The position numbers and the translations under genes were made by a program. Below are positions 1 through 64,000 of a stretch of DNA of 64,000 bases, piece by piece. Numbering within the stretch: position 1 is the stretch's first letter; every line of letters starts with the position of its first letter. The notes under the pieces were generated by a model that worked only from the letters and a program-made list of their open reading frames with translations, had not been told where the DNA came from and searched no databases. Source of the DNA: a virus; IMG/VR virus record IMGVR_UViG_3300044675_002751, positions 1 through 64,000 of that record. One strand, given 5' to 3'.

Positions 1-180
1 AATACTTTTAAAGATAACTCAATCATGTCTAATGATAATAGATTTATTCCTGTAGTAAACACACACAAAACAGAACAAAAATCATCTATGAATTTTGTTG
101 TAAACGGTGTGCAAGTAAATGTTTCTACAGGTGCTAAAAACGTTAATATTACTAAAGATAGTATAGAAATTAACTTTTAA
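1..180 (+). CDS. small hypothetical protein, possibly truncated by the left edge
   Basis: An open frame runs from the window edge to TAA at 178-180. The first ATG, at 25, would give 51 residues, but the eight codons before it are open in frame, so the true start may lie outside the window. The C-terminal half (NFVVNGVQVNVSTGAKNV) alternates hydrophobic and polar residues, as in a small beta-sheet protein. No family is recognised. A strong terminator follows, so this is the last gene of a unit. Confidence 0.6.
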   Translation, partial: NTFKDNSIMSNDNRFIPVVNTHKTEQKSSMNFVVNGVQVNVSTGAKNVNITKDSIEINF

Positions 181-203
181 AGTATATATCATTTTTAACC
201 AAC

Positions 204-233
204 AAAAAGGGGTCTATTTAGATCCCTTTTTTT
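204..233 (+). terminator. intrinsic terminator
   Basis: GGGGTCT (209-215) pairs with AGATCCC (220-226) around an ATTT loop. It is flanked by A5 upstream and T7 downstream. It ends the unit of the first gene. Confidence 0.85.
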
Positions 234-244
234 ATTTTAATATT

Positions 245-412
245 ATGAACTGGATAAAAAAACTTTTTACTTCTGAAACAAAGAAAACTTTGGAGAAAGA
301 AATAGAAATATTGAAAGTAAAACTAGAAGAACGCCAGGAAGCAATCAACAAGACTAATGCTTACTGGAAGAAAAAGATGAATGAAGTTCAAAGAAAATCT
401 GCTTCTAAATAA
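245..412 (+). CDS. 55-aa charged coiled-coil mini-protein
   Basis: ATG at 245 to TAA gives 55 residues beginning MNWIKKLF, an amphipathic hydrophobic/basic start. A heptad-like Lys/Glu-rich helix follows (LEKEIEILKVKLEERQEA) and the tail is basic. It lies just after a terminator. The N-terminus could associate with the membrane surface while the helix oligomerises; this is inferred from composition only. No family recognised. Confidence 0.65.
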   Translation: MNWIKKLFTSETKKTLEKEIEILKVKLEERQEAINKTNAYWKKKMNEVQRKSASK

Positions 413-462
413 TTATAGCTCTATTATACGGAGTATCTCCATTGTATGTATTGAATAACAAC

Positions 463-470
463 TTGTAGAC
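463..470 (+). promoter_or_regulatory. TTGTAGAC motif, candidate promoter element
   Basis: The octamer TTGTAGAC lies 32 bases upstream of the ATG at 502, in a gap of about 90 bases. The same octamer recurs in front of several other units. It is followed by a T/A-rich tract. Confidence 0.5.
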
Positions 471-501
471 CTTATTTTTATAATAATAAGATCCACAACC
501 T

Positions 502-759
502 ATGTTATATCAACTTCCTAATGGGAAGGTAATAGAAATCAGTACTGAGCAGTATTTGGAGATGTCTGATGAAGAACTAGAGTATCTTATTGCATACAAT
601 TACGGAGACGTAATGGAAGATCCATGGTTTGGATCTGTACTGCATAAAAGAGAAAAGGTCACTGTAGAAGTTCCAGAACAAGTAAACGATCTGATTGATA
701 TACCTGAAGAAGAAAAGCTATCACACTTAGATATTGATTACGAACCAGAAGAAGAATAG
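502..759 (+). CDS. 85-aa acidic protein of unknown function
   Basis: Begins MLYQLPNGKVIEISTEQYLEM and is strongly acidic, with an EPEEE C-terminus. The start resembles small phage proteins with a two-strand N-terminal hairpin followed by a helix. It forms a one-gene unit between a TTGTAGAC element and the terminator at 783-809. No family was assigned. Confidence 0.75.
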   Translation: MLYQLPNGKVIEISTEQYLEMSDEELEYLIAYNYGDVMEDPWFGSVLHKREKVTVEVPEQVNDLIDIPEEEKLSHLDIDYEPEEE

Positions 760-782
760 AATTCCTGGTTTATAAACTTATG

Positions 783-809
783 CCCTGGCTACATCAGCCG
801 GGGTTTTTT
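783..809 (+). terminator. intrinsic terminator
   Basis: CCCTGGCT (783-790) pairs with AGCCGGGG (796-803) with one G-T wobble, followed by T6. It closes the gene ending at 759. Confidence 0.85.
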
Positions 810-831
810 ATTTACTCAAAAATCAAAACAC

Positions 832-1308
832 ATGTCAAACAAAGTAAAAGTCACTGCAGATCAACATGGAAACATTATTGGCATTTACCCTAATGCACCA
901 GAGAAAGGCTATGTTCGTGTTGAACAAGAGATTACAGTGATTAACCACAAAGGCTGGTTAAAACATGCAAAACGTTCAGCATTTATTAAAGGTTTAGTAT
1001 CAGATCTTCAAAAGTCTGGGTTTAAAACAGGTTCAGAAATTCCTGGTAAAATCATTATTATGGAGTCATTAAACCCTTTTAATGAAGAAAACCCAGATCG
1101 TGATCTTAAAGTAGCAGGAGATACTGGTATTGTATGCAGACTGGATGATCAACCTATTTACAGACAAGCATTCTTTACACCAGATGTAAACGCTTGTGAT
1201 CAGCTGATAGCTCATAATAACATGGATGAAATTCGTGAAGTTATGCAAGCAACAATGGCACTCAATGCTTTGCGTACAGAAAAGCCAGTAGAAGCAGACC
1301 TGAACTAA
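832..1308 (+). CDS. 158-aa hypothetical phage protein
   Basis: Starts MSNKVKVTADQHGNIIGIY, with a beta-rich N-terminus. The middle contains VSDLQKSGFKTGSEIPGKI and the C-terminus is helical (MDEIREVMQATMALNAL). It is monocistronic: a terminator precedes it and another follows. That isolation and the early-arm position suggest a strongly expressed early product. Function not recognised. Confidence 0.8.
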   Translation: MSNKVKVTADQHGNIIGIYPNAPEKGYVRVEQEITVINHKGWLKHAKRSAFIKGLVSDLQKSGFKTGSEIPGKIIIMESLNPFNEENPDRDLKVAGDTGIVCRLDDQPIYRQAFFTPDVNACDQLIAHNNMDEIREVMQATMALNALRTEKPVEADLN

Positions 1309-1331
1309 ATCTTAATATAGAGTTTAATTAT

Positions 1332-1374
1332 AACCCGGCTTGGTTACTATAAAGTAACTAAGCTGGGTTTTTTT
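1332..1374 (+). terminator. long-stem intrinsic terminator
   Basis: A 17-bp stem (1332-1348 with 1353-1369, two G-T wobbles) has a 4-base loop and is followed by a T run. The T run merges into the next TTGTAGAC element at 1373, so terminator and candidate promoter overlap. Confidence 0.9.
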
Positions 1375-1415
1375 GTAGACTTATTTGGAGAACTCAACTA
1401 AGTTCTCTACTTTTA
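1373..1415 (+). promoter_or_regulatory. candidate promoter with TTGTAGAC and Bacteroidetes-type boxes
   Basis: TTGTAGAC (1373-1380) is followed by TTTG (1384-1387), a 20-base spacer and TACTTTTA (1408-1415). This is close to the Bacteroidetes TTTG / TAnnTTTG arrangement. The next start codon is at 1435. Confidence 0.5.
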
Positions 1416-1434
1416 ACCTTCTAAACTGTAGAAC

Positions 1435-1959
1435 ATGCGTATAAACCCACACAAAACGGTATGTGCTGGCACTAAAGGGATAATTATCTCTTTCAGAGAC
1501 GCCAACAAACATAGGTTTCTAGCCTATGAAAATGTACAAGTTGAAGAGATCCAAACTAAAGGACACGTTAAATACCAATCCTTAGAACAACCTGCATTCA
1601 ACAAACTGCAACAGAAACTTTATGCTGAAGCAGTGTATGGTCTTGGTTATTATTCCCACGAAGCTGTACAGCAGATGTCAAAATCTAAAAAGCTTCGTGT
1701 ACTGGCTAAATATGCCAAGGCTCAAAGAATTCTTAACCGTTGGAAACAAGAAATAGTATATGAAAAGGTAGATAGATTTTTTATGGATCTATTTCCTAAA
1801 TCAAGTATTACTAAAGCCCTTGTAGAGACAAATGGTTATGACAGAGAAATTCGTGAATCTCATACATTTAAAGAACTAGGTCTTTCACCTCAAGATGTAG
1901 CTTCTAAACTTGTTGAAACAAATCTTCTCCCTAAAGATTTTTTTGAATTAGCCGTATGA
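1435..1959 (+). CDS. 174-aa basic hypothetical protein
   Basis: A Lys/Arg-rich protein starting MRINPHKTVCAGTKGIII. It has an alpha-helical middle (SKSKKLRVLAKYAKAQRIL) and an acidic C-terminal helix. The stop overlaps the next start by four bases (ATGA), showing translational coupling with the zinc-finger nuclease gene. The basic character allows nucleic-acid binding, which is not demonstrated. No family recognised. Confidence 0.8.
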   Translation: MRINPHKTVCAGTKGIIISFRDANKHRFLAYENVQVEEIQTKGHVKYQSLEQPAFNKLQQKLYAEAVYGLGYYSHEAVQQMSKSKKLRVLAKYAKAQRILNRWKQEIVYEKVDRFFMDLFPKSSITKALVETNGYDREIRESHTFKELGLSPQDVASKLVETNLLPKDFFELAV

Positions 1960-2351
1960 TACAATCAAAACTTAAACCCTGTGCGGGTTGTAAAGAACTC
2001 AAACATATCTGGAAGTCTCACGGTAAAGAAAAATACTGTAAAGACTGCTGGTATAAACTTGAGCAACCAAAGAAAATCTCTCCTATCTCTAATAAGATGA
2101 GAGTCACTTTGGATGAATACGGCAAAAAAAGAGCTGCTTTCCTAATAGTACATTCTATATGCCAAGCTAAACTGGTAGGATGTACTGGAGAAGCAACAGA
2201 CGTGCATCACAAAGCAGGCCGAGGTGAGAATCATCTCAAGATTTCCACCTGGCTTGCTGTATGCAGGTCCTGCCACAACTGGATTGAAGTTAATCCAACC
2301 GAAGCTAAAGAACTCGGATTTTCTGAAAACAGATTAAAAACCACAGAATGA
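1956..2351 (+). CDS. zinc-binding HNH/NinG-like nuclease candidate
   Basis: The N-terminal 35 residues carry a CxxC...CxxC zinc knuckle (CAGCKEL, then YCKDCWYK). The C-terminal half has the HNH-type signature DVHHKAGR followed by WLAVCRSCHNWIE, giving the His-His pair and the CxxCH zinc ligands expected of a beta-beta-alpha metal nuclease. NinG-like recombination nucleases in phages have this mix of cysteine pairs and HNH fold. The gene overlaps both neighbours by 4 bases. A role in recombination or DNA end processing is inferred. Confidence 0.7.
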   Translation: MIQSKLKPCAGCKELKHIWKSHGKEKYCKDCWYKLEQPKKISPISNKMRVTLDEYGKKRAAFLIVHSICQAKLVGCTGEATDVHHKAGRGENHLKISTWLAVCRSCHNWIEVNPTEAKELGFSENRLKTTE

Positions 2352-2770
2352 AAAAACTCACCCTGCTGTTAATTATTATAGCAGCTGCTTTTACAGGATA
2401 CGCACAAGAAACTACACATCATTATACAGCTTATCGTACTGAACTGTATCGTAAGTATAAGTGGGAACAAGAATATGTTAAGGTTTACGCCAGACACGAG
2501 CAAGATATTCCTATCTCTCTGACAGGAAACACGCTTTTAATTAATGCTGATAAATCATCTGCATTTTTAATATATGGTGATTCTAAACAAATGCTTGACA
2601 ATGATAAACTAGAAATAGTTTCTTATGATGCTTATGAAATTACTGACAATCGTTTCTGTAAAGTAGAATTTGTTCTAATAAAAAGCACAAGTGATCTCAT
2701 TCTAGGTATAACTTATCTTGATCAAAAGACTAAAATAGGTCTTCATTACTTTATTCGTAAAAATAACTAA
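2348..2770 (+). CDS. secreted 140-aa protein with signal peptide
   Basis: The N-terminus MKKLTLLLIIIAAAFTGYAQ is a textbook signal peptide: two lysines, a hydrophobic core, and an AQ cleavage site common in Bacteroidetes. The mature part (about 120 aa) looks beta-rich, with alternating Tyr/Ile/Val, and lacks cysteines. It would reach the periplasm or outer membrane. It sits directly before a small membrane protein, so the pair could modify the host envelope, for example in superinfection exclusion. That role is inferred from location alone. Confidence 0.75.
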   Translation: MKKLTLLLIIIAAAFTGYAQETTHHYTAYRTELYRKYKWEQEYVKVYARHEQDIPISLTGNTLLINADKSSAFLIYGDSKQMLDNDKLEIVSYDAYEITDNRFCKVEFVLIKSTSDLILGITYLDQKTKIGLHYFIRKNN

Positions 2771-2771
2771 T

Positions 2772-2972
2772 ATGATAGCAGTCTATCTAATCATAGGACT
2801 TCTTTATTGGTGTCTTAACTCTTTTGTACGTAAACTAGAAACAGATGGTGACTGGTTACTACCACTTGTGTGGTTTTTAGCCTGGCCATTAGCAGCTATA
2901 GGTTGGTTTCTTATTTTGATTGACAGAGTGTTTAACTACATTCTTACAAAAGCTTCAAAAAATCAGTTATGA
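2772..2972 (+). CDS. 66-aa two-helix membrane protein
   Basis: Two hydrophobic stretches (IAVYLIIGLLYWCL and LLPLVWFLAWPLAAIGWFLI) are separated by a short charged loop, with a Lys-rich tail. It follows the secreted protein with one base between them and overlaps the next gene by four bases. It is probably an inner-membrane protein. Family unknown. Confidence 0.75.
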   Translation: MIAVYLIIGLLYWCLNSFVRKLETDGDWLLPLVWFLAWPLAAIGWFLILIDRVFNYILTKASKNQL

Positions 2973-3397
2973 GTCATCCATATCACCACGCTATATCCTC
3001 TGTAAAAACATACGGAGGCAAATGGGAAGACTATATAGAAATCCACAACTGGTTCGATGAGACAAAAGCTCATTATCCAGACATGAGACACCGGGCACTC
3101 CGACACCACGCAGAAGGTATCTTCTGGTGTGAGCAAATCTTTGGTATTGTAATCACTAATTCTGACGGTAAAAATATACCAGTCAGGTTTATTGGTGAAC
3201 AGCATATCAAAGAAGATATCGGGTTTATCCCGACTATTAAACAATACCTGGATAATATGTCCACCGAAGGTTGGATGTATAAACCAGGAGAAGGTAGAAA
3301 ACTGCTACAAGAAATAGCAGAAAACAAATTGGATTACGTAACAGAAAAAACTAAACAAGATGGCACAGAAGTTACACACAGAATTAAGCTTGATTGA
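2969..3397 (+). CDS. 142-aa protein of unknown function
   Basis: Starts MSHPYHHAISSVKTYGGKW. The middle is rich in His, Trp and charged residues: HNWFDETKAHYPDMRHRALR, then GIFWCEQIFGIVI. This resembles a family of about 140 aa common in phage genomes whose function is not known to me. It overlaps the next gene by 38 bases and the preceding one by four, all plus strand. Confidence 0.75.
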   Translation: MSHPYHHAISSVKTYGGKWEDYIEIHNWFDETKAHYPDMRHRALRHHAEGIFWCEQIFGIVITNSDGKNIPVRFIGEQHIKEDIGFIPTIKQYLDNMSTEGWMYKPGEGRKLLQEIAENKLDYVTEKTKQDGTEVTHRIKLD

Positions 3398-4067
3398 ATG
3401 GTGTGACCAGCAGGTCAAAGAAGGTAAAGAATTATCCATGGGTTGGGAAGGTGGAGGTGACTCCGGCTGGTGTTATTTTCAAATAGATGGTAAACAGATT
3501 CCAGAAAGCAAAGAAAATGAGCATATACAAGTATTACTTAATGCTATGTATGACCAGCTAGATTATGGATCATGGGCTGGTGAGTTCAGTGCAAGTGGTA
3601 CAGCAGTTTATAATCCCACTGAAAAAGCCTTTGTTGGTACAGACTACTACTCAGAAGATGACACGGAATCATATCCGTGCAATATTCAAGTAAGAGTTCC
3701 TAAAAAACTCTGGTTTGACCGCATGGAGATAGCTATGGAAGGTGATGACAGTAATGGTTCAAATGCTGCATTCACCATGCGTAACGGTTTTCTTACAGAA
3801 GAACACAATGAGTTTATAACAAACTTTTTACAAGAATTTGACAAGAAAGTAGAAGAAGTAGTAGATCAATTCTGTAAGGAACCAGAAGGAGGTGAATATA
3901 GATCTATCTGGCAAAACTGGGATCTTCAAAGAAGTGAGTTTAAAGAAGAGGGTGATCACTTAGTATATGAAATTGATATGCTAGACATTGGCATCTGCAA
4001 TACAGATGAGAAGGATATCTATTTACAACTAGAACATGTAAACACAGAAAGCTATGATGAAGAATAA
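3360..4067 (+). CDS. 235-aa acidic hypothetical protein
   Basis: Strongly acidic. The N-terminal part (LSLIEWCDQQVKEGKELSM) is helical and is followed by a Gly/Trp-rich segment. The start overlaps the previous gene by 38 bases; an internal start could shorten this, but the N-terminal residues look genuine. The C-terminus overlaps the next gene by 14 bases. No catalytic motif recognised. Confidence 0.75.
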   Translation: MAQKLHTELSLIEWCDQQVKEGKELSMGWEGGGDSGWCYFQIDGKQIPESKENEHIQVLLNAMYDQLDYGSWAGEFSASGTAVYNPTEKAFVGTDYYSEDDTESYPCNIQVRVPKKLWFDRMEIAMEGDDSNGSNAAFTMRNGFLTEEHNEFITNFLQEFDKKVEEVVDQFCKEPEGGEYRSIWQNWDLQRSEFKEEGDHLVYEIDMLDIGICNTDEKDIYLQLEHVNTESYDEE

Positions 4068-4800
4068 GTTTGAAGAATATGAGTATACTATCAATAACCG
4101 TCCAGGGTTTGGTCTAACAGATGCCTTGAGACTGTGGAAGACCAAGTACTCAGATATAAGAGACTTTGACAAAGAAGTAATAACACACGAAGGAATGTAT
4201 CCCTTCCGTGACTTTGTACATGAAATGTGGGAAAACATTGAACCAGTGACCGTACAAGAAGCTCTGGCTGTACAAAATACAGAAGAAAGACGTACATACT
4301 TTGACTGCATTGGTGTAGAGAAACTCTTTAAAGAATTACAGCCTACCCTGAGAGACAAGCAGGTCATCAAGAAAAAACGTACCCGCTGGGATGATAACAA
4401 CGACCAGTACCAGTATGAATTTGAAGACGTGTATGAACTATATGAACTGGATGGTACCAAACTTTATGAAACAGACCGCTGGGGAAGAGCTCCTCAACCT
4501 GTATTTGCAGTAAGATGTTGGTGTACAACGACTAACCGTGAGTACTGGATCTATGTCAATGAAGAAGCAGCTACAGGACGCAGACAATTTTTCTGGCCAG
4601 ATCAGAATAAACCTATGGTATATGATGCTATCCGTGCCATTGCTTGGACTATACGCCTAGATGTATCTCATCCCGAACGTATTTACCGCCAAGGTGATAT
4701 CATAGTAGCTAAGATTAGCCGTGCAGAAACAGAAAGTTCTGTACAGCCATATCATCTGTCTAAAGAACAGTATCTCAACCTTATGTATTCAGAAACCTAA
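4054..4800 (+). CDS. 248-aa hypothetical protein
   Basis: Starts MMKNKFEEYEY; either ATG could be used. It contains aromatic- and Arg-rich stretches such as PVFAVRCWCTTTNREYWIYV and ends in a helical tail. The RCWCTTTNREYW segment recalls beta-strand-rich domains of phage proteins, but no family is assigned. It sits in the tightly overlapping early block. Confidence 0.75.
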   Translation: MMKNKFEEYEYTINNRPGFGLTDALRLWKTKYSDIRDFDKEVITHEGMYPFRDFVHEMWENIEPVTVQEALAVQNTEERRTYFDCIGVEKLFKELQPTLRDKQVIKKKRTRWDDNNDQYQYEFEDVYELYELDGTKLYETDRWGRAPQPVFAVRCWCTTTNREYWIYVNEEAATGRRQFFWPDQNKPMVYDAIRAIAWTIRLDVSHPERIYRQGDIIVAKISRAETESSVQPYHLSKEQYLNLMYSET

Positions 4801-4805
4801 TAATT

Positions 4806-5273
4806 ATGAGCATAGAATTAATAGGTCATGTAGGAGTTGATTCAGGTCAACTCCTACTATGTGACCCATGTTATATAGACAGTCAATGGGAAATAGAAGA
4901 ATTTAATATCACTAGAACATACAAAAATAAGATAACTGGAGAAACCCTTACTTGGATGAAAGACTTTTCTAACTATCAAGAAGTATTACCAAAGTATGGT
5001 AAGTGTATGAATGAACTTAATTATAGCGGAGAATGGGAAGAAATTGAAGATGAAATAAAAACAGTTCATGAGTTCAGTTATAATGCTTGTGCAAAAGCTA
5101 CATTATCAGAAGATGGTTTTGGTGAACTAAATTTTAAACATGGTCACCCTGGTGTAGGTGTAGCTTTTAGAACAGCATTTGGTGATGGTATGTACCCTGT
5201 ATATGCAAATTATATGCCTGACGGTACATTAAAAAGTGTAGAAGTAATATTTCAAGAAGAAGATGATGAATAA
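4806..5273 (+). CDS. 155-aa phage protein with VDSGQLLLCDPCYI motif
   Basis: The N-terminal motif VGVDSGQLLLCDPCYI and the C-terminal GVGVAFRTAFGDGMYPVYA belong to a widespread phage family of 130-160 aa (GxVxVDSGxLxxxDPCYI). I know no established biochemical role for it. The Cys-Asp-Pro-Cys pair could bind metal. It is acidic at the C-terminus. Confidence 0.75.
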   Translation: MSIELIGHVGVDSGQLLLCDPCYIDSQWEIEEFNITRTYKNKITGETLTWMKDFSNYQEVLPKYGKCMNELNYSGEWEEIEDEIKTVHEFSYNACAKATLSEDGFGELNFKHGHPGVGVAFRTAFGDGMYPVYANYMPDGTLKSVEVIFQEEDDE

Positions 5274-5277
5274 TCAC

Positions 5278-5373
5278 ATGGAAAAACAACTATTTGTTAT
5301 AGACGGATATCGTATCTGGGCTACTACATATGAGGAAGCTTATGAAAGCTATCTAAAAATTCTAACCTTTTAA
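5278..5373 (+). CDS. 31-aa micro-protein
   Basis: ATG at 5278 to TAA encodes MEKQLFVIDGYRIWATTYEE plus eleven residues. It reads like a beta-hairpin followed by a helix and fits the four-base gap after the preceding gene and ten-base gap before the next. The packing supports a real gene; function unknown. Confidence 0.5.
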   Translation: MEKQLFVIDGYRIWATTYEEAYESYLKILTF

Positions 5374-5382
5374 TTAATAAAT

Positions 5383-5631
5383 ATGGAAAAGAAAGCTAAA
5401 CGTATCGTCCTTGGAGAAGGAGAAATTGTAGGTCACAAACACATTCTTGAAAGTGATGAAAACATTATGTACGAAGAAGGTACAGAATCTATCACTTTCA
5501 TGCTAAATTCTATGGGTATCCTAACTCATGATGAGCATGACCGTATGGTATTTGAACCTGGTACATACCGGTCTTATAACCAAGTAGAGTTTAACCCTTT
5601 TGATCAATCTGTTCAAAGAGTATTTGACTAA
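5383..5631 (+). CDS. 82-aa hypothetical protein with GHxH motif
   Basis: MEKKAKRIVLGEGEIVGHKH is followed by a beta-rich acidic body (YEEGTESITFMLNSMGIL) and ends EFNPFDQSVQRVFD. The LGEGEIVGHKHIL start and the HDEHD cluster could bind metal, and small cupin-like phage proteins have similar arrangements. That is a weak inference. It is followed after two bases by the helicase gene. Confidence 0.7.
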   Translation: MEKKAKRIVLGEGEIVGHKHILESDENIMYEEGTESITFMLNSMGILTHDEHDRMVFEPGTYRSYNQVEFNPFDQSVQRVFD

Positions 5632-5633
5632 TC

Positions 5634-6758
5634 ATGAGTAAAAGAGACCAGATTCAGCAAGAAGCTCTGGACGTTGCAATTAAACACAAACGCTGTGGAC
5701 TTGGGATTTCTATGGGTGTCGGTAAGACACTCATAGGTCTCAAGTACATAACATATTGTCAGAAAGTAAACACTGGTAAGCTCAAGGTATTAGTAGTAGC
5801 ACCTAAGCTTAGCATATTTGACTCCTGGCGTTCAGATGCAGAAAAGTTCGGGATATCCCTGGACAATATAGACTTTACTACCTATCTGTCTCTAAATAAA
5901 TACAATCCTTATAACTACAATTTGGTAGTATTAGACGAGTGTCATTCACTACTATACAATCATCACACTTTTCTAACTGTCTACACAGGACGGATACTTG
6001 GATTAACAGGTACTCCACCTAGGTATGGCAAATCAGAAAAAGGTGAGATGGTGCAGATGTATTGTCCTATTATGTATAAATACATAACAGATGATGCAGT
6101 AGAAGATGCTATTCTTAATGACTACAGAATTATAGTGCATAAGATGTCGTTAAATGCAAATAATAACCTCCCTGTTACAACAAAGAACGGTAAGTTCTAT
6201 ACATCAGAACAGAAAAGTTATGATTACTGGACTAAACGTATTTTAGAAGCAAGGAGTAAAAAAGAAGAACAGATTGGTTCTGTAATGAGAATGAGAGCCA
6301 TGATGGATTTTCCTACAAAAGAAAACTATACTAAAAAACTTCTATCTGAAATAGAAGAAAAATGTATTGTTTTCTGTAATACACAAGACCAAGCAGACAG
6401 AATTTGTACTCACTCCTATCATTCTAAAAATGACCAGAGTGAAGAAAATCTGCAGCAGTTCAAAAATGGAACTATTTCAGAACTATCCTGTGTAATGCAA
6501 CTTAATGAGGGTATAAATATTCCAAATCTTAGAGCAGGTATTATTATGCATTCATTTGGTAACGAGAGAAAATCTAGCCAACGCATTGGTAGACTTCTTA
6601 GATTAAACCCAGAAGAAACAGCTGTAGTACACATACTATGTTATAAAAACAGTGTAGATGAACGCTGGGTAAATGAAGCATTAAAAGACTTAGATCCAAG
6701 TAAGATTAAGCATTATGATGTAAATATTCAATCCCATGACATATCACTTCACAGGTAA
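5634..6758 (+). CDS. superfamily II DNA helicase (DEAD/SNF2-like)
   Basis: 374 residues with two RecA-like lobes. Motif I is SMGVGKT (residues 26-32), preceded by a Q-motif-like IQQEALDVA. Motif II is LDECHSL (a DExH box) and motif III is LTGTPP. In lobe 2 there is motif IV CIVFCNTQ, motif V LNEGINIPNLRAG, and motif VI QRIGRLLR. This compact SNF2/UvsW-like arrangement is typical of phage recombination or branch-migration helicases. All catalytic motifs are intact. It overlaps the NinB-like gene by 23 bases, suggesting a shared recombination role. Confidence 0.9.
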   Translation: MSKRDQIQQEALDVAIKHKRCGLGISMGVGKTLIGLKYITYCQKVNTGKLKVLVVAPKLSIFDSWRSDAEKFGISLDNIDFTTYLSLNKYNPYNYNLVVLDECHSLLYNHHTFLTVYTGRILGLTGTPPRYGKSEKGEMVQMYCPIMYKYITDDAVEDAILNDYRIIVHKMSLNANNNLPVTTKNGKFYTSEQKSYDYWTKRILEARSKKEEQIGSVMRMRAMMDFPTKENYTKKLLSEIEEKCIVFCNTQDQADRICTHSYHSKNDQSEENLQQFKNGTISELSCVMQLNEGINIPNLRAGIIMHSFGNERKSSQRIGRLLRLNPEETAVVHILCYKNSVDERWVNEALKDLDPSKIKHYDVNIQSHDISLHR

Positions 6759-7131
6759 GTATGTAAAAAGACAAGGTGTGTTAAAACCGGTATCTACTGG
6801 TATATCTAAACAAGAAGAGTTATTTGTATCACATATACCAGAAGGTACTATAGTAGAATGTTTCTATGAAGTACAACATGATGATGGTACACTCCCGCAG
6901 CTGGCCAAACTACACGTAATTATACGTCAGTTGGCCAGCCATATCGGGGAAACTGTAGAAAATATGAAGATTCTTGTAAAAGACAGAGCAGGTTTATGTA
7001 TATCCAGAGAAGTAGCAGGTAAAGAATACTTTCTTGCTAAAAGCTTTGGAGAATGCTCTAAAGAAGAACTGTCTTTAGCAATACAAGCTGCTATAGAAAT
7101 AGGTGAAAACGTTAATTTTCTTGTTGGCTAG
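6736..7131 (+). CDS. NinB-like phage recombination protein candidate
   Basis: The 131-aa protein has the organisation of NinB/Orf-like phage proteins: a basic N-terminus, then VIIRQLASHIGETVENMKIL, then a KSFGECSKEELSLAIQ motif. NinB-type proteins bind single-stranded DNA and assist recombinase loading. It is coupled by a 23-base overlap to an SF2 helicase, as expected for a recombination module. The family match is from pattern only. Its end overlaps a convergent minus-strand gene by 20 bases. Confidence 0.6.
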   Translation: MTYHFTGKYVKRQGVLKPVSTGISKQEELFVSHIPEGTIVECFYEVQHDDGTLPQLAKLHVIIRQLASHIGETVENMKILVKDRAGLCISREVAGKEYFLAKSFGECSKEELSLAIQAAIEIGENVNFLVG

Positions 7132-7399
7132 GAGGTTCTTCAAGCTCCTCTTCTACAGCAAGACCTTTTTCTTGTGCAATCTGTTCCATTCTACGAATTA
7201 TCAGAGACAAGAAAGCTACGTGTTCGTACCAGTCTTCATCCCATTCTCTTTTAGAAATCTTTTCTTGAGCTAGCTGCATTTCTTCTTGAGTTTTATCGGA
7301 AAGAATATACAGCAAAAGCTTCTGAAAGTTTATTAACGTGTTACCTCCTACTTCTAAAGGAAAAGTAGCTTCTCTTTTAATTCCTATGTACTTAGCCAT
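7112..7399 (-). CDS. 95-aa solitary minus-strand hypothetical protein
   Basis: Starts MAKYIGIKREATFPLEVGGN. The body is helical and charged (FQKLLLYILSDKTQEEMQLA) with an acidic, Pro-rich end (EEELEEPPSQQEN). It is the only minus-strand gene in an otherwise plus-strand 11.5-kb block. It is convergent with the NinB-like gene (20-base overlap) and divergent from uracil-DNA glycosylase (38-base gap). A CAAATTTA at 7420-7427 reads as TAAATTTG on the minus strand, a fit to the Bacteroidetes -7 box. Its coding frame looks convincing; function unknown. Confidence 0.75.
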   Translation of the reverse strand: MAKYIGIKREATFPLEVGGNTLINFQKLLLYILSDKTQEEMQLAQEKISKREWDEDWYEHVAFLSLIIRRMEQIAQEKGLAVEEELEEPPSQQEN

Positions 7400-7437
7400 A
7401 AAATATTATTTACTATCTGCAAATTTAGAGAACTTTT

Positions 7438-8154
7438 ATGACACAAACTGTAGACCTTGAAGAAATTAAAGCAAAACTTATAGAACGGCTTAAGCCTTCT
7501 GGATGGGCAAACAAACTAAAAAGCTTTGTGTACAGTTCAGACTTTGATAAAATTCTGCAAACGCTTTATGATGAGCGGGAAGCTGGTAAAAGATTTACTC
7601 CTCCGCTCAAACAAGTGTTTAGAGCATTTGAAGAATGCCCTGTAACTGATCTCAAAGTTGTAATGATTGGTCAAGATCCTTATCCCTATCTGGGTGTAGC
7701 AGACGGGATTGCATTTTCTTGTGGTAACACTGGTAAAGTACAACCCAGTCTTGAGCAAATTTTTGGTGCTGTCAGCAGAACAGTATATCCTGGAGAAATA
7801 GTTCATCAGGACCCAGATCTAACCCGATGGTCTAATCAAGGTGTATTGATGTTAAACAAAGCTCTTACATGCCAAGTAGACAAAGTAGGGTCACATTATG
7901 ATATATGGCATGACTTCATTATGTATGTCATTGATATGCTGAGTCTGACAAATTCAGGATTGATATTCTGTTTATTGGGACAAAAAGCCCAAGAACTAGA
8001 GAGTTCTATATCACAGAGTCATTATATACTAAAAGCGTCTCATCCCGCATCAGCATCCTATTCTAAAACAGATTGGGATTGTAATAACCTGTTTAATGAG
8101 GCCAACAGGATAATCCAACAAAATAACGGGCCTCAGTTTCAAATTAATTGGTAA
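7438..8154 (+). CDS. ung: uracil-DNA glycosylase (UNG family 1)
   Basis: 238 aa, normal for the family. The water-activating loop is IGQDPYP (residues 77-83) with catalytic Asp80; the last residue is Pro instead of the usual His. The uracil pocket is GVADGIAFS and the distal loop is KASHPASASY in place of HPSPLS. FCLLGQKAQ matches the conserved LLWG segment with Gln-Lys in place of Trp-Gly. It removes uracil from DNA, protecting a genome that relies on ThyX and dCTP deaminase. It follows a short divergent gap. Confidence 0.9.
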   Translation: MTQTVDLEEIKAKLIERLKPSGWANKLKSFVYSSDFDKILQTLYDEREAGKRFTPPLKQVFRAFEECPVTDLKVVMIGQDPYPYLGVADGIAFSCGNTGKVQPSLEQIFGAVSRTVYPGEIVHQDPDLTRWSNQGVLMLNKALTCQVDKVGSHYDIWHDFIMYVIDMLSLTNSGLIFCLLGQKAQELESSISQSHYILKASHPASASYSKTDWDCNNLFNEANRIIQQNNGPQFQINW

Positions 8155-8174
8155 TCATTTAAAAACTGTAAAAC

Positions 8175-8579
8175 ATGCCAGTAGAAAAAGTACAGCTTGG
8201 CGTATCTGCCATCAAAGAACTCTTAAATAACGGTTATACATGGCTTAAGAAGGATGATCTAGGTTTTGGATCTATCCAAGAAAAGTATCAGGCATCTGAT
8301 GTACAGGTATCCGCCATCCGTAAACATCCATTGTTAAAAGACCTTGAGACCACTGCTAGAATTTTTGTAATCATAGACGACACTAAAGAGAATGGAACCA
8401 AAAACCCCGCCGTATCCGTTAACCGACCACTATCTGAACAGCATCTGGCAAGCATACCAGAGTCTAATAAAAAGCAATCCGAGTCTGGAAATGCAGTATT
8501 ACAAGTCAACAACGAAGATAATGGAAGAACATTTGCAGAAACAGATGCAGACTCCTTCTCAGCCTTTGCAAACCTCTGA
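8175..8579 (+). CDS. 134-aa protein with structured N-terminus and disordered tail
   Basis: MPVEKVQLGVSAIKELLNNG begins a helical domain of about 70 aa ending in ARIFVIIDDT. A low-complexity Asn/Ser/Glu tail follows and ends in DSFSAFANL. The acidic-hydrophobic tail could be a protein-interaction peptide, which is inference. The stop is one base before the ATG of the MoxR ATPase, suggesting they act together. The same stretch (8392-8579) is also open in another frame; codon use favours this frame. Confidence 0.7.
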   Translation: MPVEKVQLGVSAIKELLNNGYTWLKKDDLGFGSIQEKYQASDVQVSAIRKHPLLKDLETTARIFVIIDDTKENGTKNPAVSVNRPLSEQHLASIPESNKKQSESGNAVLQVNNEDNGRTFAETDADSFSAFANL

Positions 8580-8580
8580 T

Positions 8581-9960
8581 ATGAACAGACCAAGTCCAAC
8601 AGAAAGTGCTACATCATTTAGTGTAGGAACATTTAGAAGAGGTAACGATGGTAATTGGTGGCAAGTTCAGCAAGCTTCAAACGGCATACAACGCTGGGTA
8701 AAAGCTACTTATATTCCATACGCTCAACAATCTACGGCTCAGCCGTCAGTAATTCCCACTGTTAATCCAACAGCTGGCATTTCACAATCAAGTAATAATA
8801 AACCAGTCATGAAGACTAGATCAATCAGTAAGAAAACAGCTCAGGAAGTACGTACAATTGAGACCTCTTTGATTAACAAGGAAGAAGTATTTAAAATGCT
8901 TGCTCTTGCAGAGAGTACAGGACTCCCATTATTATTAGTGGGTCAACCCGGTGTGGCTAAAACCAAAACAGTATTGGAGTATGCAAAAGCCTGGCTAAAC
9001 CGTGATGGTAAAATGACACCGCAGGACTTTGCTAATAAAGTGTACATCCTAGAAACAGACGAAGGAACCAAGGCTTCCGAGATCAAAGGTATGCCTGACC
9101 TAGGTAAGCTGTTTACAGAAAATAAATACGAGCTTGCTGCACCTATTGCAGAAGCTGAGATCGTTATCATCAACGAAGTGGATAAAGCTAGCTCTGCTAT
9201 CCGTAACGCCATGTTGGGTGTAATGAACGAGAAGTTCTTGTTTAACGGTAAACATAAGATTCCATGTAAGTGGAAACTCTTTGTTGCTACATGTAACGAG
9301 ATCCCTAAAGAAGAGATTGGTTCTCCTTTCTGGGACAGGTTCATGCTCAAGCAAACTGTTAACCGTGTATCTGCCGGTGAACTCGTGAAGTATTATAATA
9401 AGGGTGCTCGTGATTACAAAGAGACCTTTAAGATTGGTGTACCTACAAAAGCAGAAATTGGTGCTTTAGAAGTACCAGCTAACAAACTTGAGAAGTATCT
9501 CGAGGTTGGTTATTCTTCTAGCTCTGACCGTACACTGACATTTGTACCTACGCTCACTAAAGCTGTAAGTTATATCTGGGATATTAGCATTGACAAAGCT
9601 CTTGTCAAAACTGCTCAGATCATGATTTCTCAGACAGCAGGTTCTGAACTTCAGAATAAACTGATGAGTCCAGAAGTAAAAGCTGTAATGAGCAAGGTAG
9701 AAATGTTGCACAGTTATAATGTTAACGAGCAGCTGGAGCTGGCTGTAGCTGAGATTGAGAGTCTTATTAACACCTACACTTCTCGTAATTTAATGGATGA
9801 AGGACAAGTGGAAGAGATTGAGCTTTCTATGCAGTATATCTTGTCTAATCACCCTGCTCGTCAAGACTATGTATCTGCCGAGGAGTTTGATAACATGATG
9901 GAAGCAGCAGAACTGCCTTCACAAGCAATGACTCCGTCTAGCCCTTTTTTAGTTCCCTAA
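8581..9960 (+). CDS. MoxR-type AAA+ ATPase
   Basis: From ATG 8581 (459 aa). Numbered from that ATG, residues 18-43 hold a short module (FRRGNDGNWWQVQ, then GIQRWVKA). A Gln/Ser/Pro linker leads to the AAA+ core: Walker A GQPGVAKT at 121-128, Walker B-like AEIVIINEVDKA, sensor 1 KLFVATCNEIP, arginine-finger SPFWDRF. Canonical Walker B is hhhhDE; here the Asp is Asn. MoxR ATPases act as chaperone-like remodellers with VWA partners, and a VWA gene follows directly. An upstream in-frame ATG at 8392 would add 63 residues but overlaps the preceding gene and uses CCG-rich codons unlike its neighbours. Confidence 0.85.
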   Translation: MNRPSPTESATSFSVGTFRRGNDGNWWQVQQASNGIQRWVKATYIPYAQQSTAQPSVIPTVNPTAGISQSSNNKPVMKTRSISKKTAQEVRTIETSLINKEEVFKMLALAESTGLPLLLVGQPGVAKTKTVLEYAKAWLNRDGKMTPQDFANKVYILETDEGTKASEIKGMPDLGKLFTENKYELAAPIAEAEIVIINEVDKASSAIRNAMLGVMNEKFLFNGKHKIPCKWKLFVATCNEIPKEEIGSPFWDRFMLKQTVNRVSAGELVKYYNKGARDYKETFKIGVPTKAEIGALEVPANKLEKYLEVGYSSSSDRTLTFVPTLTKAVSYIWDISIDKALVKTAQIMISQTAGSELQNKLMSPEVKAVMSKVEMLHSYNVNEQLELAVAEIESLINTYTSRNLMDEGQVEEIELSMQYILSNHPARQDYVSAEEFDNMMEAAELPSQAMTPSSPFLVP

Positions 9961-9981
9961 TATTAGACTTACATACCTCAA

Positions 9982-10008
9982 GGGTCCCGGTAATTCAGCC
10001 GGGATCCC
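9982..10008 (+). terminator. GC-rich hairpin without a T run
   Basis: GGGTCCCGG (9982-9990) pairs with CCGGGATCCC (9999-10008) with one bulged base. No T run follows, so it may be an mRNA processing or attenuating hairpin between the MoxR and VWA genes. It is GC-rich for this genome. Confidence 0.6.
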
Positions 10009-10044
10009 ACGAGGATATGTTACATCTGCTAAAACAACTTGAAC

Positions 10045-11559
10045 ATGGCAACAAAGAGTAAGCAATATAAAAATGTATACACTATTCTTGAAAAAGTCAA
10101 GAAAGGTGAGATATCATCCCAGAACTATTATAAAGATAAAGACGGTCTTTTTGGTAAGCTCAATTTCTATAAGAAAGCAGACTTAGTAAAACCTTATGTT
10201 CACTATATAGATGAGAATAAAATCCAGTCTATTGTAGAAAAGGATATCAACTCTGTAGATTCTATCAAAGACTACTATAAAAGGTTTTCTGGTAGTAACG
10301 CTTTTGGTAAACTTCAAGAAGATCAGAAACCAGATCTGCAAAAATTTCATGAAAAGCTTAAAGAAAACTATCAAAAGTTTCCTAAGCATTTGAAATATGA
10401 CATCCACAAGATGTACTATCACAAGGTAGATAAGCTTGAGTTTGAAGGACGTACAGATGCTAACCGAACAAGATATAAATTCCTGGAGAAAGCTAATAAT
10501 CCAGTTGGTAAGATAATGAGTGAAAGCTCTAATCTAAAAAGTGCCATCTTTACCAAGCAGATGATGCTCTATTACATGATGCAAATGACCATGATGGAGT
10601 ATATAGATCCAGATGCACATAACCAAATGCAGCAGGGTCTCAACGGTGGAGCTGATAATCAGTTCAACAATGATGACATAGATGACGCTATGGAAAAAAT
10701 GATGAACAATCAGATCAGTAAAAACATGCTAGAAAAAGCCATGCAGGATGCTCAAGAAACTTGCAAACTAATGGACGAAAACCTAGACAAAGATGTGCAA
10801 GAAAAAATGTTTGAGGAAGCTAATAGGAATGGTGGTGATGAAGCAGGAAAACTTTCACCTGATTACTTCAGACAAATAGCAGCAAGACTAGAATCTGTCA
10901 GATTATCTATGGGTTCTCTTAAAGAAAAACTACAGAAACTTTTAGACAAGAGTGCTGCTTACTTTTCTGCCCGTAAAATAACCATCTATGATGACTTACT
11001 AAATACTCAAGATGTATCTGGTCTGGATGAGTATATACTGCTTCATCCAAAACTCAGAAAGATTTTTGTTGAAGACATTCAGATCAAAGAACACAAATAT
11101 GTGGGAAAGATAGATGTTTATGTAGATGTATCTGGTTCTATGGGTAGTAGTTGTGGTGTAAAAAATGTTCAAGGACAACAAATCAGTAAGATAGACTTTG
11201 CAAAAAGCATGATTGCCAAGCTTAAAGAACTTGACATGCTTAACGATGTCTATCTGTTTGATACCAAAGTTAAGAAATATAGAAATGATTTAGTGTCTAT
11301 ATCTATGATTGACTGTGGAGGCGGTACAACTATTGATAACGCTATACGCTCTATTGAAAAGGTAGGAAACAATGCTCTAGTAATTACAGATGCTGAAGAT
11401 TCCTGTCACAATCATTCCGACTTGGCATTCTTTATAGGTGTAGAAGGAGCTCGTTTTAATGGGTTCAATCAAAGATATATGGAAAAAAACCAGTGTATAG
11501 TATTTGACGGACACAGCGTCAAAAAAGTTGACATACATGGTCATGTAGTTAATAAATAA
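10045..11559 (+). CDS. VWA-domain protein, partner of MoxR ATPase
   Basis: 504 aa. The C-terminal 150 residues form a von Willebrand A domain with an intact metal-ion-dependent adhesion site: DVSGS at 361-365 (DxSxS), a downstream GGGTT, and ITDAED. The N-terminal 350 residues are Lys/Glu/Asn-rich and helical, with a Met-rich stretch (TKQMMLYYMMQMTMMEY). MoxR-VWA pairs assist maturation or remodelling of other proteins. ATG 10045 is preferred over an in-frame TTG at 10039. A bidirectional terminator follows the stop. Confidence 0.85.
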   Translation: MATKSKQYKNVYTILEKVKKGEISSQNYYKDKDGLFGKLNFYKKADLVKPYVHYIDENKIQSIVEKDINSVDSIKDYYKRFSGSNAFGKLQEDQKPDLQKFHEKLKENYQKFPKHLKYDIHKMYYHKVDKLEFEGRTDANRTRYKFLEKANNPVGKIMSESSNLKSAIFTKQMMLYYMMQMTMMEYIDPDAHNQMQQGLNGGADNQFNNDDIDDAMEKMMNNQISKNMLEKAMQDAQETCKLMDENLDKDVQEKMFEEANRNGGDEAGKLSPDYFRQIAARLESVRLSMGSLKEKLQKLLDKSAAYFSARKITIYDDLLNTQDVSGLDEYILLHPKLRKIFVEDIQIKEHKYVGKIDVYVDVSGSMGSSCGVKNVQGQQISKIDFAKSMIAKLKELDMLNDVYLFDTKVKKYRNDLVSISMIDCGGGTTIDNAIRSIEKVGNNALVITDAEDSCHNHSDLAFFIGVEGARFNGFNQRYMEKNQCIVFDGHSVKKVDIHGHVVNK

Positions 11560-11590
11560 AAAAGGGGAGCTTAACTGCTCCCCTTCTTAT
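11557..11590 (+). terminator. bidirectional terminator between convergent blocks
   Basis: AAGGGGAGC (11562-11570) pairs with GCTCCCCTT (11577-11585). An A-run precedes it (a T-run on the minus strand) and a T-rich stretch follows, so it can stop transcription both ways. It overlaps the VWA stop codon, and the stop codon of the minus-strand gene lies in its loop. Confidence 0.85.
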
Positions 11591-11792
11591 TTAAGTATCT
11601 TGTAAGTAATATATAACAAAGCCAGAAAAACCCGGAAACCGAGTAGAAGACTGCGTCTGCCGTCCAGTATGATCCAGTTACTTCCATGATCATTTTGAAT
11701 AACATGTCGTAACCAAACGGTAGAAAGAACATTGCAAGCATCAGAGATGTCTGTCTGTAAACCTCGAGTTTTCTTTTTCTGTTTACTGTCAC
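11571..11792 (-). CDS. 73-aa two-helix membrane protein
   Basis: MTVNRKRKLEVYRQTSLMLA leads into two hydrophobic segments: LMLAMFFLPFGYDMLFKMIM and AVFYSVSGFFWLCYILL. The tail is basic (RYLNKKGSS). It is the last gene of the lysis cassette and a possible second holin or antiholin, judged by size, two helices and location only. Confidence 0.7.
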   Translation of the reverse strand: MTVNRKRKLEVYRQTSLMLAMFFLPFGYDMLFKMIMEVTGSYWTADAVFYSVSGFFWLCYILLTRYLNKKGSS

Positions 11793-11814
11793 CGTCCATA
11801 TGTTTTAAGATTCG

Positions 11815-11940
11815 TTAACGACCTTGTGCCCTGTACTTAGATACAGGTTTGTCTTTTGGGCCTCTACGCTTCTGGGCTTTACCCTTTCTACGTTTGCCAA
11901 AAGATATCTTACGGCTTTCACCGCCTTTACCTTTTCCCAT
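11815..11940 (-). CDS. 41-aa very basic micro-protein
   Basis: ATG at 11940 to TAA at 11817-11815 encodes MGKGKGGESRKISFGKRRKG plus 21 residues; about 40 percent are Lys or Arg. The gene fits neatly between neighbours. The MGKG start and Lys/Arg/Gly composition recall the small ribosomal protein bTHX (MGKGDKKT...), which is not proof of homology. It could bind RNA or DNA. A longer overlapping frame on the same strand (11805-11993) is less plausible. Confidence 0.6.
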   Translation of the reverse strand: MGKGKGGESRKISFGKRRKGKAQKRRGPKDKPVSKYRAQGR

Positions 11941-11962
11941 ATTGATATAAGTTTAAAATATA

Positions 11963-12367
11963 TTAACCTCCACAGAAGAAGTTGATAGTCCAATTACCTT
12001 CATTCGACAGATTAGCTGCCACATCAGGTTTTAGTAAAAGAGATATTGTTAAGCCGCTAGCTTCCCATTTACCTAAAAAACCGTAGGATTTATTTAGTTT
12101 AAACAGTACAGCAGCTACTGTAGTATCATATAAACTAACAGACAATACTGAGTTTCCATTAGAAAACAGAGTAAATCCTTGAAAGCAGATTTCATCTGGA
12201 TCACCAGGTAAAGCAGTTTCTGACACTCTTATATAACCACATTCCATTTTCATAGGTACTTCTATCCAACCTGCAAGAGGTTCAGGATAAGTACCGTTAG
12301 TAAGAATAAGAGATCCTGGTACAATGTCACCACATTTTTTGTAACGTACAAAAGCTCTGTTTGGCAT
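11963..12367 (-). CDS. 134-aa beta-rich protein, possible virion component
   Basis: MPNRAFVRYKKCGDIVPGSL begins a sequence of alternating hydrophobic residues, Gly and Asn with little helix (GNSVLSVSLYDTTVAAVLF). This is typical of a beta-sandwich. It follows the amidase gene by two bases in the lysis block. A tail- or surface-associated role is possible; no family recognised. Confidence 0.7.
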   Translation of the reverse strand: MPNRAFVRYKKCGDIVPGSLILTNGTYPEPLAGWIEVPMKMECGYIRVSETALPGDPDEICFQGFTLFSNGNSVLSVSLYDTTVAAVLFKLNKSYGFLGKWEASGLTISLLLKPDVAANLSNEGNWTINFFCGG

Positions 12368-12369
12368 AG

Positions 12370-13020
12370 TTATAATGATTTAAGCATCTGAATAAGCTTA
12401 GGATGAGGATAGACATCCACTTTGTCTTTTCTAACTGAATTGTGTGTAAATACACCACTAGCAGCTTTAAGAGCTCTTGGAGTGATATCCCATATATCCT
12501 CATAGTAGTCCAGAGGAATACCATATCTTTCTTTCCAAAGAAGTAATAACTGCTTTACAGACTCTATCTGAGCATCAGTGTAGTTATGAAAAAACTTATG
12601 TCCCTTAAACGGTTTCTCAAGCTCACAAACCTGTGATGCAGGTAGCTCTCGATTAACATAAGTAAAAAATTTACCGTCTTTTTGTGTAAGCTGTCCCCAG
12701 TTACAGATTTCTATACCAATAGATATCTTATCTAATGACTTGTATGGCAGACCGGCTTTTTGAAACGTAGATTCTTTTAATCCCAGGTGAAAAGCCCAGT
12801 GCTTAGAACTAAAACCCTGGATAATCTGACCGTCTACACATCCCTGACCTGGTCCTGATATAGTAACACAGGTAGCAATGCGTTCCTGGTTACCTTCCCA
12901 ATGCTGAAATACTTTCACACCATCTGCATTACCTGCAGTGTGGTGTAAATAAATCTGTTTTTTAGGATGCTCTTCTGCTATATACTGATTAGCAGGAAAG
13001 CTTACTTGTTTAATGTTCAT
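12370..13020 (-). CDS. N-acetylmuramoyl-L-alanine amidase endolysin
   Basis: 216 aa, Amidase_2/PGRP fold. HHTAG (26-30) supplies the first zinc His. IGIEICNWG is the conserved central strand. THNSVRKDKVDVYPHP near residue 190 supplies the second His and the catalytic Lys/Asp region, with a small insertion relative to the usual GHxDIxPxRKxDPG. It cleaves the MurNAc-L-Ala bond of peptidoglycan. There is no signal peptide, so it needs a holin. It lies among membrane proteins in the lysis cassette, alongside a second lysin. Confidence 0.9.
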   Translation of the reverse strand: MNIKQVSFPANQYIAEEHPKKQIYLHHTAGNADGVKVFQHWEGNQERIATCVTISGPGQGCVDGQIIQGFSSKHWAFHLGLKESTFQKAGLPYKSLDKISIGIEICNWGQLTQKDGKFFTYVNRELPASQVCELEKPFKGHKFFHNYTDAQIESVKQLLLLWKERYGIPLDYYEDIWDITPRALKAASGVFTHNSVRKDKVDVYPHPKLIQMLKSL

Positions 13021-13035
13021 AAAATATAATGTCCA

Positions 13036-13296
13036 CTACTTTTTTATAGTGTCTCTATGCTTGTGCATATGCTCCAGCTTAAAGATCCGGCGTTCATGCC
13101 GATCCAGATCATTAACAATCACACTGTCTATGTACATAAAATCTTGCTGCTTGAGCATAATCAAAGAGTCACTAGCTAAATCTTCTCTTAGAAGTTTATT
13201 CTTTTCAGACTCTCTGTGATCTATAAACATGAATACAGTGAACAGTAGTATTGCTACTACTGCCACTGCAATCAATATGATATCTTTAGTTTTCAT
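13036..13296 (-). CDS. 86-aa single-pass membrane protein, spanin-like candidate
   Basis: MKTKDIILIAVAVVAILLFT gives one N-terminal transmembrane helix, followed by a charged coiled-coil-like region ending in a His/Lys-rich tail (HERRIFKLEHMHKHRDTIKK). This is the layout of an inner-membrane spanin subunit. Start and stop overlap the adjacent gene by one base. The role is inferred from topology and neighbours. Confidence 0.65.
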   Translation of the reverse strand: MKTKDIILIAVAVVAILLFTVFMFIDHRESEKNKLLREDLASDSLIMLKQQDFMYIDSVIVNDLDRHERRIFKLEHMHKHRDTIKK

Positions 13297-13559
13297 TATT
13301 CTTCAGAGTTAGTGTTTAACTTATCCTGTAAGTCTTGGTTCTTTTTTTCCAAGTCACGAATAATAGCAGCACTGTCATCATCACCGGTGATCTTCTTAAT
13401 AGAAGTAGCCATTGCACCAAAGAGTGCAGACACAAACGCAATAAGAATCTCACGGTTAGACGCAGGCATTTCTTGCCTCATCAGCATAAAAAAGATAGAT
13501 ATGGCAATAGCCATTACTAAAAGAGAACCTATAAAACTGAGTATTTTATCTGCTTTCAT
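13296..13559 (-). CDS. holin candidate, 87 aa
   Basis: Two hydrophobic segments (ILSFIGSLLVMAIAISIFF and EILIAFVSALFGAMATSI) with a short linker, then a charged coiled-coil tail (IIRDLEKKNQDLQDKL). Size, two helices and position between the amidase and the M15 lysin fit a class II holin. It is coupled to the following gene by a one-base overlap. Confidence 0.7.
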   Translation of the reverse strand: MKADKILSFIGSLLVMAIAISIFFMLMRQEMPASNREILIAFVSALFGAMATSIKKITGDDDSAAIIRDLEKKNQDLQDKLNTNSEE

Positions 13560-13565
13560 TTTCTG

Positions 13566-14033
13566 TTATTTATATGGTTGATAAGCTGTTTTACCTCCAG
13601 ACTTTACAGCTTTAAGCATCTGCTTACGCTGCTTACCAGAAGTTTCGTAAGACACATGTACCCAGTCAGGGTTTTTGTCTGTACCAAATTCCCAGATAAG
13701 CTGGTCAAACTCTAGATTATTCTTGATGTAGTTAAAAACATCAGCATTAGATACTCCAGACGCTGATCCGTCCATGTCTATGTCAATAGCTTCACCTGAA
13801 CAATGTTGAGAGGTTAAACTTCCACCGATAGCAGCATTCAGTTCTTTACTTCTGTAACCAGAACTAATGTGAATAGGCACTTTAAAATGCTCACGTATAG
13901 GTTCAAATATTTTCTCAGCTAGTTTCTTGAAATTCTCAAGATGTTCAGCAGTGGGCTGGTTAGAAATACCTTTACGTTTGGCTGAGTCAGAGCGTGTGAC
14001 TTCAGCCAGGCTTAAATGCTTGGAAAGTTGCAT
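13566..14033 (-). CDS. M15-type zinc peptidase endolysin
   Basis: 155 aa with the M15 D-Ala-D-Ala carboxypeptidase/L-Ala-D-Glu peptidase signature. SGYRSKELN is followed by SQHCSGEAIDID (His77 and Asp84 as zinc ligands) and DWVHVSYE (His126, third ligand). It hydrolyses peptide bonds of peptidoglycan stem peptides. It starts directly with the domain and has no signal peptide. Together with the amidase it gives two different cuts in the same wall. Confidence 0.9.
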   Translation of the reverse strand: MQLSKHLSLAEVTRSDSAKRKGISNQPTAEHLENFKKLAEKIFEPIREHFKVPIHISSGYRSKELNAAIGGSLTSQHCSGEAIDIDMDGSASGVSNADVFNYIKNNLEFDQLIWEFGTDKNPDWVHVSYETSGKQRKQMLKAVKSGGKTAYQPYK

Positions 14034-14050
14034 AGAATATGGAGTTTAGA

Positions 14051-14239
14051 TTATAAGCTGTTATTCCTAGGCTTAGCCTTTACAACCTTTTTCTTTTTAG
14101 GTTGCAACACCTCTTCTTCAGGAACAATTACAACAGGTTGTTCTTCAACCACAGGCATATACTCTTCTGCTATAGTAACAGGAAGTTCTACTGGTTTCTT
14201 AGAAGAAAACATCTTGGCAAAAAAGCTGAACAGTTTCAT
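14051..14239 (-). CDS. 62-aa Pro/Val/Lys-rich protein
   Basis: MKLFSFFAKMFSSKKPVELP is followed by an acidic Pro-Val segment and a basic tail (LQPKKKKVVKAKPRNN). The amphipathic start could touch the membrane. It belongs to the lysis cassette; no family recognised. Confidence 0.6.
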   Translation of the reverse strand: MKLFSFFAKMFSSKKPVELPVTIAEEYMPVVEEQPVVIVPEEEVLQPKKKKVVKAKPRNNSL

Positions 14240-14241
14240 AT

Positions 14242-14859
14242 TTATTTTTTAAAGGTGAGTCTCCAGTAAGATTGCACTCCATAACCTACCTGCATACCAG
14301 GCATCAGAGTCACATATCCACCGATTATCTTATCATTTTTAGTCTTGTACAAAACACCTAGTTGTGTGCTGTTTTGAAAAGACTTATTAGAAGCAAATCC
14401 ACCACCTATATATAATTCTCCTTTCTTTGGAGCTTGTACTGTCTTTGTTATAAAGATGCTGTCTCTTATAATGGGTATCATATAATCAGCCATATAAGAC
14501 CTAATACCCAACTTATTAGCTTTTACGGTGTCATATACTATCACGTGACCTAGAGTACCAATCTTAAAAGTGTCTTCGTATATGTTTTTAGCCAGGTGTT
14601 CTTTAACTAATTCCTCATACTGAACTTTCAAGCTGTCATACATTGGATCAGCTATGTATTCAGGAGGTAACGTATCATGTATCACCTTTGTAATAACCAT
14701 TGGTTTCTTTACTACGGTGTCATAATGTTCCCATACAGTGTCTGTTTTGTACAAGGTGTCAGACTGAACAGCTGGTATATCAGAACTACATCCTTTAATC
14801 TGACTCATCAATAAGTAGCCTAAAGTAAAACCGGCTACAATAAGTAGTAATTGTCTCAT
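14242..14859 (-). CDS. 205-aa envelope protein, spanin candidate
   Basis: MRQLLLIVAGFTLGYLLMSQ is a hydrophobic N-terminus ending in IKGCSS; a lipobox-like Cys is possible but not canonical. The middle is rich in Asp-Thr repeats and helix. The last 60 residues (GELYIGGGFASN to the C-terminus) alternate like outer-membrane beta-strands and end in aromatic YWRLTFKK. A protein spanning both membranes would act as a single-chain spanin. This is inferred from topology. Confidence 0.65.
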   Translation of the reverse strand: MRQLLLIVAGFTLGYLLMSQIKGCSSDIPAVQSDTLYKTDTVWEHYDTVVKKPMVITKVIHDTLPPEYIADPMYDSLKVQYEELVKEHLAKNIYEDTFKIGTLGHVIVYDTVKANKLGIRSYMADYMIPIIRDSIFITKTVQAPKKGELYIGGGFASNKSFQNSTQLGVLYKTKNDKIIGGYVTLMPGMQVGYGVQSYWRLTFKK

Positions 14860-14868
14860 ATATTGGTT

Positions 14869-15165
14869 TTAACATTCTTCCTCATCTTCCATTTCATTCT
14901 TAGCAGGTAAGAACTCTGTAGTAATGAGTTTTATAGGGGCCGGTATTGGATCCTGGTTATTTTTAGATGATATTGGAGATTGTATTGGATATATCATCCT
15001 TTCCAGATTGTCTATTCTAGTCTTATCTATGTTGCTTTGAGCAAGTAAAACCTTTACATCACTCTTAATCTCTTTTATCTCTTGCCAGATAAAAATGCCT
15101 ATAATGGAAACCATTGTAGGAAACAACCAAACTTTTATTTTATCTATAGCAGCACTACTTGACAT
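14869..15165 (-). CDS. 98-aa membrane-anchored coiled-coil protein
   Basis: One transmembrane segment (VWLFPTMVSIIGIFIWQEI) is followed by a heptad-like region (IKSDVKVLLAQSNIDKTRID) and an acidic Pro-rich tail ending EEEC. It is co-transcribed with the spanin candidate. Function unknown. Confidence 0.65.
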   Translation of the reverse strand: MSSSAAIDKIKVWLFPTMVSIIGIFIWQEIKEIKSDVKVLLAQSNIDKTRIDNLERMIYPIQSPISSKNNQDPIPAPIKLITTEFLPAKNEMEDEEEC

Positions 15166-15188
15166 CTCACATTACGTTTAAAAGGTTA

Positions 15189-15440
15189 TTAAGCTGGTAA
15201 ACGAAACTCCAGTACGTTTCCTTTGGGTGTTACTTTGCTGATAATCAAGCTGTTAGGTATTATTTGGTTTTTACTGTCTCTACGTACAAAATATCTCAAA
15301 CCATCAGGGTGAGCTTTAAACTGACTTGCAGTTGTTGTAGGAATCTCTAAAGAAACAGAAGGTACAATGCTGTTAGACATCATAGTACCTGGAATCGGAA
15401 ACCCTAAAGCATCCTTTTGAGCATAGAACTTTTTAGCCAT
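15189..15440 (-). CDS. 83-aa hypothetical protein, first gene of the lysis cassette
   Basis: MAKKFYAQKDALGFPIPGTM recalls the N-terminus of small phage structural or cement proteins (AKKFYA...). The rest is beta-like. As the first gene after the divergent promoter it may be abundant. No family assigned. Confidence 0.65.
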   Translation of the reverse strand: MAKKFYAQKDALGFPIPGTMMSNSIVPSVSLEIPTTTASQFKAHPDGLRYFVRRDSKNQIIPNSLIISKVTPKGNVLEFRLPA

Positions 15441-15483
15441 AATAACAGGTTTTAAACTTTAAAACTGTACATCTTTGATACAG

Positions 15484-15533
15484 TCTACAATATAATATAC
15501 AAAATCTTGTAGACTTTCCATACATTTGTAGAT
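15484..15533. promoter_or_regulatory. divergent promoter region with paired TTGTAGAC motifs
   Basis: GTCTACAA (15484-15491) is the inverted form and faces the lysis cassette on the minus strand. TTGTAGAC (15507-15514) and a variant TTGTAGAT (15526-15533), inside TACATTTG, face the replication block on the plus strand. The two perfect octamers form an inverted repeat 15 bases apart. This 110-base gap is the only divergent gap between the two large blocks. Confidence 0.6.
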
Positions 15534-15550
15534 CTAAATATTAGAAGTTT

Positions 15551-16048
15551 ATGACAGAATCACGTGTTTATGCAGTTCAGTTAGAAAAGAAACTCATTAA
15601 TGAGTTCAAGCAGAAGTTTAATGAAAAATTTGGGTACGAGCCTGTTGTGTTCACTCAGGTTGAAAACTCCCCGTATGCTATGCCAATGATGTCTTTACAG
15701 CAGTTAGCAGAATATTTTGAACCGTTTCTACCTTATTTGTATGGTAAAAAACTTACCCTGTTTTGCAAAAGCAGAAAAAGAGAAGTAGTAGAACTCCGGA
15801 TGATGTACTGTTTTTTAGCCCGTATGATGAAATATAAGCTGGAAACGGTTGGTAAAATGTTGGGGGGTCGTGACCACACTACAATCATACATAATGTAAC
15901 ATGCTTTACTAATCTGATGGAAACAAACGATCAGTTTAGAGATAAGTTTTTTGAAATCCTAAATCACATAAAAGAAAACCATGAGTCATCAAATCTGGAT
16001 AAACTTAATCAAGCACAATGTGAGTCCGAATCTGTTATACTTTCTTGA
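15551..16048 (+). CDS. DnaA domain IV-like DNA-binding protein
   Basis: 165 aa. Residues about 50-140 match the C-terminal DNA-binding domain of DnaA: a helical scaffold (RKREVVELRMMYCFLARMM) then LETVGKMLGGRDHTTIIHNV, the DnaA signature GGRDHTTVLHA. There is no AAA+ ATPase domain, so it is a stand-alone domain IV, which in DnaA binds DnaA boxes. It is the first gene of the replication block, consistent with origin recognition or interference with host DnaA. Its end overlaps the next gene by 68 bases. Confidence 0.8.
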   Translation: MTESRVYAVQLEKKLINEFKQKFNEKFGYEPVVFTQVENSPYAMPMMSLQQLAEYFEPFLPYLYGKKLTLFCKSRKREVVELRMMYCFLARMMKYKLETVGKMLGGRDHTTIIHNVTCFTNLMETNDQFRDKFFEILNHIKENHESSNLDKLNQAQCESESVILS

Positions 16049-16571
16049 TTGTTGCCGTAATAAAATTAAACCTACAAATATCATAAATGCAGACGCTGAA
16101 AGGATTATAGCCCATTCAAAAGGTTTGCTTGATGATAATGGTGTACTAACAGCAAAAGCTCTTGTAGTGCTAGAAGATTTTGAAACACTCTTGGTTAAAA
16201 CTAAGAAAAAAGTAACTACAGAAGTTTTGGGAGATAACTTTCTAGAACAGATTGACATATACAGGCAACTATTTCCAGCAGGTATATTACCTACAGGTGT
16301 AGTGGGTAGATCTACTGTTCAGGAAGTAAAAGATAAGTTCGTATGGTTCTTTAAAAAGTATCCTGAATTTACTTGGGACACAGTATTAGAAGCTGCTAAC
16401 TATTATAAGTTTTTAAAAGATAATCCAGAAAAAAGAAAATATATGATGAATGCTTCAGCTTTCATTCAAAAAACAGATACAATTACCAAAACGGTTAAGT
16501 CCACCCTGGCAGAATACTGTCAGATGATCATAGATGATCCAGATGTCATCTTTAAAGAAAATCAACAATAA
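15981..16571 (+). CDS. 196-aa hypothetical replication-block protein
   Basis: MSHQIWINLIKHNVSPNLLY starts inside the DnaA-like gene; a later start would remove the LLYFLDCCRNKIKP segment, which looks genuine. The C-terminal part (FKKYPEFTWDTVLEAANYYK, then SAFIQKTD) is helical and resembles small phage proteins that sit before DnaB helicases and may load them. Function inferred only. Confidence 0.7.
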   Translation: MSHQIWINLIKHNVSPNLLYFLDCCRNKIKPTNIINADAERIIAHSKGLLDDNGVLTAKALVVLEDFETLLVKTKKKVTTEVLGDNFLEQIDIYRQLFPAGILPTGVVGRSTVQEVKDKFVWFFKKYPEFTWDTVLEAANYYKFLKDNPEKRKYMMNASAFIQKTDTITKTVKSTLAEYCQMIIDDPDVIFKENQQ

Positions 16572-16573
16572 AC

Positions 16574-16756
16574 ATGTCTGCAACTGAAAAAACAGTTCAC
16601 AAGCTACTCTTAAGTATTATTTACGCACTTTTTAACTGGATGATCGTCAACTGGTTAGTTGTAGAACTATCCTTTTGGAAATATCTAATTATAGAACTTT
16701 TCTTGTTAGTCTCCATGAAGTTCTATATATTTACAACCCGTAAAATGAATCTGTAA
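16574..16756 (+). CDS. 60-aa membrane protein
   Basis: Two hydrophobic segments (LLSIIYALFNWMIVNWLVV and YLIIELFLLVSMKFYIF). It overlaps the next gene by one base (TAATG). A membrane protein between replication genes might tether the replisome or be an accessory; no evidence decides. Confidence 0.65.
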   Translation: MSATEKTVHKLLLSIIYALFNWMIVNWLVVELSFWKYLIIELFLLVSMKFYIFTTRKMNL

Positions 16757-16968
16757 TGCAAAAAATCCCAGAAACAAATGAAGAAGAAATTAGAGAACTA
16801 TTTGAAAAACTTTCAGTAGAAGTACCGGGTACTAATGGACTTAGAGCCATGAACCTGCAGGCCTTTAAATTAGGCGTAGATAAAATGATGAACCAAGCTT
16901 TTGTTGAAGGAAGTCAAAATTCACTAAAAACTGCTGAAGACATCATAAACAGAGTCTTCAACAAATAG
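16756..16968 (+). CDS. 70-aa helical protein
   Basis: MQKIPETNEEEIRELFEKLS is acidic and helical. It ends in an amphipathic helix (EGSQNSLKTAEDIINRVFNK). It directly precedes the DnaB-like helicase. No family recognised. Confidence 0.65.
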   Translation: MQKIPETNEEEIRELFEKLSVEVPGTNGLRAMNLQAFKLGVDKMMNQAFVEGSQNSLKTAEDIINRVFNK

Positions 16969-16973
16969 TAGAA

Positions 16974-18044
16974 ATGACCGGACAACAAAATCCTTTTGGT
17001 GGTAAGAGTTATTCAGAGGTCCTCAGAGAAGGTCTCAAGTATATAGATGACCGCAGAACAGGAAGGGTAAAGTCATTCAAGACTCCCTGGACCGGCCTGA
17101 ATTATGCGGGTATTGGCGGACTGGAATGGGGTTCAATGTTAACCATTGGTGCCAGACCAGGTGCAGGTAAAACCATGATAGTTTCCCAGATACTGAGGGA
17201 GTCACGTCTTCACAATCCGGACCAGGATTTTTCTATCCTGGAATTCCAGTTTGAGATGGGTGACAAACAGTATGCAGCCAGACAGTTTGCTGCTGAAATG
17301 GCTTTAGATTATAACCAAGTGCTAAGTAGTTACAAAATGCTTGATGACTTCATTTATAAACAAATGGAACAGTATCTAAAAGATACAGAAGCATTAGAAA
17401 AATTAGGTGTCCAGCGTACTTTGATTGGTAAACCTCAAACTGTTTCCGATATGGAAAAAGCTATTAGGTTTTATCATAAACAAATGAAAGCTAAACACAT
17501 GATTGTAACTATAGACCACTCATGGCTTATTAAAAAAGCAGCTGGAGAAAAAGATAAGTTTGACGTACTGTATAGTACAGCAGAAATGCTCATGCAGTTG
17601 AAAAACGAAATCCCAATCATTGTCTTAATGATTACCCAGATGAACAGAACAATGGAAGAAGCTTCTAGACTACATCCTGGTCAAGTGGCTAACTACCCTA
17701 CTTCCTCAGACATTTTTGGAGGTGACGCTTTAATGCAATCATCAGATATGGTAATAGCCATAAACCGACCACATAAAGTGAACATAAATGTCTATGGTCC
17801 TAAGAAGTATGCTACACACAAAGATCAGATCTATATGCACCTGTTAAAAGTGCGTAACGGTGGAGATGATAATAATGTATTGTTTATGAACGGAGAGTTT
17901 AATAAACAAAAGATTGTTGAAACTATAGAGCCACAGATAGCATCTACTTCTAATGGATACATACCATTTAACCCAGGTCGTGGACGAGGTGGAAGTAACA
18001 ACACAAACAGTACTATATCAGCAGATATAGGATCAGAACTTTAA
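16974..18044 (+). CDS. DnaB-like replicative helicase (SF4)
   Basis: 356 aa, RecA-like core only, without the N-terminal primase-interaction domain of bacterial DnaB. Walker A is GARPGAGKT (59-67), the Walker B strand is MIVTIDHSWL, and LMITQMNRTMEE matches motif H3. GGDALMQSSDMVIAINRP matches the sensor/arginine-finger region. It unwinds DNA at the fork. A Gly/Asn/Ser-rich tail follows. Its neighbours are the DnaA-like protein, primase, SSB and Sak4-like genes. Confidence 0.9.
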   Translation: MTGQQNPFGGKSYSEVLREGLKYIDDRRTGRVKSFKTPWTGLNYAGIGGLEWGSMLTIGARPGAGKTMIVSQILRESRLHNPDQDFSILEFQFEMGDKQYAARQFAAEMALDYNQVLSSYKMLDDFIYKQMEQYLKDTEALEKLGVQRTLIGKPQTVSDMEKAIRFYHKQMKAKHMIVTIDHSWLIKKAAGEKDKFDVLYSTAEMLMQLKNEIPIIVLMITQMNRTMEEASRLHPGQVANYPTSSDIFGGDALMQSSDMVIAINRPHKVNINVYGPKKYATHKDQIYMHLLKVRNGGDDNNVLFMNGEFNKQKIVETIEPQIASTSNGYIPFNPGRGRGGSNNTNSTISADIGSEL

Positions 18045-18061
18045 ATTTTAAACCATACAAA

Positions 18062-18646
18062 ATGTCACAATTAAATTTTGTACAAGCAGAGTCTGTAGAC
18101 CGGTATGGGAATCCTAAAGAGTGGAAAAAAATGAAACTCGATCAGATCCGTGAATATCATGGACCTCTGATTAGAGCTCTTGGAATTTCTCCTCTTGACT
18201 TTAACATGAAAATGCCTTTTTATGACAGAGTAGGACGGCAAGTAATTGGTGTATTTGGCTCAGAATTCAAAAAAGATAAAGGTTTCTATTTTGAACTAGT
18301 GACTAGAGATCTAGATCCATTAGAGTCAGATCGTAAAGTGTATAGGATTGCTCGTAATGACAATCATGAAGAAGAGTATGAAATGAACGAAAAAGGTTCA
18401 TTTTTGGTACCAGTAGAAGAACTACGTGTAATTAATCCTACAGGACCTCAAACTCTAACAAAGAAACTAGAGCCAGTTCAGCCAGCTCCAGTATTCAGTA
18501 CTAAAGCTCAGACAGTTGAAGAAGACGCTCCTTATTCAGAAATGACTATTAGAGATTATGTTGCTATTCAAACTGGAAAACCTGTAAGCTTAAAACCATG
18601 GCTGAACGAAATATTACAACAGAGTAACCAATCATTTCCATTTTAA
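18062..18646 (+). CDS. 194-aa hypothetical protein
   Basis: MSQLNFVQAESVDRYGNPKE begins a charged protein with a Pro/Gln-rich linker (LEPVQPAPVFSTKAQ) before a helical tail. It is placed between helicase and Sak4-like ATPase, two bases before the latter. Function not recognised. Confidence 0.75.
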   Translation: MSQLNFVQAESVDRYGNPKEWKKMKLDQIREYHGPLIRALGISPLDFNMKMPFYDRVGRQVIGVFGSEFKKDKGFYFELVTRDLDPLESDRKVYRIARNDNHEEEYEMNEKGSFLVPVEELRVINPTGPQTLTKKLEPVQPAPVFSTKAQTVEEDAPYSEMTIRDYVAIQTGKPVSLKPWLNEILQQSNQSFPF

Positions 18647-18648
18647 TT

Positions 18649-19332
18649 ATGGCAGCAGGAATTCTAGTTATTGCAGAATCCGGTGCAGGTAAATCTACAG
18701 CTATAGAAAACCTAGATCCGGCAGAAACATTTATTATCAATGTAGCTAACAAGCCCCTTCCTTTTAGAGGTTGGAAAAAGAAGTACACCGTATGGAGTAA
18801 AGACAATCCTAACGGTAACATGTACTACGGAAACTCACCTCAAAATATAGAGGCTTGTATTAAGTATGTCAGTGAAAAACGTAAAGAGATCAAAAACCTA
18901 GTTATTGATGACTTTCAGTACATGAGTTCTTTTGAATTCTTTGACCGTGTAGACGAAAAAGGTTACGAAAAGTTTACCCAAATCGGTGCACATCTGGCAC
19001 GTATTGCTCGTATGCCAAAAGACCTGAGAGAAGATCTTATGGTATTTTTTCTTACACATGCTGAAGAGTCTACAGACTTAGAAGGTAAACGTAAGTTTAA
19101 AGCCAAGACTATCGGTAAAATGGTAGATGAGAAACTCACCTTAGAAGGTCTTTTCTCTATTGTGATATTCGGTAAGATCAAAAAGAACAAGGATGGAGAA
19201 ATCCGTCATGTCTTTGAGACACGTAACAACGGAGAAAACACATGCAAAACTCCTAAAGATATGTTCTCAGAGTTTGAAGTGGCTAACGACCTGCAGGTAG
19301 TTAGAAAAGCTATACTTGATTATGAAATCTAA
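18649..19332 (+). CDS. Sak4-like RecA-family ATPase
   Basis: 227 aa. Walker A is AESGAGKST (8-16). The Walker B strand is NLVIDDFQYM, with a sensor-like FFLTHAEES. The C-terminus (VFETRNNGENTCKTPKDMF) matches the conserved end of phage ATP-binding proteins of the Sak4/AAA_24 type. Sak4 enzymes anneal single strands in phage recombination together with a partner SSB, and an SSB-like gene follows. Annotation rests on motifs and order. Confidence 0.8.
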   Translation: MAAGILVIAESGAGKSTAIENLDPAETFIINVANKPLPFRGWKKKYTVWSKDNPNGNMYYGNSPQNIEACIKYVSEKRKEIKNLVIDDFQYMSSFEFFDRVDEKGYEKFTQIGAHLARIARMPKDLREDLMVFFLTHAEESTDLEGKRKFKAKTIGKMVDEKLTLEGLFSIVIFGKIKKNKDGEIRHVFETRNNGENTCKTPKDMFSEFEVANDLQVVRKAILDYEI

Positions 19333-19364
19333 ATCTCTCACTCTTAATTTTTAAAAAGAAAGCT

Positions 19365-19976
19365 ATGTTCAGTACAAAAGGACAAGAAGTAAAATCTGGT
19401 AGTGGAACTATGAAATCATTCCAACCAGGCGTAGTTTATGCCCACATTTACAGTGGCAACATTAGAACCTCCAAAAACGGAGATAAGAAGTCTTTGGAAC
19501 TCATTCTTGAGGGTCCAGCTCTTGAAAACTTTGAAGGATGGAGCATTGACAAAAATGATCCAGAAGGACCTAAGTTTCAGGGTTTATCAAGCAGAGTAGC
19601 AGCAACAATTTGGACAGACCAATGGGCTGACAGTAATATTGCAAACAATGAAATTTTGCATAGAGTGTTAGTCATTGCAGAACAGCTGGGTCTTAAGAAA
19701 GCAGTTGATGAAATATCTGCTAACAATATAGAAGATTGGACTGCTCAAGCAGTAAATATTCTAAAAGGACATGATATCTACTGGTTCTTAAACGGAAAAG
19801 AAGAAGAATACAATGGTAAAACTATTGTAAAACTTTCTTTCCCCCGCTATAAGTTCTGCTCACTTGATGAAAACAAGTTGGACAAGTTTGATAAAAATAA
19901 TAAGTATCATTTCCGTGCACTTGAAACAAAGCCTGTAACAAGCTTTGAGCCAGTAAATGATGACTTTGATATGTAA
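19365..19976 (+). CDS. single-stranded DNA-binding-like protein
   Basis: 203 aa, MFSTKGQEVKSGSGTMKSFQ. A beta-rich core with a basic strand (GNIRTSKNGDKKSLELILEG) and an acidic C-terminus ending DDFDM, like the acidic tip of SSB proteins. It is located between a Sak4-like ATPase and primase, where phages place their SSB. The OB fold is inferred. Confidence 0.65.
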   Translation: MFSTKGQEVKSGSGTMKSFQPGVVYAHIYSGNIRTSKNGDKKSLELILEGPALENFEGWSIDKNDPEGPKFQGLSSRVAATIWTDQWADSNIANNEILHRVLVIAEQLGLKKAVDEISANNIEDWTAQAVNILKGHDIYWFLNGKEEEYNGKTIVKLSFPRYKFCSLDENKLDKFDKNNKYHFRALETKPVTSFEPVNDDFDM

Positions 19977-20015
19977 TCTCCTGTGTAATGTGGTTCATGA
20001 TATATAGTTTTTAAC

Positions 20016-20046
20016 GGGGGAGGTTTCTACTTCCCCCATATTTTTT
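20016..20046 (+). terminator. intrinsic terminator
   Basis: GGGGGAGGT (20016-20024) pairs with ACTTCCCCC (20029-20037) through one wobble. ATA and then T6 follow. It separates the SSB-like gene from primase. Confidence 0.8.
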
Positions 20047-20058
20047 AAATAATAGTAT

Positions 20059-21045
20059 ATGTTCACAACTAAAAACTTGGTACACGATATTAAAGATGTT
20101 CCTGTACCCTGGATATTTGAACACTTCTGTAAACTAAAAGAAAAACTATCAGGTCAAGATGTGAAAATTAAAAGTATGTTCAATCCAAAAGAACGTACAC
20201 CTTCTATGTGTATATATTATGATACCAAAAAAGGTAATTATCATTTCAAAGACTTCTCTACGGGTAAAGGAGGTTCAGCTATAGAATTAGTAAAAGAAGT
20301 TACACAACTACCTTATTATAAAGCATGCAGCACTGTAGTAGAAAAATTCAATGATTATGTTTTACACAACAACGGTGGGTATGATCTACAAGAATTCAAA
20401 CAAGCCAGTAAGTATAAAGTATCACAGTACGTATTCCGTTCCTGGAATACTTCTGACCAGTACTTTTGGACCCAGTTTAACATCGGGTCCCGTTTGCTGG
20501 ACGAGTACTGTGTTAAACCTTTAGAATATTATACACTCGTAAAAGAAGTAGACGGTGAGTCTCGTGAATTAAATATACGCAGCAATTATCTGTATGGGTA
20601 TTTTAAGAAAGACGGAAGTCTGTATAAAATATATCAACCAAAAACGTTGGATAAGAAATTTATAAAGGTTAACGATTACATCCAAGGTTCTGAACAAGTT
20701 AAAAATCAGAAGTATCTAATAATAACTAGTTCACTCAAAGATATCATGGCTCTTCGTAGCCTAAAAATTCCTATAGATATTATAGCTCCGGACTCAGAAA
20801 ACTCTATCATCCGTAAAGAAATAATGCAACAGTATATTAAAGACTATGAAAAAGTTATAGTACTGTTTGATTATGATGATGCCGGTATAAAAGCTATGGA
20901 GCGGTACCAAGAAGTATACCCGCAGGTAACTACATGTATTCTTCCTATGAGTAAAGATCCTGCAGACTCTATTAAAGATTATGGTGCCAAAGAAGTTTTC
21001 TTCAGACTGGTTCCTATTTTAAACAAAAAGTTGGAGAACTTATAG
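20059..21045 (+). CDS. DnaG-type DNA primase with Toprim domain
   Basis: 328 aa. The N-terminal part resembles the zinc-ribbon/primase start (KIKSMFNPKERTPSMCIYYD then YHFKDFSTGKGG) but lacks the cysteines. The C-terminal Toprim domain has LIITSSLKDIMAL, where the usual catalytic Glu position is Ser, and VIVLFDYDDAGIKAM with the DxD-type metal site. Many phage primases carry this TSSLKD or TKSLKD variant. It makes RNA primers for PolB and the helicase. Confidence 0.85.
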   Translation: MFTTKNLVHDIKDVPVPWIFEHFCKLKEKLSGQDVKIKSMFNPKERTPSMCIYYDTKKGNYHFKDFSTGKGGSAIELVKEVTQLPYYKACSTVVEKFNDYVLHNNGGYDLQEFKQASKYKVSQYVFRSWNTSDQYFWTQFNIGSRLLDEYCVKPLEYYTLVKEVDGESRELNIRSNYLYGYFKKDGSLYKIYQPKTLDKKFIKVNDYIQGSEQVKNQKYLIITSSLKDIMALRSLKIPIDIIAPDSENSIIRKEIMQQYIKDYEKVIVLFDYDDAGIKAMERYQEVYPQVTTCILPMSKDPADSIKDYGAKEVFFRLVPILNKKLENL

Positions 21046-21056
21046 CTGTTCTACAG

Positions 21057-21080
21057 TATATTTGTAGACTTAATCTACAA
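21057..21080 (+). promoter_or_regulatory. TATATTTGTAGAC promoter element inside an inverted repeat
   Basis: TATATTTG (21057-21064) fits the Bacteroidetes -7 box TAnnTTTG and runs directly into TTGTAGAC (21062-21069). TTGTAGA and TCTACAA (21074-21080) form a 7-bp inverted repeat with a 5-base loop. The HNH start codon is at 21082, so a leader of at most a few bases would result. Confidence 0.5.
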
Positions 21081-21081
21081 C

Positions 21082-21486
21082 ATGGCCCGTTCAAAATCCG
21101 CTCCTAAAAAATCTCGTGTAGCTAAAACACGCAATGCAGGCACTATGACCGAGTCTGCATTCTGGAGTTTTATTAGATCTGCTCTCAGACAAAAATCTAG
21201 ATGGTGGAAACCTATTACACAATGTAAAATGCAAGCACGCAGGCCCTATAAAGGACCTAACAAACGTCAGAAGTTTGAATACCTCTGTGCTAGCTGCAAT
21301 AAATATTACCCGGAAAAGAAGATTAACGTAGACCACATGGTCCCGGCAGGTTCCCTAAACAATGCCCAGGATCTGCCAGGTTTTGTAGAACGTCTTTTCT
21401 GTGAACAAGACAACCTGCAGGTCTTATGTGAGACCTGCCATGATAAAAAAACTAAAGCTGAAAAAAATGGAATACTTACCATTTGA
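21082..21486 (+). CDS. HNH endonuclease
   Basis: 134 aa. A basic N-terminus (MARSKSAPKKSRVAKTRNAG) precedes an HNH core: YLCASCNKYYPEKKINVDHM, then NLQVLCETCHDKKTKAE, giving two CxxC zinc pairs and the catalytic His of VDHM. Stand-alone phage HNH proteins can be homing-type or genome-processing nucleases. It overlaps the next gene by 20 bases. Confidence 0.8.
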   Translation: MARSKSAPKKSRVAKTRNAGTMTESAFWSFIRSALRQKSRWWKPITQCKMQARRPYKGPNKRQKFEYLCASCNKYYPEKKINVDHMVPAGSLNNAQDLPGFVERLFCEQDNLQVLCETCHDKKTKAEKNGILTI

Positions 21487-21706
21487 AGTTACCGAGTATA
21501 ATGATTTCGGAGAAGACAAGATAGTTGTTTTAAACTCTGACGAAGGACGTCTATACATTCGTGTTGGAAAGTTAGATATTTCTATAAAGCAATCAGACGA
21601 TGGACTTGGTGTAATCATAGACTGTACAGATGCAGAACTATGCCATCAAGATCTTGGAACTATGACTGTCTGGTTTGATGATATTGAAGAACTCTCAAAT
21701 GATTAA
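21467..21706 (+). CDS. 79-aa acidic hypothetical protein
   Basis: MEYLPFEVTEYNDFGEDKIV begins a beta-rich acidic protein. The ATG at 21467 gives a 20-base overlap with the HNH gene; an earlier ATG at 21440 or a GTG at 21401 would overlap more and add a basic stretch that is the HNH shadow. Function unknown. Confidence 0.65.
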   Translation: MEYLPFEVTEYNDFGEDKIVVLNSDEGRLYIRVGKLDISIKQSDDGLGVIIDCTDAELCHQDLGTMTVWFDDIEELSND

Positions 21707-21709
21707 ACT

Positions 21710-21790
21710 ATGATAGGTGTAGCCTTATTTGTAATCATAGCATTCTTATATGCTATCAATGAAAACGTTCGTAGAATAAATAAAAACTAG
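21710..21790 (+). CDS. 26-aa transmembrane micro-protein
   Basis: ATG 21710 to TAG: MIGVALFVIIAFLYAINENV plus six residues, a single transmembrane helix with a basic tail (RRINKN). It fills the gap between neighbours with three- and four-base spacing. No family recognised. Confidence 0.5.
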   Translation: MIGVALFVIIAFLYAINENVRRINKN

Positions 21791-21794
21791 TTAT

Positions 21795-21995
21795 ATGAGT
21801 CTACTTGCATTTCCTGCTCCTGAGACAGATGAGCAATTTTATTTAGATGAGCTTGATAAAGCTAATAGAAAGCTTGACGCAGCTATACAGTTTATAGAAC
21901 TGTTAGAAGGACTGACAACAGACAAAGATACAGCCAACCGTATTCGTAAATATTTACAACAAGAAGGTATATGGCCATTACCACAGAAGAAATAA
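21795..21995 (+). CDS. 66-aa helical protein
   Basis: MSLLAFPAPETDEQFYLDEL starts a helical acidic protein with two helices (KANRKLDAAIQFIELLEGL and DTANRIRKYLQQ). It overlaps the next gene by 25 bases. Function unknown. Confidence 0.6.
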   Translation: MSLLAFPAPETDEQFYLDELDKANRKLDAAIQFIELLEGLTTDKDTANRIRKYLQQEGIWPLPQKK

Positions 21996-22414
21996 TTAAG
22001 AAGTATCCTAAGATCTTTGAAGATTACGAAGGTAATCCTGGAGGCTGCAACTGGTACGGTGTACCAAACGGTTGGCTTCCTATTATAGACAAGCTATGCG
22101 GATGTATTCAGGAGTATACAGACAACACAACACGATATACCAAAGACGGTCCTGTAAAACCTGAACAAGTCACTTGTGTACAGATGAAAGAAAAGTTTGG
22201 AGGACTATGCTTCTATACTAATGGTCACAATGATGAGGTAGAAGGTATGCTCAGGATGGCAGAATATATGTGTGATAACACTTGTCAAGACTGCGGATCA
22301 GAAAACGACCTTGGTCAGACATCCGGATGGATTAGTATACTTTGTAGAAACTGTGCCATAGCTAATGGTGACAGAGCAATCAACTCTTGGAAATCAAAAA
22401 CTCAAACTTTATGA
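21971..22414 (+). CDS. 147-aa zinc-ribbon phage protein
   Basis: MAITTEEIIKKYPKIFEDYE is followed by GWLPIIDKLCGCIQEY and QMKEKFGGLCFYTNG. A CxxC pair (TCQDCGSEND) and LCRNCAIANG form a zinc ribbon near residues 100-130. This is a recurrent phage family of unknown function. It ends by a four-base ATGA overlap with the nuclease gene. Confidence 0.75.
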   Translation: MAITTEEIIKKYPKIFEDYEGNPGGCNWYGVPNGWLPIIDKLCGCIQEYTDNTTRYTKDGPVKPEQVTCVQMKEKFGGLCFYTNGHNDEVEGMLRMAEYMCDNTCQDCGSENDLGQTSGWISILCRNCAIANGDRAINSWKSKTQTL

Positions 22415-23451
22415 TTGATACACAATTAGAAGATCTAATGCAGGAATCTATAGAACATTTAGAAACAGACTTTTATAAAAAGAAGTTTTACTTCAGTTAT
22501 AGTAGTTTAAACAAGCTCCTCTGGAATCCTGCAGTATTTTACCAGCTCTATGTACTAGGTATGAAAGAAGAAAAAGTAGACTCTCATCTAGTACAAGGTA
22601 AGATCATTCACGCTTTGTTACTAGAAGAAGAAAAGTTTAATGATCTTTTTATTGTCTCCCCTGCTAACCTACCTACTGGTAACCTGCGTACGGTAATTGA
22701 CCGTGTGTTTTATCATCATACAGAACTCAAACGTAATGGTGACAGCAGAGAAAAGCTTGAAGAGTTTGATCAAGCTGTCTTAGATGTAATGAAAGATATG
22801 AACTATCATCAGAGTCTAAAGACAGATCAACAAAGACTTGATAAGATATTCACTGCAGAAGCTTTTAACTATTGGACTTTTCTGCAAATGAAAGGTAATA
22901 AAACTCTGATTGATCAAGAAAGTTATGAGTTCTGTAAAAACGCTGTAGATATAATCAAAACTAATAAGCAACTGTGTTCACTAATTGGTTGCAATCTCAC
23001 TGAGTTTGATAACAAAGAAGTGTTTAACGAGATGACTTTTACGTTTGATATTCCTGGTCTACCGTTTGGTCTGAAAGGTATTGTAGATAATATAGTCGTA
23101 GACCACGATGCTAAAACTATCTGTGTCAATGACATTAAAACTACTAGTAAAGACTTAAAAGATTTCCCTGAGTCTATTGAATACTATTCTTACTGGCTTC
23201 AAGCTGTTATTTATGTATCCATGGCTGCTTTAAAACATAATGATCTTATAGAACAGCAAGGATACATTCTGAAGTTTCATTTTGTAGTGATTGATAGAGC
23301 CTTCCAAACATATGCATTCCCTGTACAGGAATCCACACTTACTAAATGGTTGGATAAGTATAAAGAGGTAATTGATATTGCGTATTGGCATTATACTAAT
23401 AAAAACTATGAGCTACCCTACCAATTTGCCAAAGGACTAGTAGCTCTATAA
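22411..23451 (+). CDS. PD-(D/E)XK exonuclease (Cas4/RecB-like)
   Basis: 346 aa from the ATG overlapping the previous stop; an upstream TTG at 22387 is rejected. A RecB-type nuclease: QGKIIHALLLE supplies the motif-I His. GIVDNIVVD and NDIKTT (about 240) give the catalytic D...xDxK core with the Asp before the Lys. YSYWLQAVIY matches the QxxxY motif. Phage enzymes of this family process DNA ends in recombination or replication. It sits near Sak4-like, SSB and PolB genes. Confidence 0.85.
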   Translation: MIDTQLEDLMQESIEHLETDFYKKKFYFSYSSLNKLLWNPAVFYQLYVLGMKEEKVDSHLVQGKIIHALLLEEEKFNDLFIVSPANLPTGNLRTVIDRVFYHHTELKRNGDSREKLEEFDQAVLDVMKDMNYHQSLKTDQQRLDKIFTAEAFNYWTFLQMKGNKTLIDQESYEFCKNAVDIIKTNKQLCSLIGCNLTEFDNKEVFNEMTFTFDIPGLPFGLKGIVDNIVVDHDAKTICVNDIKTTSKDLKDFPESIEYYSYWLQAVIYVSMAALKHNDLIEQQGYILKFHFVVIDRAFQTYAFPVQESTLTKWLDKYKEVIDIAYWHYTNKNYELPYQFAKGLVAL

Positions 23452-23461
23452 GAAGTAAATT

Positions 23462-24022
23462 ATGATAGATAATCTGTACACAAAGTATTTCCAAAAATCT
23501 AGATCATTCTTATATCCAGCCCTGGGTATAAAACGTACAGCTCACCATACACCTTCTGGTACCTATATAGCTCTTGATGGGCTAATAGGTCCAGAAGATA
23601 TGAAACTAGCTGTAACCTTTAAAGAAAATGATACAGAAGGGTTTAAAACATTTGAAGAACAAATGCTTTTATCAAATCCTTTATACTCTAGTATAATAAA
23701 TATACAAGAATATAATGTTTATCTGTTTGATTTTGAAAGCTACAAGAATGACTGGTTCAACTTTATTATGGGCAAATATTCTAAGTTCTCCAATCCTCTG
23801 AAGAAAGCCATCAGGCTCTATTATGGAGAGGCCAGCTCAGAATACAAGTATATGGACTCCTATCTCAATCCTGAGAAGTATTACGAAGTATACGCCAAAC
23901 TACTTGGTATAGAGCCATCTGTTATAAAAGCAGTGGGTGAGCTATGTGACCCCTGTGATATAGAAAAAGAAACTTTAAAAATTCCTGTAGAACATTTGGA
24001 GAGCTTGAAAAAAGTTCTTTAA
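23462..24022 (+). CDS. 186-aa hypothetical protein
   Basis: MIDNLYTKYFQKSRSFLYPA begins a mixed alpha/beta protein with aromatic-rich stretches (EYNVYLFDFESYKNDWFNF) and a helical C-terminus ending KKVL. It follows the nuclease by ten bases. Phages of gut Bacteroidetes often carry a gene like this near replication genes, but function is unknown. Confidence 0.75.
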   Translation: MIDNLYTKYFQKSRSFLYPALGIKRTAHHTPSGTYIALDGLIGPEDMKLAVTFKENDTEGFKTFEEQMLLSNPLYSSIINIQEYNVYLFDFESYKNDWFNFIMGKYSKFSNPLKKAIRLYYGEASSEYKYMDSYLNPEKYYEVYAKLLGIEPSVIKAVGELCDPCDIEKETLKIPVEHLESLKKVL

Positions 24023-24031
24023 TTTGTAGAC
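24019..24031 (+). promoter_or_regulatory. TTGTAGAC element near -7-like box
   Basis: TTTG (23995-23998), a 20-base spacer and TTAATTTG (24019-24026) approximate the TTTG / TAnnTTTG pair. The box overlaps TTGTAGAC (24024-24031). The next start codon is at 24046. Confidence 0.5.
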
Positions 24032-24045
24032 CTAATATTTTAACC

Positions 24046-24450
24046 ATGACAAAATCTATGATGCTTATCACCGGTAACTGGGGTCAGAAAAAGACCTTTA
24101 AGATGATACCGCTAACTAATGACTGTGTATATAATGAAGGTATATATGATGCTGAGAACAAAGTACTTGCCCTTGTAAGCAAAGAAAAAAAGCAAAGCAT
24201 GCATATGGTTGCCAAATTAGATGACTTTGGTGATGTAAAACCAATGAAGGTTGGACGCCGTACAAACGGTAAAGACTATGCAGAAGAACGGAAAACTCTA
24301 GAGACATACTATGAATATTACTTAGACAATCCTGAAGAGATTAAAGCTTTCATTAATATGATAGCTTTTAACTCTGACACGTTTGACGTAGACCAATATC
24401 TTAAAGAGTCAGGTCTGACAATTGCAAGCAGCAGTATTGTAACTGTATAA
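24046..24450 (+). CDS. 134-aa hypothetical protein
   Basis: MTKSMMLITGNWGQKKTFKM begins a beta-rich domain. The central part is basic (KVGRRTNGKDYAEERK) and the C-terminus is helical, then Ser-rich. It is a one-gene unit between its own TTGTAGAC element and the terminator at 24479-24502, so it may be expressed at high level. Not recognised. Confidence 0.75.
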   Translation: MTKSMMLITGNWGQKKTFKMIPLTNDCVYNEGIYDAENKVLALVSKEKKQSMHMVAKLDDFGDVKPMKVGRRTNGKDYAEERKTLETYYEYYLDNPEEIKAFINMIAFNSDTFDVDQYLKESGLTIASSSIVTV

Positions 24451-24461
24451 ATCATTAGCCC

Positions 24462-24470
24462 TGTGGATAA
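24462..24470. promoter_or_regulatory. perfect DnaA-box consensus, possible origin site
   Basis: TGTGGATAA is the reverse of TTATCCACA, the strong DnaA box. It lies in the noncoding gap between 24450 and the PolB start. No second perfect box was seen in the window, and the phage encodes a DnaA domain IV-like protein, so it may be a single-site origin or control element. One hit can also be chance. Confidence 0.35.
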
Positions 24471-24478
24471 CCGTGAAG

Positions 24479-24502
24479 AAGGCAGCAAGAGTCTGCCTTT
24501 TT
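24479..24502 (+). terminator. intrinsic terminator
   Basis: AAGGCAG (24479-24485) pairs with CTGCCTT (24493-24499) around a 7-base loop and T5 follows. It ends the unit before PolB. Confidence 0.75.
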
Positions 24503-24539
24503 CTAATTAAGGGGAACAGCTGAACTGAACACCTACAAT

Positions 24540-26474
24540 ATGTCACAAGCTATACACTGGGTAATGGACTACGAAACCATTTGCAACACGTTTGTTGCAG
24601 TATTCCAGCATTATAAAGATGACTCTGTCAGAAAAGTGTTTGTAATAAACAAAGACCAAAATGACATTGTTCCGTTTGTTAAATTCTTGTCTGAATGTAA
24701 GACAAAGAATCAATGGCATATCTCTTATAACGGACTAGACTTTGACGCCCAGATCACCCAGCACATAATGAAGAATCAACCGCTTTATACAAAAATGTCA
24801 GGTGATAAGATAGCTGAAAAAATCTATGGATATGCTCAGGAAACTATAGCCCGAAAAAACCGGGGTGAGTTTGTAGAGTTTGCACCTTATAAGCTATGGA
24901 TTAGACAGATAGATCTGTTTAGACTAAACCACTGGGACAATAAAGCCAAAAGTTCTTCTCTAAAATGGGTCCAGTATGCTATGGACTGGGAGAATGTAGA
25001 AGAGATGCCTCATCACCATGCTGAACCTGTGACAGACAGTCACACTTTGCAGAATGTGATCAGTTATTGCATTAATGACGTTCTTTCTACCAAACAGATC
25101 CTGGATCATTCTAAAGAGCAGATCAAGCTAAGACAGGTATTGACCAAAGAATACGGAATAGATCTCTATTCTGCATCAGAACCCCGTATATCTAAAGAAC
25201 TATTCTTGTATTTTCTAGAAAAGAAGACTGGTATTGAAAAAGCAGAACTGAAACGCATGCGTACACCACGTACTCATATTGTTCTAGGGGACTGTATTCT
25301 TGACTATGTCAAGTTTGAAACTCCTGAAATGCAAAAGATGCTAGACTTCTTTCGTAAAACTGTAATCACATCTACTAAAGATGGATTTAAGTACAGAATG
25401 GAATACAAAGGAGTAAAGACTGATTACGGTTTAGGTGGACTCCACGGTGCAACAGACGCAGGTCTTTATGAAGCCAAACCAGGGTGGACAATAATGACGT
25501 CTGACGTTACTAGTTTCTATCCTAATCTGGCTATCAAGAACGGCTTTGCACCTCAGCATTTACCTAAGAAAGAATTCCTGGATCTGTACGAATGGTTCTT
25601 TGAAGAAAGAAAGAAAATTCCTAAAACTGATCCTAAGAACTATGTGTACAAGATTATTCTTAACAGTACGTATGGTCTTACTGGTGACGAGAATTCTTTT
25701 CTGTATGATCCTCGAATGACCATGCAGATTACAGTGAATGGTCAGCTGTTGCTCTCTATGTTATATGAGATGTTATCTCTAGCTATACCTGAAGCTGTAC
25801 CTCTAATGCAGAACACAGATGGTTTAGAAATGATGATTCCTTCAGGATCTGTAGAAACTTATATGAAAGTGTGTGCTGAATGGGAAAAGATGACCAAGCT
25901 TTCCCTGGAACATGACGAGTATAAGAAAATGATTATCCGTGACGTAAACAACTACATAGCAATCAACGTAAAAGATAAAGTTAAGTGTAAAGGTGCATTT
26001 GAGTGGGAAGACTTAGAGAAAAAGAAAGTAGCTACGTTCCATAAAAACAAGAGCTTCTTAATTATCCCCAAAGCTATCTACGCTTATTTTGTCAACGGTG
26101 TGCATCCAGAAGACTTTCTTAGAGACAACACCAATGTTATGGACTACTGTGCCGGTGTTAAATCTAAAGGATCTTGGTACTATGAAGAACGTTATGTAGA
26201 TAAAGGTGAGCTAAATGTCAACCGCCTGCAGAAGATAGTTAGATATTATGTATCTAAAAACGGAGGTAAAATTGTCAAGTGTCATCCAGACGGAAGAGAA
26301 ATCCAAGTGGAGTCTGGCAGCTGGCTACAAACTGTAGTCAACCAAATTGATCCTTCAGTTTCTATAGACCAATATGATATCAACTATAGTTACTATCTAG
26401 AAGAAATCAATAAACAGATACAAGGTATTGAGGTTTACAAACCTAAATCTATTACACAACTTTTACTTTTTTAA
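24540..26474 (+). CDS. family B DNA polymerase
   Basis: 644 aa. The 3'-5' exonuclease motifs are MDYETI (Asp10, Glu12), NGLDFDAQ, and YCINDVLS (YxxxD). Polymerase motif A is SDVTSFYPN, motif B is YKIILNSTYGL (KxxxNxxYG), and motif C is QNTDGLE, a variant of the usual YxDTDS. It is compact and lacks the long insertions of large PolB enzymes. It replicates the phage genome with the DnaB-like helicase, primase and SSB-like protein. Confidence 0.95.
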   Translation: MSQAIHWVMDYETICNTFVAVFQHYKDDSVRKVFVINKDQNDIVPFVKFLSECKTKNQWHISYNGLDFDAQITQHIMKNQPLYTKMSGDKIAEKIYGYAQETIARKNRGEFVEFAPYKLWIRQIDLFRLNHWDNKAKSSSLKWVQYAMDWENVEEMPHHHAEPVTDSHTLQNVISYCINDVLSTKQILDHSKEQIKLRQVLTKEYGIDLYSASEPRISKELFLYFLEKKTGIEKAELKRMRTPRTHIVLGDCILDYVKFETPEMQKMLDFFRKTVITSTKDGFKYRMEYKGVKTDYGLGGLHGATDAGLYEAKPGWTIMTSDVTSFYPNLAIKNGFAPQHLPKKEFLDLYEWFFEERKKIPKTDPKNYVYKIILNSTYGLTGDENSFLYDPRMTMQITVNGQLLLSMLYEMLSLAIPEAVPLMQNTDGLEMMIPSGSVETYMKVCAEWEKMTKLSLEHDEYKKMIIRDVNNYIAINVKDKVKCKGAFEWEDLEKKKVATFHKNKSFLIIPKAIYAYFVNGVHPEDFLRDNTNVMDYCAGVKSKGSWYYEERYVDKGELNVNRLQKIVRYYVSKNGGKIVKCHPDGREIQVESGSWLQTVVNQIDPSVSIDQYDINYSYYLEEINKQIQGIEVYKPKSITQLLLF

Positions 26475-26485
26475 CAAATAAGACT

Positions 26486-27346
26486 ATGCCTATTAAGACA
26501 AGCTTCGTTACAGCAGAAGCAATTAGAAACTTTGAACTTCCCCAACACGGGAAGTCTTACACTGTGATCCCTCATGGTCACGCTATAGACGAAACGTATA
26601 AAGCATTACTTTCTACAGGTTTTAACCTAAAGAATGAAATGTACAAATGTACATTAGACGGGCAGGTTGCCCAAGGTATTTATCATCTTGATTATAGCAA
26701 CGATCCTGACATGGGACTTATGTTTGTTTGGTCCAACTCATATGATAAAAGCATGAGTTTTAAATGTGCTGTAGGAGCACATGTGTTTGTATGCATGAAC
26801 GGAATAGTAAGTGGAGACATGGCTAGTTTTGTCCGTAAACATACTGGTTCTGCACTTTATGATGCTGCTGTAAATATCAATGAGCAGCTTTTAAAAGCTA
26901 AAGAATACTTTGATGTACTTGTCCAGGACAAAGAAGAACTTAAAGATGTTATCCTTACGCAAAAAGAAAAAGGTACAATATTAGGAAGACTCTTTGCAGA
27001 ACAAGAAATTCTTACACTTACGCAGGTGGGTATTGTTAAGCGTGAGCTGGATAAACCATCTCATAATTACAACTGTAATCCTAACAGTGCATGGGCTATG
27101 TATAACCATGTAACCTTAGCACTAAAAGAATCTCATCCGCAGACGTTCCTGGAAGATCATGAAGTGCTTCATAGTTTCTTTATTAATGAGTATGGACAAC
27201 TAAGCAAACCTTCTATAGTAGATCATCACGATGATAGAGAGTTTACAGAAGAAGCTATGGTGTCTCCATTTACACCAAATTATGAAGAACAACCTGAAGA
27301 TTTTGAGCTTGAGCCTGCTGGAGCCTTTGGTGTAACATTTATGTAA
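26486..27346 (+). CDS. DUF932-type phage protein
   Basis: 286 aa. GHAIDETYKALLSTGFNLKN, then a beta-rich core (GLMFVWSNSYDKSMSFKCAV) and VCMNGIVSGD match DUF932/TIGR03299-like proteins, which are common next to replication genes and lack a known reaction. It ends in an acidic tail. It follows PolB by 11 bases and precedes a strong terminator. Confidence 0.75.
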   Translation: MPIKTSFVTAEAIRNFELPQHGKSYTVIPHGHAIDETYKALLSTGFNLKNEMYKCTLDGQVAQGIYHLDYSNDPDMGLMFVWSNSYDKSMSFKCAVGAHVFVCMNGIVSGDMASFVRKHTGSALYDAAVNINEQLLKAKEYFDVLVQDKEELKDVILTQKEKGTILGRLFAEQEILTLTQVGIVKRELDKPSHNYNCNPNSAWAMYNHVTLALKESHPQTFLEDHEVLHSFFINEYGQLSKPSIVDHHDDREFTEEAMVSPFTPNYEEQPEDFELEPAGAFGVTFM

Positions 27347-27352
27347 TTAATT

Positions 27353-27383
27353 AAGGAGCAGAAATTAGTGTCTGCTCCTTTTT
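27353..27383 (+). terminator. intrinsic terminator
   Basis: AAGGAGCAGA (27353-27362) pairs with TCTGCTCCTT (27371-27380) around AATTAGTG, followed by T run. It closes the PolB-DUF932 unit. Confidence 0.85.
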
Positions 27384-27399
27384 ATTTTCCCTATCCCAT

Positions 27400-27756
27400 A
27401 TGTCAGAACTGAGGAAAGATACTGTAGGAGAATTATTTATGAATCTCTTGCAACACATGAAGTGTATAGAAGTAAGATTAGATTATGCTAAAGCAGCTAC
27501 TACTCAAAAACAAAAGTATGCTATTGATAATGCTGTAAGAAAAGTAAGAGTTGCTATTAATCATATATGTGATCTTTTAGGAGATAGTAATCAAGTGATG
27601 ATAGTAAAATCAGAGTTAGACAAGGTAGATCTGGTATATGTAATGGTATTAACTGAACAATTATTTTGTACACCAAAAGAAGACATGGAAAAAATAAGTG
27701 AAATGATTGACAAGTATTTATCTGATAAGTATGACTCACAAAACCCTGAAACATGA
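27400..27756 (+). CDS. 118-aa helical protein
   Basis: MSELRKDTVGELFMNLLQHM and the remaining body are predicted almost all helix, with a heptad-like region and acidic tail. It overlaps the dNMP kinase gene by four bases. Function unknown. Confidence 0.7.
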   Translation: MSELRKDTVGELFMNLLQHMKCIEVRLDYAKAATTQKQKYAIDNAVRKVRVAINHICDLLGDSNQVMIVKSELDKVDLVYVMVLTEQLFCTPKEDMEKISEMIDKYLSDKYDSQNPET

Positions 27757-28460
27757 TTATAGGAATTAACGGCTACTCAGGTAGCGGAAAAGACACTATT
27801 GGTAAGCTAATACAAATAATAACCTGTAAAAAAATTCCTGACGGCTATGATTTAGAAGAGCTAATAGCTTTCTACCATGTACAACATGAATGGTGGCTGG
27901 AAGAAGAGTCTGGCTGGGAAATCAAGAAGTGGGCAGGTAAGTTAAAGACTATTGCTTCTCTTCTAACTGGCATTCCTGTACAGAAATTTGAAGACCAAGA
28001 GTTCAAGAAGACTAATCTGGGATCAGAATGGTCTACGTGGATACCTTATGAGAGTGACTCTCCTTGGATAGCAGAAGGAGAAAAAGCAGAGATGCGTATG
28101 ACAGTGAGAGACTTCTTACAAAAACTTGGTACAGAAGGATTACGTACAGGTCTTCATGAAAACACTTGGGTAAACGCCCTGATGGCTGACTACCAACCGC
28201 TAGGTTATGACCCACTTACAGAAGCAGAAATATATCCTAACTGGATCATAACCGACACCCGGTTTCCTAATGAAGCTAAAGCTATCAAGGATGCAGGTGG
28301 TATCATTATCCGTGTAGATCGTCCTGGAGTTAGTGCAATAAATGCACACCCTTCTGAAACAGGACTGGACAACTGGGACTTTGATCACAAGATCATGAAC
28401 GGTTCTGATTTAGTTTCTCTAATGTTTACAGTGCACAATATTCTTAAAAAGAAAAAATAG
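27753..28460 (+). CDS. deoxynucleoside monophosphate kinase
   Basis: 235 aa. The P-loop INGYSGSGKDTIGK (4-17) and RDFLQKLGTEGLR / WIITDTRFPNEAKAI match T4 gp1-like dNMP kinases. PNWIITDTRFPNEA is the hallmark of that family. It phosphorylates dNMPs to dNDPs to feed DNA synthesis, acting with ThyX and dCTP deaminase encoded downstream. Confidence 0.85.
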   Translation: MIIGINGYSGSGKDTIGKLIQIITCKKIPDGYDLEELIAFYHVQHEWWLEEESGWEIKKWAGKLKTIASLLTGIPVQKFEDQEFKKTNLGSEWSTWIPYESDSPWIAEGEKAEMRMTVRDFLQKLGTEGLRTGLHENTWVNALMADYQPLGYDPLTEAEIYPNWIITDTRFPNEAKAIKDAGGIIIRVDRPGVSAINAHPSETGLDNWDFDHKIMNGSDLVSLMFTVHNILKKKK

Positions 28461-28464
28461 CAGA

Positions 28465-28815
28465 ATGATTACAGATGATAGATGTCAATGGGCAATTGAT
28501 AATAATTTAAGTAATCCAAATTGCCATAAAGATTTCTGTGCTTGTAGCAAAAGATCATTATCTCTTGCTAAAACAAAAAGTAATGATAGAAAGTGGACAA
28601 TATTTGAAAATGCTTGTAAAGAGCTTGACAAAAAAGGTATCCCTTATAAACAGATCGGCTCAACAAGAAATATTCTAATAGGAAATATTATGACCTTCTA
28701 TACCCTAGATAATGAATTTACATTTAAAGGTAATAACAAAAGATATTCTTTAGGTAACAAGAAAAAAGCTTATGAATTTATTGAACGTATTGTGAAACAA
28801 TACAATTTAATATGA
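28465..28815 (+). CDS. 116-aa hypothetical basic protein with Cys cluster
   Basis: MITDDRCQWAIDNNLSNPNC is followed by HKDFCACSKRS, a possible Cys/His metal cluster at 7-28, then a basic alpha/beta part. It overlaps the next gene by four bases, suggesting a partner role for the radical-SAM-like protein. Function unknown. Confidence 0.65.
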   Translation: MITDDRCQWAIDNNLSNPNCHKDFCACSKRSLSLAKTKSNDRKWTIFENACKELDKKGIPYKQIGSTRNILIGNIMTFYTLDNEFTFKGNNKRYSLGNKKKAYEFIERIVKQYNLI

Positions 28816-29666
28816 AAATAATTAAACAAAAAACCAAGACATTAATCACTCGTGACAACGGAAGAAGTTCTGATGCTATCAGTCCAAACTTTATATACGG
28901 GTGCCTAGGTGGTTGCATGTCTTCCTATTGTTATGTAGGAAGATACAACCATGACCGAGTATATGTTAATGAAAATACTGATGATGTATTACACTCTGTA
29001 AACAAATGGATTGGTAAACAATCCTGGCCTAAGACACCTAACCAAGTAGACGAAAAATATTACACTATAGATATTGGCTGCAGTACAGATGTTCCCCTGA
29101 TGCGTAAACATTACAACTGGCAGGAGGTATTTGACTACTTCAGCTTCAAAGACTCCATGGCCAAGAGCACATTTGCTACTAAGTATCCTACAATGTTTTT
29201 ACCTATGAAGTATGATCTAGACAAAGCCAAACACAGAATCAGGGTGAGTTTAATGCCTCAGGAGTATTCTGATGTCCTGGAACCAGGTACAGATAAGATA
29301 ACTGCACGCATAGAAGAGATACCTAAGCTAATGGAGCATTTAGAAGTACATATTAACTTCTCACCTATTATTTATGCTGAAAACTGGCTTGCCAAATACA
29401 GAAGTTTGTTTGAACAAATAAAAGCTTCAGGCATAGACACCAAGTGTGAATGTATCTTCTTAACCCATAACATCCACCAGCATGAGCGTAACTCTCAGCC
29501 TGTCCGTAATTTAATATGGCGTCCTGATATACAAGAAGCTAAAGACTCTCAGTATGCTCCTGATAATATCCGTTACAAGTGGCAGATTAAACAACAGATG
29601 ATACAAGACTTTACCAACCTGTACTCAGAATTCTTTAACCCGGCTGGTATCCGATACATTTTTTAA
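28812..29666 (+). CDS. radical SAM / spore photoproduct lyase-like protein with atypical cluster
   Basis: 284 aa. IYGCLGGCMSSYCYVGR resembles the GCMGHCHYCY cluster loop of spore photoproduct lyase-like enzymes. Here the cysteines (31, 35, 40) are spaced CX3CX4C rather than CX3CX2C. The middle has EYSDVLEPGTDKITARIEEI and VHINFSPIIYAENW, which recall SPL-family strands. Related phage genes are often annotated as SPL-like. Possible roles are DNA base repair or modification, with a 4Fe-4S cluster not guaranteed by the spacing. Confidence 0.65.
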   Translation: MKIIKQKTKTLITRDNGRSSDAISPNFIYGCLGGCMSSYCYVGRYNHDRVYVNENTDDVLHSVNKWIGKQSWPKTPNQVDEKYYTIDIGCSTDVPLMRKHYNWQEVFDYFSFKDSMAKSTFATKYPTMFLPMKYDLDKAKHRIRVSLMPQEYSDVLEPGTDKITARIEEIPKLMEHLEVHINFSPIIYAENWLAKYRSLFEQIKASGIDTKCECIFLTHNIHQHERNSQPVRNLIWRPDIQEAKDSQYAPDNIRYKWQIKQQMIQDFTNLYSEFFNPAGIRYIF

Positions 29667-29677
29667 CTCTTTCCAAA

Positions 29678-29926
29678 ATGGAAACAACTCAAACTATAAA
29701 ACAACAGACACCCGTAGAACGCTTGGCTGATTATATCCGGTCTCGTTATGAAACTAACCAGGTTTTTGAAAACCTAGTGGACAATCTTATAGAAAAAGAA
29801 AAAAGAAATATCATAGAAGCCATCATCTACGCTTTAGATGAAGATGGGCATACTGGTGATTGGAAAATCAAGTTTGCTAAAGACTACTATACCAAACATT
29901 ATGAAAAAACTATACAAATATCTTAA
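29678..29926 (+). CDS. 82-aa helical protein
   Basis: METTQTIKQQTPVERLADYI begins a helical, charged protein. The middle (FENLVDNLIEKEKRNIIEAI) and the end (KFAKDYYTKHYEKTIQ) are amphipathic. It overlaps a 26-aa gene by 26 bases. Not recognised. Confidence 0.65.
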   Translation: METTQTIKQQTPVERLADYIRSRYETNQVFENLVDNLIEKEKRNIIEAIIYALDEDGHTGDWKIKFAKDYYTKHYEKTIQIS

Positions 29927-29981
29927 GTGGTTAGAAGAGTATAGACTCACTCTTATGGAAAGAACAGGTAGAGGTTATTAA
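29901..29981 (+). CDS. 26-aa basic micro-protein
   Basis: ATG 29901 to TAA: MKKLYKYLKWLEEYRLTLME plus six residues. An amphipathic basic helix. It overlaps the previous gene and ends ten bases before the metallophosphoesterase. Real expression is uncertain. Confidence 0.45.
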   Translation: MKKLYKYLKWLEEYRLTLMERTGRGY

Positions 29982-29991
29982 ATCTTACGTT

Positions 29992-30684
29992 ATGAAAATA
30001 CTCCACATATCAGACACTCATGGTTTTCACGGAATGTTCCCTGACGAACGCTTTAAAGATATAGATGTAGTCATACACTCTGGTGACTGCTCTAACTGGA
30101 GAGATCCGTATCGTAATGAGCCTGAAGTGAGAAACTTCATTGAGTGGTATAAGAATGTACAGGTCAAGCATAAGATCTATGTAGCAGGTAATCATGATAC
30201 ATCTATTGAAAGACGTATGGTTACTCCTGGAGACTTTGCAGCAGCTGGTATCATCTACTTGGAAAACGAAGCAACTATTATTGACGGTATCAAGTTTTGG
30301 GGCTCTCCTATCACACCTACGTTTAATGATTGGGCTTTCATGAAAAAGCGGGAGAAAATCAATCTTGTTTGGCAGATGATACCAGAAGATACAGACGTAC
30401 TTATTACACATGGTCCACCTAAAGGTGTCAGAGATTTATCTTTTGACAGATATGGTGAGTTAGAAATGTGTGGCTGCTCAGCTCTCATGAAACGTTGCTA
30501 TGCTCTAAAAGATACACTAAAACTAGTATGCTTTGGGCATATCCATAATATGGACGGTGTTGACACAAATCAAGGAGTATCTCATTACTCTCGTGTTGAT
30601 ACAATCTACTCCAATGGTGCATGTGTATATGACGGTAAATATGACCTTGGACTTACTTCTCACGGAAACATCATTACATTATGA
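29992..30684 (+). CDS. calcineurin-like metallophosphoesterase
   Basis: 230 aa. All motifs are present: ISDTHG (Asp8, His10), HSGD, AGNHDT, THGPPKG, and GHIHNMDG. It coordinates two metal ions and hydrolyses phosphoesters. Substrate cannot be told from sequence; nucleic-acid ends or cyclic nucleotides are options. It overlaps the next small gene by four bases. Confidence 0.9.
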   Translation: MKILHISDTHGFHGMFPDERFKDIDVVIHSGDCSNWRDPYRNEPEVRNFIEWYKNVQVKHKIYVAGNHDTSIERRMVTPGDFAAAGIIYLENEATIIDGIKFWGSPITPTFNDWAFMKKREKINLVWQMIPEDTDVLITHGPPKGVRDLSFDRYGELEMCGCSALMKRCYALKDTLKLVCFGHIHNMDGVDTNQGVSHYSRVDTIYSNGACVYDGKYDLGLTSHGNIITL

Positions 30685-30851
30685 ATTACAAATCTCTTCC
30701 TGAACAGCTTACTTCTTGGATCTATGGTAAAAAGTCCAAAAAGAAAAGCAAGAAAACAAAAACTAGTCCCTGGGCAAAAAAGCATCCCGGGTTGCGTAAA
30801 CTAAAAATAACAATAGAAGATTATAACAATCTGTATGGAAAAGATAAATAG
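30681..30851 (+). CDS. 56-aa Lys-rich protein
   Basis: ATG overlaps the previous stop (ATGA) and the gene ends in TAG. MNYKSLPEQLTSWIYGKKSK continues into a Lys/Ser-rich stretch and a helical tail. It is very basic and may bind nucleic acid; no family known. Confidence 0.6.
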   Translation: MNYKSLPEQLTSWIYGKKSKKKSKKTKTSPWAKKHPGLRKLKITIEDYNNLYGKDK

Positions 30852-31053
30852 ACGAAACATCAGTGGCATCTACATCTTCCACAAGTTTGATGAAGATGAA
30901 AGACGTGAACCCACATGCTTTGAAGACTGCCCCGAATCTAAACAAGATGAGTGGCTTAATTCCCTTGACGCTGAAGGTGTCAAGAACCTAGCTAAAATGT
31001 TAGGTAATACAATTAGATCTATTGCAGACCAATTAGACTTATATGGAAACTAG
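30835..31053 (+). CDS. 72-aa acidic protein
   Basis: MEKINRRNISGIYIFHKFDE followed by EDCPESKQDEWLNSLDAEGV. Possible recognition of small acidic phage regulators by size only. Overlaps both neighbours by 11-17 bases. Function unknown. Confidence 0.65.
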   Translation: MEKINRRNISGIYIFHKFDEDERREPTCFEDCPESKQDEWLNSLDAEGVKNLAKMLGNTIRSIADQLDLYGN

Positions 31054-31288
31054 ACCTCGTATTTCAAAGACAGAAGAGCTGTTTATCTTTTACAAAAGAG
31101 GCACAGCAGGCAGCGGGTTCACCGCACTTATAGACGCTATATTCAAACTTGATAGACCTAACCGGGCTAAAATAGCTCTGGGTTATCCTGAACTAGTTGA
31201 GGTTTGTAATCGGTACAATGACGAAACAGGGTACTGGGAAGATCTTCAACAAAGATTTAAAGAAACTGCTCATGCTATAAATTTCTAA
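31043..31288 (+). CDS. 81-aa hypothetical protein
   Basis: METRPRISKTEELFIFYKRG, then a Gly-rich segment and helix (ALIDAIFKLDRPNRAKIALG), ending in FKETAHAINF. The SGFTALIDAIFKLDRPN segment looks like a helix-turn motif, but no family is certain. Overlaps the previous gene by 11 bases. Confidence 0.65.
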   Translation: METRPRISKTEELFIFYKRGTAGSGFTALIDAIFKLDRPNRAKIALGYPELVEVCNRYNDETGYWEDLQQRFKETAHAINF

Positions 31289-31299
31289 ATCTAAATGTT

Positions 31300-31527
31300 A
31301 TGAAAGACTGTTGTGTTATCTGTAGTAACGAAACCCTCTATGATTTTACGGACCACATTGATATGCGGTACGGATACATAGAAGGTCTTGGTCAGCTATG
31401 TATAGACTGCTTTACTGGAAAAAGTAAATCTGTTCAGATACCAATTAAGTTGGTAAAAGACACACCAAATGATATGGAACTTGGAAACAAAGTCCGTAGA
31501 ATGTACTGGGAAAATGGGGAACATTAA
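31300..31527 (+). CDS. 75-aa Cys-rich zinc-knuckle protein
   Basis: MKDCCVICSNETLYDFTDHI, then LCIDCFTGKSKSV: two CxxC pairs about 30 residues apart, with a basic spacer. It is typical of a small zinc finger. Its end lies 16 bases before the TTGTAGAC element at 31544. Function unknown. Confidence 0.7.
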   Translation: MKDCCVICSNETLYDFTDHIDMRYGYIEGLGQLCIDCFTGKSKSVQIPIKLVKDTPNDMELGNKVRRMYWENGEH

Positions 31528-31542
31528 GTTCTCCATTTTCTT

Positions 31543-31573
31543 TTTGTAGACTTTGGAAAGTTCTCTAACTTTA
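31543..31573 (+). promoter_or_regulatory. candidate promoter with TTGTAGAC and Bacteroidetes boxes
   Basis: TTTG (31543-31546), a 19-base spacer and TAACTTTA (31566-31573) fit the TTTG / TAnnTTTG model. The TTTG is the first half of TTGTAGAC (31544-31551). The next start codon is at 31597. Confidence 0.55.
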
Positions 31574-31596
31574 CAAAACCTAACCCCCTATAACAA

Positions 31597-31869
31597 ATGT
31601 TGCAAAGAATAAGTGTGAACCAGACGGGTGATAATACTTGTATAAAAGTTTATAACCCTGCAGAACAAAAGTTAATAGCTGTATTTGAAAACTATAAAAA
31701 AGCTGGTAATAAACTAGGAATTAGTGCTGCCCTTGTACAACATGCCTGTGTAAAAAAAGGTAGAGCGTACTGCCCTCTTATTGGTATGGAAGTAGCATTA
31801 AGATTATCTGCTATTAAAGAAGGAGATGATGACCGGATTTCTATTTGTAATAAAAAAACTCTCTTATGA
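31597..31869 (+). CDS. 90-aa putative HTH protein
   Basis: MLQRISVNQTGDNTCIKVYN, then a helical segment (NYKKAGNKLGISAALVQHAC) that resembles a NUMOD-like helix-turn-helix, and VKKGRAYCPL. A DNA-binding regulator is possible. It is first in a transcription unit with a membrane micro-protein. Confidence 0.6.
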   Translation: MLQRISVNQTGDNTCIKVYNPAEQKLIAVFENYKKAGNKLGISAALVQHACVKKGRAYCPLIGMEVALRLSAIKEGDDDRISICNKKTLL

Positions 31870-31970
31870 AAAAGTATGATTGGGTAACATCAGTTACGTG
31901 GTCATCAATACTGCTTATATCATCAGCAGTATGGTACTACATGCTTACTTGTATAATCTATAAACTATGA
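31866..31970 (+). CDS. 34-aa single-pass membrane micro-protein
   Basis: ATG 31866 to TGA. A hydrophobic helix (SSILLISSAVWYYMLTCII) with a MKKYDW start and a charged end. Overlaps of four bases with both neighbours support translation. Unknown function. Confidence 0.55.
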   Translation: MKKYDWVTSVTWSSILLISSAVWYYMLTCIIYKL

Positions 31971-32377
31971 AAGTATCTTTTGATTTTGACGGCACCCTGG
32001 AGTTTCAAAATGTCCAGAAATATGCCAAGCAGCTTCTTGAACAAGGAGTTGAAGTGTGGGTGGTTACCACCAGGTGGGATGAAAACCACAAACATAAATA
32101 CCCCATGAACGCCACACTGGACGATCTCTGGGAAGTAGTTGACAGAATAGGTATACCAAGACATCAGGTAAGGTTTACCTGCATGGAGTGGAAGCACACT
32201 TATCTAAAAGGGACCAACTTTATTTGGCACCTTGATGACAATGAAACAGAGTTTGATCATGCTAGAAAAAATCAATGCAACGTACCCATGGTATCTGTAG
32301 ACATGAACGGCTGGCAAGATAAATGTGATAGGTTACTAGAAGAGCGTATAAATCAAAATCAAACTACTGCATCATGA
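31967..32377 (+). CDS. HAD-like phosphatase
   Basis: 136 aa. Motif I is FDFDGTLE (nucleophile Asp6, Asp8) and motif II-like VVTTRWDE. Motif IV-like is WHLDDNETEFDH. A small HAD of the 5'-nucleotidase kind acting on deoxynucleotides is plausible, given ThyX, Dcd and dNMP kinase nearby. The substrate is not shown. Confidence 0.8.
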   Translation: MKVSFDFDGTLEFQNVQKYAKQLLEQGVEVWVVTTRWDENHKHKYPMNATLDDLWEVVDRIGIPRHQVRFTCMEWKHTYLKGTNFIWHLDDNETEFDHARKNQCNVPMVSVDMNGWQDKCDRLLEERINQNQTTAS

Positions 32378-32541
32378 CTATGAAACGATTATCTACAGGA
32401 TTATTTATCCTATTTGGAGCTGCGGCTGCTTATGATTATTACAACTGTGGCACTACAGCAGCTGCCTGGGGCGTACTAGCTATCACAGCTTTTGGCTTCT
32501 GGATGGAAAGCACTATTAAAGAACATCTTAAAAAACAGTAA
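32374..32541 (+). CDS. 55-aa two-helix membrane protein
   Basis: MTMKRLSTGLFILFGAAAAY and a second segment WGVLAITAFGFWMES. It overlaps the previous gene by four and ThyX by one base (TAATG). Function unknown. Confidence 0.6.
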   Translation: MTMKRLSTGLFILFGAAAAYDYYNCGTTAAAWGVLAITAFGFWMESTIKEHLKKQ

Positions 32542-33305
32542 TGAGTAACACTGTAGAACTGTTAGGATACTACGGAGGAGACAAAGAACATGCAATGAGT
32601 GCATGGACTTCTACCAGCCGTGATTACAAAAGCAAGAAAGAACGCATGCCAGGTTTGCTAAAAATGTTAGCATCAGAGGGACATCACACTCCCTTTGAAA
32701 AGAGTACGTTGCATTTTCTGGTCAACACAGACATTGCTACGCACATCCACCTCATTAAACACAGGGTGGGTGTATCGGTCAACGCTGAGTCAGCTCGATA
32801 TAAAGAGCTCAAGGAAGATAAGTTTTATATTCCTGAAGACTGGACATTAGTAAGCAGATTTGATGACGTCTATTTGAATGATGATGACGCAGAACCTACT
32901 ACAGCACTTAATAAAACTCGGTGCTATGAATATGATAGTGCATTAAACGCACTTCTTGAAGATGCTGATAGTTCAGAACAAAGTGAAACGTGGCATGGAC
33001 TATTAGAAGCATATACTAAACTAGGTAACAAATTGTACCATGCTGCTCTTGAAGATTTAACACCTGTTTTGGGACGCAAGCGTGCTAAAGAGTCCGCCAG
33101 ATTCTTTAAGACCTACAACTCTCAGATTTGTGCTGATGTACAGTTTAACTTCCGCAGCTTTATGCATTTCCAGGGTTTACGCAACTCTGAGCATGCTCAA
33201 TTGGAAGTTAGAGAAGTAGCTCAGCAAATGCTGAAGCTTGTACAAGACATCCCAGGTAATCCATTTATACAATCACTTAAAGCTTTTGGTTATGATTCTC
33301 AGTGA
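32541..33305 (+). CDS. thyX: flavin-dependent thymidylate synthase ThyX
   Basis: 254 aa. Motif KHRVGVSVNAESARYKE (73-89) corresponds to the ThyX signature RHRX7S...RY, here with one extra residue between the Arg and the Ser. EGHHTPFEKSTLHF matches the conserved substrate loop. C-terminal RSFMHFQGLRNS... matches the end region. It methylates dUMP to dTMP using FAD and methylenetetrahydrofolate, giving the phage thymidylate independent of host ThyA. It overlaps dCTP deaminase by 14 bases. Confidence 0.95.
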   Translation: MSNTVELLGYYGGDKEHAMSAWTSTSRDYKSKKERMPGLLKMLASEGHHTPFEKSTLHFLVNTDIATHIHLIKHRVGVSVNAESARYKELKEDKFYIPEDWTLVSRFDDVYLNDDDAEPTTALNKTRCYEYDSALNALLEDADSSEQSETWHGLLEAYTKLGNKLYHAALEDLTPVLGRKRAKESARFFKTYNSQICADVQFNFRSFMHFQGLRNSEHAQLEVREVAQQMLKLVQDIPGNPFIQSLKAFGYDSQ

Positions 33306-33828
33306 CAAGACTATTCTACAAGAGATAGCAGCAGGTAATATTGTAATTGATCCACTCAATCTTGCACATGTAAACCCAAACAGTGTAGACTTAACGTTGG
33401 CTCCAGAGTTTAAACGTTATGCTCCTGGTGTACTAGATCCTCGTAAACCCTCAGAAATTTATTCATTTAAGATACCTGAAGAAGGTATGGTCATTGCACC
33501 TGGTGATGTATATCTCTATGCATGTAACGAACGCATTGGTGTAAAGAATAACATCCGTGCTAAGGTAGAAGGTAAATCATCATTAGGAAGACTAGGACTG
33601 TTTATTCACGTTACGGCGGGTTTTATAGACACTGGTTTTGAAGGAAGCCTGGTCCTGGAACTAGTAGCTACACGTGCTATCAAGCTTTATCCTAATATGA
33701 AAATCTGCCAGGTAGAGTTTGCCCGGGTAGAAGGAGAAATACTAGAAACCTATGACAAGAAATCAGGAAGTAAATATCACGGACAGACCGGTGTTCAAGA
33801 ATCAAAGTATCATGAAAACTTCAAGTGA
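33292..33828 (+). CDS. dcd: dCTP deaminase (dUTPase superfamily)
   Basis: Started at ATG 33292, overlapping ThyX by 14 bases; a TTG 54 bases upstream would extend it and is rejected. 178 aa. MILSDKTILQEI, NSVDLTLAPEF, GKSSLGRLGLFIHVTAGFID and GFEGSLVLEL match dCTP deaminase, with the family's catalytic Glu in the trimer loop. It deaminates dCTP to dUTP (or, if bifunctional, to dUMP), feeding ThyX. The C-terminus ends in a HGQTGVQESKY tail. Confidence 0.9.
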   Translation: MILSDKTILQEIAAGNIVIDPLNLAHVNPNSVDLTLAPEFKRYAPGVLDPRKPSEIYSFKIPEEGMVIAPGDVYLYACNERIGVKNNIRAKVEGKSSLGRLGLFIHVTAGFIDTGFEGSLVLELVATRAIKLYPNMKICQVEFARVEGEILETYDKKSGSKYHGQTGVQESKYHENFK

Positions 33829-34393
33829 TTACTACGAAGAAGATGGTAAAATAGTTCTGACAGCAGACTTCCACATCAAACGTGGAAGCTGCTGCGGAAA
33901 GGTGTGCCGTCATTGTCCATATACTAAACCTCACACTAAAGGAAACAAAACCCTTGAAAAAATGAAAAGAGCTCTGTATTTAGATGACGTTCGTACACCT
34001 ACCACTACGATCAACGGTTACGAACCGTGGTATGTTGTAAGAAACTACGAAGAGTTTGTAGGATGGATTACAGAGAACGGTATACCGGATCTAATATCCT
34101 TTGACCATGACCTAGCTGAAGAACATGTAGAAGACTACTTCAGTCAGTTAGCTCTTAATGGATTCCAGTATCCAACATATGAAAAATATGTAGAGAAGAC
34201 TGGGCTTGACTGTGCCCGCTGGCTGGCAGAATATGTCCAGAATAACAATGCAGTGCTAAAGTCTGTATGTGTACACTCACACAATCCTGTGGGTGCAACT
34301 AACATACAGAGCTTTATCAACGGCCTGAAAAAACATATGGGATGGGAGCAAGATTGCTACCTAGGTCGTCATCCCTTTACAACCGAAAAATAA
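33812..34393 (+). CDS. DUF5522-cyclic-phosphate receiver (cREC) fusion
   Basis: From ATG 33812 (193 aa). The first 40 residues (GKIVLTADFHIKRGSCCGKV then CRHCPY) match DUF5522, a small Cys-rich domain with LKRGxCCGxxCRHCPY. A 150-aa segment follows starting MKRALYLDDVRTPTT, with LISFDHDLAEEHV. This matches the receiver-like domain of RNA cyclic-phosphate processing proteins (cREC). The combination implies RNA-end or signalling chemistry; no reaction is shown. An upstream ATG at 33752 is possible but less likely. Confidence 0.7.
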   Translation: MKTSSDYYEEDGKIVLTADFHIKRGSCCGKVCRHCPYTKPHTKGNKTLEKMKRALYLDDVRTPTTTINGYEPWYVVRNYEEFVGWITENGIPDLISFDHDLAEEHVEDYFSQLALNGFQYPTYEKYVEKTGLDCARWLAEYVQNNNAVLKSVCVHSHNPVGATNIQSFINGLKKHMGWEQDCYLGRHPFTTEK

Positions 34394-34398
34394 AATAA

Positions 34399-34569
34399 AT
34401 GTTTGAAGTAAAAGTGATACTGATCAGTTCCTCAGAAATGTTATTTGGAACAATGCTCGACACAGGAGAAATGGAAGTAGAAGAAAGTATGTGGGTAAAG
34501 TTTACCAGGTTCCGTTTAGGACTGATATTCTTTACCCTTGACTTTACTTACTTTACTCCTAAGTTTTAA
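34399..34569 (+). CDS. 56-aa protein at the convergent junction
   Basis: MFEVKVILISSSEMLFGTML begins a small beta-like protein whose TAA ends one base before the stop codon of the giant minus-strand gene. No hairpin terminator separates them. Function unknown. Confidence 0.6.
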   Translation: MFEVKVILISSSEMLFGTMLDTGEMEVEESMWVKFTRFRLGLIFFTLDFTYFTPKF

Positions 34570-34570
34570 G

Positions 34571-37500
34571 TTACTTACGTCCAAACTCCATCTTTCTTAA
34601 GGCAGTTACCGGGTCTACCTGAGATCCGGTAACTCCAAAGATGTCAGCTACGTCATTTAACAGTTTTGGCTGTCCCTCTTTTTGGAACCAGTAAGGACCA
34701 GCATCTCTTTTATAATAACCAGCTGGGTTATCACTTAGAAACTGACTTGTGTGATCCAAGAATTCCAAAGGTTTCTTAATCGTAGTACCATACAGTGTTC
34801 TAGGATCTAATATAGCACCTGATGTACTTTTGAGTACCTTCCAGTTTCTTCCTAATGTTGTTGGACCCCATGAGCCAAATGATTCTACTTCAGAAAGAGT
34901 ACCCAGTGTAGCAACTAACCCATGGTTAAACAACCAACCACCGAAGTTAAAGTCATCTTGATTTAAAGCACCACTTCGTTTTCTCATCTTTTCAAACCTG
35001 TCTTCATCACCTTCTTCGTATCCAAAGACAGATGAAAGTATTATTAAAATAGCCATCTGATGAGTTATGTCTGATGCAAACTTCAGCATGTTTCTCTTTT
35101 GTTCATCTGTTGTCCACTGCATGCTAGATGTACCATATTTCATGATATCTCTTGCCACCTGTATTACGGAGGTATAATAACCTGTACTAACCCCGCCAAG
35201 TGCTGCACTAGGACGTGTGACCGCAACTCTGTTCATCAGCATTGATGTAAAGTAACGTTTTAAGAACATGGCTATAGACATGAGAGCATAACGCTGTGCT
35301 TCAGGCTGGTCCATACGTGCGTATGTACCATTAAGTCTATTACCTAACTCGTGTATCCTGTTCTTAACTTCATTGAACTTTTTACCACCTGGTGCATACT
35401 CTTTGTCTATACCAGACTTAAGTTCTATCTGACCATTTACAACTTCAAATGCATCTATATAGTCTATCTCTTTAGGTTTACCATCAACTATCTGCTCTAC
35501 CTTTACATGATGCATTACACCGCTAAAGAGTTCAACAACAGTTTCTATTTCTAACCACTTTCTTGGAGACATCATAAAACTCAGACTGGCTGCATCTGAT
35601 GCCAAAGAACGACCAAACTGTCCACCCATATCAGTTGCAGAACCATCACCTAATGTTGTATTAAGTACCTCTTGTGTAGGATCAAAAATCTGCAACAGCT
35701 GCGTATCCAAAGAACGGTTGCCTGTCTTGTATAGTTGTGAAGAATATATTGAGAGCATCTTGAAAGCACGAAACTTACCACGCCGATAGCTGTTCCAGTT
35801 TATATATCTACCACTGCTGGCTTCATTCTGCAGCTGAACAATAGCACTTTGTCTGTTTTTGATAGCTGAAGGTAAGATGTTCATTGAAAACATTCCAAAG
35901 CTAGCTAACTTAAGTAAGGCATTTATACTCTTCAAAGCAATAGGTGTATCACTTAACCAGCCTGTTTTAGTCTTACCTTCAAACTCTCTTTCATATAAGT
36001 TACCAATTGCCTTAGCCCTAACACTAGCTCCTTTTTTAGAAAGATAAGATTTGACACCAGTCTTCTGATACTGCCATTTATTAATCTTACCCATTTCCTT
36101 AATAGCATTGTCTGGGCTGCCTACTGCTTTTTTCAAAGCTTGAGCAAAAGGATTAAGCTCAATAAGTTTTTTCTGCTTTAGACCAGAGTGCATATATCTA
36201 AGCATGCTGTCTGCTATATTCATAGACACCTGCCCTGGATCCAGAGCATAGAGACCAGTGATAGGTACCTTGTTGATTTCTTCATCAAACATGTCTGCAT
36301 AAATCAGCTGCTCAGGCTTAAAGTTTAATCCATCCTGAACATCATCTGGAGCTTTAGCAAAATACTGTTTTACACGTGTAGCCCATTCATAAAACTTATT
36401 ACCGGTCTTACTAGCCTGCAATGATTCCAAAGCAGGTTTACGGTAACGTGGTATTTGCATATACAATTTACTTTCACGAGCTAATCCTTCCTGGAACTTA
36501 AGATGATATTCTTTCATCTTTTCCAGTACAGCAAATGCTGCTGGATCTTCACGGCGTAGTTTTTCATAATCAGGATTGTAATACCTGTCATCTACAGCTC
36601 CTTCTTCTAAAGACTTAGGTAGCCAGTTACCACGGTTATCTATAGTCTTACCCACTTCACGCTTTGTACGGAATTCTTTCTTTACACCACGGTAGAAATA
36701 AGAAAGGTTTGGTTTACCCATAATCACTTCACCGCTGGATAATGTGATCTTTTCGTAATGATCAGGGTTGTTAGGACGTGTACGGTTCCATATAAAAAGA
36801 CGCTCATATACAATCTTGGTGTCATTAATACTTTTATCAAACACCTCTTTAGCTATATGATTATCTTTAAACCATTGCTCAAACTCAGGAGACTCTTTGA
36901 ACAGCTCAACATAAGATGCAGGATCTAATAATGTAGAGGCAGAGTCGTTATCTACAGGAGCTCTGCCCATCTTACCTAAGTAGTTATTTATAATATCTAC
37001 ATAGTAATCCGTAGCTTCCTTACTCTGAAGATCACCTAGCTTAGAATAAAGAGCTTGCATTTCAGTTTTAGTAAACTTATCTACGCCAAGGCTATTCTTA
37101 CGTTCAATAAGCTCATCCATTCTTCCACGCTCCTCTTGAGAAAGCTTTTCACGAGCTACAATCTTTTGGAAGTAACCAGAAAGTTCATCCATTTCTTCTC
37201 TGGTAAGACCAGAGAAACCTGCCATAGAGTTACGTTTAGCAAGAGCTGCCTCTTGTAACTGACGTACTTTCTTTTTACTATTCTCAGATATATCTGTACC
37301 AATCACCTGACCGTCCTGGTCACGAAACCCGGTTGCTATATCAAGCATACCTTCCATTTCTTCTGAAGAGTCAACAGCTTTACGTATTTCAGGACTGAGA
37401 CCGGCCATTAATTCGTTAAGATCTGCTAACACTTTATTACGTTCTTCAAAAAACTCTGGAGTGTAAGCTATAACTGTATTGTTCTTAATCCACTTATCAC

Positions 37501-40500
37501 GTTTTTCCTTATACTCATCTGACTTCTCATCTACACCATTGTCTACAAGACTCTGCTCAAAACGCTTTAAGTTAGATTCAAATAAACCCTGTATAGGAAC
37601 CCATTCAAAAAAGTCTCTTGATGCTTTACGATACTCTTTTTCAATCTTAGCCAGCTCCAGATCACGACCTGTTTTTGGATTACCATTAAGATCAGTGAGA
37701 GAAGCAAGCTGAGAATACTCTCTCCAAAGAATCTTTTTCTCTTCTGCAATAAAGTCAAGTGCATCATCATCATAGTTCATAGCATCCAGTTCTTGAATCT
37801 GGTTAAGCAAGATCTGCTTACGCCTGTATGCCTCACGACCCATCTCAGAATCATAGATCTTCTCACGCTCATAGTACTCAGGTACATACTCCTGGTGGAA
37901 ATAATCTCTACGTAACTTACGCATTTCTTTGAGCTTCTGATCAGCCAAAGTCTGGTCACCATCAGCTACTGCCTGGTCATAATCATATTTAAGTTGGGCA
38001 GAGTCAGCAGTGAAGTTATTAAACTTATCTTTAAAAGACCACACCTCTTTAGTAGCAAAATTACCTTTCTCATCTATGTAAGGAACTTTTTCTAGGCTAA
38101 CTATTTTACCCATCAGCTCAGAATAGTTTCTACGACTATAACCAGCTGCGTTCAATAATGGGTCAAGATCACGTACAAAATCATTTATATTACGTTGGGC
38201 TTTGGCATCTACGTCATTATATGCATTCTTAATAAACATAGCAAAACCTCCCACAATAGGATCTGGTGAGTTTGTATATGCTTCTAAAAATGCAGAGTAA
38301 CTATTAGTGTCACCAAGTTTACCTGTCAGCATATCTTTAAGTTTTTCCTTATCAATACGCATCTTTTCATACTTTGCCTTCACTTCATCTATCTTAGCTT
38401 TAGGAGCATTCTTGGCTACAAGAGCATCTATTTCTGCAGTGTACATCCTATCAATCTCTTTAGCCAATGGTTCTAAAGCCTCGTATATAACATCGTTTAC
38501 ATTATCACTATAGATCTTGTTAATGATCCTTTCTGTCTGAGCAACTGTATTTTGAACACCAGATACCACTCTTCCAAATTCTGTATTTGGATTAAGACCT
38601 GCATCAGCTAAACGGTCAACGGTTTCATTAATAAACTTATCCCAGTTACGTACAAGAAGATCATAGTAAAATATGTTCCCTATCACCTCTTTAGAATCAC
38701 CTTGTTTAGCCAACTCACGGACGTGATTTAGAATACTGTCACTCAGTTTCTGCAAACGAAGCATAGAGTGTACAAAACTTTGGGTAGTCTTAGCCCTTAT
38801 TGTAAGATCGTCAAAGATGTCAGCAAGTCTTTCATCTATCTCAGAGTTAGAAAGCGTAGACTTCAGTTCTTGTAACTGACCCCTACCGGTTTCATCTACC
38901 AAGAACTTACGGGCTTCGTTGTAGTTCTTGTTTTCACGTATACGTCTAATGTGATTAGACACTACATCATAAAAACGTTTTACAGAATTAGACACTCCGC
39001 TATATTCTACAGCATTAAGCTCATTCATAAAGTTACTGATATCACGGATATAATCTACCATGTCAGCTTCTGTAACAATATCAGTTGAGATGTTGAATTT
39101 ATTTCCTCTGAGCATCTCAGCCAGTTCTGCCAATGAAGTGTCAGTAGATAGCTTGTCTATATTTATAGAAGTACCAAATACCTTACGGAACATTTGCTTT
39201 AGGGCAAATATCATCTTCTTAATAAATTCACTAAACCCAACACTATCTTTTACACCATTTATCTGATTCTGAGCTTTAGCCGTTAATCCTCTAACAATAA
39301 CTTCCTCCCTGAACTTCTGATCTGTCTCATTAACCTCAGGATATAACGCCTGTACACCAGCAATAATACTTTGTCCTTCTGGAGTAGAAGCAAGTTGGTT
39401 GTAAAGATTATTAAACAGTGTAGGATTCTGAACTGCAACAGCAGCTATAAGTGGGTGAGAAAACTCATGTAGGACATTCTCTGTAGAAAAACCACCGTCT
39501 ACAAAATACACCTGACCATTAAAAAAGAAAGCTTTTTCTCCTCTCCATGGATTAGATGCATTAGCAGTTATCTCGGCAGCTTGTGCTGCAGTAACCATAG
39601 TGTAAGGAACACCTAGGTTCTCAGCTATGGTATCAGCCATAGTGCGGACAATATTTTGTCCTACCTCTATCTTCTGAGCTTGTTCTGTAGGTAATGTTGG
39701 CTCACTAACAACAGGATTAGTTAACTGAGAAAGGATTACATCCCCTGTTCTATCTTCTTGTCTAAATCCTTCAGTATCTCTTTGATCTCCTTGATCTCTT
39801 CTTTGGACATCTTGTCCTGCTGATACATTGCCAACATTCCTTGAAACGTTCCCTTCACCGACTCTAGAGAGCTCGTTTCCTTCAAAGCTTTTTGATAGAT
39901 TTCTTGTAGAGGACTTGTCATATTCATATTTTAGTTTTTTATATGTATCAAAATGTTTCTTGTATACAGAACGCATTAACCCCTCAAAGTAGGGATACTT
40001 GCCTGTGGCATATATGTTACCATATAATTTAGCAAGAGCTGTTGTAAAGCTAGCACCTTCACCCGACACTGTAGTGTGATTAATTTCGTGGATGATGATA
40101 TGGGTCATAAGACCAGTAGCTGCTTCTGCACTTTCTATGTTAAAAGACAATGGGTTAATAAAAATAGCATCAATAACCTTACTAACATGCACACCGCCAT
40201 AACTCTTATCTATAGAAACACCTGCAAAAAACTTACGGTCTGTACCTGAAAGTTTTTCATACTGGTAACCCAATTCTTTACCAGCAAATCTTACCATATC
40301 ATAGACTACAGAGCCAAAGTCACTAAAAAACTCAATAGCTCCTGGTACGGCCAGGTAATCAAAGTTAGTATTGTTATGATACTGAGGCTCATTTTCTTTA
40401 AAACCGCTGGTGTCTACAGTGTTTTTACCAAGTTCAATATCTTTATCAGCTTTAAAGCTAGAACCATATTTTTTCTCACGCTCTACTTCTACCTGATCAC

Positions 40501-42085
40501 CTGTCTCTTCATCCTTTACGCTATTACCAGTAATAACAAGCCTAGTTTTCTTGCGTGGTAATACGTCTTTGTACTTCTCATTTAGTCTCTTACGTTCAGC
40601 AATAGCATCATCCACCTCTTTATAAATCTTCTCTCTTTCTTCAGGAGTAAGTATCTTGTTTGGATCAGTCTTAGGTAGAGCACGGATGTTCTTAAATACA
40701 TCTGCTGCGTCTTTTTCTGCCTCACCGGCTGCATACTTTCGTAGATATGCATACAAGCTGTTAATGTCTTCGGTGACAGTGTTTTTAAAATCTTCTCTTT
40801 GATTATTGAAAGGATACTGCTCAGCAGTAGATCCAACAGACGGTTTAATGTTTATTACTATATTGTAAGGAATAGGCTCATAGTCTCTAAATTCAATACG
40901 TTTACTAAACTGAAAGAGTCCAGAAGAAAGTACCTCATGTCTTGGACTTTCTGTCTTCTCTTCTCCTACATATACTTCTGCTTCACCCCATGCAAACTTT
41001 ACATTAGAGAGCAGTGGTGGTAGTACTTCTTTAGAAATGTTTGCACCAATAGGTAACACTTGATTTTTTGTACTATTTCTCTTAGTTACATTCACACTGA
41101 CATTCAAATTACCAATAAGTGGACGAGTTAAAATGTCAAATCTGTCTACAGGATTAGATGCATACTCACCTGGGAAATCAATAGATCTGGTAGTTCCTTC
41201 AGGAGTAGTATAACTCTCAGGTATCTTAACCTTTACAAACGTACCATTAGGTTCAGATGTAGGTTCAGTACGGATCTGAAAGTCATCATTATATAGTTCA
41301 AGATTAGTAGCTTTTATAGAAGTCTTTATACCGTCTCGAACGGTAGCTACTTCTACATACTCACTACCTAATAAAAATTGCACTTTAGCCAAACCAAAAC
41401 CTCCAGAACGCTCACCTTCAGAAAGTCCTTCTTTATTAGTACCACCTATAGAAAGAAATGCACTCTTTACAATGTCAGGTGTCATACCAATACCATCATC
41501 TTTTATAGATATAGTACGCTCATCATAGTTAACATCAAGAGTGATATTACCCGGAGCGGCTGTATTTACAACCTGGGTACTTGGTTTAAAGTTTTGAATT
41601 TTTTGCTCTAAATCCTGCCTTCTATTAAACAATTCATTGACTTTCCATGGATCACCTGTAAGTACCTCACCTTGATCATCAAATGTAATCTTTTTACTTT
41701 CAGCAGACATGTCTACCATCACTTTATTAAACTCCCTGATAAGAGCTTGCTTTTGCTCCTGTGGATTACCAACTACAGTTTCTTTCTTACTAAGATTCTG
41801 TACGGTCTTAATGGCATCAAATGAGTTTTGTAACAACTCCTTTACTGCAACTTGTGCCAAAGGTTTGTTATACATAGTAGGACCAAGCAGCATAAGTAAC
41901 TGCTTCTTGTTTACACCAATCTGTCCTTGTTCTACAGAACCTTCTCTGTTATACATGACATATTCTTTGGCAGTAGGAATGCTCCCATTACCAATGGTCA
42001 TATAAGCACGGAAAGCTTCTTTCTCTCCGAGCTGTTCAACGAGACTAGTCCACTCTACTGAATTTTTGTTAGGGCAGGTTAACAT
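34571..42085 (-). CDS. giant polyvalent protein: GHKL ATPase plus zincin motifs (2504 aa)
   Basis: The N-terminal 330 residues form a GHKL (Hsp90/MutL/histidine kinase) ATPase: N box ELLQNSFDA (Glu83, Asn87), G1 box KDDGIGM (195-201), G2 box SGGFGLAK (227-234). Two zincin-like motifs follow, HEINH (666-670) and HEFSH (873-877). A Gly/Asn/Arg/Gln-rich linker lies at about 720-785. Most of the rest is long helical, charged sequence, with hydrophobic segments near the C-terminus. The design matches phage polyvalent proteins and giant crAss-like virion proteins injected with DNA. It is the last gene of the minus-strand run, 17 bases after the RNA polymerase gene. Confidence 0.8.
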   Translation of the reverse strand: MLTCPNKNSVEWTSLVEQLGEKEAFRAYMTIGNGSIPTAKEYVMYNREGSVEQGQIGVNKKQLLMLLGPTMYNKPLAQVAVKELLQNSFDAIKTVQNLSKKETVVGNPQEQKQALIREFNKVMVDMSAESKKITFDDQGEVLTGDPWKVNELFNRRQDLEQKIQNFKPSTQVVNTAAPGNITLDVNYDERTISIKDDGIGMTPDIVKSAFLSIGGTNKEGLSEGERSGGFGLAKVQFLLGSEYVEVATVRDGIKTSIKATNLELYNDDFQIRTEPTSEPNGTFVKVKIPESYTTPEGTTRSIDFPGEYASNPVDRFDILTRPLIGNLNVSVNVTKRNSTKNQVLPIGANISKEVLPPLLSNVKFAWGEAEVYVGEEKTESPRHEVLSSGLFQFSKRIEFRDYEPIPYNIVINIKPSVGSTAEQYPFNNQREDFKNTVTEDINSLYAYLRKYAAGEAEKDAADVFKNIRALPKTDPNKILTPEEREKIYKEVDDAIAERKRLNEKYKDVLPRKKTRLVITGNSVKDEETGDQVEVEREKKYGSSFKADKDIELGKNTVDTSGFKENEPQYHNNTNFDYLAVPGAIEFFSDFGSVVYDMVRFAGKELGYQYEKLSGTDRKFFAGVSIDKSYGGVHVSKVIDAIFINPLSFNIESAEAATGLMTHIIIHEINHTTVSGEGASFTTALAKLYGNIYATGKYPYFEGLMRSVYKKHFDTYKKLKYEYDKSSTRNLSKSFEGNELSRVGEGNVSRNVGNVSAGQDVQRRDQGDQRDTEGFRQEDRTGDVILSQLTNPVVSEPTLPTEQAQKIEVGQNIVRTMADTIAENLGVPYTMVTAAQAAEITANASNPWRGEKAFFFNGQVYFVDGGFSTENVLHEFSHPLIAAVAVQNPTLFNNLYNQLASTPEGQSIIAGVQALYPEVNETDQKFREEVIVRGLTAKAQNQINGVKDSVGFSEFIKKMIFALKQMFRKVFGTSINIDKLSTDTSLAELAEMLRGNKFNISTDIVTEADMVDYIRDISNFMNELNAVEYSGVSNSVKRFYDVVSNHIRRIRENKNYNEARKFLVDETGRGQLQELKSTLSNSEIDERLADIFDDLTIRAKTTQSFVHSMLRLQKLSDSILNHVRELAKQGDSKEVIGNIFYYDLLVRNWDKFINETVDRLADAGLNPNTEFGRVVSGVQNTVAQTERIINKIYSDNVNDVIYEALEPLAKEIDRMYTAEIDALVAKNAPKAKIDEVKAKYEKMRIDKEKLKDMLTGKLGDTNSYSAFLEAYTNSPDPIVGGFAMFIKNAYNDVDAKAQRNINDFVRDLDPLLNAAGYSRRNYSELMGKIVSLEKVPYIDEKGNFATKEVWSFKDKFNNFTADSAQLKYDYDQAVADGDQTLADQKLKEMRKLRRDYFHQEYVPEYYEREKIYDSEMGREAYRRKQILLNQIQELDAMNYDDDALDFIAEEKKILWREYSQLASLTDLNGNPKTGRDLELAKIEKEYRKASRDFFEWVPIQGLFESNLKRFEQSLVDNGVDEKSDEYKEKRDKWIKNNTVIAYTPEFFEERNKVLADLNELMAGLSPEIRKAVDSSEEMEGMLDIATGFRDQDGQVIGTDISENSKKKVRQLQEAALAKRNSMAGFSGLTREEMDELSGYFQKIVAREKLSQEERGRMDELIERKNSLGVDKFTKTEMQALYSKLGDLQSKEATDYYVDIINNYLGKMGRAPVDNDSASTLLDPASYVELFKESPEFEQWFKDNHIAKEVFDKSINDTKIVYERLFIWNRTRPNNPDHYEKITLSSGEVIMGKPNLSYFYRGVKKEFRTKREVGKTIDNRGNWLPKSLEEGAVDDRYYNPDYEKLRREDPAAFAVLEKMKEYHLKFQEGLARESKLYMQIPRYRKPALESLQASKTGNKFYEWATRVKQYFAKAPDDVQDGLNFKPEQLIYADMFDEEINKVPITGLYALDPGQVSMNIADSMLRYMHSGLKQKKLIELNPFAQALKKAVGSPDNAIKEMGKINKWQYQKTGVKSYLSKKGASVRAKAIGNLYEREFEGKTKTGWLSDTPIALKSINALLKLASFGMFSMNILPSAIKNRQSAIVQLQNEASSGRYINWNSYRRGKFRAFKMLSIYSSQLYKTGNRSLDTQLLQIFDPTQEVLNTTLGDGSATDMGGQFGRSLASDAASLSFMMSPRKWLEIETVVELFSGVMHHVKVEQIVDGKPKEIDYIDAFEVVNGQIELKSGIDKEYAPGGKKFNEVKNRIHELGNRLNGTYARMDQPEAQRYALMSIAMFLKRYFTSMLMNRVAVTRPSAALGGVSTGYYTSVIQVARDIMKYGTSSMQWTTDEQKRNMLKFASDITHQMAILIILSSVFGYEEGDEDRFEKMRKRSGALNQDDFNFGGWLFNHGLVATLGTLSEVESFGSWGPTTLGRNWKVLKSTSGAILDPRTLYGTTIKKPLEFLDHTSQFLSDNPAGYYKRDAGPYWFQKEGQPKLLNDVADIFGVTGSQVDPVTALRKMEFGRK

Positions 42086-42102
42086 AGGGTATGTTCTTTA
42101 TA

Positions 42103-45100
42103 TTATTCTCCAAAGCATTTCTTCATAAACTCATCCACCATCTCATCGGTGATGTCTTGGTTAGACTGCATTTGCTTACGTAAAGCAGCATCTGTTTCTG
42201 ATCCAGGCATTACATAGTTAAGACGCTTGTACAGCTCTAATACCATATAGTTCTTTGTACGTGGAGCAGCAGCCAACATGTCTTTACCATTTACCACTGT
42301 CAGTCCTTGTTCAGGAAAAGCTACTTCATTACCATTTTCATATTGTGTTTCTATAGCAGTAATAGCATCATTAATCATCTTAGCATTTTCTTCAAAAGTC
42401 TCATCACTAAGAACTTTCTTACCGTCCTGAGTAATTGGAAAGCTAATACTGTTGTTAGCTTTCTGCATTACACCAAATACATCTTTGCTATCTTTAAAGT
42501 TTGGATATACAAGCATTATACTGCTATTTTTTTCTAACAATGCCTTAGCACTGCCTGCTCCGGCTATTGAAGGATATACAAACAGTCCTTGGATATTCTT
42601 AGTTAGTTGTGTTCCATCAGTTGAACTTGTACTAACTGATGACACATCCGGTGTATACAAATAGTTACGAAATCTCTGACGAGTAGAAGAATTAGAAGTA
42701 TTCCATATATCTGTAAACCGTTTAAAGTAGTCATTTAACAACTTAGACTTATCCTTCATTTCTGTAATCTCTTTCAAAGGTTCAGCCATAAGTTTAAGCA
42801 AAGTATCTTTTGGTAAAATGGAAGCTAAGTTATTAGAGCTTTTTGTAGCACCGGCTCTAATGTATTCAGCTACAATCATTCTGTTAAAGAACCTACTAAT
42901 CTCAGCGTTCTGTACAGGGTTTTCCACTTTTACAGTCATTGGATCAGCTAGACGTACCAAGTTTTCATGGAGTACATTTGCAAGATCTTTGTCTGTACGG
43001 GAAGAAGTAAGCTTCAGAGTCTTAAGTTTCTTATTGTTTGACTGAACAACATTACCTTCAGAATCAGCTTTAGCTCCTTCATTTACATAACCCAGCTGAT
43101 CAAATATCATATATTGTTCAGCCAGCTGTGGATACTTAGCTTTAATAGCCAGGAACTGGTCAGCTATACTAACACCAGGAGCCTTAAGCATATGATAAAA
43201 GTTAAAACTAAGTTCTAGAGCTCGAGTTGCTAGCTTTTGTTCATAAACTTCTCTTGACTCATTACCAACAGGTGTAATAGACCTAAGATGCTCACGCTCC
43301 ATTACAAAGTGAATATACTCCTGTAAGTTCTGGTAGTTACCACCCATGTTAAAAGTTTCAGCGTCAACAGTAGCCAAGCCCTGAGATTTGTAACCTTGAC
43401 CAGCAAATGCTTTAGTATTAAAATCAGACTCTATCTGGTTAAAGTCTAAGTACATCACTCCATCTTTTACAAAAGCACCTTGGCGTAACTGGACATTTTT
43501 AACCGGCAAAGCCTGCTTTACAGAAAGTCCTTTATACTCTTTAATGTTGTTAATATCTACCCCTTTCAGATAGTTCTGTAAGAGATACATTGGAAGGTCA
43601 TTATGAAAAGTAGCTACAAACTTTTCAGCAATTGGAAAAGCAGTAGCAAAAGATCTTGACTTTACTTTACTCAATAAAAAAGAGTTTATCTGAGCGTCAC
43701 CCCTCAGTTGCATAAGAGGTTTAAGTATACCCAACTGAAACTTTTGAACCAAGAAGGAACTAATTGGAGAATCTGTAAGAATCTTATCCTTCATATTTTC
43801 TGGTACTGCATCTACATACTCTAGTCCTTCAATCTTATCAAGACGCTCAGTTGCAGCAAACAAACTTTTAGAAGGAGCTGTATCTACGTTAACAGTGAGC
43901 TTGATGTTAGTCAGTTGCTTAGTAACTTCTTCTAGTTCTATAAAATGCAGTAATCCTGCAATAGCTTCAGGACTATTTCTGTCCTTAGACTTGATCACTT
44001 TTTCTAAAGAAGCTACATCATAGGTCCTGTTTTTATTAAAGTTTTCTATAGCTTTATACAGCAGATCGTTGGTAAGGTTTCCATCTTTGGTTAAAGCACC
44101 GATACCCAAACGAGTATAGAAATCTTTCTTGATACCAAATTTTCTCAAGCCTTTTTGTGAGCTAGCCTGATTCTCAGGATTAGCTGCATTGTAAAACGGA
44201 GACTCCACCTTGTACATCTCCTTGATATAGTCTACCACTAAAGGCTGTGATACAAAATAAGCTGCTGTACGGAAATCTACACCTGCTTCAAGCATAAACA
44301 ACAACACCGGACCGGCTATGTTATTACCGTTGATGTTAAAAATCCAGGCGTCTTTTTCAATGTCCACCCATCCGTTCATCAACTGACCAATAAGGTCACT
44401 CACCTTGTCCATAGTTACTGTGTTGATATCAGAAAGAGATATATACTCTTCCCCTTTCTCAGTCATTGTATTATGCTTCATCCTGATATTAATAGGACGA
44501 ACCTGTGGTTTTTTGCTTAAATCTATCTGACCGGTTTCTTTGTTAAAGTTGTAGTGTGTGTATGTCTTTTCAAGACGGGCACCCACTCTTTTAAATATAG
44601 AAGAGTAAGCATTATCCACGGCACCAATACCTAGAGTCTTCTTACCTATGTTGGTACGATCATGCACGAACATGTTGTAACGTGGCTCAAGTACACGAGT
44701 TGGAGAAATAACCTTAGTTTCTTTACCTTTTATTATAGCGGTACGCGGCTTGCCAGTCTTAACAGCAAAAGGATCGTATCCCTGAATGTTTTCACTAGCC
44801 AGTTCATCAGCTACACCTTTAACAAGGTCGGTATTGTTTGGACGTATAAGAGCATCAAAGTTGTCAGGGTGTTCAAGGATCTCACGGATCTTTTCTACCA
44901 CTTTATTTTCTGATGATTTAAGTCCTTTACCTTTTATGTATGTAGGCAGTTCATCAGTTGCTTCCTGTAAAAGAACCTTGTATACTTTCTGCTCGTCTTC
45001 AGTGAGCTCGTAAACAGAAAAGTCATTCTCTGCAGCATCTAGGATAATGTTAATGTTATCCATGCTAAAATCAAGATCCGGATACTTAGTTGACAGCTCT

Positions 45101-48100
45101 TTTATCTTACCCTTACTCTTGTCTCTGTTAATCTTAATACCAATGTTTGGTTGGAAAATTGTAAGTTTATCAATGTCAAAGTCAGCACCAGACTTGGCTA
45201 CGATTTCTGCAGGAGGAACAATGATAGACCCGGCTTCTTCAGGCAGGAACTCATACACCTCCATGAACTCCATGGAGTTTAATCCCTGTACGGGAATACG
45301 TACACCCACCATAGTGATCATCTTACGGTTATCACCTTTGTCTAGCCACTGGTCATCTTTGATCATCTCGTTAAGACGCTCACGGGTGCCGATCTTCTGG
45401 CCGTCATTGTGTTTCAGGTTAAGAAGTTTATAGTAATCACCCTTCAGAGAGATCTTCACCTTCATTGCGGTGGTCTTACCGCGTTTACCATTTTTATCTT
45501 TTTCACCAGGACGGTAAGTAGGTAGGTCGTTAGTACCACGATATTTCTTGATTTCTTCTTCTGAAGGATTGGTATAACGGTTACGAGATTCAAAACCGGC
45601 ACCAGATACCTGGACCAACATCTCACCATTCATCTTTTGTTTGACTAAACGCTTTACAACTATATTGTTTAGCATCTTCTCAATCTTCTCAGCGTTTAGT
45701 GAAAAGCTAAGATCTGTAAAGCTTCCTGATTCCAAGCTCTCTCGTACAAAGTCAATCTCATGTTCTGGCAATTCCAAACGCTCCATTTCACGAGCTACAA
45801 ACTCTAAAAGACTACGCATACTACCAGTAAGTTCCCCAGATGCATTCTCTTTCCAGCCAACTTGCTTTAAGAGTTCCTGCTTCTTATACTCCTGCATCTC
45901 TTCCAGCAAACCTTCGAAGTCTTTTACCAGTTTATCAAAGTCACCGGTAAGGGCAAAACCCTGTTTAAAAGTATCATTGATAATCAGCTTTCTAAGCTGC
46001 GTAGAAAATACAGTCTTATTTTTCCATGTAGACTGGATGTCGACTTGGTCTTTTAAATACTGTATAAAAATGTCATTAGGAGTGTAAGTAGGTTCACCCT
46101 CGTTCCATGGTTTTACAACACGGTTGTTGTAGTCATCATTCTCATATAAAGAGTCAGGCTTTCCATTAGAAGTGATAGTAGCTAGCTTTGATCCAGATTC
46201 AAACAATGCATAATCTACACCCTGCTTAACAAGGTTATCATGAAACACTTCCATGTTAGTTCCTTTTACCAGACTTGGGATAAGTGGTACCAAAGAGAAT
46301 TTATGGAATCCTTGTACATGTAGTTTCTCAGTCTTTACAGGACCAGCGTATTGGAACTTCTTGGTTGGGAAGAACTCAGTGATCTCAGCAGGATCTACTT
46401 GCTCACCAGCAATAATTCTATTGTAAAGATCATTCTGTTTTTCAGACCATGCACCTTCTAGTATAGAAAGTATTCTGTATGCATCAAAAGTAATCCAGCC
46501 CTGACCATCACCTTCTGTCATTTTCTCATATGGTTCAAGAATCTTAATGGCTTCCTCTTTACTATATTTTTCTGTAAGAGCTTCTAAGTATTCTTTATAA
46601 TAAACAGACGGTACATTATTATCTTTAAAGACCGCTGTTCTGATTGTACCATCGAAGCTTCTTTCGTTGGCACCAATAGCACGGGCATAACCACGACCTA
46701 GGTTGTTTATAAACTGATTAACAGCTTCATCACTGGCAAAGATCCTACCAGTAGAACCAATAGACGCATTACGTTTATGAAACTCTTCTTTGTTATGATT
46801 ATATAAAGCTAGATCTCCATAAAAAAGAGACACCATTTCCATATTGTGAATCAGAGCATTAACCGTAAATGCCTTGATAGCTACATCCTGCAGCATTGCT
46901 GTCTGGTCTTCACCTACAGCTACAGAAACGTCTTTACGTATATAAGAAGCTATATCTTTTCCATCTCTTGAGCTGTGTAAAAGCTCAGGAGAAATAAAAG
47001 GCATTTCCTGGAAAAACTTCATATTTTCCTCAAACAGTCCGTTTAGATATACACGGATATCATCTGTAATCTTTTGTTTGATCTCGGGTGCATTAATAAC
47101 TGATAAAGAGTCATCAGCATTAGCCATTTTTTTAAGCTGCTCCTTAGTATTGATTAAAATGTCATCAAACATCATAAACTCTTGACCACGCTCGTTAAAT
47201 CCTGGGATGTTTGGAACCTGTCCTTGTTTGATGATAGCCATACGCTCCATCTCAGCTGCAATCTTTGGTAAAAGAAGGTCTACACTATGACTTAACCAAT
47301 TACCTTTTGCACCACCTTCTTTCTCATAAAAATGACCAGGGCTGATATAAAGATGACGGGTATCCTTTGTATTAAATGGAGAGTTAATCTTAGATACGCT
47401 TATGCCATAAGCAGTTGACTTAGATGCATGCCTTGGTAGTTCCATTATACCTTGCCCAAGCATAGTATGAATGTCAAACAAAAACTTAGATGCTGGATCT
47501 AGGTTAGTAGTTTTAATACCAGACTGAACACTTTGTCCACCAGCTATTGTTTCTATAACACTCTTAATACCATCTAGGTTAACAATGTTCATAGTCACAA
47601 AACCACTGGACAAGTTAGTTCCATCAGCAATACGCTTATTTTTATTAGCCATATCTACTAACTTACCACTTGGTATACTAAACATAGAGTTTAGCAGTAT
47701 TGCGTACTTTGCGTGAGGATTTCTACGAAAGTCTAAATGTTGCAAATGGGCATATTGAACTAGCCCTCTTTTTTTAGTCGGATTATCTTTATCAAGGCTA
47801 TCATCTTCATCAACACTATAATCTAACTCAGGATTATTTATATCGTTAAGCAACTTAGTAATAGAGTTATTTAAAGAAAGGTCGTATACAATGTCACCGT
47901 TTACGTTAGTAACAGCATTGTTAGTGTACTTACCGCTATCCTGTGCTTCTATAGATAGAATCTTATTTACATTGGAAGACTCACCTCCTTTAGGTCCTGC
48001 TTTACGTAGTGCGTTTATAGGGTTGGACGGCATCTGGTTTTTCTCTGCCATCCACTTTACAGCGTTGTACAGGAATCCAATAGACTTATAGTTATCTCTT

Positions 48101-51100
48101 ATCTGTTCCCTAATAGCGTTATTATCTGTAAGGAAGAAACCTATGGATCTCAAAAACTGCAAAGCTTTTTCCTCATTAATAATAATATTGTCTTTACCAA
48201 ATATTTGATAATATGGAAAGTCTTTAATAACCTGTTTAGTGTTCAGCTCATTACCAGCTGCAGACTTGTTAATATATGCACCACGGGGCATTCCCTGAAA
48301 CTGTGATACAAATGTTTTTTCTACCTGGCGGAACTGGGGAGATACTTCTGAAAACTCAAAACTAAATCCACCTTCACTGTCAGATATCAAACGTCCTTCT
48401 TTAATAGGTACTCTGTATACAGAAAAGTCTCTAAAGAAGTTGATCCATATCTTCATGTATGGCCAGTTCTTAGTTTGTGTATGGTCCAACGGATTACGCA
48501 TTCGGTCCACCAAGGCCTTTAGCTCAGGAAAACGTTGAGAAGCTTCTGATAACTTACCATACATCTGGTTAGTTGTATTAGAACCAGCCACTGTATTTAT
48601 TACAATACTCCAGGTTTTGTTAAAGTCAACCAATTTGGGTACACCTAAAGCATTAAGTACAGGATTACCTTTCCTATCTACTTGAGGAAGACTTTTGATA
48701 AGATATACTATCTCGTTAGATGCAAGTTCACGTACAGAGAGTTCGTTACCCTTACGCTCAAAAGCGTTCTGTCCATACTCTTCACGCATCTGCTGTTCGG
48801 TCTTAGCCAGGGGATTTTCTGTGTCTTTAACTTCAGCAGCTTCTTCATTTACACTTTGGTCATACCCATCCATATCAACCACCCTGTCTTCAAATGTGAA
48901 GTAAGAGCTTCTTTTCTTATGGAAAGCAATGACACCAGTAGTTTGTTCACCCTTTGCCACCTTGGAGAAATCTCCCCAGTTTGCAAGAGCAAAGTCTAGA
49001 ATACGTGCTGCAGCAGGTTTATCTACCAAATCTTCTCTCAGCTTTTCTAACTTATTTTTAATATCTATCTCATAAAGTGGACCTATTAACTCAGGCCTGG
49101 TAAATATTGATCCAATGCTAAATTTGTAATCAGAAAGTGTAGATGCTATTAAAGAGTCTATAGTTTCTACTAGTGTAATAGAATCCTGGTAGTTCAGTGA
49201 CTCATCCACCTTTGGATCTACAGCCTCCATTCCTTTATTAAGAACACCAAACTGTACGTTCTTTATAGAAGGTGTATAATCATTGATGTCTCCTATATAT
49301 AGTTTATCATATAGTTCTTGAATACCTTTAACAGCAGTACGGTCAGCAGCTATGTCTTTAAAGCTGTATCCGCTAAACAACTGCTTTAGAAAGTTCCATA
49401 TCTTTCTAAAGAGGCTATTACGTACAGGACGTCCATTAATAACATTCTTACGGTCAGAGAGTACGTACTTTCTAAAGTCTTCTGCCATAAACTCTTCCAG
49501 CTGCATATCAGTGGCTGCACTAAACTTTACAGTGCGTCCGTCAGCAGTTTTAAAACTACCAGTAAGTTTACGGGCTTCATTATAAAGAGCTTTCTTCTGC
49601 TCTTTAGTTAAGAACATCTGTGAGAAAGCATGCCAACCCTCATGATAAAGATCTGTAAAGTTAGATCCGCTCCATAGTGTAATACCAGAAACAGTAAACT
49701 CAGCTAGTGCATTGGAGTTTACTACATTAAACATTACCTGAAAAGGAACAATCTTAGATAGTGGTGAGTTATTATACCACTTTTCAGCAGCATCAATCTG
49801 CTCTTTGGTAGCTGTACTATCAAGTAGTAAAGACTTTTTTAAAGAAAAGTCTGTACGGTCAAGCAATGCTTTAAACGCACTGACTGGGGTATCTGTAGGT
49901 GTAGACTGCTCTAAAGAAGAAGTTTGTTCTTTAGGCTGAACCTTTACCTCACCAAAAATCTTTTTCTGTGTTTCTGCAGTAGGGAATATAGTATTATAAG
50001 CATTAAGGCTTACTATCTTACCCTCCTCATTTTTAGCCAGGTTAGTATAAAAGTTATCAGCCAAAAAGTTATTATAACGCTCTGGCTGCAGTGTCACCTT
50101 ACCATCCAGGTTAACCGGCATATTAAAAGTTGTACCAACTAAGTCTTTATTAATGTTTACAGTTTGAGTGTTCAGGTTTGTTACAAACTTGTCCTTGTTC
50201 TCAGCTGTCACCTCAAAGGTCTCTCCACCTTGTTTGATCATAAGCTTACCATCTATCTCAAAGATGTTTGTATCATTAGAGAAAGTAAACTGCTTTAGTG
50301 TTTTGATCTTGTCAATATTGGAAACGTCAGCGTTAAAGATCATATCAGCCAGGTTCGGTACTAGGCTAGGTATGTTCTGAAACTTAGGTCTGCGTATAAG
50401 AAGCGGAAACTCGTAATCTGGTACATTAAAATAAACACCCCCGTTAATAAGAATACCAGTTTCTTGGTTAGAAATCCAAGGTTTAAAACCTTCAGGTAGC
50501 TCAATAGAACTTATAGAATTTTTCTTAGAAAAGTCTTCCTTTACATAACCGTTCTTACCTGGACTAACAGAAAACAATAACACCTGACTTGGGTTAGATA
50601 TAATAAACTGTCTTGATTTTTCCAAGACATCCATTTCCTGGTTACGTTCTTTAGTAAGTTCTTCCACTGTACCAAAACCTTTTCGTACAAGATCTGCTAC
50701 AGTTTGTACACGACCCACCATACGCTGACCTGCCACTTGTCCTTTAGCCTCGTTGCTCTTAGACGGTGTATATGGTCTACGCATCTTTCCATAAGCAATG
50801 ACACCCTTATCTTTTTCTACAGGAGTTCCCTGTTGGTCAAAGTATAAAATATTACCCTGCTTGTCAGAAAATACAAGATATGTTTCATCACCTTTATCCC
50901 TCTGCTCCATTTTCTGCTGAGCTGTTTTAGCAAACGGGGTTCCTGCAGCATCATCTGTAGAATAGTATTGTTTGTCTGCCTCTTGTAATTGATCAAATGG
51001 AATCATAGAAGCAGGTATCAATCTTAAGTAGATACCAGTTACATTACCCAGAGTTAGTTTATCAGCTGTAGGTCTGTTGTACTGACTCATCAGATTGTTG

Positions 51101-51702
51101 AGCTTCCTTACTACAGCATAGTAGGCACGTTTAACTGGATCCGGATCTGGTATATTCTGTTCTGCCTTTACTCCACCATAAGCTTTAGCTTCTTGGTTAA
51201 ATACAGCAAAAGCTGTTTCCGGGGCGGCAACAAAACTAATTTCAGAGTTTAGTAATGCTTTTTTCTTTTCCTCATCCTTTTTTTCAATTTCTGTGTACCC
51301 ATCTGTCGGTAGCACACCTGTAGAAGGGTTGCTTTCCTCTATAATTTCAGCCGCTGCTTCATTAGTTGCTAAGGCAGGTTGAAGAAACTTAGCTACGTTT
51401 TGTATGTCAGCATTAAAGTCTGCGTCTAACTGATCAAGCTCAGAAAGATTTACAGCACTTTTTCTCATATGAGCTTTACTATCTTCAAACATAGCATAGC
51501 TCAGTAGCAACATACTTGGCATATGCTGTATGTAGTCCATAGCATTTGCCTGCTCTGCACCAGCATCAACGAGTGTTTTATACAAGTCTCGGATAGCTTG
51601 TAAAGCATTAAAATTATCACCACGATTTTTAGAAGCAATGACTGCTCCGTGTACAACACCAAATAGTGATGATATCTGATCTTCTGATAATCTACAAGCC
51701 AT
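42103..51702 (-). CDS. giant virion RNA polymerase, crAss-like (3199 aa)
   Basis: KSGADFDIDKLTIF (DFDID at residues 2174-2178) is the catalytic DxDxD motif of crAss-like RNA polymerases, equivalent to NADFDGDQM in cellular RNAP. Just upstream, VGVRIPVQGLNSMEFMEV and EEAGSIIVPP match the double-psi barrel approach strands. A zincin-like HEGWH (687-691) lies in the N-terminal third. The single chain would carry both barrels and transcribe early genes after injection, as shown for phage phi14:2 gp66 (shorter, about 2180 aa). Upstream and downstream genes are co-directional with 3- and 17-base gaps. Confidence 0.9.
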   Translation of the reverse strand: MACRLSEDQISSLFGVVHGAVIASKNRGDNFNALQAIRDLYKTLVDAGAEQANAMDYIQHMPSMLLLSYAMFEDSKAHMRKSAVNLSELDQLDADFNADIQNVAKFLQPALATNEAAAEIIEESNPSTGVLPTDGYTEIEKKDEEKKKALLNSEISFVAAPETAFAVFNQEAKAYGGVKAEQNIPDPDPVKRAYYAVVRKLNNLMSQYNRPTADKLTLGNVTGIYLRLIPASMIPFDQLQEADKQYYSTDDAAGTPFAKTAQQKMEQRDKGDETYLVFSDKQGNILYFDQQGTPVEKDKGVIAYGKMRRPYTPSKSNEAKGQVAGQRMVGRVQTVADLVRKGFGTVEELTKERNQEMDVLEKSRQFIISNPSQVLLFSVSPGKNGYVKEDFSKKNSISSIELPEGFKPWISNQETGILINGGVYFNVPDYEFPLLIRRPKFQNIPSLVPNLADMIFNADVSNIDKIKTLKQFTFSNDTNIFEIDGKLMIKQGGETFEVTAENKDKFVTNLNTQTVNINKDLVGTTFNMPVNLDGKVTLQPERYNNFLADNFYTNLAKNEEGKIVSLNAYNTIFPTAETQKKIFGEVKVQPKEQTSSLEQSTPTDTPVSAFKALLDRTDFSLKKSLLLDSTATKEQIDAAEKWYNNSPLSKIVPFQVMFNVVNSNALAEFTVSGITLWSGSNFTDLYHEGWHAFSQMFLTKEQKKALYNEARKLTGSFKTADGRTVKFSAATDMQLEEFMAEDFRKYVLSDRKNVINGRPVRNSLFRKIWNFLKQLFSGYSFKDIAADRTAVKGIQELYDKLYIGDINDYTPSIKNVQFGVLNKGMEAVDPKVDESLNYQDSITLVETIDSLIASTLSDYKFSIGSIFTRPELIGPLYEIDIKNKLEKLREDLVDKPAAARILDFALANWGDFSKVAKGEQTTGVIAFHKKRSSYFTFEDRVVDMDGYDQSVNEEAAEVKDTENPLAKTEQQMREEYGQNAFERKGNELSVRELASNEIVYLIKSLPQVDRKGNPVLNALGVPKLVDFNKTWSIVINTVAGSNTTNQMYGKLSEASQRFPELKALVDRMRNPLDHTQTKNWPYMKIWINFFRDFSVYRVPIKEGRLISDSEGGFSFEFSEVSPQFRQVEKTFVSQFQGMPRGAYINKSAAGNELNTKQVIKDFPYYQIFGKDNIIINEEKALQFLRSIGFFLTDNNAIREQIRDNYKSIGFLYNAVKWMAEKNQMPSNPINALRKAGPKGGESSNVNKILSIEAQDSGKYTNNAVTNVNGDIVYDLSLNNSITKLLNDINNPELDYSVDEDDSLDKDNPTKKRGLVQYAHLQHLDFRRNPHAKYAILLNSMFSIPSGKLVDMANKNKRIADGTNLSSGFVTMNIVNLDGIKSVIETIAGGQSVQSGIKTTNLDPASKFLFDIHTMLGQGIMELPRHASKSTAYGISVSKINSPFNTKDTRHLYISPGHFYEKEGGAKGNWLSHSVDLLLPKIAAEMERMAIIKQGQVPNIPGFNERGQEFMMFDDILINTKEQLKKMANADDSLSVINAPEIKQKITDDIRVYLNGLFEENMKFFQEMPFISPELLHSSRDGKDIASYIRKDVSVAVGEDQTAMLQDVAIKAFTVNALIHNMEMVSLFYGDLALYNHNKEEFHKRNASIGSTGRIFASDEAVNQFINNLGRGYARAIGANERSFDGTIRTAVFKDNNVPSVYYKEYLEALTEKYSKEEAIKILEPYEKMTEGDGQGWITFDAYRILSILEGAWSEKQNDLYNRIIAGEQVDPAEITEFFPTKKFQYAGPVKTEKLHVQGFHKFSLVPLIPSLVKGTNMEVFHDNLVKQGVDYALFESGSKLATITSNGKPDSLYENDDYNNRVVKPWNEGEPTYTPNDIFIQYLKDQVDIQSTWKNKTVFSTQLRKLIINDTFKQGFALTGDFDKLVKDFEGLLEEMQEYKKQELLKQVGWKENASGELTGSMRSLLEFVAREMERLELPEHEIDFVRESLESGSFTDLSFSLNAEKIEKMLNNIVVKRLVKQKMNGEMLVQVSGAGFESRNRYTNPSEEEIKKYRGTNDLPTYRPGEKDKNGKRGKTTAMKVKISLKGDYYKLLNLKHNDGQKIGTRERLNEMIKDDQWLDKGDNRKMITMVGVRIPVQGLNSMEFMEVYEFLPEEAGSIIVPPAEIVAKSGADFDIDKLTIFQPNIGIKINRDKSKGKIKELSTKYPDLDFSMDNINIILDAAENDFSVYELTEDEQKVYKVLLQEATDELPTYIKGKGLKSSENKVVEKIREILEHPDNFDALIRPNNTDLVKGVADELASENIQGYDPFAVKTGKPRTAIIKGKETKVISPTRVLEPRYNMFVHDRTNIGKKTLGIGAVDNAYSSIFKRVGARLEKTYTHYNFNKETGQIDLSKKPQVRPINIRMKHNTMTEKGEEYISLSDINTVTMDKVSDLIGQLMNGWVDIEKDAWIFNINGNNIAGPVLLFMLEAGVDFRTAAYFVSQPLVVDYIKEMYKVESPFYNAANPENQASSQKGLRKFGIKKDFYTRLGIGALTKDGNLTNDLLYKAIENFNKNRTYDVASLEKVIKSKDRNSPEAIAGLLHFIELEEVTKQLTNIKLTVNVDTAPSKSLFAATERLDKIEGLEYVDAVPENMKDKILTDSPISSFLVQKFQLGILKPLMQLRGDAQINSFLLSKVKSRSFATAFPIAEKFVATFHNDLPMYLLQNYLKGVDINNIKEYKGLSVKQALPVKNVQLRQGAFVKDGVMYLDFNQIESDFNTKAFAGQGYKSQGLATVDAETFNMGGNYQNLQEYIHFVMEREHLRSITPVGNESREVYEQKLATRALELSFNFYHMLKAPGVSIADQFLAIKAKYPQLAEQYMIFDQLGYVNEGAKADSEGNVVQSNNKKLKTLKLTSSRTDKDLANVLHENLVRLADPMTVKVENPVQNAEISRFFNRMIVAEYIRAGATKSSNNLASILPKDTLLKLMAEPLKEITEMKDKSKLLNDYFKRFTDIWNTSNSSTRQRFRNYLYTPDVSSVSTSSTDGTQLTKNIQGLFVYPSIAGAGSAKALLEKNSSIMLVYPNFKDSKDVFGVMQKANNSISFPITQDGKKVLSDETFEENAKMINDAITAIETQYENGNEVAFPEQGLTVVNGKDMLAAAPRTKNYMVLELYKRLNYVMPGSETDAALRKQMQSNQDITDEMVDEFMKKCFGE

Positions 51703-51705
51703 TGC

Positions 51706-54700
51706 TTACTTTGTTTTACATCCTAGGTTCTGAAGAAGATTGTTAAGATTTTGCTGGTTATCTGTACCTGCAGCTTTAGCCGCATTCTCTCCTGCTTGTT
51801 TTACTGCAGCAGAATTTTGTGTAAATGCACTTTTAGTATCCTGTGAAGCCTCGACTTCTTTTTTATCTTGCGGGGTTATTTCTATATCTGGGGTGGGTTC
51901 CATAGAGACAGCTTTACCAGGTTCAACATTAGAGATTTTCTGAGACAGGTCTTTGGCAGCAATAACTTCTGCAACACTCTGTGAACTACCGGCAATCTTT
52001 ACACTTACTTCGTTATTGTTTACAGATTTTACAAAGCCTTTTCTACCGTCTACAAATGTAACTATATCACCTTTCTGTAGATCTTTTGGGGATATGTTCT
52101 GTAGAAGTTCTCCACGTCTTTTAGCAAGCATTGTAGTTATATCTTTACTCTTAGCTTGACCAGTAGAGATAAGCTCAATAAGATCTATTGTAATTGGTTT
52201 ACTATCTGCTTTAGATAAATCAGGAAGGTCTTTAATAGAAGATACAGAATCTATAAGTTCCTGAGCTTTTTGAGAACCTGTTTTTTCTGCAGGTCCAGGC
52301 TTTTCTGTTTCATCTACTTCAGGAGTAGTTTCAGCAGGTTTAGCTCCTTCTAAAGCAGCTAGTTCTGCGTTATATTTAGTATTTAAAGCATCAACTGCAT
52401 CTTGATACTTTTTAATGTAAGTAGTTTCATCTACTCCAAGTTTCTTAGCATCATCCTTTAAATTAGCCTGGTTAGGAAGCTGCCACTTATTAGTACTGGC
52501 ATTCCAAAATGATTTACTAACTAAGTAATTATTGTCTCTATCTACAATAGCAGCAATCTTTTCATTCTTATCTGCATACGCAAATAGACCATTGCCTAAA
52601 TCTATATAAACACCGTTAGGTAGTGCTTGAGATAAAGGAATGCTGCCTGAGATTGTACCATATAGTGTTTTTTCTATATCAGCTTTCTTATCAGAAACTT
52701 GTGTAACAACAGGTTCTGTACGAGCTGTTCCTTGTGCTTGTGCAAGAGGAGAATCGTTAGGTTGAAGAACAGCCGTTGTAGTACTTGTTGTGGCTGGCGT
52801 AGCTGCTGCTGCAGGTTGAGCTTTTCCTTTGTTAAACTGAGCTTTAATCCTAGCAGCTCTTGGGGAAATACGTACAAACTCATCAAAGCTCATTTCTGAA
52901 CCATACTCTTCTATGTATTGATTATAAGCGTCCTCAAGTTTAAGTTGAAGTTCAGGATCTAAAACTTCTGCAGCAGGTGTCGTAGTACTAGTAGTATCAG
53001 CTGGTTTAGAGTCTTGAGTAGCTACTGGTTTTTCAACAACTGGGTCAGCTGTAACAGGAGGAGCATCATCTCTAATCTGATCATCTATTTCCAAAATAGC
53101 CTGTACTGCAGCATACTTAGGTGAACTAGGATCCAGATCTTTTAATGTACCAGCATCAATAAACGTAGTAGGTTTTTTACCTGTACGTACGAACTCTTGA
53201 AGTTCTTCAGGATCCAACATTACTCCCTGAGCAGTTATTGCTTTAATAAGCTCATTCATTTCCATAATACGCTGACCACGCTCTATACGGGTAGCTGTGT
53301 CTGCTTCTCTATTTTGAAACAAGTCCGTTAACTTAGCATTTAATCTTTCAGCATGCTTAAAAAGATTACCAGGGTCCAGTAGGTTATTAACTATTTGATT
53401 ATAATTACGAGCATTACTATTTAGATTATAGTAGTCTAATAGTTTTACAAAAGAGTCATCAATCTTATCATCAAATACGTAATCACTATTTACAGCAGCT
53501 ATCTGCTTTAAATAAGCTTTATAACTTTCTTTTAAAGGATCAATAGTGTCTTGTCCAAACTGTATAATAATCTGACCGTTCTCTTCTACCTCAGTAGTGT
53601 TTGCTTTTTCAAGATGGGTACGAAGCTTATCTCTATAATCCATTAACCGGTCAAGTCTTTCTTTCTTTTGCTCTCCTAGTTTCTTTTGTTCAGGTTCTGT
53701 AATTGCCTGGTAGGATTTAACTTCTTTGTCAAGAAGAGATATTTCATTATCAAGAACATCTAAACTTGTAAGGACAGTAAAGTCTGATGAAGAAGCTTTT
53801 GATACAGGACGGTTGCTAGCAAGATCACTATATAAACCATTCATTCTTTGTAACGAACGGTCAAAGTTATACTGAGAAGCAATAGCTGTTTTCTTTGCTG
53901 CTTCAAATGCTCTGAAGGCAATAGCTTCCTGAGTAAACTCAGGAGTGCCTTTCTTTATCTTGTTAGGTGTAAATGGATTCTTAAACTGCTTACTGATAGT
54001 ATCATATCTATGTTTTATTTCTTCAGCACGTGATATGATCTCTTGAAGTTTCTCTGTATTTTTAGCTGACTCAGGTGTACCAAGAAAATTAGCAAGTTCT
54101 TTACTATCAAGTTTAGAAAGTTCCTTGTAGTTATCTATTAATCCTTCAAATGTTCCGTTGTCCAGAGCAGTAAAGATGTGGTCAAACATCTTTAAATCTT
54201 TAGCATCCTGGAATGTTTTAGCATCCCCTGCAGCCTCAGCTTGGTTCATCACATCTGAAGTGTGTTTCTGTACAACAGCACTCTCGTTAGTAGAACTAAA
54301 ATATTTAAGAGGATTTTTATAAAGTTCATTTAACCCATCAATAGCTTCTTGACGTGTTTTCTGTTTGTTAGCTTTAAATTCAGCATACTTTTTTGGCTGA
54401 GCCACTCTATAATAAATACTAGGTACATCTTTAAGGAAAAGATTCTGAGCTTTTCCCATAAACCCTCCCATAAGAAATCCTGAAGCAAAAGTGTCTAGTC
54501 CACGAGTAGACGTAAATTCTTTACTGATTGCATCCCACGCATGACCAGCAGCATAATCAAAACCACCTAGTGTAGGATCTTTATATACTCCATCATAGTA
54601 TGCACTAACAGCATCTGATGTTACATTCTGTAAGTTTTCCTGAATACCCTCAGCAAAGTTTCTTCTAAAGTAACTTAATCCCATGCCAACATAAGCCTTT

Positions 54701-56118
54701 GGGTTCATTAAGTTATTTTTAGTACTCTTTACCCATCCGTCCGCCAAGGCATCAAAATATCCTGTTCCCTTCTTAAACCCAACACCTTTTTGTGCCATCT
54801 CAGCTGCCTCATCCAGGGTCTTAAAACCACGGAACTTAAACAGACCGTCAAGCACAACACGGTTGGTCAGGTATATAGTAGGGAAGTTAATAGCTGTTAC
54901 ACCATAACCAGTATCTTCTGCTTGCTCATATATTCTTTCAAGATCTTTTCCTTCTGGAGCTTTACCGTTGTCTTTCTCATATTTATCCATCAGCTCGTTA
55001 ATCTTATCTAACCTAGCACTACCACCTTCTAACTTTGATTCAGAAAGTGCCAGATTAAGATCACGCATATCTCTATAGAAAGATCCAAATGTCTGCTTAG
55101 CTTTAGCTGCATTACTTGCATTACGAATACTTGCAGTACCCCTTGCCATATCTACAACATCATCTGTAGTACGTGTAAGAGGATTTACAAACTGTAAAGC
55201 TCCTTTACCTAAAGTGTAAGCACCAGCTTTTGCTGCTGTATAAAATGTCTTTGCGTCTTGTATTTTAGAAAGAGACTTAGCAAGAGCTACTCCTCCGCTT
55301 GCAATATTACCTATAGCATTAGTATTGTATCCTTGCTTTACTCCTTTACCAAAACGAGCAAAGTTTGCTGCTGTTCTCATTGCAGCAATACCACCCATTG
55401 CACCTTCAGAAACAACGGTTGCACCAAACAATGCAGCTTCTTCAGCTAAAATACTTAAACCAATACCGACTGTATATGCAGAGTTAAGAGCAAAGTTATT
55501 TACCCAAGCTCCTACTCCGGCTAGTCCTCCTTCTCTGCTAGACATCCCTATAGACTGAAGTCTTGCAAAGTTTTCTGCAGTCTGATCATCAGGACTAAAA
55601 AAATCATCACCTTTTGCTAAACTTGCCATTGATCTATAACCAGATACACCTCCTTCATAAGCTAGTGATCCAAAGACAGAAGCCATACGACCATAGTCCT
55701 GCCAGATAGTAGTGTTCTTATTAAAGTTCTTTTCGTTATCTACAAAAGGAGAAAAGCCCACCTTGTTAAATGTCTCTTTACCATAGCCTAGATAACGATC
55801 TACGTTTAGTTTCTTAGCATCAAATTCTGCTACCCTAGCTGCTTGAAACTGGTTACGACTTTGATTAGCCATCTGAGCAATACCGCCACCTTCTGTTAAT
55901 CCTTTTAACCACTGACGCTGTATATCTGAACGCTTTTTTAGATCAGCCATAGTTACTGGCTTCTTCTTAGCAGGAGGATCACCAGGATCAGTTTGGTTAT
56001 TTTCTAACTCCTGTAAATCAAAAGCACCTAGTGCATCTGTAGGGTCTGTAACACCTCCCAGATCTAGACCAGCACCTATTGCCTGAGTATCAAGAGTATT
56101 TAATGTATCTACTGCCAT
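51706..56118 (-). CDS. 1470-aa virion protein with hydrophobic segments and KOW/SH3-like end
   Basis: Residues about 185-240 are hydrophobic and Ala/Gly-rich (AYTVGIGLSILAEEAALFGA), a possible membrane-penetrating part. The middle is helical and Lys-rich. Residues about 1080-1200 are Pro/Thr/Ala-rich low complexity. Near 1390 a KGDIVTFVDGRKGFVKSV segment resembles an SH3/KOW-type beta-barrel. Located directly before the RNA polymerase gene, it fits a cargo or ejection protein of a crAss-like phage. Unassigned family. Confidence 0.7.
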   Translation of the reverse strand: MAVDTLNTLDTQAIGAGLDLGGVTDPTDALGAFDLQELENNQTDPGDPPAKKKPVTMADLKKRSDIQRQWLKGLTEGGGIAQMANQSRNQFQAARVAEFDAKKLNVDRYLGYGKETFNKVGFSPFVDNEKNFNKNTTIWQDYGRMASVFGSLAYEGGVSGYRSMASLAKGDDFFSPDDQTAENFARLQSIGMSSREGGLAGVGAWVNNFALNSAYTVGIGLSILAEEAALFGATVVSEGAMGGIAAMRTAANFARFGKGVKQGYNTNAIGNIASGGVALAKSLSKIQDAKTFYTAAKAGAYTLGKGALQFVNPLTRTTDDVVDMARGTASIRNASNAAKAKQTFGSFYRDMRDLNLALSESKLEGGSARLDKINELMDKYEKDNGKAPEGKDLERIYEQAEDTGYGVTAINFPTIYLTNRVVLDGLFKFRGFKTLDEAAEMAQKGVGFKKGTGYFDALADGWVKSTKNNLMNPKAYVGMGLSYFRRNFAEGIQENLQNVTSDAVSAYYDGVYKDPTLGGFDYAAGHAWDAISKEFTSTRGLDTFASGFLMGGFMGKAQNLFLKDVPSIYYRVAQPKKYAEFKANKQKTRQEAIDGLNELYKNPLKYFSSTNESAVVQKHTSDVMNQAEAAGDAKTFQDAKDLKMFDHIFTALDNGTFEGLIDNYKELSKLDSKELANFLGTPESAKNTEKLQEIISRAEEIKHRYDTISKQFKNPFTPNKIKKGTPEFTQEAIAFRAFEAAKKTAIASQYNFDRSLQRMNGLYSDLASNRPVSKASSSDFTVLTSLDVLDNEISLLDKEVKSYQAITEPEQKKLGEQKKERLDRLMDYRDKLRTHLEKANTTEVEENGQIIIQFGQDTIDPLKESYKAYLKQIAAVNSDYVFDDKIDDSFVKLLDYYNLNSNARNYNQIVNNLLDPGNLFKHAERLNAKLTDLFQNREADTATRIERGQRIMEMNELIKAITAQGVMLDPEELQEFVRTGKKPTTFIDAGTLKDLDPSSPKYAAVQAILEIDDQIRDDAPPVTADPVVEKPVATQDSKPADTTSTTTPAAEVLDPELQLKLEDAYNQYIEEYGSEMSFDEFVRISPRAARIKAQFNKGKAQPAAAATPATTSTTTAVLQPNDSPLAQAQGTARTEPVVTQVSDKKADIEKTLYGTISGSIPLSQALPNGVYIDLGNGLFAYADKNEKIAAIVDRDNNYLVSKSFWNASTNKWQLPNQANLKDDAKKLGVDETTYIKKYQDAVDALNTKYNAELAALEGAKPAETTPEVDETEKPGPAEKTGSQKAQELIDSVSSIKDLPDLSKADSKPITIDLIELISTGQAKSKDITTMLAKRRGELLQNISPKDLQKGDIVTFVDGRKGFVKSVNNNEVSVKIAGSSQSVAEVIAAKDLSQKISNVEPGKAVSMEPTPDIEITPQDKKEVEASQDTKSAFTQNSAAVKQAGENAAKAAGTDNQQNLNNLLQNLGCKTK

Positions 56119-56119
56119 A

Positions 56120-57988
56120 TTAATTACCAGATAACTGTTTAGGATCTCTGACGCCTTTAAGTTGTGAGTGCTCTCTTATCAACTGCCTGTTAATTCGGAA
56201 GTTCTCAAGAGCTTTCTTATATAGATCTATATCTAACTGATCCAGATCAACGCTCAGATCATGTCTATTTTTAACACCCGGTAAGTCTTTAATGTCAAAT
56301 GTGTCCATTTTAGCCGTTTCCAAATTATAAGCAACACCATTTCCAGTGACCACATACTCACCTTTCTTCTTGTCCAATACTATATTATAGGTCATGCTGC
56401 TAGGAATAGTTCTACTAAAAGTACCGTTTCCACTAAGGTTAATCATACCTTCTACAGGAGATATGCTTGTACCTTTCATTGACTGCTTTCCTATTGTAGT
56501 AGTACCACTTACATTCTTTGGTACATAAATTGTAATACCGGATCTAACAAACTTGTGATTTTTACCATCTGAGTCCCTGGCAATGTCTGGATTGTCTTTT
56601 GTTCCAAGATGTCTGTCAAAATAAGAAGAACGCATTTTAATATGATAGGCATGGTAATTTTCATCACCACCGGATATCGGTACAAAAGAAATATCACCTG
56701 TTACACGTTTATCACTATTTTTTTTACGATCAGTGTTTACAATATCATCTTGTAAATCTTGCCAAATTACCTTAACCATATTCTTAGAAGCCTCATCAGT
56801 TTCAGACGGAATCTCAACATTGGTTTCATCTAACTCTCCTTGTGCAAAAAGTACATCATCACTACTAGTAATAACTTTCAGTAGATTAATAGTATTTTTC
56901 ATCTCCTCTTTTACCTGATTATCATCATCAAATGCATCATCCATATCAAACTTATACTGCTGTTTAGAAACAGTTGTTTTGATCCCACCTGCATTATTAT
57001 CCATTAAACCTTCTGCTGCTGCTTTAATCTTTCTGGTTTTGGGATTCTTGTTATACTCTTCAAACACTCTTCTTAATACATCGTCATAATTCAAATTCTT
57101 ATATTTGTTAGCAAGTATTTGATACTGAGCTTGCTCAAGCATACCGTAACCTTCTTCACTATTTTGCATTTTAGGTCTAGAGTCTAGTGGAATCGTTTTA
57201 CCACTTGAGGACGGAGTTACAACAACTCCATACGGAGTTTTAACACGTTGACCAGGCTTTGCCTCTTGAGCCCATTTACCAGCCATAGGGTTTGGCATGT
57301 CCGTACGCTGCATAAATAAAGATCCACCAAGAGGTTTAGGGTTTTTCTTTCTCCACTCTTCTAATTCTGTATTTATTAAATTAGCCTGGTATTGTTTTAT
57401 ATCTTTTATAGCCTGATTACGATTCTTAAATTGTCCGTCATCAGTTAACAATAGTTTATGCCAACCGTTGACTTTCATCTTAGCATCAACATTAATAGCT
57501 GCATTTTTAATATCACCGAACATTATCTTATTTGCCTCAGCTATATATCCAAAATCATCATCTACTCTCTTTTGTAACTTAAGTAATTCAACAGCCTGGT
57601 CGTCATCAATGTCTGGATTTGTAGCAGCCATCTTAGCCTGCTCGTATAGCTGATCACCATATTTTTCTATGAGAGCTGGTATTTGATCTAAGTTTTCAAT
57701 AGGTTTCCCTTTTATTTTAGGTAAACCCTGTGATAGCTGAAATGCTTGAACAACATAGTTACTTAAATCTTCATTGTATGCTTTATACTGATTTTGAAGA
57801 TATTTATTATTTACTTCATACAAAGGAGTTTCATCTTTCTTCTGATTCTTTTCAACATAAATATGCCCACCCATCATAGAAGTCACCCTAACACCATCAT
57901 CTTTTGATGTTGTTGCTGTTTCTTTAGTAGATTTGGTAGCACCTTTTATTGGATCTTCTCCCCCATCAAATGTTTGCATATCTTCCAT
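56120..57988 (-). CDS. 622-aa virion protein candidate
   Basis: An acidic, Thr/Ser-rich N-terminus precedes GGHIYVEKNQKKDETPLY. The middle is helical; the C-terminal third (SGTTTIGKQSMKGTSISPV, SGNGTFSRTIPS) is beta-rich. It lies one base from the 1470-aa gene. Structural role inferred from position; no family recognised. Confidence 0.7.
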   Translation of the reverse strand: MEDMQTFDGGEDPIKGATKSTKETATTSKDDGVRVTSMMGGHIYVEKNQKKDETPLYEVNNKYLQNQYKAYNEDLSNYVVQAFQLSQGLPKIKGKPIENLDQIPALIEKYGDQLYEQAKMAATNPDIDDDQAVELLKLQKRVDDDFGYIAEANKIMFGDIKNAAINVDAKMKVNGWHKLLLTDDGQFKNRNQAIKDIKQYQANLINTELEEWRKKNPKPLGGSLFMQRTDMPNPMAGKWAQEAKPGQRVKTPYGVVVTPSSSGKTIPLDSRPKMQNSEEGYGMLEQAQYQILANKYKNLNYDDVLRRVFEEYNKNPKTRKIKAAAEGLMDNNAGGIKTTVSKQQYKFDMDDAFDDDNQVKEEMKNTINLLKVITSSDDVLFAQGELDETNVEIPSETDEASKNMVKVIWQDLQDDIVNTDRKKNSDKRVTGDISFVPISGGDENYHAYHIKMRSSYFDRHLGTKDNPDIARDSDGKNHKFVRSGITIYVPKNVSGTTTIGKQSMKGTSISPVEGMINLSGNGTFSRTIPSSMTYNIVLDKKKGEYVVTGNGVAYNLETAKMDTFDIKDLPGVKNRHDLSVDLDQLDIDLYKKALENFRINRQLIREHSQLKGVRDPKQLSGN

Positions 57989-57999
57989 ACAGTTCTTTT

Positions 58000-59421
58000 T
58001 TACTGACCTCCTTTATTTACATCACGAGAATCAAGATCAGAATTGTTTTGATCAACACCACCATTTATAATAGCATTCTGACTATTCTGCTTTTGCTCTT
58101 TTTGATTTCTTTCTTTTTTTTCTTTTTCAGTCTCAGGTTTATTACTTGAGTTAGGTTTAATACCTCTTTTAATCTGCTCATCCATAAATAGGACTTTATT
58201 AAACTGCCTTAGATTTTCTAAAGTGATAGAACGATTTAAAGCTAGCTGGCTATTAAGTTTAGCCATATATTGAGGATCAGCTTTTGCAATAGATTCTGCA
58301 TCTTTGTATGCTAAGAGTCTAGCTATCTTATCAGCCTTATCTGTATAACTTGCAAATACTACAGCATTATCTACAGCTGTTCTTAAGTCATCAATATTAG
58401 TAAGATCTGCTGTATTTAGTACGGTGCTTTCATTTCTACTGTTTTCTGCAGCTTCTTCTGCAGCTTGAAGTCTACTTACATCCTCTAAATACTTCTTATG
58501 CTCATCACTACCAGGTATAATACCACGAGTTGTAATAACTTTTTCCCAAGAGTCTTTACGAGCTCTCAGATCTTTTACTTCTTGTGAATCTGCAACTACC
58601 TGGTCTTTCTGCACCTTACCTAGTTGAGAGTATATCTCTTTTAAATACTCTCTTTCTGCAGCTTGTTCACTACCATAAACTGCAGCATTAGCTTTCATAA
58701 AGTCCCTACGCTGTACATAAGCCTCAGCTCTCATCATGTCCTTAATAGCTGGGTCACTAGCAAAGAGTGTATTTACCATAGACTGTGTAAGTGGTAAAGC
58801 AATATCACCATTCTTCTTGGTCCAGATGTACCCACCATCTCTAACATCTTGTTTAACACTTATACCCATTTCCTTATACATCTTAGTGGCAACACCCATA
58901 AGATCAACATTAGGAATATACTTAGGAGTGTTCATAGAAAGAGCACTAGCTCTATCTGCATTCTTAAACTCTTCAGCTTGGTATTGCAAATATTTCATCC
59001 CAGTGTCCCAATATTGACGCCTAGTTTCAGGATTAGATGATGTACGCATTTGTTCAGCGTCACTAGCTGTCTGATAATAGCTTTTCGTCCAAAGAATATC
59101 TTTTATAATATCCTTGTCATTTTGCAATGGCTCAAACAAGTTTAATGCATACTCCTGGTTCTGAACTAAAGACAGATCCATGGTGCTAGCATTCTTTAAA
59201 CTTTCTGAAATCTCTTTTAGGTAGGCATCACGTCTTTCTATATTACCATCACGCATTAAAGGTGACTGAAACACTGAATCATAAATTGACTTTACTTTAC
59301 GTGCACCCTCTGCATATGCGGTACTTCTGAGCATAAGACCACGCTCAACTCTATTCCAATCAGGTTTAAAGTTGGGCTGCTTTGGGAAGACATCAGTAAT
59401 ACCAGGTAAGTATGTTGCCAT
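58000..59421 (-). CDS. 473-aa helical virion protein candidate
   Basis: MATYLPGITDVFPKQPNFKP starts a largely helical, Ala/Asp/Lys-rich protein. The last 50 residues are highly charged (PETEKEKKERNQKEQKQNS). Such tails are typical of disordered DNA- or protein-binding ends. It follows a 69-base gap containing a long palindrome. Unassigned. Confidence 0.7.
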   Translation of the reverse strand: MATYLPGITDVFPKQPNFKPDWNRVERGLMLRSTAYAEGARKVKSIYDSVFQSPLMRDGNIERRDAYLKEISESLKNASTMDLSLVQNQEYALNLFEPLQNDKDIIKDILWTKSYYQTASDAEQMRTSSNPETRRQYWDTGMKYLQYQAEEFKNADRASALSMNTPKYIPNVDLMGVATKMYKEMGISVKQDVRDGGYIWTKKNGDIALPLTQSMVNTLFASDPAIKDMMRAEAYVQRRDFMKANAAVYGSEQAAEREYLKEIYSQLGKVQKDQVVADSQEVKDLRARKDSWEKVITTRGIIPGSDEHKKYLEDVSRLQAAEEAAENSRNESTVLNTADLTNIDDLRTAVDNAVVFASYTDKADKIARLLAYKDAESIAKADPQYMAKLNSQLALNRSITLENLRQFNKVLFMDEQIKRGIKPNSSNKPETEKEKKERNQKEQKQNSQNAIINGGVDQNNSDLDSRDVNKGGQ

Positions 59422-59452
59422 AAGGTTCTACATATATAATATAAACTAAAAT

Positions 59453-59480
59453 CTGCTAAGTTTAAAACTAAACTTAGCAG
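59453..59480 (-). terminator. perfect 12-bp palindrome between two structural genes
   Basis: CTGCTAAGTTTA (59453-59464) is the exact inverted repeat of TAAACTTAGCAG (59469-59480) with a 4-base loop. On the minus strand it is followed by ATTTTAGTTTA. It may be a weak terminator, an attenuator or an mRNA stabiliser setting expression of the genes below it. It lies in the longest gap of the minus-strand run. Confidence 0.6.
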
Positions 59481-59490
59481 GTTTAAAAGA

Positions 59491-62052
59491 CTAGTTGTTA
59501 CTACCTAAAGAAAGACTTGATCTCCTACGACTGGAAGATTTGGGGAATCCAAAAGCATCATATGACTGTGTATTTGTCTGACGAGCTCCTGTCAAAGCTT
59601 GTATAGTCAAACGCTCTGCCATTTGTTCTCTACGCTTTTCATCTTTAATATCTTTCAAGTTGTCATATATATTCTTATACGTAGTGTTTGCAGATGCTCC
59701 TAGATTATCTAGACCTCCAGCTCCATTAGTTCCATAACCTGAAGCATACTTAAATATGTCACCCGCATTTCCTTTAAAAATGGTTTTATAGCTTGCAGGA
59801 TCACGGTAGAAATATGGATCACGCATATTAATATCATAAAGATCACCACGGTTTTCCCAAGCTGCTCCAAACTTATCTGCAACATTAGCCAGATATTCCC
59901 TCTGTGCATTTTCATAAGCTTGTCTTGCACGTACAGAGTTATCATAACGATCTTTAGCGTTCATGGTATTATACATTGTCACCTTGTCTTTACGATCCTG
60001 TTCCCTGGCAGAAAACTCGTTAAACACACCTACAGATTGTAAAGCATTATTAGCAATAGTCTGACCAACTGCGTCTCCTGTTTTACCAGCAAGGAATGAA
60101 AGATTTGAAGCTAAAGCAGAAGCAGGTCCGTATGTTGCCTGTGTATCCCCGGCAATATTATATGTTTGTTGTAACTGTTGAGCCTGGCTTAACCAATCAG
60201 GTAAAGCATATTGTCCTTTTTGAAATGCCATGTCTGGTGAAAAAGGCATATATACATTAGGAGGAATAGCTCCAGCAGCAAGTAGATTTGCTACGTCCGG
60301 AGCCAAAAATCCAAACGGAGCTTGTCTTGTAGGTCTTAACTCATCTGGTTTTTTTAATGGATCAGGATCTGGATCTTTCTTTTTTTCCTCAACAGGAGGA
60401 TCTTCCTTTTTAACAGGTTTTTCTTTCTTCACCCAAGCTGGAGCACTAAATGTATGCTGACCAAACTTATCATCCAGACCGTAAGCATCTTTACCACTAA
60501 AGTAAGACGGGTCTACATTTTTATTATACCATTCCTGGAACTTGCGTGTTGAACCAACTTTTGTAGGATCCCAATTAGGATTTTGTTTAAAGAACTCAGG
60601 AAACCTCTTTTTAAAGTCAGCCATTCGTGCTGCACTAGTCCAGTCTTCTTTTCCATATACACGTTTATTACCAATAGCACTTTGTGTAGCTGGCATGTTT
60701 TCATCAAACCCTTCTGGATATATAAGATCGTAATCTTCTTTCTTCTTAGGTTCCAATACTGTTGTCTTAAATGCTGGTTGATATGTAGGCACTGTACTGC
60801 TACCTTTCTTTCCTTGAAACTTAGGCATAACATACCCACCATATGCCATTTCAGAGGCACCTAATATGGCTTCACTAAGAGCTGGTGCAGGAAGGCCTTT
60901 CATAGCTTCTTGTACCATAGCCAGCTTAGCAAGCATTTCATTATTTTTTTCAAACATACGTTTATCAGAGTTTATGCCTATACTATCACTCTCACGAGTC
61001 TTATCTTCTAATCTGGCTTTGTAGTCATTGAGTTTAAACTTCTTTGCTATGGTTGCAGGTGTTACACCACCAGCTTTGTAACTCACACCAAACATTGCTA
61101 ATATTTCTGGATCTTTAATCTTCATTTTCTTAGTATCTGAAAATATAAACGATCCTGCTGGAGCTTGTTCCTCAGTAAGCTTAGTACCATTGTTATAGTG
61201 TCTTTCTCCACCTATAACAAAATGAGTACCGTCTGGACGCCATATAGTTTCTCCTCTTTCAGCTTCTAAGACTTTCATACCCGACTTTTCACTCATAGCA
61301 TTTGTAGCTGTTTCAGAAGATGAATCTTCCATATCTGTGTACACCTTCCTGCGGCCAAGATCTAAACCATAGTTTGACTGTCCGCCATATTCCATTTTAG
61401 GTGCACTTGTAATACGTATTTTCATAGGATTAATATTAGATTGTCCACCATAAGCAAACATACCTTCATTAGGTGTTGGTAGTTTATTAGGTTGAAATAC
61501 ACCAGAGTTTGTCATGTAGTTTCCTCTAAACATTTCAGTAGCCTGGGGATTAAGATTATTCATGTATTGCTGTCCTCTATCTTCATCTAGCTTTTTCTCA
61601 TTTCCAAAATAGTTAGTAAAAAAATTACCAACATTTATTAGTCCTGTAGCTAAAGCACTATAAGCTCCAAGTTTTTTACCAAACTTATTAAAAGGACTTG
61701 CTTTAACGTCCTCAGTTGTGGTAGCAGTCTTTTGACTTGAGTTCATAGGATTAGAAGCTGTTCCCTCATTACCTGTAGTTTTGAAAGCGTTAGTAGGTAA
61801 ACCTTTTTTACGTCTGTCACTAAACTCTCTCATCTTTTCAAATAATCTTTTTTCAGCTTCTGCCTCTTGTGGAGTGACACACTTCTGTAGTACTGCACTA
61901 TAAGTTTGACCAGGAGGACATGTAGATGAATCACTAGGTTGATTATAAAAGTTTGCTGGATCATTCTCCCATTCAGAATGCCAACCAACCTGGCTGGGTT
62001 CTTCATCACCCTGAAACTTTCTAACACCTTTTTTTGTAATACGTATTTTCAT
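59491..62052 (-). CDS. 853-aa virion protein candidate with Gly-Gly motifs
   Basis: MKIRITKKGVRKFQGDEEPS; a second NPMKIRITS copy occurs near residue 210. CPPGQTYSAVLQKCVTP (about 43-59) has two Cys in a short loop. GG motifs occur as FAYGGQSN, MEYGGQSN, YKAGGVTP and MAYGGYVM. The C-terminal part is helical and Tyr/Ala-rich, ending in Ser/Arg repeats. It looks like a virion or ejection protein. Function unknown. Confidence 0.7.
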   Translation of the reverse strand: MKIRITKKGVRKFQGDEEPSQVGWHSEWENDPANFYNQPSDSSTCPPGQTYSAVLQKCVTPQEAEAEKRLFEKMREFSDRRKKGLPTNAFKTTGNEGTASNPMNSSQKTATTTEDVKASPFNKFGKKLGAYSALATGLINVGNFFTNYFGNEKKLDEDRGQQYMNNLNPQATEMFRGNYMTNSGVFQPNKLPTPNEGMFAYGGQSNINPMKIRITSAPKMEYGGQSNYGLDLGRRKVYTDMEDSSSETATNAMSEKSGMKVLEAERGETIWRPDGTHFVIGGERHYNNGTKLTEEQAPAGSFIFSDTKKMKIKDPEILAMFGVSYKAGGVTPATIAKKFKLNDYKARLEDKTRESDSIGINSDKRMFEKNNEMLAKLAMVQEAMKGLPAPALSEAILGASEMAYGGYVMPKFQGKKGSSTVPTYQPAFKTTVLEPKKKEDYDLIYPEGFDENMPATQSAIGNKRVYGKEDWTSAARMADFKKRFPEFFKQNPNWDPTKVGSTRKFQEWYNKNVDPSYFSGKDAYGLDDKFGQHTFSAPAWVKKEKPVKKEDPPVEEKKKDPDPDPLKKPDELRPTRQAPFGFLAPDVANLLAAGAIPPNVYMPFSPDMAFQKGQYALPDWLSQAQQLQQTYNIAGDTQATYGPASALASNLSFLAGKTGDAVGQTIANNALQSVGVFNEFSAREQDRKDKVTMYNTMNAKDRYDNSVRARQAYENAQREYLANVADKFGAAWENRGDLYDINMRDPYFYRDPASYKTIFKGNAGDIFKYASGYGTNGAGGLDNLGASANTTYKNIYDNLKDIKDEKRREQMAERLTIQALTGARQTNTQSYDAFGFPKSSSRRRSSLSLGSNN

Positions 62053-62055
62053 AAG

Positions 62056-63390
62056 TTAGAGTATTTCAAATTCATAACCTTGAGCACGGAGTTGTTCTAG
62101 TTGTGCAGGACTTACTTCCATCTCTTGACCTACAACAGGACCTCCTTGTCTATAACTAGCAGTTGGCATAAACTCAGGAATATATCCTCCATAAGCATAA
62201 CCTGCATTCCCAGACCAAGTTGGAGTTTTTGATCTCTGACGTCTACCATTATAATCTATATAACCACCCCTACCATATATCATTGAATAGTCTACATCTT
62301 CGTCATCATCATCTGCAGAAGAACTTTCTTCTTGAGCAGCAGGAACTTCTTGTTCAGATGATTCTTCTTCATCTACTTCTTCTACATCTTCTTCATACTC
62401 TTCCTGAGCTTCTGGCATATCCTGTTGATCCGCTTGAACTATTTCTTGATACATCTGCATAAGAAGTTGCTCTTGTTCTTCTTCACTTCTTTGCTGTAAT
62501 TCACCAACAATAGCTTCTACAGACATAGCTGAATAATCAGCATATGCTTGTATTATTTCTTCTGCAGAAGGCATGTTTTCCAACTCACCACCATCTTGCC
62601 AGGTAGCTCTAGCAAATGCTCTGAAGTATGGATTCTTATCCAGGTTCTTTTTATGACGAGCATAAAAGGCTTTTTTCCTTTCAGGATCTCTTGGATGCTG
62701 ACCAAGCTTTGAGTCACCAAAGTATTTAACAGTACCATCAGGTCCTGTTACTTTATGTGTTTTTCCTTTTCTATCATTGCTTCTGCTTACAACATATCCA
62801 CCTTTTTTCATTTTTTCCATTTGCTCAGAAGCTTCAGGACCATACATTAAATAGTCAGATATAGCATCTGCACTATGATCCATAACAGCTAGCTTAGAAG
62901 CAATCCACGGATCAAGATTCTCATCTGGTTTTATAAACTTCAACAGCTTACTCATTTTATCAGATACAGCAGCCATCTGACCCATTGCCATTTCACCATT
63001 AGCTTCTCCACCATCTGCCATAAACGGATAAGCCATACCACCATATGCCATGTTTTCAATAATCTTAGCCTGAACATATTCAGGGAGGGCTTGAAAACCT
63101 GCGTTCTGAGGTTCTCCACCTTGAGCCATAGAACTCATCTTTTGTTGAAGAGCATTACCTGAATACCCTTGAGCTTTAAGCTGTGCTTCTAAAAGCCAAT
63201 TAGGTTTACCACCATCTGCCATCATTGGTATTTCCATACCATATTCAGCTTTACGCCAGGTTCCACCTTTACCTTTGTACCACTTAGCAGCCCAGCCGTT
63301 AGCATAAGCACTTGGATATACATCAAATTTTTGTTTAGCTAAAGACTTAGCTTTAGACCACAGACTGGGGTTATTAGGTTTGTTTGCCAT
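62056..63390 (-). CDS. 444-aa modular protein with repeated MAxGG motifs
   Basis: LWSKAKSLAKQKFDVYPSAY and ANGWAAKWYKGKGG form one basic module (about 10-45). MAxGG occurs at 57-61, 88-92, 114-118 and 124-128. A second module, HKVTGPDGTVKYFGDSKLGQ followed by RKKAFYARHKKN, lies about 210-250 and recalls domains shared by phages and large DNA viruses. About 330-385 is strongly acidic (EEYEEDVEEVDEEESS). Other GG repeats occur near the C-terminus. Likely virion-associated; family uncertain. Confidence 0.7.
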   Translation of the reverse strand: MANKPNNPSLWSKAKSLAKQKFDVYPSAYANGWAAKWYKGKGGTWRKAEYGMEIPMMADGGKPNWLLEAQLKAQGYSGNALQQKMSSMAQGGEPQNAGFQALPEYVQAKIIENMAYGGMAYPFMADGGEANGEMAMGQMAAVSDKMSKLLKFIKPDENLDPWIASKLAVMDHSADAISDYLMYGPEASEQMEKMKKGGYVVSRSNDRKGKTHKVTGPDGTVKYFGDSKLGQHPRDPERKKAFYARHKKNLDKNPYFRAFARATWQDGGELENMPSAEEIIQAYADYSAMSVEAIVGELQQRSEEEQEQLLMQMYQEIVQADQQDMPEAQEEYEEDVEEVDEEESSEQEVPAAQEESSSADDDDEDVDYSMIYGRGGYIDYNGRRQRSKTPTWSGNAGYAYGGYIPEFMPTASYRQGGPVVGQEMEVSPAQLEQLRAQGYEFEIL

Positions 63391-63398
63391 AGGATATA

Positions 63399-64000
63399 TT
63401 AATTTCTTTTATGATTGTAGTTAATACGTTGAGATGATGTCTTATTTCTTTTAAACTTAGCTTTCTCAGCAGAACTCATTTCAGATGAAGTCTTTGGAGT
63501 TTCAGAAGATACTCTTTTAGAAGGACGACATGCAGGATAACCTTTACGACTTTCTCCTTCTTGTCTACCACAAGTTTTTCCTGTCTTTACATCAACCCAC
63601 TTTTCAGCAAACCATCTGTCCAATCCACCGTGCTGACCACCTTTGGCCATCATATTAATTTCTCCACCTTGTTTCTTTTGAAAGAATAATGGCAGATTCT
63701 CTGTTTTATTTTTAACATACTGCATATAACCACCTGGACTCAAAAAAGATTTAGGATTAATATCATATATATCATATACTCCTTTCTTAGAGTTAAACTT
63801 GACATTACCAGATACATTATCAACATCTAAAGCAATACCTTTATCTCTTAACTGTTTTGCTTGTTTAAGAAATAGTGCGTAAGCATCTCTACTTGATAGA
63901 TTTAGTTTTTCAACATTAGTATTATTAAGATTATCCATAATACTAACTTCATTTTTTGTAGGACCAGTACCTTTCCATACTGACGGAGTATCAAAGTTTT
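63399..64000 (-). CDS. partial protein with Cys-Gly-Arg module, continues past the right edge
   Basis: An in-frame ATG at 63938 would give 179 aa, but the codons upstream (ending TPSVWKGTGPTKNEVSI) stay open to the window edge and look coding, so the gene likely starts outside. It contains MMAKGGQHGG, then WFAEKWVDVKTGKTCGRQEG and YPACRPSKRV, a Cys/Trp/Arg module seen in other viral proteins. The C-terminus is basic. Probably virion-associated like its neighbour. Confidence 0.65.
   Translation of the reverse strand, partial: NFDTPSVWKGTGPTKNEVSIMDNLNNTNVEKLNLSSRDAYALFLKQAKQLRDKGIALDVDNVSGNVKFNSKKGVYDIYDINPKSFLSPGGYMQYVKNKTENLPLFFQKKQGGEINMMAKGGQHGGLDRWFAEKWVDVKTGKTCGRQEGESRKGYPACRPSKRVSSETPKTSSEMSSAEKAKFKRNKTSSQRINYNHKRN

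Follow-up and report, generated by a model that had tools for sequence, protein, structure and literature searches.

A stand-alone DnaA domain IV protein, lacking an ATPase, at the head of a phage replication operon

A 165-residue phage protein, referred to here as d4, is confirmed as a stand-alone domain IV of the bacterial initiator DnaA, without the ATPase and preceded by an N-terminal part that is not recognizably DnaA-derived. Its gene is the first of a replication operon, in which it is followed by the gene for a second protein, MSHQ, and then by that for a DnaB-type helicase. The stretch of DNA analyzed, referred to as the window, comprises bases 1–64,000 of an 88,089-base virus record, and its relevant features are collected in Table 1.

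Table 1. Coordinates of d4 and of the other features of the window.
Feature	Position	Strand	Basis or remark
83-aa gene divergent from d4	15189–15440	-	Relative in 38 of 53 loci L097–L149, some of which are cut short
Divergent promoter region, lysis-side genes (-) versus replication operon (+)	15441–15550	.
17-mer GTATATTATATTGTAGA, probable late promoter element	15484–15500	-	Exactly twice in the record
TACATTTG, fits TAnnTTTG	15521–15528	+	Conserved in relatives
d4, gene for stand-alone DnaA-domain-IV protein, 165 aa	15551–16048	+	ATG start; Pfam, phmmer, AlphaFold, fold comparison
d4 N-terminal part, residues 1–46	15551–15688	+	Helix 2–27 in model; family-conserved YAxxLEKKLIxEFK..F.EK.GY.P
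DnaA domain IV fold, residues 47–145	15689–15985	+	VIA Z 13.8 and 13.4 to 3pvp and 1j1v
GGRDHTT signature and recognition helix, residues 105–125	15863–15925	+	Helix 109–125 in model
d4/MSHQ overlap	15981–16048	+	58/58 d4-bearing first-set loci (44–107 nt); 53/53 L097–L149 (17–110 nt)
MSHQ protein, 196 aa	15981–16571	+	MarR-like winged helix (residues 1–84) and helical C-terminal half without assignment
70-aa ORF	16756–16968	+	Detected in 22 of 53 loci L097–L149
DnaB-type helicase (DnaB_C only)	16974–18044	+	Family matches
194-aa conserved replication-operon ORF	18062–18646	+	Locus comparison
Sak4-like annealing protein	18649–19332	+	Family match
203-aa conserved replication-operon ORF	19365–19976	+	Locus comparison
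DNA primase	20059–21045	+	Family match
Exact DnaA box TTATCCACA, only one in window	24462–24470	-	Intergenic, upstream of DNA polymerase B
DNA polymerase B	24540–26474	+	Sequence search
3,199-aa protein	42103–51702	-	DFDID near residue 2174; matches crAss-like RNA polymerases

The identity of d4 was established by sequence and by fold. Bac_DnaA_C (PF08299) was the sole Pfam family found at E ≤ 1, with an E-value of 2.4e-12 and a score of 47.1 bits (curated cut-off, 31.5) over residues 70–116, and its profile was matched by 40 of 40 aligned family members at E ≤ 0.01. The stretch GKMLGGRDHTTIIHNV represents residues 101–116. In sequence searches of the PDB, domain IV of E. coli DnaA (1j1v) was recovered with an E-value of 7e-7 by phmmer from the single protein, and of 2e-11 from a family profile. 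An AlphaFold model, generated with 40 family members, had a mean pLDDT of 80.7, with values of 90–96 per ten-residue block across residues 51–140 and below 50 for residues 146–165; the structure alignment omitted the cut sequences L021, L039 and L057. The original prediction had called for a predicted structure to be set against domain IV, and the fold indeed matches: the model aligned with box-bound domain IV from M. tuberculosis (3pvp) at Z 13.8 over 93 residues (rmsd 1.8) and with its box-bound E. coli counterpart (1j1v) at Z 13.4 over 92 residues (rmsd 1.8), and the top non-DnaA row of the comparison reached a Z of 5.6. The DnaA recognition signature that had been claimed for this open reading frame (ORF) is thus borne out by Pfam, by the fold and by the retained base-reading residues described below.

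What surrounds the domain sets d4 apart from DnaA. No match to DnaA_N (domain I) was found in a Pfam scan of d4 at E ≤ 1, which is a sequence-level test, and no AAA+ ATPase (domain III) was found in its 165 residues, where only Bac_DnaA_C was detected. Across the 88,089-base record, which is possibly incomplete, neither the AAA+ domain of DnaA (Bac_DnaA, PF00308) nor the IstB/DnaC type (PF01695) gave a match at E ≤ 0.001, and the earlier description of a stand-alone protein of 165 residues without an ATPase therefore holds. That description did not extend to the conserved N-terminal part, to the overlap with MSHQ or to the constant location at the operon head. Residues 1–46 have no Pfam match; in the model, their helix is followed by a less certain stretch, and the fold search barely covered residues 1–39. 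In summary, d4 resembles domain IV (1j1v, 3pvp) in its fold and in the conserved equivalents of R399, R407, H434 and T435, but differs in standing alone, without AAA+, behind an N-terminal part unmatched to DnaA. A further difference is that the residue equivalent to E. coli Q408 is Met84.

The distribution of d4 was followed in two sets of viral loci. Scanning IMG/VR with the helicase yielded a first set of 80 loci, and gene presence was counted in the 62 having at least 1,600 bases upstream (18 shorter loci were dropped). The d4 gene is found at the same place in 53 of the 62 and is absent from nine; it is also present in 5 of the 18 shorter loci. When the d4 protein alone was the query, viral and genome scans gave no matches; alignment-based scans did, and a scan of IMG/VR with an alignment of d4 proteins retrieved at least 77 new loci, the first 53 of which are L097–L149 and the other 24 L150–L173. 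Fourteen of the 53 lie on first-set contigs, and three more represent identical DNA on other contigs. Besides the window, at least 97 d4-bearing contigs (58 + 39) are distinguished by contig name, near-copies included. Each of ten long relatives (80–130 kb, chosen by the authors) possesses exactly one Bac_DnaA_C gene. The length of d4 is 156–178 aa in those of L097–L148 with a complete start, and 149 aa in L149. The 24 more distant loci (L150–L173) encode stand-alone DnaA-domain proteins whose N-termini and neighbors are different, and the d4 gene order occurs in none of them. Weak matches were also seen in five plasmid records.

Within the family, the positions with which DnaA reads its box are conserved. 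Among 71 distinct proteins (leaving out the cut L021, L039 and L057, the open-ended L144 and L148, and L149), the equivalents of E. coli R399, R401, R407, H434, T435 and T436 are invariant, as assigned from a phmmer alignment of d4 with 1j1v. In the window protein, R75 and T110 are the counterparts of R399 and T435, and H109, T110 and T111 are invariant in 71 of 71. The equivalent of D433 is D in 70 of the 71, and that of K415 is R in 62 and K in nine. A study of DnaA describes R399 as reading TTA, one half of the box, through the minor groove and helix 434–451 as reading TnCACA, and box binding as defective in the R399A and T435M variants (PMC5742627). The N-terminal part is no less constrained: across 36 pairs, which are related and not independent, pN/pS was 0.147 for residues 1–46 and 0.145 for domain IV, and silent changes nearly vanish where d4 overlaps MSHQ. 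By this sequence-level measure, d4 is under purifying selection, with its N-terminal part constrained equally to domain IV. A truncated or broken dnaA is ruled out by purifying selection on both parts and by the maintained length, and a chance match to a helix-turn-helix signature by the Pfam E-value of 2.4e-12, the fold Z of 13–14 and the 71 conserved distinct proteins. Contamination with host DnaA was rejected for the window.

The gene also holds a fixed position. The order d4, MSHQ, helicase occurs in 53 of 53 loci of L097–L149, with Sak4 in 50 and the primase in 44 of the 53, the remaining loci ending too early. The AlphaFold model of MSHQ has a pLDDT of 91, and its residues 1–84 align with MarR proteins at a VIA Z of about 10 over 82 residues. 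Sequence searches of MSHQ against Pfam and the PDB returned nothing convincing, Foldseek alone found no match at E ≤ 0.001, and the C-terminal half was barely covered by the fold searches. MSHQ is conserved before the helicase even in loci without d4. In two gut crAssphages, its place is occupied by a “segregation and condensation protein B”; a relationship of MSHQ to this protein was considered and set aside, since no sequence similarity was detected with the one that was compared.

The closest cellular kin of d4 among those listed are DnaA proteins of Chitinophagaceae and other Bacteroidota. For the best 80 hits of a genome scan, 76 titles name Bacteroidota groups, Chitinophagaceae in many cases; of the other four, three give “uncultured bacterium” and one gives “Sphingomonadales”. 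The scan patterns favor RDHTT[VI][IL][HY][NS], and hence DnaA sequences of this kind. All 80 scored 48.6–57.6 bits against the window protein, compared to 16.9–37.3 bits for eight full-length DnaA proteins encoded in “phage” records. The ORFs are 475–502 aa long in 77 cases, and 168, 276 and 332 aa in the others. In contrast to d4, the Bacteroidota proteins possess an AAA+ domain (observed in the one sequence inspected) and the motif NPF[VI]IPG[LI] (in 77 of 80), and d4 has neither. Judging by these similarities, the d4 domain was likely, if not provenly, captured from a Bacteroidota DnaA.

A more general form of that motif, about [NS]P[FY][VI][FIY]PG[IL], is seen in 77 of the 80 bacterial ORFs, lying in the DnaA linker of the one inspected, and also at the N-terminus (residues 6–16) of six of the more distant viral proteins, of 126–132 aa (L150, L151, L152, L158, L164 and L167). 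No other listed ORF of the viral loci carries it, nor do the six frames of the window’s own record. It appears to be a shared docking motif, which those phages would have retained from the DnaA of their hosts. Separately, full-length DnaA (383–458 aa) is present in 8 of 13 “phage” GenBank records examined (of 55 matched). These eight (L004, L005, L006, L011, L012, L013, L015 and L016) are mostly human faecal clones, and some of them may be bacterial DNA.

DnaA-domain proteins that stand alone have been annotated before in cultured phages, and the d4 family is a well-defined variant of this kind. Examples are Gundel_1 (141 aa), Harreka_1 (145 aa), Muminvirus tooticki (112 aa) and HTVC204P (178 aa), to which the Manatee Spring record ctfjg026 adds a protein of 189 aa. 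These proteins share with d4 a domain IV without the ATPase within 112–189 aa, but their N-termini differ, their neighbors mostly differ, and tblastn similarity is mainly to domain IV. The Gundel_1 protein is encoded directly before two replication genes. The main text of the publication describing Harreka and Gundel (PMC8776804) does not contain the word “DnaA”. A search of the open-access literature, with narrow coverage of replication initiation in crAss-like phages, found no functional study of a stand-alone phage DnaA domain IV. Outside of phages, a Bac_DnaA_C-like domain ends some TnpAREP transposases, whose flanking repeats are unlike DnaA boxes (PMC6006769); a changed target is thus possible for d4 too.

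The nature of the carrier was assessed from genes elsewhere in the window. The DFDID motif of the 3,199-aa protein is one that we take to be a mark of crAss-type RNA polymerases, and a 501-aa stretch of this protein matched 74 records, among them Cellulophaga phage phi14:2 (gene 66). A 2,504-aa protein (34571–42085) follows it. The window helicase shares about 25–32% identity with crAssphage helicases (among the 30 matches listed of 51), and the order of helicase, ~180-aa ORF, Sak4, ~205-aa ORF and primase is common to the Crassvirales cr125_1 and cr115_1, which, unlike the window, have further genes before the primase. On the RNA polymerase and the replication-gene order, the carrier is classed as a putative, divergent Crassvirales-like phage. 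Bac_DnaA_C had no match in two complete gut crAssphages, and no “uncultured phage cr” record was among the 55 and 31 records matched by two d4 family members. The best ten of 728 records matched by DNA polymerase B comprise nine phages of Acinetobacter, Nitrincola, Pseudomonas and Vibrio and one that is unassigned, at about 34–38% identity.

Since an origin served by DnaA might be sought in its boxes, their occurrence was surveyed. Only two exact copies of TTATNCACA exist in the 88-kb record, 57 kb apart, one being the intergenic box of Table 1 and the other at 81931 inside a long ORF; boxes with one mismatch are at chance level (83 observed versus 94.3 +/- 9.5 expected). Ten long relatives hold 63 exact boxes versus 37 for a reversed control pattern, with a maximum of two per 200 bases. 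Neither the record nor these relatives, which are possibly incomplete, contain a cluster of boxes, and boxes as an origin were rejected on this ground. The 80 first-set loci hold 110 boxes versus about 37 expected (order-2 Markov), but in many related loci these reappear at constant positions downstream of the helicase, and the excess is taken to lie mostly inside conserved genes. An iteron array was likewise not found in 14000–17000.

The nine loci without d4 retain the genes on both sides. Their helicases (seven distinct) form one nested clade with a support of 82, in a tree made by a quick method, without bootstrap and with long branches flagged by the program. Because these helicases group in this manner, a single loss of d4 is the simplest reading. 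No other Bac_DnaA_C gene was found on the contigs of these loci, which are fragments of 5–57 kb. In their intergenic regions, the lysis-side half with its TATAATATAC core is kept, and the half before d4, with the TAnnTTTG promoter, is replaced. Given that a box cluster is lacking and that both gene and promoter are absent from one subclade, d4 is not a universally essential initiator of the oriC type. The suggestion that d4 marks a phage origin finds no support in the search for box clusters, and 9 of 62 comparable loci are cleanly without the gene.

Immediately upstream of d4 lies a divergent promoter region. The element TAnnTTTG, which TACATTTG fits, is a -7 element of Bacteroidota. On the opposite side, the second copy of GTATATTATATTGTAGA lies at L003:2804–2820 (record position 80804); the two copies precede minus-strand genes by 44 and 54 bases, and the next-best matches have four mismatches, as chance gives. 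The 17-mer probably serves as a late promoter in this crAss-like clade. Among the 39 relatives’ intergenic regions used (4 of 43 were not recovered), an exact DnaA box lies just 3′ of TAnnTTTG in ten, and the other 29 have none. The intergenic regions of the nine d4-lacking loci contain no box, and the window’s own promoter carries TTTGTAGA at this position instead. The free position N of the box is the most variable column, by a narrow margin, in 15 aligned relatives chosen from two box-holding subclades. A box in the gene’s own promoter is a hint, not proof, of autoregulation by d4.

Taking this evidence together, the reading that we prefer, and to which we give an even chance of being correct, is that d4 is a phage-side DNA-binding adaptor or regulator of the replication operon. 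Under this proposal, a phage would have taken the DNA-reading domain from a DnaA, probably one of Bacteroidota, leaving the ATPase behind, and fused it to an N-terminal module of its own. The protein would bind at the operon head, to a site resembling a DnaA box, and may control its own promoter; its N-terminal part would let it cooperate with MSHQ and the DnaB-type helicase in positioning or timing replication. It would then act like the O protein of phage lambda rather than like DnaA. Lambda O is a DNA-binding replication protein without an ATPase that stands beside helicase functions; it differs in its iteron array, which was not found around d4. The adaptor or regulator reading rests on the domain IV fold, the invariant base-reading residues, the equal pN/pS of both parts, the fixed place at the operon head, the overlap with MSHQ, the box in 10 of 39 own promoters and the parallel in Gundel_1. 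Against it stand the lack of a box cluster, the nine gene-lacking loci, the boxless promoter of the window, and the 24 distant stand-alone loci without this gene order.

A related scheme, conceivable if rather doubtful, is that of a split, ATPase-free initiator, in which the captured domain and a phage helicase-side handle would, together with MSHQ, place the DnaB-type helicase, and a site near the divergent promoter would serve as both origin and switch.

It is also possible, though unlikely, that d4 competes with host DnaA. Made early and unable to oligomerize, it would occupy boxes at the host oriC and promoters, halting host initiation and leaving nucleotides and replisome components to the phage. 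Such a role would fit with DNA-reading residues that are kept in a phage whose record is nearly boxless, with best cellular matches that are titled Bacteroidota DnaA in 76 of 80 cases, and with loss in one subclade, as expected of an accessory function. A precedent of sorts exists in YfdR of the E. coli prophage CPS-53, which also touches DnaA-dependent initiation but by a different route, in that it binds DnaA itself (PMC4776307), whereas d4 would bind DNA. A simple competitor, however, needs neither strict linkage and overlap with a replication operon nor an equally constrained N-terminal part. Two proteins of DNA-binding type, encoded by overlapping genes before a helicase, would suit an adaptor pair in replication more than a single protein that competes with host DnaA.

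Less probable still is a transcriptional switch, with d4 repressing its own early promoter and/or activating the divergent lysis-side promoter. This role would agree with the placing of d4 first, next to a divergent promoter that contains a conserved 17-mer, and with the box 3′ of TAnnTTTG in 10 of 39 intergenic regions and in none of the nine gene-lacking loci. The window’s own promoter has no such box, however, the ten related sequences represent few independent events, and phages lacking the gene retain the lysis-side half. Finally, a true initiator that opens a phage origin itself, as DnaA does, is highly improbable despite the place of d4 at the head of the replication operon, there being no AAA+ domain in d4, no DnaA-type one in the record, no box cluster, and loss of the gene in one clade.

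Whichever of these roles applies, the d4 family offers a small protein for which a DNA target is predicted, conserved adjoining partners and natural relatives that lack the gene. As such, d4 makes the start and control of genome copying in crAss-like phages directly testable.
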